This document shows, piece by piece, positions 1-43,470 of a stretch of 43,470 bases of DNA. A program made the translations under genes and the position numbers. Each line of letters starts with the position of its first letter. Position 1 is the stretch's first letter. The notes beneath the pieces are model-generated. The model made no database searches, was not told the DNA's origin, and saw nothing but the letters and a program-made list of their open reading frames with translations. The DNA is from Minisyncoccota bacterium (GTDB taxonomy: Bacteria; Patescibacteriota; Minisyncoccia; Phycocordibacterales; UBA1550): the NCBI GenBank assembly GCA_028712595.1, contig JAQTPS010000005.1, positions 1 through 43,470 of the forward strand, given 5' to 3'.

Positions 1-1040
1 CCCCAAATATCTTTACCGGCGCCGCCACCTCCTCCGCCGCCAGAACCAGCATTTCCTTTAAAAGCTATTGGAGAACTTCCTTCTGGGAACAATCGCCATA
101 AAATGGCACTTTGGAGATTTTGCATTGAGCCCCAGGCTGGTGAAAGTCCTGTTACGCTTCCTCCTCCCCCGCCACCGGCACCAACCCACCCTTCTGGGCT
201 ACCTGGGTCACTCGATTTTCCACCACGCCCAGCCGTTCCTGAAGCTCCCGGACCACCAACTCCAATTGAATTTGTTACTGAAAGACCACTTGTTCCCGCC
301 ACACCAGGAGCTCCTGTCGTATAACACCCATTCGGACATGTTGTGGAAGTAGTTCCCCCTGCTCCTCCACTAACACCTGCTATCCCCGCAGGCAAATAAC
401 CAGCTGGTTGCGCAGCGCCCCCCGAGTCGCCACTTGCTCCGTTCCTTGCGATTTTTCCTGAAAGAGTTAGTGTGCCTTTAACAAAGACGCGATAACCACC
501 AGGGTTAAGAGTGACCCCACTACTGATTGTTAGGTTTGTGAAAAAGGCATCACGCTGAAGCGTGTAGCTTGTAGCGCTGTCTTTTGTGAAGAGTCCCGAG
601 ACGGTTGCTTGTGTTCCGTCCAGAACGTAGGCGCCATCAACACCTGAACCATAATTACTTCCTCCACCACCGCCCCCTCCGCCACCAACCGCGTTCAAAC
701 AAACTCCTGTTCCTGTTCCTGTTGAGTTGCTACAAACATCGCCCGTAGCATAAAGACTTCCCGTTTGTGTTGAACTTGCGTTTGGTTTTAAATAAATATC
801 TGCAAGAACTGAATCTGCATTTGGATTTGCGAAAAATAGAGGATTGTTTGAATCAAGGAAGCTTGCGAACGACAAACTTCCGAGTTTTGTTTGGTCGGTA
901 CCACTCGTGTTTAATGGTGCTGAAACATTCCCCGTCGGTGCAGTTTGCGTCGGAGCTGTCCAGGCGTAGACATACGAGAGACCGAGGGTTAGAAATACGG
1001 CAAGGGTGATGATTTTGGTGGTCTGAAGAATATTTTTCAT
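1..1040 (-). CDS. Secreted glycine-rich protein, C-terminus cut by window start
   Basis: Manual reverse-strand translation from ATG at 1040 stays open to base 1: MKNILQTTKIITLAVFLTLGLSYVYAWTAPTQTAPTGNVSAPLNTSGTDQTKLGSLSF..., signal peptide then Gly-rich tracts (VGGGGGGGGGSNYG...). Absent from the ORF track, probably because it has no stop in the window. Confidence 0.85.
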   Translation of the reverse strand, partial: MKNILQTTKIITLAVFLTLGLSYVYAWTAPTQTAPTGNVSAPLNTSGTDQTKLGSLSFASFLDSNNPLFFANPNADSVLADIYLKPNASSTQTGSLYATGDVCSNSTGTGTGVCLNAVGGGGGGGGGSNYGSGVDGAYVLDGTQATVSGLFTKDSATSYTLQRDAFFTNLTISSGVTLNPGGYRVFVKGTLTLSGKIARNGASGDSGGAAQPAGYLPAGIAGVSGGAGGTTSTTCPNGCYTTGAPGVAGTSGLSVTNSIGVGGPGASGTAGRGGKSSDPGSPEGWVGAGGGGGGSVTGLSPAWGSMQNLQSAILWRLFPEGSSPIAFKGNAGSGGGGGGGAGKDIW

Positions 1041-1049
1041 GGTGTGGGT

Positions 1050-1055
1050 ATTATA
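1050..1055 (-). promoter_or_regulatory. Candidate -10 box (TATAAT) for the Gly-rich secreted gene
   Basis: Reverse strand reads cacacattTTATAATacccacaccATG; perfect TATAAT about 10 nt before the ATG; weak -35. Confidence 0.4.
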
Positions 1056-1226
1056 AAATGTGTGCTATTAAAGTTGATAATAAAACGACGAGAGAAGGGG
1101 GAAACACTATAAATATGTATTGTTTACAGCAAGCAACAGTACTCTGATAATAGGAAATTCGGGAGTTTGTAATATGTTTTTCATGTACAAACACATTATA
1201 CATAAGCACTGACTATTGGACAAATT

Positions 1227-1267
1227 AAAAAACAACCCAGCGTTGAAGTGGCGTTGGGTTGTTTTTT
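1227..1267. terminator. Bidirectional intrinsic terminator after rplE
   Basis: aaaaaacaacccagcg-ttgaagtgg-cgttgggttgtttttt: stem flanked by A and T tracts. Confidence 0.85.
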
Positions 1268-1285
1268 AATTATAAGTTTTTAAAA

Positions 1286-1837
1286 CTATTTTTCTTCCTT
1301 GAAGGGTATTCCAATCACTTCAAAAAATCTGGTTGCTTCTTTCTTGTTCTTTGCTGTGGTTACTATCGTAACTGCCATTCCAAAAATATCTTTGATGTCT
1401 TCGTCCGATGTTTCAGGGAAAATGGTCTGCTCTTTTACACCGATTGTGAGATTGCCCATTTCGTCAACACTTTTTCGTTCATATCCTCTGAAGTCGCGAG
1501 TACGAGGAGTAGCAACATTCAAGAATTTATCGAGGAAACCGAGCATACGAACACCACGGAGGGTAACGGCAACGCCGATTTTGTCGCCTTCGCGAACTTT
1601 GAAGCCTGCGATAGCTTTCTTTGCGGCGCGCAAAGAAGGTCTCTGGCCCGTGATCTTTGCTAAACGTCCCATTACGAGCTCGTTCCTATTTTTGTCTTTT
1701 GATCTGCCGGTTGTAGCCGATACAACAACTTTTACAAGACGAGGAGTCGCAAGTTTATTCTTGTAGCCAAACTCTCCCTTCATCGCCTCATAAGCGCCTG
1801 CTTGTCTTTCTTTGATTGGTTTTATTGCTGATTTCAT
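1286..1837 (-). CDS. rplE: 50S ribosomal protein L5
   Basis: ORF 183 aa with L5 motifs (TGQRPSLRAAKKAIAGFKVREGDKIGVAVTLRG...FRGYERKSVDEMGNLTIGVKEQTIFPE). Confidence 0.97.
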   Translation of the reverse strand: MKSAIKPIKERQAGAYEAMKGEFGYKNKLATPRLVKVVVSATTGRSKDKNRNELVMGRLAKITGQRPSLRAAKKAIAGFKVREGDKIGVAVTLRGVRMLGFLDKFLNVATPRTRDFRGYERKSVDEMGNLTIGVKEQTIFPETSDEDIKDIFGMAVTIVTTAKNKKEATRFFEVIGIPFKEEK

Positions 1838-1855
1838 AATATTGGAATTTAGAGA

Positions 1856-2164
1856 CTATTTGAACTCACTGCTACTCTTTTTGGAGACACGAATATTCTT
1901 GCCACCAATATTTTTGATGCTTACTCGTGTTCGACCACCTGTCTTTGGGTCTACCAGCATAACATTTGATGCATGGATTGGTTGTGGGCGACTTATAATT
2001 TCACCTGGCTTCCCTTTTGTGCGGGATTTTTGATGAATCTTTGAAATATTGATGCCTTCCACAACAACACGGTTCAAATCTGGGTGCGCAGACAAAATGA
2101 CTCCTTTCTTTCCCTTGTCTTTTCCGGCGATAACTATCACCTTGTCTCCTTTTTTGAGTTTCAT
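1856..2164 (-). CDS. rplX: 50S ribosomal protein L24
   Basis: MKLKKGDKVIVIAGKDKGKKGVILSAHPDLNRVVVEGINISKIH; start re-set from ORF-track 2212 to ATG at 2164. Confidence 0.96.
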   Translation of the reverse strand: MKLKKGDKVIVIAGKDKGKKGVILSAHPDLNRVVVEGINISKIHQKSRTKGKPGEIISRPQPIHASNVMLVDPKTGGRTRVSIKNIGGKNIRVSKKSSSEFK

Positions 2165-2184
2165 AGTAGTATTTTTTAAATAGA

Positions 2185-2556
2185 TTACACGACCTCTGGC
2201 GCGATAGAACATACAGCCTGATATCCGCGTTCTGCTATCTCGCGAGGAACTGGTCCGAACACACGACCTGCTTTCGGTTCTTGTTTGTCTTTGTCAACAA
2301 TCACAACAGCGTTGTCATCAAAACGAATGTATGAACCGTCTTTTCGGCGGAATGCGTTACGAGTACGAACAACAATAGCGGTTAATACATCCTTTTTCTT
2401 TACTGTCTTTCTTGCTTCCGCAACTTGCACCGAAAGTACAACAAGGTCGCCAATTCCTGCATAGCGCTTTTTTGCGCTTCCAAGCACTTTGAAAATACGC
2501 CCGATTTTTCCTCCGGAGTTATCTGTGATTTTAACGATTGATCTTGGTTGTATCAT
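2185..2556 (-). CDS. rplN: 50S ribosomal protein L14
   Basis: MIQPRSIVKITDNSGGKIGRIFKVLG... canonical L14. Confidence 0.97.
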   Translation of the reverse strand: MIQPRSIVKITDNSGGKIGRIFKVLGSAKKRYAGIGDLVVLSVQVAEARKTVKKKDVLTAIVVRTRNAFRRKDGSYIRFDDNAVVIVDKDKQEPKAGRVFGPVPREIAERGYQAVCSIAPEVV

Positions 2557-2566
2557 GGTAGTTTTT

Positions 2567-2821
2567 TTATTTACCCTTCTTGCCTAAAACTTTGAAGTGC
2601 TTATCTTTTGAAATTGGACGACATTCAACGATGATGACCTCATCTCCAATTTTGTAAGTTCCCTCTTCGTCGTGCGCTTTGTACTTCTTAGAGACATTCT
2701 GGTACTTGCCATACTTTGGATGTTTTACAAATTGGTTGACGCGGACAGTAACTGTCTTTGTCATCTTGTCTGAAGTGACAACTCCTTCCAATTTTCTTGC
2801 TGTTGTTTTTTTAGTTTCCAT
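2567..2821 (-). CDS. rpsQ: 30S ribosomal protein S17
   Basis: [44 protein letters not shown]17 family. Confidence 0.96.
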
Positions 2822-2826
2822 AATAT

Positions 2827-3018
2827 TTATACAGTTTTGCTTTTATTCGCATTAAGTTCGGTCATGATGCGAGCAACATCACGGCGAGCAAGACGAGGAG
2901 CCTTAACATTTTTCTTTGCGCTTCCTGCGAGATCAAAACGAAAAGCGCGAAGCTCCTCTTTTTTCTCATCAAAAGCTTTCATCAATTCCTCTTTACTTTT
3001 TTTCTTAAAATCTGTCAT
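2827..3018 (-). CDS. rpmC: 50S ribosomal protein L29
   Basis: 63 aa, L29-like, position between rplP and rpsQ. Confidence 0.93.
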
Positions 3019-3027
3019 ATAAAAGTT

Positions 3028-3459
3028 TTATTCTTTCGGAGCGCGACGAACAACTTTCGTCTTGACGGGAAGTTTTGCCCCGGCCTTCATTAGGGCCTTT
3101 ACTGCCGTTCCCTCGTCTACACCGTCAACTTCAAAAAGCACACGACCTGGGCGAACTTCAAACACGTAACCCTGCAAATCACCCTTTCCTTTCCCCATTC
3201 CCATTTGAGCTGGCTTTGATGTGTAAGGACGATCAGGGAAAATGCGAGTCCACATTTTTCCGGTTTTTCCAATGGTGCGAGAAGTAGCCTTACGAGCTGA
3301 TTCAATCTGGTTTGACCTGACGCGAGCCGGTGACATCGCCTTCAAGCCGAAAGAACCGAAGGCAAGAGAAATCCCGCGTGTTTCAGGAGCCCACTGAACC
3401 TTTTCGTTCTTGCGGCCACTTTGCCATTTTCGATATTTTACTTTCTTTGGGAATAACAT
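3028..3459 (-). CDS. rplP: 50S ribosomal protein L16
   Basis: MLFPKKVKYRKWQSGR... L16 family. Confidence 0.97.
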   Translation of the reverse strand: MLFPKKVKYRKWQSGRKNEKVQWAPETRGISLAFGSFGLKAMSPARVRSNQIESARKATSRTIGKTGKMWTRIFPDRPYTSKPAQMGMGKGKGDLQGYVFEVRPGRVLFEVDGVDEGTAVKALMKAGAKLPVKTKVVRRAPKE

Positions 3460-3484
3460 AGTAGTGTATTAAAAAATTGACAGG

Positions 3485-4180
3485 TTATGCATTTACGCCT
3501 TGAGAAGCCAACGACTTCTTTTTGCTTTCGGCAAAAATCTGACCTTTGTAAATCCATACCTTTACGCCGATGGCGCCATACGGCATATGCGCGGTCTTTT
3601 TTGCATAATCAATATCTGCGCGGAACGTCTGAAGAGGAATTCCTCCTTTGCGAATCTGTTCATAGCGCGCCATATCGGCACCGTCAAGACGACCGGAGAT
3701 AGCAATGCGCGCGCCTTTTACATCGCGGTTTGCCATTACTTTTTCAATGGTCTGTTTGAGGATTTTGCGGAACGGCAAACGTTTTTCAAGAGCCTCAACG
3801 ACCATCTCACCAACAATGTCGGCATTTGATTCCGGAGAACGAACTTCTTCGATATCAAGTTTGAAATCTTTTGGAATGTCAAGCTTGAGGCGCATTGCTT
3901 CTTTCAAAATATCGCTCTTCAGTTTTACAGAACCCTCGCCTGAGCGACCGATAACCATACCCGGACGAGCAGTCTTTACTACGATACGGAATGTCTTTGC
4001 ATTTCTTTCAATGTCAACGCCTGCAATATAATTGCCAATTAGGCGCTTCTCCAAAAACTTTCGGATCAAAACATCGCCTTTGAGAAATTTCTTGTAGTCC
4101 CCTTTTACTCCAAACCAGCGTGACTTCCAGTCGCGAATGATTCCAAGTCTATGTGAATATGGGTGTACAATGTGTGTCAT
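3485..4180 (-). CDS. rpsC: 30S ribosomal protein S3
   Basis: MTHIVHPYSHRLGIIRDWKSRWF...GRLDGADMARYEQIRKGGIPLQTFRADIDYAKKTAHMPYGAIGVKVWIYKG. Confidence 0.97.
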   Translation of the reverse strand: MTHIVHPYSHRLGIIRDWKSRWFGVKGDYKKFLKGDVLIRKFLEKRLIGNYIAGVDIERNAKTFRIVVKTARPGMVIGRSGEGSVKLKSDILKEAMRLKLDIPKDFKLDIEEVRSPESNADIVGEMVVEALEKRLPFRKILKQTIEKVMANRDVKGARIAISGRLDGADMARYEQIRKGGIPLQTFRADIDYAKKTAHMPYGAIGVKVWIYKGQIFAESKKKSLASQGVNA

Positions 4181-4181
4181 A

Positions 4182-4631
4182 TTATTTGGTTTTTGGAGCT
4201 ACCTCCTTTTTGGTTTCTTTTTTTGCTGTCTTCTTTGCAACTACCTTTACGGCCTTATCTGCCTTAGTTTTTTTGTCAGAAACTACTGCTGACTTAGGAG
4301 CTTCCGAACGCGGAATGAGCTCTATCATAACATGGCTCGTGTGCTTGTGTATCGGAGATGCTGAACCGTGAGACTTCGGGATAAAACGCTTGAGAATCAT
4401 CCCCTGGTCAACGCGAACTTCTTTTACAAAAAGTTCCTCAATTCCAATGTGGTCATTCTCTTTTGCGTTTGCAATAGCAGAAAGCAAAAGTTTTTTCATA
4501 GCTTCGGAAGCACGTTTTGGAAGTACCGAAAGCTCCACCAAGGCCCGCTCTGCGGTCTTCCCTTTCATTAGGTTCGCGACAAGACGAACTTTGCGTGGTG
4601 CTTGTCGATAGCTTTTAAGATAGGCCTTCAT
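4182..4631 (-). CDS. rplV: 50S ribosomal protein L22 with Lys/Ala-rich C-terminal extension
   Basis: MKAYLKSYRQAPRKVRLVANLMKGKTAERAL...; tail SDKKTKADKAVKVVAKKTAKKETKKEVAPKTK. Confidence 0.96.
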   Translation of the reverse strand: MKAYLKSYRQAPRKVRLVANLMKGKTAERALVELSVLPKRASEAMKKLLLSAIANAKENDHIGIEELFVKEVRVDQGMILKRFIPKSHGSASPIHKHTSHVMIELIPRSEAPKSAVVSDKKTKADKAVKVVAKKTAKKETKKEVAPKTK

Positions 4632-4642
4632 AGTTTTTAAAT

Positions 4643-4999
4643 TTATTTTTTAGGAGCGGCGGAAGCGGGAGCAATTTCTGCTTTTGCTGCAGCTGCTGCG
4701 GCAATTTCGCTTTCTTTCTTCTTCATTTCAAGCTCCTTCTGCATTCTACCTCCGTGACGTAGGAATTTCTTTGTAGGAGAAAACTCTCCGAGTCGATGAC
4801 CCACCATATCTTCGGTCACGCGGACTTCGAGGTGGGTCTTGCCATTGTACACGCCGAAAAGGAACCCTACCATTTCTGGAGAAATCTGGCTGTCCCTTGA
4901 CCATGTTTTTATCATGGGTTCAGTTTGTGTATTTTTACCGGAAATCTTCTTAAGAAGTTTCGGGTCAATAAACGGTCCTTTTTTGAGTGATCGTGTCAT
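4643..4999 (-). CDS. rpsS: 30S ribosomal protein S19 with Ala-rich C-terminal extension
   Basis: [19 protein letters not shown]...[18 protein letters not shown]; start re-set to ATG at 4999. Confidence 0.97.
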
Positions 5000-5041
5000 A
5001 GGTATATTTAAACAAAACAAGCTCGGATGAGCTCGTTCTGC

Positions 5042-5069
5042 ATCTTATCAAACTAGAGAATAATGTCAA
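5042..5069 (-). promoter_or_regulatory. Sigma70-type promoter for the rpsS..rplE unit
   Basis: Reverse strand TTGACA-N16-TAAGAT (ttTGACATTATTCTCTAGTTTGATAAGATGC), -35 at 5064-5069, -10 at 5042-5047, about 45 nt before rpsS ATG. Confidence 0.75.
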
Positions 5070-5120
5070 ACTTTGGCTTATTTCCTGTTCGTTTTTTGCG
5101 GTTAGATCACAAACAGGCCA

Positions 5121-6092
5121 TTAGAACTGTATGACACTACTCTTGCAATCTTTAGGGCATGAGAGGTTAGTTTCACCGCCAGCTCTATTGCAGACGCCGT
5201 CACCACAAGTGGTTCCCGTAGTAGCAGGGGTGCAGGTTTGAGTAGCAATTGTACAGGATCTTATAGCAGTTCCTCCCAATGCGCATTGTCCAACTTGGAC
5301 TCCGGCAACGTTTGTTTGAGTTGCTGGAGGTGCAACACACTGACTAATCGCCTGACAAACTCCCCATCCATCCGCTGGCACATCAAGTGGGTTGCAAGGA
5401 GGTACGAAAATTACAGGGCCCAAATCAACTCCGGCGAGGCGTGGATTAAAATCAATCCAACCTATAACATCAGATGCCCATGCATATCTCGAGAATCTAT
5501 TTGCGGAAACTTTTACGCCTTTGTTTGCCCAGACCCCTACGCTGTCATCGGAGAGTTTTATCCATCCATCCCAACCGCCAGCTGCGGCGCCTGCTCCAGA
5601 ACCAGAGCATGAGGAAACCGGCGTTCCAGGAGTAACTTCGCAACCAACAAGGGCGCGCATCCAGCCAGTAACTTTTCCTGTTGACCAATCTACTTTGGCA
5701 ATAGCTCCACTTCCTCCGTTAAACGGTGCTGAAGGAGGATTTCCTGTGGCAGTGCGATCGAAACTAATCCAACCAAGGTGTTCGCTCCAAACATTTCCAG
5801 ACATATCGCCCATTCCTCCGGTTGCTTTGTTGGAAGTATCGACATTCGCGCCATACGAAGTAGCAGAACCATCACTAGTACTATTCCAGCTCATCCATCC
5901 AATATTTTCGCTCCACGTCCATCCCGAAATATTGTAAGGCGATGTGGTTGTAGTTGGGGTGCTTGGGGTAGCCGGTCCTGCGGGAGTACCAGCAGCAAAA
6001 GTCTTGAGTGAAATGGCACCAACAGAGAAAATCGCTACAACCGCAAGAACCGATATTGTTCTTTTCATAATTTTGTTTGTTAAAAATTTCAT
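5121..6092 (-). CDS. Secreted protein with repeated WSxNIGW/GWISF-type motifs and a Cys-rich C-terminal CGDGVCN..GGETNLSCPKDC motif
   Basis: Signal peptide (MKRTISVLAVVAIFSVGAISLKTFA); repeats SGWTWSENIGWMSWN, NVWSEHLGWISFD, AWASDVIGWIDFN. Confidence 0.85.
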   Translation of the reverse strand: MKFLTNKIMKRTISVLAVVAIFSVGAISLKTFAAGTPAGPATPSTPTTTTSPYNISGWTWSENIGWMSWNSTSDGSATSYGANVDTSNKATGGMGDMSGNVWSEHLGWISFDRTATGNPPSAPFNGGSGAIAKVDWSTGKVTGWMRALVGCEVTPGTPVSSCSGSGAGAAAGGWDGWIKLSDDSVGVWANKGVKVSANRFSRYAWASDVIGWIDFNPRLAGVDLGPVIFVPPCNPLDVPADGWGVCQAISQCVAPPATQTNVAGVQVGQCALGGTAIRSCTIATQTCTPATTGTTCGDGVCNRAGGETNLSCPKDCKSSVIQF

Positions 6093-6167
6093 ATGATTAT
6101 ATTGTAACTTATTTCTATACAAGTGCATAGTGAATAATTGGACGAATTGTGCCTTTGCTAATCTGGG

Positions 6168-9100
6168 CTAGAACGTTGAATAGTTTCCGTTCGCGCCCCT
6201 TGTGAAAATTCGGTAATAATATGCCTGACCATTTACCAATCCCCTGTCGATACAGGAGGTTGCAGGAGAGTTAACCACGCACGCTACGGTACTCAACCCC
6301 AAAGCATACCCGGTTCCGTATGTCGTACCGTCGACAGGAATCTCTGTAGGGGCAACTAGGGCGCGTCTTAGAACCAAGATGCTCCGCAGGTTAGGGCTAG
6401 AAGGGTTTACCCATCTCAAGAAAACTTGTTTATTGCCTGCTTGTGCCACAGCTCCAGAAACTTCTTGAAGCGATCCCGATGAACCAACAGTGAATGAAAC
6501 TGTGTTTGATGCGTATGCGCTGAAGCCAGAAGATGATAGTTGAATATTTCCTGTTATTGCGCCTTGAGGAACCTGAACGCAGATTTCTTTGTAGGTCCAC
6601 GCCGTGCCTGTTCCATTGCAATTACCTGCGCCTCCAGTCAAACTTTCAAAATCATTTTCAGTGGCTTGAGTAGTTGCAAACACAACTTTGTTGCTTGCTG
6701 TTGACCTGCTACCAGAAGCCGGGCACGTCCCATCTTGGCAGAAATGATTTCCGTTAATCTGAATCGTATCGCCAGTGCTTCCGGTCGAAGGCGAAATAGA
6801 TGTTATGCGCGGAAGAATACGGAGCGGAATAGAGTATGTATGTGTCAGAGAATTTCCTCCTGCCCCTTGGGTCATAACAACGGAGCCAGTGTAAACGTTG
6901 TCCGGAATAGCTACTGGAACTTGAACGGTGATTGCGGTGTTGCTCCACGAAACTACCGTAGCATTGTAGCCGAGAAGCTCTACCCCGCCACTCCCTTGTG
7001 CGGTACCAAAACGTGTACCATTTAATGTCAGGACGCCATCAGTGTCAGAAGCAGAGTATTCACGCGCTGTGTCCGCAAAAAGACTTGCGGCTGTTGTAGA
7101 AGTTATTTGCGGGAAAACATAGAAGTTGAGACCTGAAGTAGTTTGACTTCCTGCTGTTACCGTAAGGGCGTTACTTCCACCAAAGTTTGTTCCCCAATCA
7201 GTGTCTGAATCCCCAACAAGAGAAGTGTCCGTTGTAAATCTAATGGAGGTTGCGCTCCAAAAGACTACGTTTGAACTCGAGATTTGTTTTGTTCCAACTT
7301 TTATGTTATTCGCAGAAGTAGAACGATTACCTGCGCCGGGGTCAGTGCCAAAGTTTGTACCTGTGATTGTAATCGTTTGGAAAGATTCTGGCCCACCGAT
7401 TCGTACTCCGCAGGTCGTGCAAGATGCGGAATAATCCAACGCCCCGTCGGTTAAGTTGGAGTAAGAAGTAATTGCTGGTGGCGGACCGATGAAAGTCCAC
7501 CCACTTCCAGCAGTGGCTACGCCTTGATTGTCTATACTATGCTGACCAGCAGTCCAAGTTGAAGCTGGGGTTGCAATAGAGTGCTGAATATTTACATAAT
7601 CAACATTTATTGTTCCTCCGCCTGATTTTGTAAGAGTATGTGTTCCAGTTGTGTCACTATTTAATGTGATGAGATTACCAGCTGTTCCAGAAACTGTAAA
7701 AGTGGCAACCGTCTGTGTTGTTCCGCTTTTGAAGATTATGGAGTGTGCAGAAGTTCCGGTGTCTTTGAAATCGTTAAAGGTATTTGAACCGTAGATAGCA
7801 ATATTCCCAGTACTTGCTCCTCTTGAAAACCACACATTATTGTATGTGCCAGTTGATCCGTAGAAATTTAGACCTGTATTTGTTGTGTCTGTAAATTTAA
7901 TCGTTGAACCATTTGCCACAAACGTACAGACGGAGCTGTGGGACCAAGCTGTTCCAGCCCCCGTTAAGGTGATTAAACTATTGGTGCCAGCATTTACGGT
8001 TCCCGAGACGCTACCAATGAATGCTCCCGTTAATGTTAGGTCGCCAACGATATTTAATATTCCACCAAAGTTATACGGGTATAATCCATAAAGCGTTTTG
8101 CCATTGCTTGTAAGAGTGGACGTGCCACGCCCCCAAAAAGCATTGGCATTAGAACCCGAACTGTATGTTCCAACTCCTGTTAAGTTTATCGAACCAACGC
8201 TATAAAGTAGTCCGCCAACGGCAGATGACACCGTTACGGCTGGAGCGTTTAGCACATTGGAAAAATCAACACTAGGAACTCTGGGAATATCCATTGTTAT
8301 TGTTTTTCCCGTCGACGTAATCGAGTTTGAATCAAAAATAACTGTGTCCTGTAGTAACGGAACTGATGCTCCGCTTGATCCACCGGAGGTAGCTGACCAA
8401 GAGGATGTAGACGACCAGTTTCCTCCTGATGCAGCCACCCAATATCTAGTTACTGGGGTTGTAAATGTTATTCCGGTATTTCCAAGAGCATTTCCTATGG
8501 ATGTTCCAGACCATGTGGCAGCGCCCGCACCGGTGATGTCTTGGAAATCAACATTGGACAAGGATACTGCATTTGCAGTAATTGTTCTGGCTGTACCAAT
8601 AGTAGAAGAATAAATGAGCATACGATTCGTGATGGAATTGCCAGAAATAGTAAGGGTGCCATTAACACCAAGGGCGTCATACAAGTAGAGTCCTGAATAA
8701 GCGACAGCTGGTCCAACAATATTTAGGTTGTAGAACGAGCTTGTGCCATTGAAACCCTGGATGCGAGATGAACCGCTTATGGTAAATGTTTTTCCGTTTG
8801 GGTTGAATGTACCGGCAGTTCTTGATATTCCATTTGAGCCAACAGTGCTAGTGAAATCATCCCCAAGCTGAAATGTTCCTCCAGCGCCGGCTATTGTAAA
8901 TATGCTTGGGATTGAAACCCCGGCGGTTGTAATCAATTTTGTGCCAGAAGTAGCCTTAAAATTTAGATACCACGTAAACGTCCAGTTCATTCCAGAAACA
9001 AGCGTCAAATTCCCGTAAATGTTAAGAGCGTTGGGGCTTCCTCCCGCCAATGTTGGCTTTCCGCTACTTGGATTTGCCCATGCCATATCAGCGCAGTTCG

Positions 9101-12100
9101 CAGTAGTATCAATGGTTACCGTATAGTTTGCGCTTGCGGAATTTATATCAAACGAAACACTTTGAGTGCTTGTAGGAACAGACGCTCCGCCAGTTCCGCC
9201 AGATGAAGTTGACCAGTGAGCAGTATCACTCCAGTTTCCGCTTCCGCCAACCCAATAACGGTCAGCTACTACAGAATTAATAACGAAAGTTCCACTCGAA
9301 GTGAACGTGTGAATAGTATTCGCTCCGCTGGTTGTTTTTGTTCCTCCTGTTGTGCTTGCGGGATTAATACCTGCACTTCCATCTGTAGGATATGAAATAA
9401 TCACTACACCAGAGCCACCATTACCACCGTTAGCCAAGTTGTTTATTTGTCCTCCTCCTCCTCCACCAGTATTTGGTGTTGCGTTACCAGCAGGGGCACT
9501 ACCACCGCCACCGTTTCCACCTACGCCCGGAGTGCCTCCCATGTATGTTCCACCTCCTCCACCACCAGCATAATAAACAGACGAACCAGAAATCGAATAA
9601 GCCAATCCTACTCCTCCATTTCCTCCAGTTGTATTTGTAGGTACCCCACCGGAAGCCCCAGCTCCACCTCCTCCGCCGGCACCATAATTTGGTGAGGTTG
9701 TGTTACCACCACTACCAGAATTCCCTTGACCAGACGTACCCGATCCTCCAGTAGTATTGTTGTGCCCTGCTCCACCGCCTGAGCCACCCAGTCTTCCAGT
9801 CCCAGAGTTAGTTCCAGCTCCACCGCCACCAACTGCAATTAAATTATCAAAAATACTATTACCCCCATCAGATCCATTCCCCGGATCAGCGCTTCCAACT
9901 TGTCCGGCTCCGCCGCTTCCGACTGTTACAGTATACGACGATTGAGGTACGGCGTGGACAGCATCATAAAGTAACCCACCGGCACCTCCTCCACCGCCAG
10001 TCATTGCAGCACCCCCACCTCCTCCACCAACGACGAGAACTCTTACGTAACGGGCAGGAGTTGTAAACGTCCATCCGCTTCCGGCAGTAGCTACAGCTTG
10101 GTTGTTTACGCTATTCAAGCCAGCAGTCCAAGTCGAAGCTGGAGTGGCAACAGAGTGCTGAATGTTTACATAATCGACATTGATTGTTCCACCTCCAGAT
10201 TTTGTGAGGGTGAATGTGCCGGTTGAACTACTGTTTAGAGTGATTAAATTCCCAGCAGTACCTGAAACACTAAAGGTGCTTACAGTTTGTGTTGTTCCTG
10301 CTCCGAATATAATCGAGTGTGCAGCTGTGCCAGTGTCTTTGAAATCGGCAAATGTGTTGGAGCCAGAAACTGTGATGCTGCCGGTACTTGCACCGCGAGA
10401 GAACCACACGTTGTTGTATGTTCTGCTTCCTCCAACAAAAGTAACGGCATTATTACTGGTATCAGTTATTTTTATGGTTGAAGTATTTGCTGTTACGGTT
10501 GCTGTTCCAGCTGCCCAAATTGAACCAGATCCAGTGAGGGTCCACTGGCCACTGCCCATTGTTATAGACCTAGCCACAGTACTTGTCCCAGCATTGCCGT
10601 TTATTCCTGCGGTCGTTACAGCAAAGTTGTTAGCATTAAACGTTCCAGCACTGAGTTGTATTACATTTATGTTCGTATTGTTCAGAGCGTCTTGCAGTGT
10701 CAGCGTCCCACCAAACATCGAAACACCGAGCATAAAAGCTATTGGGACTCCGTTACTTCTCAGTGTGTAGCTTCCTCGACCATTAAGGGTTAAGGTATAA
10801 TTTGACCCACTTGTCGTTAATCCTGATATCAAAGTTAAAGATCCATAACTAGAAGCGTCCGCGGGAAGATTCCACGTCAACCCCGTCGTCCATGTTGCCA
10901 TGGTCCAATCAATGCTCTTGCCCAACCTTGGCATATCGGCAACTACGGTCGCTGAAGTTCCAAACGTGTAGTCCATCTGCACATCATCTTGTGGTAGAGG
11001 AACGCGGGGAGAATTTCCTGTCCAGTTAGCAGCATTTGACCAGTTCCCTCCAGCCGCAGTTATCCAGTGCTGGGTAAATGCAGGGGTGAAAGTAATTCCA
11101 GTGTTTCCGCCAGCATTTCCCACACTTACATTTGTTCCAAGAGTTCCTCCGGAGATAGTTATGTCTTGGAAGTCGACGTTGCTGTAGTTAACAGATGCGC
11201 CTGTCGCTGTAATTGTGCGCGCAGTACCTAGAGAGTTTGATTTTACCCACAATCTATTTGTTGTAGAGTTTCCGTTTATCGTTAAATTATGCGTAACCGC
11301 CCATGTACAATCCGACCCAAAAGTTGCCGCTGCGGTTTTGCTTGCGTTGCCCGTGAGAATTAGGTCATAAAATGCGCTTGAACCAGCAAATGAGCCACCA
11401 ATCTGAATGACCGACGACGTATAATTTACCGCCTTACCGTTTGCAACAAATGTTCCACCTCCATAGTTCAATGCATAAGAACCATTTAGGTTCAAGTTAT
11501 CCTGAAGTGTGAATGTTGCTGTTCCAGTTGCTCCAATTATAAGATTCCCAACAAAAGCGACCCCGTTTGATGTGATAGTTTTTGCTCCACTTGTTGCGGC
11601 AAAAGTTATCGTTCCGTTGTAGGTAATATTCATACCGGGCGCCATTGTCAGAGACCCGTATATGCTCATTGGTGTTGGGTATGAACCACCCCAAGTTACT
11701 ATTCCACTACTTGGATTTCCCCATGTGATGTCGCCAACAACTGCTGCAGAATCAATTGTAACCGTGTAACTTGCGCCGGATGAGTTCGTGTCGAATGCAA
11801 CACTTTGAGTACTTGTAGGAACAGATGCTCCACTTGCGCCTCCAGATGAGGTTGACCAGTGGGCAGTACTGCTCCAGTTTCCTGTTCCCCCAACCCAATA
11901 GCGGTCAGCTACGACAGGAGCTGTATATGTAACTACGAGCGTCGGGTCTTGTGTTGTGCCAGCTTGTTCTGAAGCATAAAAATTTACTCTAGTGTGCAAG
12001 CGTCCACCTTCGTTTGGATTGCCGGAACCCATGATATCTTCGTTCATTAAAAGGGCAAACTTGGCGATACCTCCCGGAATGATGCGAGCAAGGCCTGAAG

Positions 12101-13418
12101 CATTTAATGCATAGGTATAAGCATTTCCAGCTGTGAAGGTTGCATAGCTTATGGGTGTAGAATATTGTGTGAAAACATAATGAGAAGAAGCATAGTCGGT
12201 AAACGCAACAGCAGTGTTGCTTGCCGGAGAACTTCCTGCAATGTTCCAGTTCCATGCAGTGTTTCCGTCTGCGTACTTCGATTCAACGGTTACGACGAGG
12301 TTGGCAGCGGTTACGGTTGCTGTTCCGGGAATTGAGGATACATCGAAAAGCATAATTCCGCGAGACAACACTTCGTACTGATTTGCTATGTACCCACCTT
12401 TTACTCCTACATAGATAGTACTAGCATCGTCAGCGCCACTTTCTCCCGGTTCAGCTCTAACGTTGGTCCACGGGATACCATCGCCAGTATTGTTTGCGTC
12501 TGATGCATAACCGTCCACACTTGTGACTTCTGTATGTGGATTCGGATAGAACGTACTCGTCGCATCCGTAAATACAGGAAGCGTTGCATTCGAGAAGTAA
12601 TCTGCCTTTATGTGCTTGGTGAGAATGTATTCGTTGGGGTCGGATTGAATTGTCGGCTTCTGGAAGTCAAAATTAATTGGTTCTCGAGAGTCCCAGCCAC
12701 CGCTAGAGTCCCAGATGTAGAAGTTTGCCCAACCGTTTCCTCTTTCTGCTGTCGCATCTTTTAGTTTGACAGTTACGTTTTTACCGTTGTTGACGGTTTC
12801 TACGGGATCAGAGTAATTGACTTTGAATTTAAAGTCAGTATCTTTTGTCAATTTTTCATTGAAACGAATGAACTTTCGGAGTTCTGGAGCTTTACCTTGG
12901 TAGACCCAATAAATGAGGTCTGCTTTGTATTCTGGGTAAGCGTTTGGATAGACGACGTACTCTACACTTCCCCAACCTAGGTCTCCGGTCTCTGTCTTTC
13001 CCTCTACGTGAGCTACGCCAAGTGCTTGAATACTTTGAGCTAAAGGTTTGTCGTAGATGATTTTCTTTGTGAAAATGTCATAACGGTTGTTGTTGTTGAA
13101 AGTTGCTACTTCATCAGAGTAGAAAGGAGCTACTACTTCAAATGGAGCTTTGGTCATTTCAAAACCCCTTGTTGTTTTTGTGAAGTTTGGGTCTATGGTC
13201 TGCCATTTTCCCCCTTCATCCATATAGTTGACCCACTTTCCGTGGAAAGCTGTTTCCCGCTCCCCATTGTCAAGGACTTTGGTTACGGTGTTGTAGGAGA
13301 GTTCGGGGGCGTCTTTACCGTTGGAGGCAGAAGATTTGTGAATTAAAATTGCGAACCCAGAACCGATTGCGACGATTGATAAAAGGACAACAACAAAAAC
13401 CTTATTAATGTTTTTCAT
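6168..13418 (-). CDS. Giant (~2416 aa) secreted repeat surface protein: repeated beta-rich modules, Gly-rich domain, IPT/TIG-like domains, FN3-like C-terminus
   Basis: Single uninterrupted ORF; N-terminal signal sequence MKNINKVFVVVLLSIVAIGSGFAILI; repeated RYWVGGxGNWSxTAHWSTSSGG and TYNNVWFSRGASTGxI...NTFxDFKDTG modules; TIG-like 'ITSISPSTGSTGDTIQINGNHF'. Confidence 0.9.
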   Translation of the reverse strand: MKNINKVFVVVLLSIVAIGSGFAILIHKSSASNGKDAPELSYNTVTKVLDNGERETAFHGKWVNYMDEGGKWQTIDPNFTKTTRGFEMTKAPFEVVAPFYSDEVATFNNNNRYDIFTKKIIYDKPLAQSIQALGVAHVEGKTETGDLGWGSVEYVVYPNAYPEYKADLIYWVYQGKAPELRKFIRFNEKLTKDTDFKFKVNYSDPVETVNNGKNVTVKLKDATAERGNGWANFYIWDSSGGWDSREPINFDFQKPTIQSDPNEYILTKHIKADYFSNATLPVFTDATSTFYPNPHTEVTSVDGYASDANNTGDGIPWTNVRAEPGESGADDASTIYVGVKGGYIANQYEVLSRGIMLFDVSSIPGTATVTAANLVVTVESKYADGNTAWNWNIAGSSPASNTAVAFTDYASSHYVFTQYSTPISYATFTAGNAYTYALNASGLARIIPGGIAKFALLMNEDIMGSGNPNEGGRLHTRVNFYASEQAGTTQDPTLVVTYTAPVVADRYWVGGTGNWSSTAHWSTSSGGASGASVPTSTQSVAFDTNSSGASYTVTIDSAAVVGDITWGNPSSGIVTWGGSYPTPMSIYGSLTMAPGMNITYNGTITFAATSGAKTITSNGVAFVGNLIIGATGTATFTLQDNLNLNGSYALNYGGGTFVANGKAVNYTSSVIQIGGSFAGSSAFYDLILTGNASKTAAATFGSDCTWAVTHNLTINGNSTTNRLWVKSNSLGTARTITATGASVNYSNVDFQDITISGGTLGTNVSVGNAGGNTGITFTPAFTQHWITAAGGNWSNAANWTGNSPRVPLPQDDVQMDYTFGTSATVVADMPRLGKSIDWTMATWTTGLTWNLPADASSYGSLTLISGLTTSGSNYTLTLNGRGSYTLRSNGVPIAFMLGVSMFGGTLTLQDALNNTNINVIQLSAGTFNANNFAVTTAGINGNAGTSTVARSITMGSGQWTLTGSGSIWAAGTATVTANTSTIKITDTSNNAVTFVGGSRTYNNVWFSRGASTGSITVSGSNTFADFKDTGTAAHSIIFGAGTTQTVSTFSVSGTAGNLITLNSSSTGTFTLTKSGGGTINVDYVNIQHSVATPASTWTAGLNSVNNQAVATAGSGWTFTTPARYVRVLVVGGGGGGAAMTGGGGGAGGLLYDAVHAVPQSSYTVTVGSGGAGQVGSADPGNGSDGGNSIFDNLIAVGGGGAGTNSGTGRLGGSGGGAGHNNTTGGSGTSGQGNSGSGGNTTSPNYGAGGGGGAGASGGVPTNTTGGNGGVGLAYSISGSSVYYAGGGGGGTYMGGTPGVGGNGGGGSAPAGNATPNTGGGGGGQINNLANGGNGGSGVVIISYPTDGSAGINPASTTGGTKTTSGANTIHTFTSSGTFVINSVVADRYWVGGSGNWSDTAHWSTSSGGTGGASVPTSTQSVSFDINSASANYTVTIDTTANCADMAWANPSSGKPTLAGGSPNALNIYGNLTLVSGMNWTFTWYLNFKATSGTKLITTAGVSIPSIFTIAGAGGTFQLGDDFTSTVGSNGISRTAGTFNPNGKTFTISGSSRIQGFNGTSSFYNLNIVGPAVAYSGLYLYDALGVNGTLTISGNSITNRMLIYSSTIGTARTITANAVSLSNVDFQDITGAGAATWSGTSIGNALGNTGITFTTPVTRYWVAASGGNWSSTSSWSATSGGSSGASVPLLQDTVIFDSNSITSTGKTITMDIPRVPSVDFSNVLNAPAVTVSSAVGGLLYSVGSINLTGVGTYSSGSNANAFWGRGTSTLTSNGKTLYGLYPYNFGGILNIVGDLTLTGAFIGSVSGTVNAGTNSLITLTGAGTAWSHSSVCTFVANGSTIKFTDTTNTGLNFYGSTGTYNNVWFSRGASTGNIAIYGSNTFNDFKDTGTSAHSIIFKSGTTQTVATFTVSGTAGNLITLNSDTTGTHTLTKSGGGTINVDYVNIQHSIATPASTWTAGQHSIDNQGVATAGSGWTFIGPPPAITSYSNLTDGALDYSASCTTCGVRIGGPESFQTITITGTNFGTDPGAGNRSTSANNIKVGTKQISSSNVVFWSATSIRFTTDTSLVGDSDTDWGTNFGGSNALTVTAGSQTTSGLNFYVFPQITSTTAASLFADTAREYSASDTDGVLTLNGTRFGTAQGSGGVELLGYNATVVSWSNTAITVQVPVAIPDNVYTGSVVMTQGAGGNSLTHTYSIPLRILPRITSISPSTGSTGDTIQINGNHFCQDGTCPASGSRSTASNKVVFATTQATENDFESLTGGAGNCNGTGTAWTYKEICVQVPQGAITGNIQLSSSGFSAYASNTVSFTVGSSGSLQEVSGAVAQAGNKQVFLRWVNPSSPNLRSILVLRRALVAPTEIPVDGTTYGTGYALGLSTVACVVNSPATSCIDRGLVNGQAYYYRIFTRGANGNYSTF
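7491..7919 (-). repeat. Diverged internal repeat of the giant ORF, copy A
   Basis: Aligns by eye with 10063-10493, including STWTAGxxSxxNQ.VATAGSGWTF and TKSGGGTINVDYVNIQHS.ATPAS coding DNA. Confidence 0.8.
9106..9270 (-). repeat. RYWVGG module DNA repeat, copy 1
   Basis: aacactttgagtgcttgtaggaacagacgctccgcc...cccaataacggtcagctac matches 11749-11913 with scattered substitutions. Confidence 0.8.
10063..10493 (-). repeat. Diverged internal repeat of the giant ORF, copy B
   Basis: See copy A at 7491-7919. Confidence 0.8.
11749..11913 (-). repeat. RYWVGG module DNA repeat, copy 2
   Basis: aacactttgagtacttgtaggaacagatgctccact...cccaatagcggtcagctac. Confidence 0.8.
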
Positions 13419-13469
13419 ATTACCAATATTGTACATTATTTTTGCTTACAATAATACTATTCCTTTGCC

Positions 13470-13494
13470 TTTCCATCGGCTAAGCCGATGGAAA
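13470..13494. other. Perfect hairpin upstream of the giant surface-protein gene
   Basis: tttccatcggc-taa-gccgatggaaa, 11-bp perfect stem with 3-nt loop. Confidence 0.6.
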
Positions 13495-13499
13495 TCTTA

Positions 13500-13542
13500 C
13501 AAAAAACTCGCCGAGCATCGTTTTGATGCTCGGCGAGTTTTT
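13500..13542. terminator. Bidirectional intrinsic terminator after rplB
   Basis: aaaaaactcgccgagcatc-gtttt-gatgctcggcgagttttt: 14-bp perfect stem with A/T tracts. Confidence 0.9.
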
Positions 13543-13552
13543 ATAGATTGTA

Positions 13553-14392
13553 TTATTTCGTCTCTTTGTGTTTTCGGCGTTCAACAATGAGATTGTTGGA
13601 GTATTTCTTTGGAGTACGCGTCTTTCGTCCACCAGTAATCTTGCCGGAACGAGTCTTTGGTCTCTTTGTACCACGGCCTTGTCGTCCTTCACCTCCTCCG
13701 TATGGGTGGTCAACTGGGTTCATAGCAGTACCACGAACCTTTGGACGAATTCCGAGCCAGCGAGAGCGTCCTGCCTTGCCGAGATTTCGGTGTTTGTATT
13801 CCTCGTTTGAAACAGCGCCGATAGAAGCCCATGCATTTTCTGAAACCTTTCGGATTTCTCCTGAAGGCATCTTCAAATGTGTCTGTCCGTCGTTGTTTGC
13901 AACAACTTCAGCGTAAATTCCAGCTGAACGAGCAATACGAGCGCCTCCGTGCGGTTCAACTTCGATATTGAAAACGAAAGTTCCGACTGGGGTCTTTCGC
14001 AAAGGAAGACGATTGCCGATTTTCAAAGATGCGTCCTCGCTTACGATTATTTCATCTCCCACTTTTAGTCCTTTTGGAAGAAGAGTGTATCGACGATCGC
14101 CGTCTTTATAGCAAATGAGCGCAATGAAACCCGAGCGATTTGGATCGTATTCAACAGTTTCTACTTTTGCAGGAATATTAAACTTCTGCATAGAGAAATC
14201 AATCTCACGGAATGCGCGTTTGTGTCCTCCGCCCCGGTGAGATGAAGTGATACGACCAAAAGAGTTGCGTCCCGAGCCACGGCTAAAACCTGTGGTTAGA
14301 GATTTCTTTGGTTTGTTCGTCGAAAGCACTCCGCGGTACGTAACGATTGCGGTTTTGCGAAGCGACTTTGTTCTTGGTCTAAAAGTTTTCAT
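13553..14392 (-). CDS. rplB: 50S ribosomal protein L2
   Basis: GRNSFGRITSSHRGGGHKRAFREIDF...RGTAMNPVDHPYGGGEGR; canonical L2. Confidence 0.98.
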   Translation of the reverse strand: MKTFRPRTKSLRKTAIVTYRGVLSTNKPKKSLTTGFSRGSGRNSFGRITSSHRGGGHKRAFREIDFSMQKFNIPAKVETVEYDPNRSGFIALICYKDGDRRYTLLPKGLKVGDEIIVSEDASLKIGNRLPLRKTPVGTFVFNIEVEPHGGARIARSAGIYAEVVANNDGQTHLKMPSGEIRKVSENAWASIGAVSNEEYKHRNLGKAGRSRWLGIRPKVRGTAMNPVDHPYGGGEGRQGRGTKRPKTRSGKITGGRKTRTPKKYSNNLIVERRKHKETK

Positions 14393-14394
14393 AT

Positions 14395-14793
14395 TTATAT
14401 AATTTCTATCTTATCGCCTTTCTTTAGCGTCACGAGCGCTTTGCGAACTCCTGTTCGGAGACCCATCTTGCCTCGCACAAATACACGAGCGCTTGGGAGG
14501 TTTATGATGTTCACGCGAACTGGAACTACGCCGTAAACTGCTCGAATAGCTTTTGCAATTTCCTGCTTGTTGCTTTCCTTTGCGACTTCAAATACATAAG
14601 TATTTTTTTCTGCGAGGATAGCTGCCTTTTCGGTTATGTGAGGTCGAACTAGTACGCCCGCAAGATCACCGGTTTTTTCTACCTTTTTAGCGAGTTTTGC
14701 AACCTTAACTGCAGGAGTCTTTACTTTCTTTTCTGCCTTTTTCTCTGCTTTTGGGGCAACCTCTTTTTCTGTTGTTTTCTTAAAAATAGCCAT
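14395..14793 (-). CDS. rplW: 50S ribosomal protein L23 with Lys/Ala-rich N-terminal extension
   Basis: LVRPHITEKAAILAEKNTYVFEVAKESNKQEIAKAIRAVYGV; ~45 aa basic N-terminal extension. Confidence 0.95.
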   Translation of the reverse strand: MAIFKKTTEKEVAPKAEKKAEKKVKTPAVKVAKLAKKVEKTGDLAGVLVRPHITEKAAILAEKNTYVFEVAKESNKQEIAKAIRAVYGVVPVRVNIINLPSARVFVRGKMGLRTGVRKALVTLKKGDKIEII

Positions 14794-14804
14794 GATAGTA
14801 TTGA

Positions 14805-15557
14805 TTATTTAGCAAGCGCCTTTGGAGCTTTCTCGACCTTGGTTGCCTTTTTGCTCTTAGCGACCGGGGCTTCCTTTACAACTTCTACTTTAGCTTGGGC
14901 AAGTTTACCTTCGAGCCATTTCACGCTAGCATCGGCGCCGACAATCACAACGAATTTGTAGTTGAGAAGTGAAAGCACATCCATATTCTTTAGGTCGTCA
15001 AAATGAACGTTGCTGAAGTTTGCAAAGCTCTTTGAAACCACAGGATTCTTTTCTGCTGTTGTAATGTATGCCGTATTTTTTCGGCGAGTAGAAAGTTTTT
15101 CAAAACCTTTTATTCCTCCGAGAGATGCGAGGATTCCTTTTATTTCGGATGTTTTTGGTTTATCCATAGCAATCGCATCAACAAACAAAATTTCATTGTT
15201 GCGAAGCTTCTCCGAAAGAACAGTGTAGAGGGCTTTGCTACGAATTTTTTTGTTGATTTTCTTGCTGTAGTTTGCGTCTGTAAGGGGTCCGTGTGTGATA
15301 CCTCCGTGTCTCCAAAGTGGAGAACGAATTGTGCTGTGACGTGCCTGACCTGTTCCCTTTTGCTGCCAAGGTCTCTTTCCTCCTCCGGAAACTTCTCCGC
15401 GGTCCTTTACGGATGCAGTAGCTACTCGAGCATTTGAGCGCATCGATTCTACCACCTGGTGAACGAGATCTCCGTTCCAAGAAAGACCCCAGACATTTTC
15501 ATTCAAGGCAATCTTTCCAGCTTCTTTTCCTTTTGTATTGTAAATTTTAGCTTCCAT
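14805..15557 (-). CDS. rplD: 50S ribosomal protein L4
   Basis: SNARVATASVKDRGEVSGGGKRPWQQKGTGQARHSTIRSPLWRHGGITHGP; L4 family. Confidence 0.97.
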   Translation of the reverse strand: MEAKIYNTKGKEAGKIALNENVWGLSWNGDLVHQVVESMRSNARVATASVKDRGEVSGGGKRPWQQKGTGQARHSTIRSPLWRHGGITHGPLTDANYSKKINKKIRSKALYTVLSEKLRNNEILFVDAIAMDKPKTSEIKGILASLGGIKGFEKLSTRRKNTAYITTAEKNPVVSKSFANFSNVHFDDLKNMDVLSLLNYKFVVIVGADASVKWLEGKLAQAKVEVVKEAPVAKSKKATKVEKAPKALAK

Positions 15558-15568
15558 GGTAGTAAAAA

Positions 15569-16198
15569 TTATTTGTTAGGTCTCTTTGACTTAATTTCGA
15601 GAATCGCTCCCTTAATGCCCGGTACACAGCCGGAGATTAATATTTTCCCGTTGTCGGTGTCAACCCCAAGCACGCGAAGACCGGAGATGGTGATTTTATC
15701 TCCACCCATACGTCCAGCCATGCGCATACCTTTCGCAACGCGACCTCCGGCGCGAGCTCCACCTCCGATTGAACCCGGCTCGCGTTCAGAGTGTTTCTGT
15801 CCGTGAGTTCGAGAACCTCCGTGGAAACCATGGCGTTTAACAACACCCTGGAATCCTTTTCCTTTTGAGATACCGGAGATAACGAGTTCGTCGCCTATGG
15901 CAAAAAGAGAGGCATCTAAAGCATCTCCTCTCTTCCATTTGCTCGAGTCGTCAACAGTGAATTCGCGGATAGTCGCAAAAGAACCAATGTCTTTTGTGTG
16001 ACCTGCGACACCCTTTGAGATATTTTTTGCATTACGCACGCCAAAACCTACCTGTACAGCTTCATAGCCATCGGTAGCTTTTGACTTTACTTGCGCAACA
16101 ACAGAAGGCGTCACTTGAACAAGTGTTGCCGCTGTAGCCATTCCATCGTTTCCGATGAAAGTAACCATATTTTCTTTTCGTCCTAGAATAAATTTCAT
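15569..16198 (-). CDS. rplC: 50S ribosomal protein L3
   Basis: GDELVISGISKGKGFQGVVKRHGFHGGSRTHGQKHSEREPGSIG; L3 family; start chosen at MKFILG. Confidence 0.96.
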   Translation of the reverse strand: MKFILGRKENMVTFIGNDGMATAATLVQVTPSVVAQVKSKATDGYEAVQVGFGVRNAKNISKGVAGHTKDIGSFATIREFTVDDSSKWKRGDALDASLFAIGDELVISGISKGKGFQGVVKRHGFHGGSRTHGQKHSEREPGSIGGGARAGGRVAKGMRMAGRMGGDKITISGLRVLGVDTDNGKILISGCVPGIKGAILEIKSKRPNK

Positions 16199-16258
16199 AT
16201 CGGTAACCATTGCAACCTTTTTTCGGGTTGTTGGTATTTTAACTATCTAATAATCGTC

Positions 16259-16609
16259 TTACATCATCTTCACGTCGATGTTGACTCCTGACGGAAGCGA
16301 AAGATTTGTGAGTGCCTCTATCACTTTCGCATTCGGATTCAAGATGTCAATCAAACGCTTGTGGGTTCTCATCTCAAACTGCTCTCGCGCATTTTTGTAA
16401 ATGAACGGAGAACGGTTTACGGTGTACTTCTTTATCTCCGTTGGCAGTGGAATGGGGCCCATCACTTCTGCATCATATCTTAGCGCAGTATCGATAATCT
16501 GTTTTACAGAATTGTCGAGAACTTTGTGCTCATAAGCGCGCACACGAATGCGAAGCTTGTGGGTTACTTCTTTGTCTGCGACTTTTTTTGTTACCGATTT
16601 TGTGGGCAT
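16259..16609 (-). CDS. rpsJ: 30S ribosomal protein S10
   Basis: [52 protein letters not shown]. Confidence 0.97.
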
Positions 16610-16637
16610 AGAATTGATGATAATAAACTGTATCGCT

Positions 16638-17837
16638 TTATGCGTTGATCTTTGTTACAACCCCTGCGCCAACTGTCTTGCCTCCTTCGCGGATAGCGAA
16701 ACGCTGTTCTACTTCAAGAGCAACAGGAACGATAAGTTTTACCTTGAGGTTCACTGTGTCGCCAGGCATAACCATTTCAGTCCCTTCAGGGAGTGTTGCA
16801 TCGCCTGTTACGTCCGTTGTGCGAACATAGAACTGTGGTTTGTATCCGTTAAAGAATGGTGTGTGACGTCCTCCTTCTTCCTTTGAGAGAATGTAAACTT
16901 CTGCTTCAAAGTCTGTGTGAGGAGTTACGCTCCCTGGTTTTGCGAGAACTTGTCCACGAGTAATGTCTTCTTTCTTTGTGCCTCGGATGAGGAGACCGGC
17001 ATTGTCGCCTGCCATACCTTCATTGAGTGACTTGTTGAACATTTCAATTCCTGTAACGGTTGTCTTTGCTGTTGGCTTGATACCGATGATTTCGATTTCA
17101 TCTCCAACTTTGATAACACCGCGTTCGATACGTCCTGTAGCTACAGTACCGCGTCCTTCGATAGAGAAGACGTCTTCTACTGGCATAAGGAATGGCTTGC
17201 TAACGTCGCGAACTGGAAGTGGAATGTAAGTGTCGAGTGCATTTACGAGCTCAAGAATCTTTTTTGCCCATTCGTCATCTACTGATTTTGCCTCGAGTCC
17301 TTTCAAAGCTGAACCACGGATAACTGGGGCATCCTTTCCATCAAACTTGTACTTTGTGAGAAGGTCGCGAACTTCTTCTTCAACCATATCAATCATTTCT
17401 GGGTCATCAACCATATCGCACTTGTTGAGGAATACCAAAACCTTTGGAACTCCGATCTGTCGAGCAAGGAGGATGTGCTCTCGTGTTTGAGGCATCACAC
17501 CGTCTGTTGCAGCAACAACCAAGATTGCGCCGTCCATTTGTGCGGCACCAGTAATCATGTTCTTGATGTAGTCAGCGTGACCTGGCGCATCGATGTGCGC
17601 ATAGTGACGAGCGTCTGTTGAATATTCGTTGTGTGAAAGCGCAATAGTAATACCGCGGGCCTTTTCCTCCGGTGCGGAGTCGATTTGGTCAACGGTCTTA
17701 AGTCGTACTTCCTTTCCTGAAAGGTTAAGCACATTCAAAATTGCAGCTGTCAAAGTTGTTTTTCCGTGGTCTACGTGACCAATGGTTCCTACGTTGACGT
17801 GCGGCTTGGAACGATCAAATTTTGCTGATTCTGCCAT
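16638..17837 (-). CDS. tuf: Elongation factor Tu
   Basis: [23 protein letters not shown]...[47 protein letters not shown]. Confidence 0.99.
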
Positions 17838-17851
17838 AATATTTTATGTCC

Positions 17852-17899
17852 CTTGTAATGAAGGGTTCATACACGAGCCAATGAACCTTTAATTACAAG
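17852..17899 (-). promoter_or_regulatory. 5'-UTR hairpin immediately upstream of tuf
   Basis: cttgtaat-g-aagggttcat-acacgagcca-atgaacctt-ta-attacaag; outer 8-bp stem and inner ~9-bp stem with one bulge, 14 nt before the tuf ATG. Confidence 0.6.
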
Positions 17900-17959
17900 A
17901 GAAAAATTAATTAATAACTAATAAAGAAACAAAAGTACCGCGTACGCGATACAGGCGTC

Positions 17960-17987
17960 ATCTTAACAGAATGACAAGAATAGTCAA
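17960..17987 (-). promoter_or_regulatory. Candidate tuf promoter
   Basis: Reverse strand TTGACT-N16-TAAGAT (-35 17982-17987, -10 17960-17965). Confidence 0.6.
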
Positions 17988-18030
17988 GTGGGCACAATAC
18001 GTTCCTTGGAGAAATCTCAGAGAAGTCTCA

Positions 18031-18069
18031 ACTTAAAAACCGAGCTTAGCTCGGTTTTTAAGTTTTTTT
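18031..18069. terminator. Intrinsic terminator after fusA
   Basis: acttaaaaaccgagc-tta-gctcggtttttaagttttttt. Confidence 0.85.
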
Positions 18070-18081
18070 GTATTTATTCCC

Positions 18082-20226
18082 CTATTTTCTCGCCTCGATG
18101 ATGGTTGTTGCCACGTTTGTAGGCACAACATCGTAGTTAGAAAACTCCATTGTTGAGGATGCGCGACCTTCTGTCATAGAGCGGAGAGCCGTTGTGTAGC
18201 CAAACATTTCTGAAAGAGGAACTTTTGCGGAAACAACTTTCATTGCCCCACGTTCGCTCATTCCTTCTATCTGCGCTCGCTTCGATGAAAGGTTGCCTGT
18301 TACGTCACCCATGAATTTTTCTGGAGTCACAACTTCAACTTTCATAATAGGTTCGAGTATAACCGGACCTGCGCGCTTTGTAGCTTCTTGAAAAGCTTGA
18401 GATGCGGCAATCTTGAATGCGATTTCCGAAGAGTCTACTTCGTGGAATGAACCGTCCAAAAGCTCTGCAGAAATATCTACCACCTTAAATCCGGCCTGAA
18501 CACCGCGATCCACTTCTTCGATAACACCTTTTTCAACTGAAGGAATATATTCCTGTGGAATAACACCTCCTTTGATAGAGTTGATGAATTCAAAGTGGTC
18601 ATCGCGACGCTTGACGTTCTTCTTGAGGTCCTCTTTCTTGACTGTCTTGTCGATAGGACGAACACGAAGCTTGACGTGGCCGTATTGTCCGCGACCTCCT
18701 GTCTGCTTGATGTATTTGACATCGGCTTCTGCTTCTTTTGTAATAGTTTCTTTGTATGCAACTTGTGGAGCGCCGACATTTGCCTCAACGCTGAACTCGC
18801 GCTTCATGCGGTCAACGATAATTTCAAGGTGAAGCTCACCCATTCCTTCAATGATAGTTTCCATTGTCTCTGGATCGCTCTTGATGTGGAATGTTGGATC
18901 TTCGTCAGCAAGTTTCTTCAAGGCCATTCCCATTTTCTCTTGGTCTGCTTTTGTTTTTGGTTCAATGCGGAGAGAGATAACCGGTTCAGGGAACTTAATT
19001 TCCTCAAGAACTATAGGATGCTCTTCACTGCAAAGAGTGTGGGATGTTTTAGTATTTTTCAAACCTACGATTGCGGCAATTTCACCGGCAAAAACTTTCT
19101 TAACTTCCTCACGAGAGTCTGCTTGGAGACGAACCATGCGTCCGATGCGCTCTTTTTCTCCTGTTGTGGAGTTGTAAATATATGAACCTGCTTCTATCGT
19201 TCCCGAGTATGCTCGGAAGAATGTGAGCTGACCAACAAATGGGTCTGCCTGAAGTTTGAATGCGAGCCCGCAGAATGGTTCTTTGTCGTCCGCCTTTCGT
19301 GTGATTGTTTCACCCGTATTAGGATCAATTCCTGAAACCGGTTTCAAATCTATAGGCGAAGGAAGATAATCAACTACAGCATCTAGAACGAGTTGAACTC
19401 CTTTGTTTTTGAGCGCTGATCCTGCGTACACAGGGAAAACTTCGTTTGCAATAACCGCCTTGCGAAGAGTTGCTTTCAAAACATCCATAGGAATTTCCTT
19501 TCCTTCGAGATAAGCAGTCATCAGTTTTTCATCATTCTCGACAATACGCTCGATGAGATCATGGTGAAGTTTTTTTGCCTCTGCAACATATTTTTCTGGG
19601 ATTTCTGCTTCAACCACATCCATCCCCATTTCACCTTCAAATTTGTACATCTTCAATTTGAGAAGATCAATAACACCTTCAAATGCGTCTTCGAGCCCTA
19701 CAGGAATCTGCATGCGAACAGCTTTTGGATTTAGGCGGTCAAGAATAGAAGCGTAAGATTTTTCAAAGTTAGCGCCTGTGCGGTCAAGTTTGTTGATGAA
19801 ACAAATACGAGGAACTTGCGCTTCGTCAGCATAACGCCAGTTGGTTTCTGATTGCGGTTCAACTCCGGCAACACCGTCAAAAACAACGACTGCTCCGTCA
19901 AGCACGCGAAGGGAACGCTTTACTTCTACGGTAAAGTCGATGTGTCCGGGGGTATCGATGATGTTGAAACGAAACATATTCTCCTTTTTCTTTTCAACGT
20001 CAGTTTTGCTCCAGAAACAAGTGATAGCTGCGGCGGTAATTGTAATTCCGCGCTCGCGCTCCTGCTCCATCCAGTCAGTTACAGTTTCACCTTCGTGAAC
20101 TTCACCGATTTTGTGAGTCATACCCGTGTAAAAGAGAACACGCTCGGAGGTCGTAGTTTTCCCAGCGTCAATATGGGCAATGATCCCAAAATTTCTTACT
20201 TTCTGAAGCGGATAATCTCGTTCCAT
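18082..20226 (-). CDS. fusA: Elongation factor G
   Basis: MERDYPLQKVRNFGIIAHIDAGKTTTSERVLFYTGMTHKIGEVHEGETVTDWMEQERERGITITAAA. Confidence 0.99.
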   Translation of the reverse strand: MERDYPLQKVRNFGIIAHIDAGKTTTSERVLFYTGMTHKIGEVHEGETVTDWMEQERERGITITAAAITCFWSKTDVEKKKENMFRFNIIDTPGHIDFTVEVKRSLRVLDGAVVVFDGVAGVEPQSETNWRYADEAQVPRICFINKLDRTGANFEKSYASILDRLNPKAVRMQIPVGLEDAFEGVIDLLKLKMYKFEGEMGMDVVEAEIPEKYVAEAKKLHHDLIERIVENDEKLMTAYLEGKEIPMDVLKATLRKAVIANEVFPVYAGSALKNKGVQLVLDAVVDYLPSPIDLKPVSGIDPNTGETITRKADDKEPFCGLAFKLQADPFVGQLTFFRAYSGTIEAGSYIYNSTTGEKERIGRMVRLQADSREEVKKVFAGEIAAIVGLKNTKTSHTLCSEEHPIVLEEIKFPEPVISLRIEPKTKADQEKMGMALKKLADEDPTFHIKSDPETMETIIEGMGELHLEIIVDRMKREFSVEANVGAPQVAYKETITKEAEADVKYIKQTGGRGQYGHVKLRVRPIDKTVKKEDLKKNVKRRDDHFEFINSIKGGVIPQEYIPSVEKGVIEEVDRGVQAGFKVVDISAELLDGSFHEVDSSEIAFKIAASQAFQEATKRAGPVILEPIMKVEVVTPEKFMGDVTGNLSSKRAQIEGMSERGAMKVVSAKVPLSEMFGYTTALRSMTEGRASSTMEFSNYDVVPTNVATTIIEARK

Positions 20227-20302
20227 AAATATTTAAATTAAATTAATAAATTGTTTTTTAAAATTGTTCCACAAAAATCGTCACAAAATCGTGTAAAAAT
20301 TC

Positions 20303-20411
20303 ATTTTTCGAGATGTGATACGAGGCGCCGAGGAATATTTTAGGAAGCTGTACTATGAAGTACTGCGACCCAAAATATTCCGAAGGCAACAAAGTAGCAC
20401 GCTCGAAAAAT
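20303..20411. other. Long imperfect hairpin / candidate structured RNA or palindromic element in the rpsG-fusA intergenic region
   Basis: Outer stem atttttcgag (20303-20312)/ctcgaaaaat (20402-20411); middle stem ggaatatttt (20332-20341)/aaaatattcc (20372-20381); apical gtact-type pairing around 20350-20363; short gcc/ggc and gtg/cac stems between. Confidence 0.65.
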
Positions 20412-20418
20412 CGATTTT

Positions 20419-20889
20419 TTACCAAGCGAAGTGAGCAAAAGCTTTGTTAGCCTCTGCCATCTTGTGCATCAACTCGCGTTTCTTCACTGCCTCCCCTTCG
20501 TTATTTGCGGCAGCAAGGATTTCCTCCGCGAGCTTTTCGTGCATTGGCTTGCCCTTCTTCGCATTTGCGGCGCCGATAATCCAGCGAAGCGCTAGCGAAA
20601 ATCTTCGCTCTGGACGAACCTCGCGAGGAACTTGGTAGTTCGCGCCACCAACACGCTTTGAAACAACCTCCATAAGGGGTCCTGTGTTTTTAACAGCAAG
20701 ATCAAAAACCTCAAGAGGTTCTATGTCTTTCTTTTTTTCCTTAATAATTTCAAAAGCATCGTAAACAACCTTGCGGGCGGTGTTTTTCTTTCCCCTTTCC
20801 ATTACATAGTTAATAAGCTTCTCGATTTTCACCGAGCCGTAAACTACGTCTGGAAGAGGGACATTACGATTTGTTACTTTTCTACGCAT
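20419..20889 (-). CDS. rpsG: 30S ribosomal protein S7
   Basis: [47 protein letters not shown]...; S7 family. Confidence 0.97.
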
Positions 20890-20910
20890 AAATTAATTAA
20901 GAGATGATTA

Positions 20911-21336
20911 TTATTTGCCCGGTACTGCTTTTGCGCGTTTTGCGCCGTACTGACTGCGACCCTTCTTGCGGTTTTCTACTGCTGTTGCGTCGAGAACACC
21001 GCGAACGATGTGATATCGCACACCAGAGAGGTCCTTCACGCGACCTCCGCGAATCATTACCACAGAGTGCTCCTGAAGTTTGTGCCCCATACCGGGAATG
21101 TAGGCGGTAACTTCCATTCCGTTTGTAAGGCGAACGCGGGCAATCTTTCGGAGAGCTGAGTTTGGTTTCTTTGGGGTTGTAGTTGTAACCTTCGTGCAAA
21201 CACCACGTTTAAAAGGCGAATCGTGATAAATAGGACGATTCTTTATACTATTAAAACTCTTGCTGAGAGCAACCGTGCGCGTCTTTTTTGCAGGGTTTCT
21301 GCGAGAGCGTTTAGATAATTGATTGATTGTAGGCAT
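20911..21336 (-). CDS. rpsL: 30S ribosomal protein S12
   Basis: [15 protein letters not shown]...[71 protein letters not shown]. Confidence 0.98.
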
Positions 21337-21381
21337 GAAATACTAATGATTATGGCACCCAAAGATGCCACAAGTTCACCT

Positions 21382-21410
21382 ACTCTACTATGTCATTAAA
21401 AAAAATGCAA
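21382..21410 (-). promoter_or_regulatory. Candidate rpsL promoter
   Basis: Reverse strand TTGCAT-N17-TAGAGT. Confidence 0.4.
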
Positions 21411-21453
21411 GAGCTGGTTATGGAGGCCCGTAAGGATTTATCGAGATGTTGAA

Positions 21454-22074
21454 CTAATTTATCCCCGTAATCAAAGTCAGCAAATAAAAAGAAATAGGGG
21501 CAATGATTTGCGAACCCAAAAACATAACGAAAATGATAAATATTATCCAGTTTCGCTCCATATATTCATAAATATGGTTGAAACGATAAGGCAACAGCGA
21601 GAAAAGCGCTTTTGAGCCGTCAAGCGGAGGGACGGGAATCATATTGAACACCGCGAGAACGAGGTTTACCTCCACGATAGTAACCAAAATTTGAATGAAA
21701 GACGCTGAGGAAATACCTAGCAAAGCGTGGAATCGAATCATTAGCCCAAAGAAAACCGCCAAAAATAAGTTCGCGAGAACTCCAGCAATCGCAACGGAGA
21801 AAGTTCCCCATTTGAAATTTCTCAAATTATGCGGATTGTATGGCACTGGCTTCGCCCAACCAAACGCAAAACTACCTTTTGAGGCAATCATCATTATCGC
21901 GGGAAGAATAATAGAGCCCAGCGGGTCTATGTGGGGAATTGGGTTAAGGGTAAGACGCCCCGCAAGTCGCGCAGTCGGATCGCCAAAAAGTTCTGCCATA
22001 TACCCGTGAGATATCTCGTGGATAATAATAGAAAATATGAGCACTAACAGGAAAAAGAGTGTGTCCACTTGCAT
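21454..22074 (-). CDS. M50-family site-2-protease-like zinc metalloprotease
   Basis: HEISHGYMAELFGDPTARLAGRLTLNPIPHIDPLGSIILP and NMIPVPPLDGSKAL; start re-set to ATG 22074 to avoid overlap with rpmB. Confidence 0.9.
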   Translation of the reverse strand: MQVDTLFFLLVLIFSIIIHEISHGYMAELFGDPTARLAGRLTLNPIPHIDPLGSIILPAIMMIASKGSFAFGWAKPVPYNPHNLRNFKWGTFSVAIAGVLANLFLAVFFGLMIRFHALLGISSASFIQILVTIVEVNLVLAVFNMIPVPPLDGSKALFSLLPYRFNHIYEYMERNWIIFIIFVMFLGSQIIAPISFYLLTLITGIN

Positions 22075-22096
22075 AAAAGTAAATGTATGATAGCAT
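22069..22096 (+). promoter_or_regulatory. Candidate rpmB promoter
   Basis: TTGCAT-N16-TAGCAT upstream of rpmB. Confidence 0.4.
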
Positions 22097-22122
22097 AGGC
22101 GGACGTAATAAGAAACATTTAT

Positions 22123-22338
22123 ATGGCCCGAACTTGCCCTACATGTAATAAAGGAACGATTATGGGTGGACACTATTCCAACCGTGTTCGCGCTACAAAA
22201 TTCAATCCTACGGGCCTCTCTCGCAAATATCCAAATCTCCAGTGGTCTCGCCTTCCTGACGGTAAACGTATCAAAATCTGCACAAAGTGCATCAAGAAAG
22301 GAAACAACACGAAAGCAAAAGTAGCTAAAGCAAAATAA
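22123..22338 (+). CDS. rpmB: 50S ribosomal protein L28
   Basis: MARTCPTCNKGTIMGGHYSNRVRATKFNPTGLSRKYPNLQWSRLPDGKRIKICTKCIKKG. Confidence 0.93.
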   Translation: MARTCPTCNKGTIMGGHYSNRVRATKFNPTGLSRKYPNLQWSRLPDGKRIKICTKCIKKGNNTKAKVAKAK

Positions 22339-22344
22339 TAAAAG

Positions 22345-22377
22345 AAAACCCCTCCCTGTAAACAGGGAGGGGTTTTT
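22345..22377. terminator. Bidirectional intrinsic terminator after rpmB
   Basis: aaaacccctccctg-taaa-cagggaggggttttt. Confidence 0.9.
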
Positions 22378-22392
22378 AGTTTGTGTCAGGAG

Positions 22393-22695
22393 TCACCGTA
22401 GTAATTCTTCTGCTTTTTCAGTGATTATTGATGTGATCTTTCCCTTAAAGAAACTTGCCGCGAATGGCAGATTGCCATCCAGCTCAACTTCGTTGGGTCT
22501 GACCGTTAGTGTTCCAGACACGGAAAATCCCATTGCTGAAAAACTAAACTTACCAATATTGTCTTCCCATTCTTCCTGTAGGTTGCTGATCTTGTCAGCA
22601 TATTGAACTTTTACATCGCCCAATAATCCTTTAATCCTCTTCAGCGCTTCTTCTTGAGAAAGCTGATGCGCAATTACAATATTGAGTCTAGACAT
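22393..22695 (-). CDS. Putative polyhydroxyalkanoic-acid-system (PHA_gran_rgn-like) family protein
   Basis: MSRLNIVIAHQLSQEEALKRIKGLL...WEDNIGKFSFSAMGFSVSGTLTVRPNEVELDGNLPFAASFFKGKI; family recognised by eye. Confidence 0.65.
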   Translation of the reverse strand: MSRLNIVIAHQLSQEEALKRIKGLLGDVKVQYADKISNLQEEWEDNIGKFSFSAMGFSVSGTLTVRPNEVELDGNLPFAASFFKGKITSIITEKAEELLR

Positions 22696-22768
22696 AAATA
22701 AATTGGTGGAAAGAAGTAGAAAAGGTCTGTCCGACAGAAGTTCTACCACAAAAACCCAAAAAGTCAAA

Positions 22769-22802
22769 ATAAAAAAGCGCCGTACCACATTGGTAGGCGC
22801 TT
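22769..22802 (-). terminator. Intrinsic terminator for the upstream minus-strand hypothetical gene
   Basis: Reverse strand aagcgcctaccaatgtggtacggcgctttttt: aagcgcc/ggcgctt + tacca/tggta, then U tract. Confidence 0.75.
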
Positions 22803-22830
22803 ATCGCACAAAAAACAAAGTCTCTAAAAG

Positions 22831-23262
22831 CTATCCCTCACAAACACACACGAGACAGTTTTTAGAACGATAATGACCATCTGGGAGTTCTTCGGTTACA
22901 ACATCGGCCCTAAGGTAACTTAGTTTAGTCCACTTCCATGGCCACAAAGAATGAATCCAGACAGGAAAAGTCATGCAGTGAGATCTGTGAGCTTTCGCCA
23001 CTAAATGAACTTCCGGAGACCCCATAGCACTGAAGATTGGATACAAATTATCAAGGATAGCTTCTTGCTCACACAAGAACTCATATATATCCCTAATACT
23101 TGCATCTGGGTGAAGTGGGTAAAATTTTAACTTATATGTTTTACCCGGTTCCACCGTTTTCAGTTTTTTTGTATGTAATCGCCGAGGTTGTTCTCCAGAA
23201 GAAGAAACGGTCACATTACATTCCCTGAGTACTGGGCCGATGATTGCTGCATGATAAGTCAT
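22831..23262 (-). CDS. Hypothetical protein
   Basis: ORF followed by a terminator; start chosen at MTYHAAIIGPVLREC; no recognised family. Confidence 0.6.
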   Translation of the reverse strand: MTYHAAIIGPVLRECNVTVSSSGEQPRRLHTKKLKTVEPGKTYKLKFYPLHPDASIRDIYEFLCEQEAILDNLYPIFSAMGSPEVHLVAKAHRSHCMTFPVWIHSLWPWKWTKLSYLRADVVTEELPDGHYRSKNCLVCVCEG

Positions 23263-23278
23263 TGGAGTTTGGGAAATC

Positions 23279-23344
23279 CGAACGACGAAGGTCGTTCGAG
23301 ACAACAAGTGCCTAATATTTAAAGCACCTCTTGCCTCGAACGAC
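23279..23344 (-). promoter_or_regulatory. Leader with mutually exclusive hairpins
   Basis: gtcgttcgag (23291-23300) can pair with cgaacgac (23279-23286) or with ctcgaacgac (23335-23344). Confidence 0.5.
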
Positions 23345-23413
23345 ACAAGGATTACAAAGGACTTCTAACTGCCCCAATAGTAACACGGCAATACAAAAAG
23401 TCAAGCCCTAGAT

Positions 23414-24388
23414 TTAGGTCAAGCTCGTGTGTTTTAGTTGTTTTTTCTCCTTCAAAACTTTATCTATCTCCGGCAAATATTTTTCGCAGATTTTTTCTAC
23501 CTTTCCGCTAAGATGTTTGAAGAATCCCCTTCTCGCAAGTTCCTGAATTCCTTCAACAACTCCCCCTTCGGCAATAAATTCTCCCGCCTTGTCTTTTCCC
23601 CACGCCTGACGCTTTGTGACAATACCGCCGTGCTCCAAAACTGGCTTAATTACTCTTTCTGAATCAGCTTCTGGAAAAGTAACACCGATAACTCCCCTCG
23701 CAACCATTGCGGGCACATCATTTGACCCGTCACCCATCATTGAGATTTGAATGACTTTATCGTGCGACCAAACTTGACGCACCATTTTCGGAAGTGTGGA
23801 TTTATCTATTGGTTTGCTGTTGTACAGACGAACGACATCAACCGCGCCGTCGGGGTGAGGATGCAATACGTGAAGATGTAATTTGTTTTTCTTGATGAGC
23901 TTCTTTAAGTGCTCGTACAATTCCATTCTGTTTATACCTTGGTCAAATTGGTATCGATGTTTTACTTTTTCTGGTTCTGAAAATAGCGTGAGGACAATAT
24001 CCTTCTTCCCTTCTTCCACCGCGACATTAAAAACATCTTTGCCAACCGGTATTGGTCTCACACCTTCGTCGTCGGCTTTGAGCGCAACGAGGTGTCGAAG
24101 TTTGATAATGTCTTTGCGGTTACCGCCAAAAATCATCTGGTCACCGCCAAGAATCTGCATCGCAGCTCCGTTGTTGGCAATGACATATTTTGCGCCGATT
24201 CGCGCTGCTTCGGTTTCCAAGTACGAAATAGATTTCCCCGAGTTCAAAACTATTTCAATTTCCGGAACCTCTTGAAGCTCGCGCAGGAATTTTTCGTAAA
24301 TGCCTGTGAGCTTCATATTTGGAGCGGCAACAGTGCCGTCCATGTCAACGGAGATAAGGTAGAGAGGTACATTTTTGCCTTTGTGCAT
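23414..24388 (-). CDS. HAD-superfamily hydrolase (Cof / sugar-phosphatase-like)
   Basis: ISVDMDGTVAAPN motif I; ISMMGDGSNDVPAMVARGVIGV motif IV. Confidence 0.85.
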   Translation of the reverse strand: MHKGKNVPLYLISVDMDGTVAAPNMKLTGIYEKFLRELQEVPEIEIVLNSGKSISYLETEAARIGAKYVIANNGAAMQILGGDQMIFGGNRKDIIKLRHLVALKADDEGVRPIPVGKDVFNVAVEEGKKDIVLTLFSEPEKVKHRYQFDQGINRMELYEHLKKLIKKNKLHLHVLHPHPDGAVDVVRLYNSKPIDKSTLPKMVRQVWSHDKVIQISMMGDGSNDVPAMVARGVIGVTFPEADSERVIKPVLEHGGIVTKRQAWGKDKAGEFIAEGGVVEGIQELARRGFFKHLSGKVEKICEKYLPEIDKVLKEKKQLKHTSLT

Positions 24389-24430
24389 TGCGAAATTATA
24401 CCATATTTTGTTAAGTGGTATGATATAGGA

Positions 24431-25237
24431 ATGAACCCCACCCTAAAAATTGAAACAGTAAAAACATCTGCTGGCGACGAGGTTTCGTTTTGCCCTGAAC
24501 GTGGCGGAATTATTACTTCAATAAAATTAAAGGGCAAAGAACTTCTTTACTTGGACGAATCAACTTTCAGAAACATCGCAGAGCACGTGCGAGGCGGTGT
24601 TCCCATTCTTTTCCCAAATTCAGGACCAATCGAGAGCATCAAGTTTCCTTGCCTCAAACAGCACGGACTTGCGCGACTATCATCAAAATGGTCGCTGGGG
24701 AAAAAGGATAAAAATGGCTTTACCGAAGAACTAAAAGCCGATGATGATACCAAGAAATTTTTTCCTTACGACTTTAAACTTTCCATTGACTGCAAATTTG
24801 AAGAAAACGGGTCTTTTACGTTGACTCAATCGGTGGAAAATCTAGAACTAGAGAAGGAAATGCCTATTTCAATGGGCCTGCACCCTTACTTCAAGGTTTC
24901 GGACATAGCCAAGAAAAATATTAAGTTTAATTTCGATGGCAAAAATTTAACCGAGGACCAGTTTGAAACGTGGATGAAGGGTGGCTCTGTGTCTATCGAT
25001 AATCCGAAAACCAGGAACGGCGACGCTTCGTCCGAAGTATCAATTCCTTCCATGGGAACACTCGAGATAAATGCTTCGCCCGAATACAAAAAAATTAAAA
25101 TTTGGTCTTTGCCGGAAAAAGATTTTATTTGCATTGAACCAGTAATGCGCGATGACGGAGGTCTCGTTAATGACCCCCAAAATATCAAGCCAAAAGAAAC
25201 TTTCTCCGCCAACGTTAATTTTTCTCTAAAAGAATAG
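24431..25237 (+). CDS. Aldose-1-epimerase / glucose-6-phosphate 1-epimerase-like protein
   Basis: MNPTLKIETVKTSAGDEVSFCPERGGIITSIKLKGKELLYLDE...GGVPILFPNSGP...MGLHPYFKVSD; start re-set from 24092. Confidence 0.85.
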   Translation: MNPTLKIETVKTSAGDEVSFCPERGGIITSIKLKGKELLYLDESTFRNIAEHVRGGVPILFPNSGPIESIKFPCLKQHGLARLSSKWSLGKKDKNGFTEELKADDDTKKFFPYDFKLSIDCKFEENGSFTLTQSVENLELEKEMPISMGLHPYFKVSDIAKKNIKFNFDGKNLTEDQFETWMKGGSVSIDNPKTRNGDASSEVSIPSMGTLEINASPEYKKIKIWSLPEKDFICIEPVMRDDGGLVNDPQNIKPKETFSANVNFSLKE

Positions 25238-25239
25238 GT

Positions 25240-26085
25240 TTAATTGGGGAAAATATCTCGAAGTTCGTTTGAGCGATAAAAATCTGCTCCAAGTTCTCCG
25301 TACGTATATTTTTTACCTCCGGTAATTATTGTCGCTCCACCGGAAAGTGGGTCGTTTTTAGGTTGTGATTTCTGAAATCCAAGATTAAAAAGAGTTACTA
25401 TTGCATCAGGATTTTGAGAAATATCAAAACCGCTCGCTTTCCATTGTGAATCTAATTCTTTAATGAAAATAGCCGTGTATAGGTACGAATAGTAATGATC
25501 TTTTGCGTCAGTTAGGCGATTGTAAAGTTCCTCATCGTGATTAGTTCCCTCTTTATAACTAATTAGCGGCGCTATATCTTCGCCCGGATAAAAGGGTGAG
25601 GTTTTGTCTAGCGCATACTCCTCTATTTTCTGCGCTGTTTCTTGTTTGATGCCAGATACGCCCAAAGAAAATTGCGAAAGTGAGCCAAGTATTTTTAGCG
25701 GTTCAAAATACCTCTTAAAAACTTCCCGCTCTGAAGTGAAAAATCTGATTTGTTCAGGAACGACGACAGAAGCAATCATCCTCGGCGTGACTCTGGTCTC
25801 CCCTGCAACACGGGTGATTATAGAAGCATCTTTGGTCAGTCCGCCGTTCACTACAACAAACTCCGGTGTTTCGTTCCATTCGCAAACTGTTTTACTCTGG
25901 TCTACGCACGGGTATGTGGGAGTAGAAGTGGCAGCGCCCGTAAAGAATTGGTTTCGCTCGGCAATAGAACCACGCACATTGAAAAGCCCAAACTGCATTC
26001 CAACAAATACAACAGCGAAGAAAAACCCGATGAGGGCAAATATTATGACGATTCCAACACTGATTTTTTTAATGGTGAGCTTCAT
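25240..26085 (-). CDS. Membrane-anchored protein of unknown function (possibly lysozyme/transglycosylase-like)
   Basis: N-terminal TM; ITRVAGETRVTPRMIASVVVPEQIRFF...DISQNPDAIVTLFNLGFQKS; assignment tentative. Confidence 0.6.
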   Translation of the reverse strand: MKLTIKKISVGIVIIFALIGFFFAVVFVGMQFGLFNVRGSIAERNQFFTGAATSTPTYPCVDQSKTVCEWNETPEFVVVNGGLTKDASIITRVAGETRVTPRMIASVVVPEQIRFFTSEREVFKRYFEPLKILGSLSQFSLGVSGIKQETAQKIEEYALDKTSPFYPGEDIAPLISYKEGTNHDEELYNRLTDAKDHYYSYLYTAIFIKELDSQWKASGFDISQNPDAIVTLFNLGFQKSQPKNDPLSGGATIITGGKKYTYGELGADFYRSNELRDIFPN

Positions 26086-26169
26086 GTAACTTGAAAAATA
26101 ATTTTTGCGCAAACCGCCCAATCTCGCTTCTGTTTAGTTGCGAGATTTTATTATTTCTTCAATCTGCAA

Positions 26170-26922
26170 CTACTTTGCGTTGTCTCCCTTTATCATCTTT
26201 ATCGCCTCCTGTACTGTCGTCATAAATTGCGCTGGAAAAATAATTGTGGAATTCTTTTCGGTACTGATTTCTGCCATTGTCTGCAAAGTTCGAAGCTGAA
26301 GAGCTACCGGATGATTGGAAATTATATCAGCGGCTTGGCCGAGTTTTACCGATGCCTGAAATTCTCCTTCTGCCGCAACGATTTTTGCGCGTCTCTCGCG
26401 TTCTGCCTCTGCTTCTTTTGCCATGGCGCGTTGCATATTGTCTGGAAGAGTGATGTCTTTGATTTCAACTGCCGTCACTTCTGCTCCCCACGGTTCTGTA
26501 TGAGCATCAATAACTGTTTTTATTTGCTGATTGATGTCAGCTGTTTGTGAAAGCAATTGGTCAAGCTGGAATTGTCCGACAACATTTCTTACAGTCGTCT
26601 GACTAATCTGGTTTACGGCGTTGTAGATATCTTCAATCGCAACGACAGATTTCTGCGGGTCAATAATGTGGTAATAGGCAACTGCGGCAATGTCGATAGA
26701 TACGTTGTCTTTTGTGATAATTTTCTGAGACGGAATGTTCATTGTGATCGTGCGAAGTGTCACTTTCGTCATTTGCTCGAGAATTGGAATAAGGATAATG
26801 AGTCCAGGACCACGCACGCCTGTGCATTTACCGAGGAAGAAAATCACGCCACGGTCGTATTCTTTTACTACACGAAGAGACAAAGCCAAAACGACAATAA
26901 TGAAAATCAATAGATACCACAT
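26170..26922 (-). CDS. SPFH/Band-7 slipin (stomatin-like) protein
   Basis: VVKEYDRGVIFFLGKCTGVRGPGLIILIPILEQMTKVTLRTITMNIPSQKIITKDNVSIDIAAVAYYHIIDP. Confidence 0.95.
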   Translation of the reverse strand: MWYLLIFIIVVLALSLRVVKEYDRGVIFFLGKCTGVRGPGLIILIPILEQMTKVTLRTITMNIPSQKIITKDNVSIDIAAVAYYHIIDPQKSVVAIEDIYNAVNQISQTTVRNVVGQFQLDQLLSQTADINQQIKTVIDAHTEPWGAEVTAVEIKDITLPDNMQRAMAKEAEAERERRAKIVAAEGEFQASVKLGQAADIISNHPVALQLRTLQTMAEISTEKNSTIIFPAQFMTTVQEAIKMIKGDNAK

Positions 26923-26977
26923 AAAATGTTTTTATTAATCTTATAAAGTTCCTAGATTATAACATAACCCAAACAGC

Positions 26978-27032
26978 GCTAAAAACAAGGTCTGTCCTTA
27001 AGAATTCAAAAAGGACAGTCCTTGTTTTTAGC
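26978..27032. terminator. Bidirectional intrinsic terminator after the comEC pair
   Basis: gctaaaaacaagg-t-ctgtcctt ... aaggacag-t-ccttgtttttagc. Confidence 0.85.
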
Positions 27033-27056
27033 TTTACCACGCTTTGGTTATTTCAA

Positions 27057-27932
27057 TTACTCTACGCTTATATCAGTCCCATCGGTCTTAAAAATGATAG
27101 ATCCGCTGTCTATTGTGCTCAAATGCGGAATCTTGAGCTCATCTAGGAGGGCGAGGGTTTCTTTGCTGGGATGACCGTATTTATTGTTGAGTCCAGCCGA
27201 AATAATCGCATAAGAAGGGTCAACCGCGGACAGGAATTCGCGTGAATTCGAAGTTTTTGAGCCATGGTGTCCGAGTTTCAAAACTGTAGAGTGAAGTTTT
27301 GCTCCATCTTTACTTACCAGATATTTTTCTATTGAAATCGGCGAATCACCGGTAAAAAGAAACGATTCGTCGCCATAAGTAAGTCGCGCGACAATAGAAC
27401 TCGTGTTTGTTTCCCAGCCTTTTGTGTTTTGACTTGGAAATAAAATCTCAAAAGTAATTCCACGGTCAAGAATTATTTTTTCACCTGTTCGCGCAAGGAT
27501 TCGACGAGAATTTTTTGTGCTTATCATATTTTCAAAAGCTTTGTATGCATCGGTGGCAGAACCATTTTCTGTAGTGACAACATCGTCCACCTTAAATCTC
27601 TCCATCACGGAGGGCAATCCTCCAATGTGGTCTTGGTCGGTGTGTGTTGCGAGAATGACATCCAAAGAGCGATCATAAAATGGCATTACTTTTCCGAGCG
27701 CTCGCAAAACTTGTCCGCCGGAACTTCCGTCTATCAAAAGTTGATTGCCGTTTGGAGCTTCAATGTAAATTGAGTCGCCCTGCCCCACATCGAGAAACGC
27801 GACGGTGAGTTCTCCGTGCCGGTCGGCGCGAAGAACCGCAGACCAAATAAAAATATTTGCGCATAGAAAAACCCCGAGGACGAGCCAGCGCGAATATTTT
27901 TGAAAAAATTGTTTTGGATTTTTCTCGGACAT
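27057..27932 (-). CDS. ComEC C-terminal-like metallo-beta-lactamase-fold hydrolase
   Basis: VAFLDVGQGDSIYIEAPNGNQLLIDGSSGG...LATHTDQDHIGGLPSVMERF...LKLGHHGSKTSNS. Confidence 0.93.
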   Translation of the reverse strand: MSEKNPKQFFQKYSRWLVLGVFLCANIFIWSAVLRADRHGELTVAFLDVGQGDSIYIEAPNGNQLLIDGSSGGQVLRALGKVMPFYDRSLDVILATHTDQDHIGGLPSVMERFKVDDVVTTENGSATDAYKAFENMISTKNSRRILARTGEKIILDRGITFEILFPSQNTKGWETNTSSIVARLTYGDESFLFTGDSPISIEKYLVSKDGAKLHSTVLKLGHHGSKTSNSREFLSAVDPSYAIISAGLNNKYGHPSKETLALLDELKIPHLSTIDSGSIIFKTDGTDISVE

Positions 27933-27934
27933 AA

Positions 27935-29434
27935 TTAATTAATTTTTTTATCTATTTCATACGGGAATTTTTTTATTATATAAATTCCAAGAACAACATA
28001 CGAGACGACGAGCGCCCAAAGTGGAAATGTAATTCCTGACACAGAAGCAAAAGGTATCCGTGAAAAAAGTTCTACGATAAAAATAATGTACGCGAGAATT
28101 ATGTACGTAACAAATGCAAACGCATAACCGAAGATGGGTATCAATCCAAAGACCGAAACCAAGGCAACCAAAAACATCGCGAGCGGAATCGTTGGAAGAA
28201 TAAAAAGATTTGAAATAATTCCTAGCGCTGAAAAAGTTCCCATATGGTAGAGAAGTATCGGGAACACAAAAATTTGCGTAGCAACAGTTGTGACTAAAAT
28301 TTCCCGCACTGTGTCGTTTGGAATTTTCACAAAATATTTTTCTAAAATTGGTGAAAGTGTGACCAGTGAGAGAGTCGCGAGAAATGAAAGTTGAAATGAA
28401 ACATCATACAAAAGTATGAGCGGGTTAAGCGCGACCATGAGACCTCCGGCAAAAACGAGCACACGAAGCGCGTCTGACTCTCGCCCAATCGCTCGCGCAA
28501 AAATCACAGCGAGAACCATAATGGTTGCCCTCATTACTGTTGCTCCCCCACCGACCATCATCGCAAAAAGAATAACCGCGAAACTGCTTCCGAGAAGTCG
28601 CAAAGTAAACGGCAAAAATATTGCCACGCGCGAAAACGCATTCGCAACAACTGAAATGTTGTACCCCGACAGAACAATAATGTGCGCAACGCCAGCCACG
28701 CGAAACTTCGAAAGTAAATCTTCTCCGAGAGATTGCTTTACGCCGAGAAGTATCCCGCCACCGAGCGCGGCCTCTGGTTCTGGAATGAGGCGCGTAATAT
28801 TTTTCATAAGCGCATCTTTCAAAATGAATAATTTCGCAAATAAAAAGTTGCCCTTGCCTTCCGCAACCACCGAGATGCTTGGAAAAGAAATCTGGTAAAA
28901 AATATTATCTTTCGCGAGATATGTGCGATAGTCAAATGTTTGTCCGTCCCCCGTGACAAAATCTTTTGCTGGAGAAATTTTGCCAGTAACTACTATTTCT
29001 GTGCCGAGTCGCAAGACGGGATATTCTGGCACATGCACGAGAATTCGTACTGGCTCTTTCAAAACATTTTTCACGCTTCCGTCCAAAATGGAACGCGCTT
29101 CCAAAACAATTTTTGTATAAGTTTCGCGTGGGTCGGGTTCTTCCTCAACGAGACCGTTTACTTTAACGACCCTTGAGATATAAGCATCTAGCGCATTTTT
29201 GTTCTGTTTCATAAACAAAATATCAACGCGCAAAATTCCGAGAGACAAGCCAATGAGAACCAATGAAACTAGAAAACTGGTTTTCCTTTGTTTATCTGTC
29301 TTTGTAACGAGAAGTAGAATCGCCGGAAGAATTGCAAAAAGAATTGCAAGAGAAAATCCAAAATAAAAAATATTCTCAAACGCAACACCCGAGATGAAAC
29401 TCAAGATGAAACCAAAAAAGTAGGGCTTCCGCAT
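27935..29434 (-). CDS. comEC: ComEC/Rec2 competence membrane protein (channel domain)
   Basis: AGVAHIIVLSGYNISVVANAF...GGGATVMRATIMVLAVIFARAIGRESDALRVLVFAGGLMVALNPLILLYDVSFQLSFLATLSLV. Confidence 0.93.
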   Translation of the reverse strand: MRKPYFFGFILSFISGVAFENIFYFGFSLAILFAILPAILLLVTKTDKQRKTSFLVSLVLIGLSLGILRVDILFMKQNKNALDAYISRVVKVNGLVEEEPDPRETYTKIVLEARSILDGSVKNVLKEPVRILVHVPEYPVLRLGTEIVVTGKISPAKDFVTGDGQTFDYRTYLAKDNIFYQISFPSISVVAEGKGNFLFAKLFILKDALMKNITRLIPEPEAALGGGILLGVKQSLGEDLLSKFRVAGVAHIIVLSGYNISVVANAFSRVAIFLPFTLRLLGSSFAVILFAMMVGGGATVMRATIMVLAVIFARAIGRESDALRVLVFAGGLMVALNPLILLYDVSFQLSFLATLSLVTLSPILEKYFVKIPNDTVREILVTTVATQIFVFPILLYHMGTFSALGIISNLFILPTIPLAMFLVALVSVFGLIPIFGYAFAFVTYIILAYIIFIVELFSRIPFASVSGITFPLWALVVSYVVLGIYIIKKFPYEIDKKIN

Positions 29435-29442
29435 CTTAAGTT

Positions 29443-30177
29443 TTACCCTTCAATCCCCCACGAACAAATGATTGAGTTTTCGTCTTCCGCGCTTACAGAT
29501 TTTTTAAATTTTGCGCCCGAAGTGCCTTTCACGCGTTTTTCGCATGAAGCCCAAGTAGCGTGTCTTTCAAGTTTCCCATTTACCAAACTCAAATATGAAT
29601 ATGCTTTTACTTTTGAATTTGATTTAGATTTTTTTGATAAAATTTTACCTGCAACACCCGTGTGTTTTGTAAGATTGATTTTATATTCGCTACGAGGTCC
29701 ATTAAAAAGTTTTGGATATTCTCCGTCAGCGCACATAGTAGAAATTTCATCGACACGTTCGTTGCCGAGGATTCCAGAGTGTCCCGGAGTGTAGTTCCAT
29801 TTAATTTTTGACCCACCATTTTCCAAAGTGGAAACGAGAGATGCGAGCGCCTCCCATAAATCGCGATTTAGAACCTCTTCTTTTTTGCTATTTATCCAAC
29901 TATTTTTCTTCCATCCGTGGATCCACTTTGTAATTCCGTTTATGACATAGCGAGAGTCAACACGCATATCAATGTTGTGCGCGCCTCCGATACTAACAAC
30001 AAAAGACAGCGCCTCAATCGCACCTTCCAGTTCCATTTTGTTGTTGGTTGTATGTTTGTCGTTACCACCAAGCTCAACAACTTTCTTCTCGGTAGCAACT
30101 AGAGCGCCCCACCCTCCTCGCCCTGGATTTCCTCGTGACGCGCCGTCGGTATAAATAATTATGTCGGAAGTTTTCAT
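29443..30177 (-). CDS. rnhA: Ribonuclease HI with viroplasmin-like C-terminal segment
   Basis: IIYTDGASRGNPGRGGWGAL...NNKMELEGAIEAL...VDSRYVINGITKWIHGWKKNSW...PGHSGILGNERVDE; C-term TWASCEKRVKGTSGAKFKKSVSAEDE. Confidence 0.92.
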   Translation of the reverse strand: MKTSDIIIYTDGASRGNPGRGGWGALVATEKKVVELGGNDKHTTNNKMELEGAIEALSFVVSIGGAHNIDMRVDSRYVINGITKWIHGWKKNSWINSKKEEVLNRDLWEALASLVSTLENGGSKIKWNYTPGHSGILGNERVDEISTMCADGEYPKLFNGPRSEYKINLTKHTGVAGKILSKKSKSNSKVKAYSYLSLVNGKLERHATWASCEKRVKGTSGAKFKKSVSAEDENSIICSWGIEG

Positions 30178-30189
30178 ATCTTCAGTGTA

Positions 30190-31866
30190 TTATTTTTTGA
30201 CGACATTAACAATGCGGAGGCGAAGTTCGTTCTTTCCGCGAAATAGATTTTTCTCTACCGTCGCAACGAGGTCGATGACACTCCCCGACTTCAAAGTTTT
30301 ATAAACCGCATCATCTGCAAAAAAACAAATTGCTTTTACCGGCGAGTTTTCGAACGCAAGTTCAATGTGCGATTTTTCTTTTCCAAATTTTCGAACTTGC
30401 GACACAGAAATTTTCTCAAACAAAAATACCGGTTTAGGATTTCCAGCTCCAAAGGGCGCAAACTTTTCTATAATTTTCCAAGTAGACAAATTTATTTCAC
30501 TTAGCAAAAGATTTGCGTCTACATCCTGCGAGACTTCCTTTTTCTCGTAACATAATTTTTTATAAACCAGAACAAGTTCATCTTCCAGTTTGTGTATTCC
30601 GTCAGACGATACAGAGAAACCTCCCGCTTCGCTGTGCCCGCCGATGTCGAGGAAAATTCCTGAACGAACTCCTGTCATAAGCTCCACCAAGTTTACTGTT
30701 CCATCAGAACGACACGATCCTTTTATCGAACCATCTTCCGCGCGCCCCCAAACAAAAGTTGTCTTTCCATAAGTTTCAACAATTTTTGATGCGAGTAGTC
30801 CTGCAAGTCCGGGCTTCCATTCCGGATTCCCTATGACAATAATTTCACGCAATGTTTCTGAAGAGATGCGGAGGTCTATGTGTTTGTGTGCATCTTTCGC
30901 CATGCTTGCAACGAGACCTTTACGTGTATCATTTAAGTGCGTGAGATGCTCCGCAAGTTCATTCCCTTCTTTGTCGTCAGTAGTAGATAGCAAACGAAAC
31001 GCGTCCATCGGGTCACCCATTCGGCTCGCGGCATTTATGCGAGGTCCAACCATAAAACCAATATCATCTTCGATAAGGTTTCTCTGGTCAATGTCCATTT
31101 TTCTAAGAAGATTCAGAAGACCGATTCGGCGTGTTTTTCGAAGTACCGCAAGTCCATAGTAAGCAAGCACGCGATTTTCGTTTTTTAGAGGGACCATGTC
31201 GGCAATAGTAGAAAGTCCTGCCATGTCGAGGAGCCATTTCTCCCAACCTTCGGCAACTTTCCACTTTTCACGCCCGCGAGATAGCAAAGCGCAAACAAGT
31301 TTCCATGCAACACCTGCCCCACAAAGCATATTGTCGGGATATTTATCTCCTGCTTGTTTGGAGTTTAAGATTGTGAAAGCTGGCGGAAGAATTTCTTGCG
31401 CTAGGTGGTGATCAGTAACGATTACATCCACACCAAGTTCTTGCGCGCGAGCTACTTCTTTGACGTCGCTAATTCCGCAGTCTACGGTCATCATTAACCT
31501 TGCGCCACTTTTTGCAATACTTTCTACCGCTTCAATATTTAAACCATATCCTTCGTTGTGGCGATGAGGAATATAGACTTCAAAATTTTTGTAACCAATT
31601 TTTTTGAAAAAATCGTGAAGAATGACCGAACCTGGGATTCCGTCGCAATCGTAATCACCAAAAATCACGATTTTCTCGCCAAAATCCATCGCGTGGATGA
31701 TTCGCTCCACCGCTTTCTCCATATTTAAGATGAGAAACGGGTCATAAATATCCCGTTCGTAATCTGGGTTTAAAAACTTTTCCGCGTCTTCAGAAGTTAA
31801 AATCCCGCGATTTTTTAACAGAGTTTGAGCAAGGAGCGGGTATTTAGATAGATTTTGCGCAATCAT
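30190..31866 (-). CDS. recJ: Single-stranded-DNA-specific exonuclease RecJ
   Basis: IVIFGDYDCDGIPGSVILHDFF, VIVTDHHLAQE, SGARLMMTVDCGISD, DIGGHSEAGGFSV. Confidence 0.96.
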   Translation of the reverse strand: MIAQNLSKYPLLAQTLLKNRGILTSEDAEKFLNPDYERDIYDPFLILNMEKAVERIIHAMDFGEKIVIFGDYDCDGIPGSVILHDFFKKIGYKNFEVYIPHRHNEGYGLNIEAVESIAKSGARLMMTVDCGISDVKEVARAQELGVDVIVTDHHLAQEILPPAFTILNSKQAGDKYPDNMLCGAGVAWKLVCALLSRGREKWKVAEGWEKWLLDMAGLSTIADMVPLKNENRVLAYYGLAVLRKTRRIGLLNLLRKMDIDQRNLIEDDIGFMVGPRINAASRMGDPMDAFRLLSTTDDKEGNELAEHLTHLNDTRKGLVASMAKDAHKHIDLRISSETLREIIVIGNPEWKPGLAGLLASKIVETYGKTTFVWGRAEDGSIKGSCRSDGTVNLVELMTGVRSGIFLDIGGHSEAGGFSVSSDGIHKLEDELVLVYKKLCYEKKEVSQDVDANLLLSEINLSTWKIIEKFAPFGAGNPKPVFLFEKISVSQVRKFGKEKSHIELAFENSPVKAICFFADDAVYKTLKSGSVIDLVATVEKNLFRGKNELRLRIVNVVKK

Positions 31867-31933
31867 TTGAGCATTCTAACACGGCACAGACACTATTGGA
31901 GATTTTAAACATTCTCTGATGTATACTATATAT

Positions 31934-32302
31934 ATGGACGATTGTATTTTTTGCAAAATTGTAAAGGGGGAAATTCCATCGCACAAAGTGTATGAGGACA
32001 ATGATTTTTTAGCATTTCTCGATATTAATCCCCGCTCACCCGGACATACGTTGGTAATTCCTAAAAAACATTATCGCTGGGTTTGGGATGTTCCAAATAT
32101 TGGAAAGTATTTCGAAGCCACGAGTAAAATCGCAAAGGCGCAACAAAAAGCGTTTGGCAACGAGGCAATTTGGTCAAGGATTATGGGTGATGAAGTGCCT
32201 CATGCGCATATTTGGATTTTCCCGCACGCAGACACAAAAGGCGACAAAAAAGATTTTGAAGGGAATAGAGAGAAAATAAAGGCCTCCCTCTCGTCAAAAT
32301 AA
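31934..32302 (+). CDS. HIT-family protein
   Basis: MDDCIFCKIVKGEIPSHKVYEDNDFLAFLDINPRSPGHTLVIPKKHY...HAHIWIFPH. Confidence 0.95.
   Translation: MDDCIFCKIVKGEIPSHKVYEDNDFLAFLDINPRSPGHTLVIPKKHYRWVWDVPNIGKYFEATSKIAKAQQKAFGNEAIWSRIMGDEVPHAHIWIFPHADTKGDKKDFEGNREKIKASLSSK
32243..32280 (+). repeat. 38-bp perfect direct repeat, copy 1 (inside HIT 3' end)
   Basis: gacaaaaaagattttgaagggaatagagagaaaataaa, identical to 33186-33223. Confidence 0.95.
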
Positions 32303-32321
32303 CGGACTACATAGACCCAGC

Positions 32322-33143
32322 CTATTTAGCAGTAGGAACTTCGGTGCCTTTGTTGGACATAAGTATATCCTTTATCGCTTGTTTGAATGACTGAGCTTCC
32401 TGAAGAGCGGCCATCCCATCTTGGTAATTTGAATATCCTTGGGATATGCCAGCCACCAAAGAAATCGACAGAATGATGAGAGCCGCATATTTTATTTTTG
32501 GATTCCTGCTGATAAAATAATATGCAAAAACGACTAGTGTAAGACCATAAAATAAGTACTCGGTCATCCCAGGAAACCAATTTATTTGTGAGGCTGGATT
32601 ATTTATCAAAACGAAGACAATCAATACAACTATAAAAAGAAACGGAATCGCGGTTGAATACAGACTGACGCGCAAAAAATTTTTTGGGTCAATCCGCGTT
32701 ACTTTTGTGACTGACCTCACGCCGAGCCAGATTGCAAAAACTTCGACAGCAATTCCAATAATTGGGCTCAGTGCCCCTAGATAAACTAAATATATTGGAT
32801 TATTCTGTAGAAGAAAGGTTAGGCCGTAGTTAAGAAGTCCGTAAATTAAGCCGACAATAAAAAGATTGGCAAAAATTGTTCCTCCTGCCCAGAGATTGCT
32901 CTTAGTTTGTAGCGTAGAATTATTTGTATCTTCGGGCCTGAACGAAGAATGTTGGCTGTTGCTAGTTGGGACTGGCGGGGGTACGAGAACGGCCGACGAA
33001 TTAAGTCTGCCATCCGCAACAGCAAACGCTCCTTCCACGCCTGCTTGGTCATGGCCGGCATTCAGGAGCAGAGATTTTATATCTGCATCGCTGTATCCCA
33101 ACTCGCGAGTCTTTTTTATATAATCCACGACTGTTTGATCCAT
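32322..33143 (-). CDS. Integral membrane protein of unknown function with UBA-like N-terminal helix
   Basis: MDQTVVDYIKKTRELGYSDADIKSLLLNAGHDQAGVEGAF then several TM segments. Confidence 0.8.
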   Translation of the reverse strand: MDQTVVDYIKKTRELGYSDADIKSLLLNAGHDQAGVEGAFAVADGRLNSSAVLVPPPVPTSNSQHSSFRPEDTNNSTLQTKSNLWAGGTIFANLFIVGLIYGLLNYGLTFLLQNNPIYLVYLGALSPIIGIAVEVFAIWLGVRSVTKVTRIDPKNFLRVSLYSTAIPFLFIVVLIVFVLINNPASQINWFPGMTEYLFYGLTLVVFAYYFISRNPKIKYAALIILSISLVAGISQGYSNYQDGMAALQEAQSFKQAIKDILMSNKGTEVPTAK

Positions 33144-33185
33144 AAAACGATTGTATCACGAATATTCGACATCTCAAATTTAATA

Positions 33186-33223
33186 GACAAAAAAGATTTT
33201 GAAGGGAATAGAGAGAAAATAAA
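33186..33223 (+). repeat. 38-bp perfect direct repeat, copy 2
   Basis: gacaaaaaagattttgaagggaatagagagaaaataaa. Confidence 0.95.
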
Positions 33224-33239
33224 ATCAGCTATTAAATAG
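33186..33239 (+). pseudogene. Probable displaced 3' end of a HIT gene
   Basis: Reads in frame DKKDFEGNREKIKSAIK-stop, continuing the shared HIT tail DKKDFEGNREKIK. Confidence 0.5.
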
Positions 33240-33278
33240 CGGAGGTCGGACCTTCCTAGGACTTATTTTATAAGGGTT

Positions 33279-33656
33279 TTATGCTTTTTTGCGAAGTAGG
33301 TCGCGGATTTCTGCGAGCAATTTAACATCTTCAGGTTTTTCTGCTGGAGCTGTCGGAGCTTCTTTTTCTTTGCGCTTCATTACATTTATTGCTTTCACAA
33401 AAAGGAATAGCGCAAACGCAACGATCAAAAAGTTGAATGTTGCTTGTATAAACTTTCCGTAAGTTATAACCGAACTACCAAAGGTGTAAGAAAGTCCAGA
33501 AAAGTTGACACCACCAGTTACGATTCCGATGATAGGCATTATTATGTCCCCCACGAGTGATGCCACAATACTGCTAAAAGCGGCGCCGATGACAACACCG
33601 ACGGCCAAGTCAATGACATTTCCTCGCATTGCAAATTTTTTGAATTCTCCAAACAT
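33279..33656 (-). CDS. mscL: Large-conductance mechanosensitive channel
   Basis: [44 protein letters not shown]. Confidence 0.97.
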
Positions 33657-33669
33657 AATATTTAAAAAG

Positions 33670-34827
33670 TTAAGCTTTTAATTTCTTCTTGCAATTAATA
33701 ATTGCGTCCACCCCAGCAAGGCGTCCATCCACCAGAAAATCCAAAGTCGCACCACCTCCGGTCGAAACAAAGGTAAGTTTCTTTTCTATTCCAAGTTTGT
33801 CGACAGCGACTGCTGTGTCTCCCCCGCCGATAATCGAAACTGCCTTGCTCCCAGCAATCATTTTCAAAAGTTCCGCGGTTGCTTTGTCAAAACCGCCTTC
33901 ATAAAAGCCAAGCGGACCGTTCCACAAAATAAGTTTTGCTTTTTTGACAATCGGCTCCAAAGATTTGATTGTTCCCATTCCAACGTCTACAATTCTGTCG
34001 TCAGGGCAAACTTCTCCCACTAGTTTTCCAGTTGTTTTCTTGGTGTCGCCCTTCTGAACCAGAGCGTCAGTAGGCAAAATTATCTTCCCGGTTTTTAATA
34101 ATGAAAGGAGGTTTGCATTATATGTGTCTACCGAGGATTTTCCTACTGGAAGTTCCTCATCTCGGAAAAAATCGTTAGCAAGAACCCCGCCGATAAATAT
34201 TTGGTCCGCAATTTCGAGAAACTTTTTCAAAAGTGGCATCTTCGTTTCAAACTTCGCTCCACCGAGAACAAAAAGAAATGGATGTTTTGGCTTCAGAGCG
34301 AGAGACAAATGTTTTATTTCGTCCGCAATGAGAAATCCAGCGTAACTTGGGAGATAGTCCGCAATACCGACAATAGATGCGTGAGGTCTGTGCGTTGCGG
34401 CAAATGCATCATCAACATATATGTCCCCAAACGACGCGAGATACTTCGCAAACTCTGGGTCATTCGCTTCTTCGCGTGGGTCGATGCGAAGATTTTCAAA
34501 TAAAACTACACCGCCCTCTTTGAGCCCGTCCACGACAGCGCGAGTTTCCTTTGCGCGGAAATCAGGAACGAAACCAACGTTCATAGTTTTGTTCAGGTAG
34601 CGCACAACGAGCTTGAGCGAGGAGGTTTCATCTTTGCCGATATGGGAAATGATGATTACTTTTGCCTTTTTCTTCGCCAAATATTTTATAGTCGGCATCG
34701 CGCGGTCAATACGCATTGTTTCCACAATCTTTCCATTTTTTATCGGCACATTGAAATCCAAACGAAGCACGACGCGCTTGCCTTTCAAATTTTTTATATT
34801 TTCAATTGTTGGAAGTTTGGATTTCAT
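33670..34827 (-). CDS. pgk: Phosphoglycerate kinase
   Basis: [18 protein letters not shown]...[17 protein letters not shown]...[11 protein letters not shown]...[11 protein letters not shown]...[13 protein letters not shown]. Confidence 0.98.
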
Positions 34828-34832
34828 TTTTA

Positions 34833-35594
34833 TTATTTTACCTTTTCCGCGCTCTTCAAAATTTCTCCGAAAATTGTTGCGTCCAAACTTGAGCGACCAA
34901 CGAGCAGTCCGTCAACGTGTGATTTCGCAAGAAATTCTGCGCAATTTTTTGCATCGACTGACCCGCCATAGAGAATAGGAACTGTGCCGACATCTTTGCC
35001 ATACAAATATGCGAGAGTTTTCTTTACAAGAATCGTTACTTCCAAAGCATCATTGGTTGTTGCTGGGTGAATCGAATTTTTTCCAACCGCCCAAATTGGT
35101 TCATAAGCAATTATCACGTTTGAAAGATCTTTTTTAGAAACACCAACAAGCGCGAGTCGGATTTGGTTTGCGATATATTTCATATATTCCCCATCGGTAT
35201 CTCGCTCCCGCTCCCCCACACAAAGAACAACTGTGAGGCCTGCTTTTATTCCAGCTATTACTTTTTTATTTACGAGTTCATTCGTCTCTCCGAGCACTCG
35301 GCGTTCGGAGTGTCCGATAATCACGTAGTCGAGGCCCATAGACGAAAGCATCGCTGGCGAAACTTCTCCAGTGTAAGCGCCATCATTTTCAATCCACGCA
35401 TTCTGCGCGCCAAGCACACATCTATGTCCGGTAGCAAGTTTTTTCAAATCACCGACAAAAACAAATGGAGGACATACAACCGTCTGCACATTTTTTAGCG
35501 TTCCGGCAACTTTTTTAATCGCAACAAATTTCTCGCGCGCTTCTTTTACGCCCGCTGGGTACATTTTCCAATTGCCGATAATCAATTTCTTCAT
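34833..35594 (-). CDS. tpiA: Triosephosphate isomerase
   Basis: LIIGNWKMYPAGV...LDYVIIGHSERR...IAYEPIWAVG...ILYGGSVDAKN. Confidence 0.98.
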   Translation of the reverse strand: MKKLIIGNWKMYPAGVKEAREKFVAIKKVAGTLKNVQTVVCPPFVFVGDLKKLATGHRCVLGAQNAWIENDGAYTGEVSPAMLSSMGLDYVIIGHSERRVLGETNELVNKKVIAGIKAGLTVVLCVGERERDTDGEYMKYIANQIRLALVGVSKKDLSNVIIAYEPIWAVGKNSIHPATTNDALEVTILVKKTLAYLYGKDVGTVPILYGGSVDAKNCAEFLAKSHVDGLLVGRSSLDATIFGEILKSAEKVK

Positions 35595-35625
35595 ACGCTC
35601 ATAATACCATACTAAAGAGCCACAA

Positions 35626-35653
35626 GAAAAATCCGGCTGAAGCCGGATTTTTC
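35626..35653. terminator. Intrinsic terminator downstream of the pilus gene cluster
   Basis: gaaaaatccggct-ga-agccggatttttc. Confidence 0.85.
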
Positions 35654-35660
35654 ACTTTTT

Positions 35661-35984
35661 TTATGTATTCTTTCGCCTCCTAAAAAACGCGACCAGTACC
35701 ACTATGACAAAAATTGCCAGTAAAATTCCCCAAAGAGAATTTCCTCCGTAAAATTGGGCTTTTTTATCCAAACCAGCATCAAGCGGGGCCGGAGACGGTG
35801 TTGGAATTTCGCGTTTTAGGGTTGGGTCATTAACGAAATTTACATTCCCTGAAATATTTGCTTTTACATCCGGTGGCAAAGGTTGTAGTGGTGCTACTTC
35901 TTGCGGAACAAGTTTTGCGCCAAAAGCAAGCGAAGGCGTCAGAACAAAAAGTGTCATAATAAAAAGTTTTTTTGAAAATTTCAT
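35661..35984 (-). CDS. Small secreted/membrane protein with signal peptide and C-terminal TM-Arg/Lys tail
   Basis: MKFSKKLFIMTLFVLTPSLAFGAKL...SLWGILLAIFVIVVLVAFFRRRKNT. Confidence 0.75.
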   Translation of the reverse strand: MKFSKKLFIMTLFVLTPSLAFGAKLVPQEVAPLQPLPPDVKANISGNVNFVNDPTLKREIPTPSPAPLDAGLDKKAQFYGGNSLWGILLAIFVIVVLVAFFRRRKNT

Positions 35985-35988
35985 ATAT

Positions 35989-37380
35989 TTAATTGCTTAC
36001 CCAATCCAATAACTGATACGATGATGCGGACAATGGGAAACTCGGTGGTGGAGCATACAAAAGATTGCTGTCGTAGGTACTGTAAGTATTTGTGTAGCCC
36101 GAAACAACCACGTTAGACCCATTTACCCACGACCATGTCCACTGCCCGAATGTCATATTGGTTCCAAAAGTAGTAATGCTCGTTTTTACAAGATTTGGAT
36201 AGTAAAAAAATTGTGTGCTACCGTTTTGAGCAACGAGCGCCGCGTCAACCTCGAGAGTGTTTGGCGCGCGATAAGTAACCACTATATCTTTTTGAGCAAT
36301 TAGTCCTAGGGAGTTTGTGCCATCTTTTGCAGAGTACAGAATATTGTTGGGAATATAAATAGTAGGAGCTGTCGCTGGATTGTATGGCAGTTGCGCGGCA
36401 GCTACTGTTGCGCGACCCCTCACTGTTCCCTCTACCCAAACTTTATCTTCAACGAAAATTATCCCGTTGGCCGGAATCGCTCGATTGTACTGAAGCACAC
36501 GAGTGCTGTAATCAATATTTTCATTGTGCGCGTTCCATTTAACATCCCATCCCGTTTTGTTGGTAGGCCAAAGGACAGTAACTTTGTAAACATCTACAGT
36601 GCCATTGGATTTAAAATCAAGCGAATAACCGGAAGCGCTCGAAGGAGGAAGATAGATGCCGGCGCTTTGGGCATTAGCTTTCATCGTCGCCAAGTCTGAA
36701 GTAAGCGACGAAAAATCCACCGCAGGCACCGGGAATTGCCAAAAGTTTTGAACCGCTTGAGAAGCACTCCCCCATACTCCATTTTTTAATGCTGGACAAG
36801 GACTTCCTTGGTTTGCAGAACATGTATACGTGGTTCTAGTGGATTGAATAGGCGCATTTCCTACTCCGTCGAAACGAATTCCATTATTGGAAAGCATATT
36901 CCCATTCACCGTTTCCGTATCGCCTATCCAAATAATATCGTTACTTAAAAATGCATATTTTGCCATAGAAGGAATCCCATATTTTGCTGTTATGGTTCTC
37001 TTTATGTTTGGAGTAGCAGTTGTCCATCCAGTAGACTCTATAGTTACAATAGTTGAACCAGTCAGTGGTGGCGTAATGACAAGACTGTATTGGCCGACAG
37101 TTATTTGCGTATCAAAGTCAACATAATCATGTAAATAAGGACCAGAGGCTCCTGTTCCATCTTGGTAGTCAGTGGGATAATGCGCCAGATGCCATTGATA
37201 ATAATTTATTCCGGCTTCCGCAATCTGAAGAGCTTCTTCTTTGTTGACGGTCGAAAAGAGCACATTTTTTTTAGTGATAACCGCATTAATCGTAGGAACC
37301 ATTACCACGGCAAAGATAAAAACGACGACGAGCAGTAGTACAAGTATTTCCCCACTTTTCTTTGTTCGTTTTTTAAGCAT
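35989..37380 (-). CDS. PilX-like pilus assembly protein
   Basis: MLKKRTKKSGEILVLLLVVVFIFAVVMVPTINAVITKKNVLFSTVNKEEALQIAEAGINYYQWHLAHY. Confidence 0.75.
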   Translation of the reverse strand: MLKKRTKKSGEILVLLLVVVFIFAVVMVPTINAVITKKNVLFSTVNKEEALQIAEAGINYYQWHLAHYPTDYQDGTGASGPYLHDYVDFDTQITVGQYSLVITPPLTGSTIVTIESTGWTTATPNIKRTITAKYGIPSMAKYAFLSNDIIWIGDTETVNGNMLSNNGIRFDGVGNAPIQSTRTTYTCSANQGSPCPALKNGVWGSASQAVQNFWQFPVPAVDFSSLTSDLATMKANAQSAGIYLPPSSASGYSLDFKSNGTVDVYKVTVLWPTNKTGWDVKWNAHNENIDYSTRVLQYNRAIPANGIIFVEDKVWVEGTVRGRATVAAAQLPYNPATAPTIYIPNNILYSAKDGTNSLGLIAQKDIVVTYRAPNTLEVDAALVAQNGSTQFFYYPNLVKTSITTFGTNMTFGQWTWSWVNGSNVVVSGYTNTYSTYDSNLLYAPPPSFPLSASSYQLLDWVSN

Positions 37381-37405
37381 TTTTATATCATTATTATACA
37401 CCATC

Positions 37406-38029
37406 TCAATTTCCCAAATTTGTTTTTATGGTTCGAAGAGCTACCCCCATATCAACTGTCGTTGTGGTTGTGTCGGTTGGCGTAAGTTGTTTCAAAATTA
37501 TTAAATTCATTTTTATGTATTTAACACTATTGACATTAACCGGCTGAGTGAGCGAAGCACCCGCGCCGTTATAGTTGTCATCGTAATAGTAAAAAACAGG
37601 TACACCGCCATTTGCTAGATTGTTTTGTACTGTTGTCACAACTTCTGCTCCATATGTAAGAGGCGTACCAGTGGGAGTTATTACTCCTTTAGATAGAGTG
37701 TTCCCTGACACAAAATATCTGATCCTTTTAACAGCTCCTCCGGTTGCTCCATAGTTTGAATAAAAAATTATTTGCGAGTCACCTGCTTGGTTTACAACAT
37801 ATGCGCCATTGTTCCCGGTAGTCGCATTTCTAACTTCATTGGCAAAGGTGACGAGAGCAAGACGAGCTTGGTCGAGATTATTGGAAGAATTAAGCTCGCG
37901 TTTTGGCAACGTGAAAATAGTAACAAAAAGTTGAGTTATTCCGAGCATCAAAATAGTAAAGATGCCAATCGTCACAATTGTCTCTGTGACAGTAAATCCC
38001 CTCTTCTTTTGTTGTCTATTAGTAATCAT
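37406..38029 (-). CDS. Type IV pilin-like protein (prepilin N-terminal methylation motif)
   Basis: KKRGFTVTETIVTIGIFTILMLGITQLFV. Confidence 0.88.
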   Translation of the reverse strand: MITNRQQKKRGFTVTETIVTIGIFTILMLGITQLFVTIFTLPKRELNSSNNLDQARLALVTFANEVRNATTGNNGAYVVNQAGDSQIIFYSNYGATGGAVKRIRYFVSGNTLSKGVITPTGTPLTYGAEVVTTVQNNLANGGVPVFYYYDDNYNGAGASLTQPVNVNSVKYIKMNLIILKQLTPTDTTTTTVDMGVALRTIKTNLGN

Positions 38030-38033
38030 AAAT

Positions 38034-39821
38034 TTATTGACTGAGCAGAACTGGAAGAACTTGGTTCCCCGAAATATTAAGGTCGTCGATAGTTTGCGTG
38101 ATATAGCCTGGCAAACTGACTGTAATGGAGTACCCGGGGCCAGCAGTTAAACCATCAAATATCACCTGCCCCGGCGTGGAGCACCCTGAAACATAATTCA
38201 AATTAACATTCGAAAGCACCGGTGTTTTGGAAGTATCCGAGGTTGTAAAGAAAACTTTGTAGCGAGCATAGCGATTGTTGTTATGAATTGCGTTGATTGT
38301 ATTTCCTGAAACTGTGTAATACGTATTCCCGGTACCATCAGGTCCGAGATAGTTCCATGTTGCATTATCGTTGTTTGTCGCGATCTGGAAACCAATAGTC
38401 GTTGCGGGGTCTTGCGAGGTTGGTTGCCACGTCAATGTGGTATATGAAGTCAAAGATGTTCCACTGTCAAAAGACGAAGAGGTCGCTTCTCCGGACGATG
38501 CTCGAGAAACACCATTCCAAAAGAGGCGTAGTCCGTCGGGGATTTCGTTGTCGCTCACATCTGTTCCGGCAAAATATTCTGTTTCATCCGTAAAATCCGC
38601 CTGACCCGAACCACCGCTCCAATCTTTTTGTGTCCAGGTGCTACCGCCGGTGATTTTTTCCGAACCCGGAGAGAGCGTAACCGTCGCTCCTTCTATTGGC
38701 GCACCTGTTCCAGCCCTCGTAACAATTACGAGTAAACTATTGTCAGTTTTAGACCCAAGAATCATATTGAAATTTTGTGTAACATTCGGCAAAACGTTTA
38801 CCTGTTGTATTGGGGAAGTTCCATAAACCATGTAGCTCGATGAGTTCAGTGTAGGAATATAATTATCCCACTCAATATTAGTAAGTGGAATAAGCCCACC
38901 GGCGTCCGAAGTGTACGAGTTGTCAAATTTTAATATGTCTGGAGTTCCTATCAGCTTTGAGCCTCTTACCAAAACACCAACATTGGAAATAGGGGCGCAT
39001 ATGTCGTCGAGGGTATGAAAATTAAGTGTGCTTAATTGGTCGATTGCAAAACTGATTTGAGTGACTTGCCCTGCCAAGATAGTTGCATCTGGTTTTGTGG
39101 GATTTGGATTACCGACGGAAGCTGGATAAGTTTGGTCCGACGAATAATTGGTTTTTGTAACTACCATATGGTAACCGTTAGCGCTTGCGGGAAGACCGAC
39201 TTCAACCCAGTTCCCTCCCGCATCCGTCATTCTCGTCAAATTAATTCCTAATCCAGTATTTACAATATTTATCGAAGCTCCTGACACCGGCTGGCCGACT
39301 GCGTCAAAAACCCTAACAGAAAGAGCTCCGCCAGAGCTCATCCCCTCAAGTCCTTTGGGTGTGATATTTGTCAGAAAACTTTTTAGAGCTCCAGTGGTTA
39401 GATTCTTTATGTAAAGCTTTACCTGTTTGTAGTCGGTTGGCGCGGGGTCTGTGCCCAACAGAGCAGTGCCGTCGGCCGGATCGTCAAGATAATTCACCAC
39501 ATAATAAACTTGATATTGTTTTCCGTTGAAGGTTATGTATGTGGCGTTTGGAACATCCGGCAAACTTCCGTGCGGGTTCCCCGTCATTGTTCCTACTGCA
39601 GAATAAGGAAGGTTGTGTATGATTTCCATATACTGATTTGCAAGTTCGGAAACGGAAACGCTTTCGCGATACAAAGACACGAGGCGAACCAATGTTGCGG
39701 AAACTTGATACACACTAAGAACCATTGCCGTAAAAATAACAACAGTTACTAATGCTTCTATAAGCGTTAGCCCACGATTATTTTTCTTTTTCGTTATCAA
39801 TTTTTGCATTTTTAATGGCAT
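38034..39821 (-). CDS. Large pilin-like protein with carboxypeptidase-regulatory/Cna-B-like C-terminal domains
   Basis: NNRGLTLIEALVTVVIFTAMVLSVYQ prepilin motif; SVRVFDAVGQPVSGASINIVNT and VIVTRAGTGAPIEGATVTLSPG repeats. Confidence 0.85.
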   Translation of the reverse strand: MPLKMQKLITKKKNNRGLTLIEALVTVVIFTAMVLSVYQVSATLVRLVSLYRESVSVSELANQYMEIIHNLPYSAVGTMTGNPHGSLPDVPNATYITFNGKQYQVYYVVNYLDDPADGTALLGTDPAPTDYKQVKLYIKNLTTGALKSFLTNITPKGLEGMSSGGALSVRVFDAVGQPVSGASINIVNTGLGINLTRMTDAGGNWVEVGLPASANGYHMVVTKTNYSSDQTYPASVGNPNPTKPDATILAGQVTQISFAIDQLSTLNFHTLDDICAPISNVGVLVRGSKLIGTPDILKFDNSYTSDAGGLIPLTNIEWDNYIPTLNSSSYMVYGTSPIQQVNVLPNVTQNFNMILGSKTDNSLLVIVTRAGTGAPIEGATVTLSPGSEKITGGSTWTQKDWSGGSGQADFTDETEYFAGTDVSDNEIPDGLRLFWNGVSRASSGEATSSSFDSGTSLTSYTTLTWQPTSQDPATTIGFQIATNNDNATWNYLGPDGTGNTYYTVSGNTINAIHNNNRYARYKVFFTTSDTSKTPVLSNVNLNYVSGCSTPGQVIFDGLTAGPGYSITVSLPGYITQTIDDLNISGNQVLPVLLSQ

Positions 39822-39866
39822 TTTATTTCCACACACTGCGTCGTACCAGAGAAACGCTTCGTCTTG

Positions 39867-41084
39867 CTAGATTCCATTCATTACCGTGTACATCGGTGTA
39901 ATCATCGATACGGCAAAAAACCCAACTGAGATACCAATTACGATCATAAGAAGTGGTTCAATGATTGTAGATATATTTTTCGTGACTGAATCAACCTCCT
40001 CTTCAAAAAAGATTGCAATATTTTGCAACATTGCTGAAAGTTGCCCTGTTTCCTCCCCCACCTCTATCATCTGGCCAACGAGCAGAGGATAAATCTTTTC
40101 ATTTTCCACAAAAACAGAAGAAAGCGAACTGCCTTTTTGAACACGCTCGGAGGCAGTACTCATCACATCTTTATAAAAAGAGTTTTGAAGAACATCTTTT
40201 GTAATTGCAATCGCCTGCAACATATCCACCCCCGAAGAAAGAAGCGAGGCGAGTGTGCGCGCTGTGCGAGCAGAGTTTGATTCCCTTACAATAGTGCCAA
40301 CAATAGGAACATAAAAGAGACCGTGCTCAAAAGCTCGGTGTCCTCCTTTGGTGCGCAATATAATATTAATAATGAACACAAGAGCTACAAAGAAACCGAG
40401 AACGAGGAGATAATGTTGCGACATTGTGTCGCTTAAAAGCATTATTATTCGAGTGCTCAACGGAAGCTCCACCTTCAAGTCTTTAAATGTTGCCGCAAGA
40501 GTTGGAACAACAAAAATGAACATTAGAACACCGACGGATATCAGCGCCGTGAGCACAACAGACGGGTATATCAAGGCCCCTTTGATTTTTTTCTTCAAAA
40601 GATAGCTTTTCTCAAGCTGGTTTCCCACCACCAAGAGAGCTTCAGAAAGACCGCCTGACTCTTCACCAGCGCGCGTCATCGAAACAAAAAGTGGTGAAAA
40701 TATTCTTGGGAATTTTGCCATGCCTCCGGAAAGAGTGCTCCCGCGATTTATTTCCTCGACCAAAGAATGAATTGTTGCTTTTAGTTTTTTATTTTTTGCC
40801 TGTCTTTCGAGAATTCCAAGGGCTCGAGAAAGAGAGAGCCCTGCCTTCATCATCGCGCTTAGGTTATGCGAAAACACAATCAGGTCGTGGTCTTTTACGC
40901 GCCCAAGAAGTCCATTCAAAAATGCAATAACCGGAATAGATCTTTCTTTTACCTCTTTAATAGAAATGATGGTTTTGCCGGAATTTCGTAGGTCTGCCGC
41001 TACAGCAAATCGGTCGAGCGCTTCAACCTCTCCCTCTGTTTCTGCTCCTTCCGCTTCCTTTATTTTATATTTAAATTTAGGCAT
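39867..41084 (-). CDS. pilC: Type IV pilus / type II secretion inner-membrane protein PilC/GspF
   Basis: LSAMMKAGLSLSRALGILERQAKN...TRAGEESGGLSEALLVVGNQLEKSYLLKKKIKGALIYP...VGEETGQLSAML. Confidence 0.95.
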   Translation of the reverse strand: MPKFKYKIKEAEGAETEGEVEALDRFAVAADLRNSGKTIISIKEVKERSIPVIAFLNGLLGRVKDHDLIVFSHNLSAMMKAGLSLSRALGILERQAKNKKLKATIHSLVEEINRGSTLSGGMAKFPRIFSPLFVSMTRAGEESGGLSEALLVVGNQLEKSYLLKKKIKGALIYPSVVLTALISVGVLMFIFVVPTLAATFKDLKVELPLSTRIIMLLSDTMSQHYLLVLGFFVALVFIINIILRTKGGHRAFEHGLFYVPIVGTIVRESNSARTARTLASLLSSGVDMLQAIAITKDVLQNSFYKDVMSTASERVQKGSSLSSVFVENEKIYPLLVGQMIEVGEETGQLSAMLQNIAIFFEEEVDSVTKNISTIIEPLLMIVIGISVGFFAVSMITPMYTVMNGI

Positions 41085-41110
41085 GTAATGTAAATTATTT
41101 TACCAGTGGA

Positions 41111-42865
41111 TCACTCTGAAACCACGCGAAGCACTTCCTCTATGGTCGTCAGCCCTTGCACCGACTTTATGAGACCGTCTTCGAGCATTGTTATCATCCC
41201 TTCTTTTTTCGCTTGCGTTTCAATCTCGGTGGCCGTTGCGTTTTTCATAATGAGGTCACGTATCGCTGGCGACATTTTTAGAACCTCGTGAATACCAACT
41301 CGGCTCTTGTAACCATCTTCCGACTCGTCGGATTTTTTTGGACGGTAAAAAGGAACTTCCTTCCATTCCGCTTTCGGACCGACAAGACCTTCTTCTTTGA
41401 GAACTTTCATAACTCGGTCAAGGTCGACAGTTGCCTTAAGCGCGGAAATTTCAGCAGGTGTCAAAAAATATTTTTCTCGCGTAGCGCACAATCTGCGAAC
41501 GAGTCGCTGGGCAATGATGACATTCACCGTAGACACAATGAGAAACGGCTCGATGTCCATATCAAGGAGTCGTGGCATTGCTCCGGCGGCAGAGTTTGTG
41601 TGAAGCGTGGAGAGCACGAGGTGCCCGGTGAGCGAAGCATTGACTGCGAGCGATGCGGTTTCGTTGTCGCGGATTTCTCCAACCATTATTATATCCGGGT
41701 CTTGACGCACCAACGCGCGAAGGCCGTTTGCAAATGTGAGACCAATTTCGCTTTTTACTTGCGTTTGATTTACGCGCGTCATCTGATACTCGATAGGGTC
41801 TTCAATAGTTGAAATATTTACGTCTGGCTGATTCAAAATATCCAAAACGGTGTACAGAGTGGTTGTTTTACCTGAACCCGTTGGTCCTGTGGTCAAAATC
41901 ATTCCTACGCGTTGTTTTGTGGCGGCGTGAATACGTTCCAATCCTATGCCGTGGAAGCCAAGACCCTCAAGGGTAAATCCAGACACCGATTCCCGCAGGA
42001 GTCGCATAACTGTTTTCTCTCCGTAATAAACTGGAAGAGTAGACACACGGAATGCAACTTTTTCTCCAGCGGATTCAATTTTGAAACGACCGTCTTGGGG
42101 CAAACGCTTTTCGTCGAGTTTTAGGTTTGCGAGAACTTTAATGCGGGCAACAATTCCGGCAGCCGCGTTTTTTGGCAAAATCATAGCGTCATGAAGAAGT
42201 CCATCGATACGGTAACGAATCACGACATGCGCATCCATCGGTTCGATATGGATATCCGAAGCTCCTTGGATAATTGCGTGGTTAAGTAGCGTGTCCACAA
42301 TTTTTACAACCGGCAAGTCCTCGGCCAATTTTTTCAAATCTTCCTCGCTACGATTCTCTTCACCGACACCTTCAGCAACCAATTTAAGAGCGCTCGCTTC
42401 TTTTTCAATAATATCGCCGAATTCCGCTTTCAAACTCTTTTGATACTGCAAAAGAGCGCTTTTCATCGACTCTTTGTCGGTCAAGCGAGGCAAAATTTTC
42501 AGTCCGACCTTTTTCTTTATGAAATCAATAGCGGTGAGGTCGTCGGTGTCGAGCATGGCGACCTCAAGAGCCGTTGGAGTCTTTTTGAATGCCACAACAT
42601 TGTGTTTTCGTGCGATTGGTTCAGGAATAAGCGAGAGAACATCGAGATCTATTTTCTGCCCGAGAAGCCCAACAAATGGAATTCCAAGAATGTAGGCTTC
42701 GGTGCGGTGAAGGTCGTCTTCGGTGAGTTTGCCATTCGCGACCAGAGTGTCTCCTAAATATAGTTTCTTTTCGATAGCGCGTTTTTCTGCGATTTCAATG
42801 TCTGTGCGAGGGACAAGACCCGAGTCAATGAGAAATTCTTTCAGTTGTTGATTATTAACTGTCAT
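41111..42865 (-). CDS. pilB: Type IV pilus assembly ATPase PilB/GspE
   Basis: GASDIHIEPMDAHVVIRYRIDG...GMILTTGPTGSGKTTTLYTVLDILN...RALVRQDPDIIMVGEIRDNETASLAVNASLTGHLVLSTLHTNSA. Confidence 0.97.
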   Translation of the reverse strand: MTVNNQQLKEFLIDSGLVPRTDIEIAEKRAIEKKLYLGDTLVANGKLTEDDLHRTEAYILGIPFVGLLGQKIDLDVLSLIPEPIARKHNVVAFKKTPTALEVAMLDTDDLTAIDFIKKKVGLKILPRLTDKESMKSALLQYQKSLKAEFGDIIEKEASALKLVAEGVGEENRSEEDLKKLAEDLPVVKIVDTLLNHAIIQGASDIHIEPMDAHVVIRYRIDGLLHDAMILPKNAAAGIVARIKVLANLKLDEKRLPQDGRFKIESAGEKVAFRVSTLPVYYGEKTVMRLLRESVSGFTLEGLGFHGIGLERIHAATKQRVGMILTTGPTGSGKTTTLYTVLDILNQPDVNISTIEDPIEYQMTRVNQTQVKSEIGLTFANGLRALVRQDPDIIMVGEIRDNETASLAVNASLTGHLVLSTLHTNSAAGAMPRLLDMDIEPFLIVSTVNVIIAQRLVRRLCATREKYFLTPAEISALKATVDLDRVMKVLKEEGLVGPKAEWKEVPFYRPKKSDESEDGYKSRVGIHEVLKMSPAIRDLIMKNATATEIETQAKKEGMITMLEDGLIKSVQGLTTIEEVLRVVSE

Positions 42866-42951
42866 AAGAATAAAGGAGTGTTCTCTTTATTGTATCATAT
42901 TTGCACGCACACACAGCAATAATTTTTTACTTATGTGGAAATTTTATAAAT

Positions 42952-42979
42952 TTGACATTAACCTCTGGTTTGATATAGT
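42952..42979 (+). promoter_or_regulatory. Sigma70-type nusA promoter
   Basis: TTGACA (42952-42957)-N16-TATAGT (42974-42979), about 70 nt before the nusA ATG. Confidence 0.7.
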
Positions 42980-43051
42980 GGCTAAGTAAATGTCCGTCCC
43001 GAAAACGGGCAATTTTTGTTAAAAAATCAGCCAAAAACACCCAAAAACCAC

Positions 43052-43470
43052 ATGTTAGATCTAAAAATAATGGGGTCAGCGCTCGAACAGCTTGAAGCAG
43101 AACGAGGCATTCCAAAAGAAAAAATCATAGAAGCAATAGAACAAGCTCTCGCGGCTGCCTATAAAAAGGACTACGGCAAGAAGGGCCAGATTGTTCGTAC
43201 AAAGTTTGACCCTGACTCCGGGAAAGCAGAATTTGTTCAGGTAAAAATAGTCGTAGACGAGGCGGTTGTTCGCATGCCAGAAGATTCTGACGAAGATGCG
43301 GAAGGAAAAGAAGCAAAAATGAACGCCGATCTTCCTGAAGGAGAAAAAGTATCTCTCCGTCGAATGAGTCCAGAACACGATATTCTTTTGACCGACGCTC
43401 GTCGCATAAAAAGAGACGCTGTTCCGGGAGATGAAATCATTTTCCCTCTCGAAGCTCACTCGGACTATGG
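43052..43470 (+). CDS. nusA: Transcription termination/antitermination protein NusA, N-terminal part (runs off window)
   Basis: MLDLKIMGSALEQLEAERGIPKEKIIEAIEQALAAAYKKDYGKKGQIVRTKFDPDSGKAEFVQVKIVVDE... by manual translation; open to window end. Confidence 0.85.
   Translation, partial: MLDLKIMGSALEQLEAERGIPKEKIIEAIEQALAAAYKKDYGKKGQIVRTKFDPDSGKAEFVQVKIVVDEAVVRMPEDSDEDAEGKEAKMNADLPEGEKVSLRRMSPEHDILLTDARRIKRDAVPGDEIIFPLEAHSDY

Follow-up and report, generated by a model that had tools for sequence, protein, structure and literature searches.

The adjacency of rplB and rpsS is among those most often cited to show that gene order is deeply conserved, and contigs that span it are a routine source of concatenated ribosomal-protein markers. 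Ribosomal-protein leader RNAs act in autogenous control, as in the case of the S10 leader, which is bound by L4. Members of the order that contains Candidatus Yonathbacteria are tiny bacteria that are probably host-dependent. The published Parcubacteria core includes machinery for DNA uptake, namely a type IV pilus, ComEC, ComF and DprA (PMC4508563), and homology-facilitated illegitimate recombination with sequential displacement has been proposed for the T6SS effector-immunity arrays and rhs loci of Vibrio cholerae (PMC5361080).

Our analysis indicates that the split of rplB from rpsS is an order-wide, derived feature of these bacteria. We consider it quite probable that, ancestrally in the order, one transcription unit ended and another began at the rplB-rpsS junction, which later became a site of gene accumulation. 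A literature search found no description of an order-wide break at this junction, a result that leaves its absence from the literature unproven.

The window analyzed here (the whole stretch of 43,470 nt) resembles the S10-spc superoperon in its genes, their order and their strand, but differs in that a conserved promoter and inserted genes lie between rplB and rpsS, and in a second split after rplE. The first unit reads rpsJ-rplC-rplD-rplW-rplB and the second, on the same strand, rpsS-rplV-rpsC-rplP-...-rpsQ-rplN-rplX-rplE (Pfam). Domain distances and Pfam gene identities show that the other adjacencies of a contiguous S10 operon are kept, while rplB does not directly precede rpsS within one unit. 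The gap between them, which we refer to as the slot, measures 8,553 nt and encodes secreted proteins of 2416 and 323 aa (P0001 and P0002, Table 1). The initial annotation had described this separation, with secreted-protein genes between the two units, a terminator that follows rplB and a promoter ahead of rpsS, and our Pfam and sequence analyses confirm that description. An rpsS start at TTG 5020 was rejected in favor of the ATG at 4999 by the conserved MTRSLKKGP. The second break holds a gene for a secreted Gly-rich protein whose N-terminus matches proteins from the rplB-rpsS slots of three relatives (G003, G005 and G014).

Table 1. Features of the split S10 operon, listed in order of position in the window.
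Feature	Position	Strand	Evidence or remark
Secreted Gly-rich protein gene, 3' of rplE	3..1040	(-)	leaves window over contig end
rpsS (ribosomal protein S19), opens second unit	4643..4999	(-)	PF00203 5e-33
rpsS 5' leader: hairpin AACGAGCTC-ATCC-GAGCTTGTT then TTTTGTTT	5010..5037	(-)	folding z
Predicted extended -10 promoter of rpsS unit, TTGACATTATTCTCTAGTTTGATAAGAT	5042..5069	(-)	conservation among relatives; TTGACA-16-TAAGAT at 5069-5042
P0002, 323-aa secreted protein, genus-wide slot resident	5121..6092	(-)	homologues in genus slots
TACAAT, candidate -10 of P0002, 8 nt before ATG	6101..6106	(-)	read from sequence
P0001, giant secreted protein of 2416 aa, this genome's variable cargo	6168..13418	(-)	Gly_rich_2 5e-26, TIG 4e-8
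TACAAT, candidate -10 of P0001	13428..13433	(-)	read from sequence; outside consensus-scan hits
Predicted intrinsic terminator of first unit	13499..13540 (about)	(-)	15-bp perfect stem then T tract
rplB (ribosomal protein L2), ends first unit	13553..14392	(-)	PF00181 E 3e-31 / PF03947 E 8e-48

The separation extends well beyond this genome. In Yonathbacteria, rplB and rpsS lie 1385-17645 nt apart in 10/10 genomes that carry both genes on one contig. The gap exceeds 400 nt in 12/20 other families of the order and is <=318 nt in the remaining eight; insertion is common without being universal. Other orders of the class, by contrast, keep the two genes adjacent, at <=421 nt in 101/101 genomes as measured between Pfam domain edges (Fisher p = 1e-11, genomes being counted as independent). 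Neighboring junctions in the genomes of the order are tight, with rplW-rplB at <=148 nt (n=29) and rpsS-rplV at <=376 nt (n=32). The initial annotation had also proposed that a cassette was inserted. A recent insertion in this genome is contradicted by the comparison with relatives: judged by the refuting condition that the annotation itself had set, a separation ancestral across the clade, the split is ancestral for the genus, and it is widespread in the order.

A consensus scan of the window returned 26 promoter-like hits, where 26.6 were expected from shuffles. As there was no excess, we used conservation as the evidence for the rpsS promoter instead. Within the genus, mean majority identity is 0.82 from -35 to +8 and 0.43 in the 60 nt upstream. 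The promoter pattern lies 5' of rpsS in 38 sequences of the order, compared with one weak match in 24 outgroups, and with its final spacing it gave 13 hits and 0 in the control; G012, G032, G034 and G150 lack it or show it only unclearly. We therefore regard this element as a promoter predicted from sequence and conservation. It is present in four genomes in which the rplB-rpsS gap is just 46-108 nt (G018, G020, G027 and G039), so that, by parsimony, the boundary is most simply older than the cargo. In one family of another order (f57), rplB and rpsS are split, lying on different contigs in three genomes, which shows that the rpsS promoter is not the sole route to separation.

A short 5' hairpin usually accompanies the rpsS promoter in the order. 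Its folding z is -5.1 in this genome, and the mean z is -1.6 in 23 other sequences of the order; across 24 outgroup genomes, the region upstream of rpsS gives -0.19 (Mann-Whitney p = 2e-4). Leader structure was judged by energies against shuffles and outgroup, and covariation counts were left out because MAFFT misplaced some stems in divergent leaders. By these z-scores and the conserved promoter, the element shows the conserved, structured 5' leader expected of ribosomal-protein leader RNAs. Like the S10 leader, it is a hairpin in the leader of a ribosomal-protein unit, but it differs in being very short, in beginning near the predicted +1, in the U tract that follows it and in having no Rfam match; no Rfam family covers it, and a search across 4600-18100 returned a single sub-threshold, implausible match. 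The hairpin may stabilize or regulate the rpsS mRNA. We rejected the idea that the leader motif is a repeated genomic element, as the matched genus genomes show it only upstream of rpsS; the gapped pattern used misses shorter-loop variants, including the window's own. Separately, we observed an arrangement resembling the rpsS leader before tuf.

At the other boundary, a strict perfect-stem finder, run without a shuffle control, detected a terminator-like hairpin 3' of rplB in 22/31 sequences of the order. The window's hairpin was missed by a simple terminator scan, apparently since its stem takes up the T run, and was detected by a dedicated search. We take it to be a putative terminator on the strength of its sequence and conservation.

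The two proteins of the slot have different distributions. P0002 has an N-terminal membrane helix, WSxNIGW repeats and a Cys-rich C-terminus with a final DCKSSVIQF. Members of its family lie inside the slot or beside one slot side in 14/16 genus genomes, and ten full-length or near-full homologues are 31-54% identical to it. It could be assigned to no known surface-protein family or fold by Pfam (no family above cut-off), NCBIfam (no match) or Foldseek (E > 0.3 against PDB and BFVD; mean pLDDT of the query model a moderate 69). In P0001, GNWS-type beta-strand repeats form four blocks (from aa 506, 784, 1387 and ~1664), a Gly-rich domain spans aa 1115-1343 and IPT/TIG domains lie close to the C-terminus; a sequence search of P0001 against PDB gave no match. 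With a candidate -10 about 9 nt before the ATG, its mRNA would be near-leaderless. Relatives of its N-terminal part occur in only 3/78 other genomes sampled from the order, and P0001 alone is thus plausibly a late arrival in the slot.

In Yonathbacteria, the stretch from the rplB terminator to the P0002-family resident forms a cargo position whose gene content differs by species. It is empty in G004, G010, G011, G012 and G013 and holds other genes in G002, G003, G005, G007, G009 and G014, among them an AWTAPT-type cargo common to G003, G005 and G014 and a lipoprotein-type cargo common to G002 and G009 (56%). A PaaX-like gene lies in the slot of G005 and elsewhere in G004 (81%); similarly, gatC-gatA lies in the slot of G001 and elsewhere in G010. 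Other families, too, repeatedly have secreted or surface-type genes in the slot (G021, G024, G026, G031 and G033). Housekeeping genes (gatC-gatA, a release factor, prephenate dehydrogenase, chorismate mutase) and genes of restriction type are found in slots as well, and some slots contain an IS200-like (Y1) transposase, toxin-antitoxin-like genes or a DNA methylase. In G002, whose metagenome assembly comprises 80 contigs totalling 1.1 Mb, three 5'-truncated rplB 3' ends that start at aa 182, 235 and 249 and are 92-93% identical to the intact gene lie between four cargo blocks. G002 thereby shows signs of homology-facilitated illegitimate recombination, namely a homologous anchor end, a non-homologous joint and a displaced anchor fragment. 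The other genus inserts tested, this window's among them, yielded no such remnant of rplB.

Several other explanations could be offered for these observations. A single recent cassette that brought both surface genes along with their promoter and terminator, splitting the operon on arrival, would account for the boundaries that flank the inserted genes and for the rarity of P0001 in the order. However, the separation, the promoter and the P0002-family gene occur genus-wide, and other families carry the promoter without cargo. We reject this explanation for the split and for P0002 on their genus-wide occurrence, and find it highly improbable as a whole. The initial annotation's surface-protein cassette with its own boundaries consequently survives as two separately bounded units with surface genes between them, and not as a single arrival that carried those boundaries into this genome. 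Unrelated surface-protein contigs might alternatively have been joined into the ribosomal operon during assembly, given that the source is a metagenome-type draft of 37 contigs and that the contigs of several relatives end inside the gap, as repeats would produce. Such a chimera is very unlikely, to the point that we give it almost no credence, because independent assemblies from different projects show, next to rpsS, the same promoter and the same resident gene of the P0002 family; the insert also has a GC of 0.46 and intact reading frames.

The slot could also serve as attachment site for a mobile element with site specificity for the rplB 3' end, in the manner of islands at tRNA genes. The rplB fragments downstream of the intact gene in G002 are what repeated integration would give, and the transposase, toxin-antitoxin-like and methylase genes of some slots would fit as well. 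The fragments nevertheless start at different residues and define no fixed core, among the genus inserts tested they are confined to G002, and no integrase was recognized in this window's slot or among Pfam-scanned slot genes elsewhere, all of which makes such an element improbable. Nor does the window's slot show the combination of an integrase and fixed att repeats that marks an integrase-driven genomic island. Selection for dosage or growth-linked expression might instead make the position itself adaptive by placing surface genes at a ribosomal locus. It is consistent with this that the resident secreted protein is kept on the coding strand in nearly the whole genus and that surface-type genes recur in the slots of other families. 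Yet the predicted terminator isolates rplB, candidate promoters precede the cargo and leave read-through unneeded, and the slots accept housekeeping and restriction-type genes too; we think an adaptive position possible but unlikely.

We favor an old transcription boundary that was later filled. The rpsS promoter would have been gained first, making rpsS-rplV-... independent of the upstream unit. With rpsS self-sufficient, DNA inserted behind rplB would spare essential genes, and insertions could be tolerated. At least some cargo may have entered through a homologous crossover within rplB combined with an illegitimate one at the opposite end, a process that would leave truncated old rplB 3' ends behind, as seen in one genome (G002). 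Much of the cargo would be made as cell-surface proteins from its own promoters, and it is conceivable that these proteins act in host contact.

It is tempting to speculate further that rplB is a fixed recombination anchor for an order-wide exchange of surface modules, an integron-like slot without an integrase that keeps host-contact proteins changeable, and that the hairpin leader, which would make such exchange possible, is a new RNA that regulates translation genes. Donor DNA would then pair in rplB, new surface genes would land before the rpsS unit, and older modules would move downstream. We raise this extended reading tentatively and doubt that it holds. With the old boundary as our preferred reading, the graded outcomes, from a 46-nt to a 17.6-kb gap, amount to a natural experiment in the break-up of a conserved operon, in which the promoter and hairpin leader before rpsS were the likely enabling step. 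Moreover, the rplB-rpsS slot is a place to seek lineage-specific surface proteins in bacteria that are probably attached to hosts.

The slot can be set beside two kinds of described loci. It differs from integration hotspots and islands at tRNA 3' ends in the unequal lengths of its fragments and in its lack of a recognized integrase or fixed core, while sharing with them a conserved housekeeping locus, species-specific cargo and, once, gene 3' fragments. Compared with the T6SS arrays and rhs loci of V. cholerae, the anchor of the slot is a ribosomal gene, essential and restored in intact form, the cargo consists mostly of surface proteins and unrelated genes, and fragments occur in one genome only. 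In that genome, G002, the likeness to the V. cholerae loci lies in a conserved upstream anchor, new DNA directly behind it and old truncated 3' ends displaced downstream.

The initial annotation described the features of the window correctly (an rplB-rpsS split, two secreted-protein genes, a hairpin after rplB and a promoter before rpsS). The window corresponds to contig C11 in a draft genome of 660 kb, which is 93% complete; its nearest named relatives, Candidatus Yonathbacteria and other Parcubacteria-group genomes, place it in the Patescibacteria/CPR. Pfam identities give the minus-strand gene order rpsJ, rplC, rplD, rplW, rplB, P0001, P0002, rpsS, rplV, rpsC, rplP, rpsQ, rplN, rplX, rplE. 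The giant gene P0001 encodes a protein whose N-terminus is signal-like and which contains four blocks of GNWS-type repeats as well as a Gly-rich domain and IPT/TIG domains. The product of the smaller P0002 starts with a membrane-spanning segment, contains WSxNIGW repeats and has a Cys-rich C-terminus finishing in DCKSSVIQF. Judging from the conserved MTRSLKKGP start, the rpsS start codon is ATG 4999 rather than the TTG at 5020, which makes the rplB-rpsS gap 8,553 nt. Elsewhere in the same genome, a second giant open frame of more than 3200 aa (C31:20896-22083, L075-L077) has the Gly-rich domain in common with P0001, at 55% identity.

Features of the rplB-rpsS gap and its borders in the window
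Feature	Position	Strand	Remarks
rplB	13553-14392	minus	Pfam
Perfect 15-bp hairpin with T tract, 3' of rplB	about 13540-13499	minus	
P0001	6168-13418	minus	2416 aa, secreted
P0002	5121-6092	minus	323 aa, secreted
Promoter TTGACA-16-TAAGAT	5069-5042	minus	before rpsS

Comparison of the rplB-rpsS neighbourhood among relatives, as the initial annotation had proposed, shows that the split is not peculiar to this genome. The survey located both genes in 40 relatives and in a class-wide set of 112 genomes. With related genomes taken as independent, and several relatives being fragmented drafts whose contigs end inside the gap, the gap measures 1,385-17,645 nt in the genus (10/10 genomes that have both genes on a single contig); among 20 other families of the order it runs from 46 nt up to 11.2 kb and exceeds 400 nt in 12, and in two further order members (G029, G150) the genes lie tens of kb apart. 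In the other orders of the class the genes of all 101 same-contig pairs are adjacent, being separated, as measured between Pfam domain edges, by 421 nt or less (median 102). Within the order, the flanking junctions are tight (rplW-rplB <=148 nt, n = 29; rpsS-rplV <=376 nt, n = 32). Taken together with the adjacency in the outgroups, this means that the expansion is specific to one junction in one order.

A few genomes depart further from the usual arrangement. Parcubacteria group bacterium GW2011_GWA1_47_8 (G012; L069, L070) carries rplB and a P0002-family gene on one contig and rpsS inside another; because the genes are internal to these contigs, the two units either lie over about 40 kb from each other or have been relocated altogether. 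In all three genomes sampled from a family in another order (f57; G070, G116, G139; L171-L176), rplB and rpsS fall on separate contigs, with secA-, hrcA- and grpE-like genes upstream of rpsS in G070 and G139, and this split is probably a separate event. The rplB of G007 (L059) is broken over two frames and the rpsS match of G009 (L062) is limited to residues 6-69, both probably through sequencing or assembly errors.

A consensus scan of the window found no excess of promoter-like sites over shuffles, and the rpsS promoter was therefore judged by its conservation. It is common to 15 genus sequences, with a mean majority identity of 0.82 from -35 to +8 and of 0.43 over the 60 nt upstream. The order-wide pattern, TTGAC-N14-19-T(A/T)nnnT just before rpsS, occurs in 38 order sequences in total, and is kept where the gap is only 46-108 nt (G018, G020, G027, G039); 1 of 24 outgroups has it, as a weak match. 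Near absence from outgroups and presence without cargo support a promoter-first origin. The earlier proposal that a cassette was inserted here, bringing its own transcriptional boundaries, does not survive the genus-wide gap and the promoter of cargo-free families. In the favoured history, by parsimony, the ancestor of the order would have gained an internal promoter with its leader ahead of rpsS. This would have taken away the cost of parting rplB from rpsS, and genes would then have built up in the gap; a secreted protein would then have become fixed there in Yonathbacteria, with further cargo gained and lost.

Most order sequences can form a short hairpin, with a U-rich tract after it, starting some 6-12 nt past the -10 box; in the window's genome the hairpin is AACGAGCTC-ATCC-GAGCTTGTT. 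In G018 and G020 the promoter is present and the hairpin absent. Folding energies of the rpsS leader, relative to dinucleotide shuffles, have a mean z of -3.1 in the genus, and of -1.6 in 23 other order sequences versus -0.19 in 24 outgroups (Mann-Whitney p = 2e-4). Transcription would start very near this hairpin, which may have a role in mRNA stability or control. The start of tuf (17987-17915) resembles that of rpsS, with promoter TTGACT-16-TAAGAT, the hairpin GTATCGCGTACGCGGTAC directly behind it, and then TTTTGTTTC. In genus members rpsZ (S14; L078, L079, L080, L086, L087, L089) also has a conserved extended -10 promoter, located 130-190 nt upstream; it is of the same kind as the rpsS promoter, and the rpsZ leader differs from that of rpsS. 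Given these similar starts, the rpsS leader is better regarded as belonging to the translation-gene units of this lineage than as having been brought in by a cassette. The window holds another break after rplE (1-1286), where a terminator is followed by a secreted Gly-rich protein gene that runs past the contig end and whose N-terminus matches rplB-rpsS slot proteins of G003, G005 and G014. In genus relatives rplE is separated from rpsZ-rpsH by roughly 0.5-1.5 kb, with the conserved promoter preceding rpsZ. Judged from sequence, the superoperon in this lineage appears to comprise at least three promoter-defined units.

P0002 homologues lie in the slot, or are joined to one side of it, in 14 of 16 genus genomes, and ten full-length or near-full homologues are 31-54% identical to P0002. 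For this protein neither NCBIfam nor the structural search gave a match (model mean pLDDT 69), and no Pfam family passed its cut-off. In five relatives (G004, G010, G011, G012, G013) no more than about 115-300 nt separate rplB from the homologue, and extra genes intervene in the window's genome and six others (G002, G003, G005, G007, G009, G014). These empty and filled sites identify P0001 as the filler of the window's cargo position. Of 78 other genomes sampled in the order, only 3 have a relative of its N-terminal part, a rarity consistent with sporadic acquisition. Secreted AWTAPT-type cargo recurs in G003, G005 and G014, while G002 and G009 share a lipoprotein-type pair at 56% identity. 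A PaaX-like gene lies inside the slot in G005 and elsewhere in G004 (81%), as gatC-gatA does in G001 and G010, respectively. Further slot contents are toxin-antitoxin-like genes together with an IS200-like transposase in G002, a DNA methylase among other genes in G033, and giant or repeat surface proteins in other families (G024, G031, G033); surface and secreted types are common among slot genes. Secreted proteins elsewhere in genus genomes (L177, L178, L179, L180) end, like P0002, in a CPxDCKxKxxQF-type tail, which looks like a lineage-specific C-terminal signature; two of them adjoin gatC or gatA.

How cargo may enter is suggested by G002 (L055, JAUSES010000015.1), whose 17.6-kb gap contains three 5'-truncated rplB 3' ends. 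These start at codons 182, 235 and 249, are 92-93% identical to the intact gene, and each heads a different gene block, so that four blocks of unrelated genes are separated. A donor fragment may recombine within rplB at one end and undergo non-homologous joining at the other, which would yield exactly this arrangement: a hybrid but intact rplB followed by the new cargo, and then the truncated old 3' end with the old cargo. The three different start points of the fragments are evidence against a site-specific integrase, and the slots that were scanned contained no recognisable one. Neither the window's slot nor any further genus insert tested retains such an rplB fragment, so the evidence for this mode of entry comes from one genome. 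This mode of entry has also been proposed for the effector-immunity arrays of Vibrio cholerae (PMC5361080). The published Parcubacteria core includes type IV pili along with ComEC, ComF and DprA (PMC4508563).
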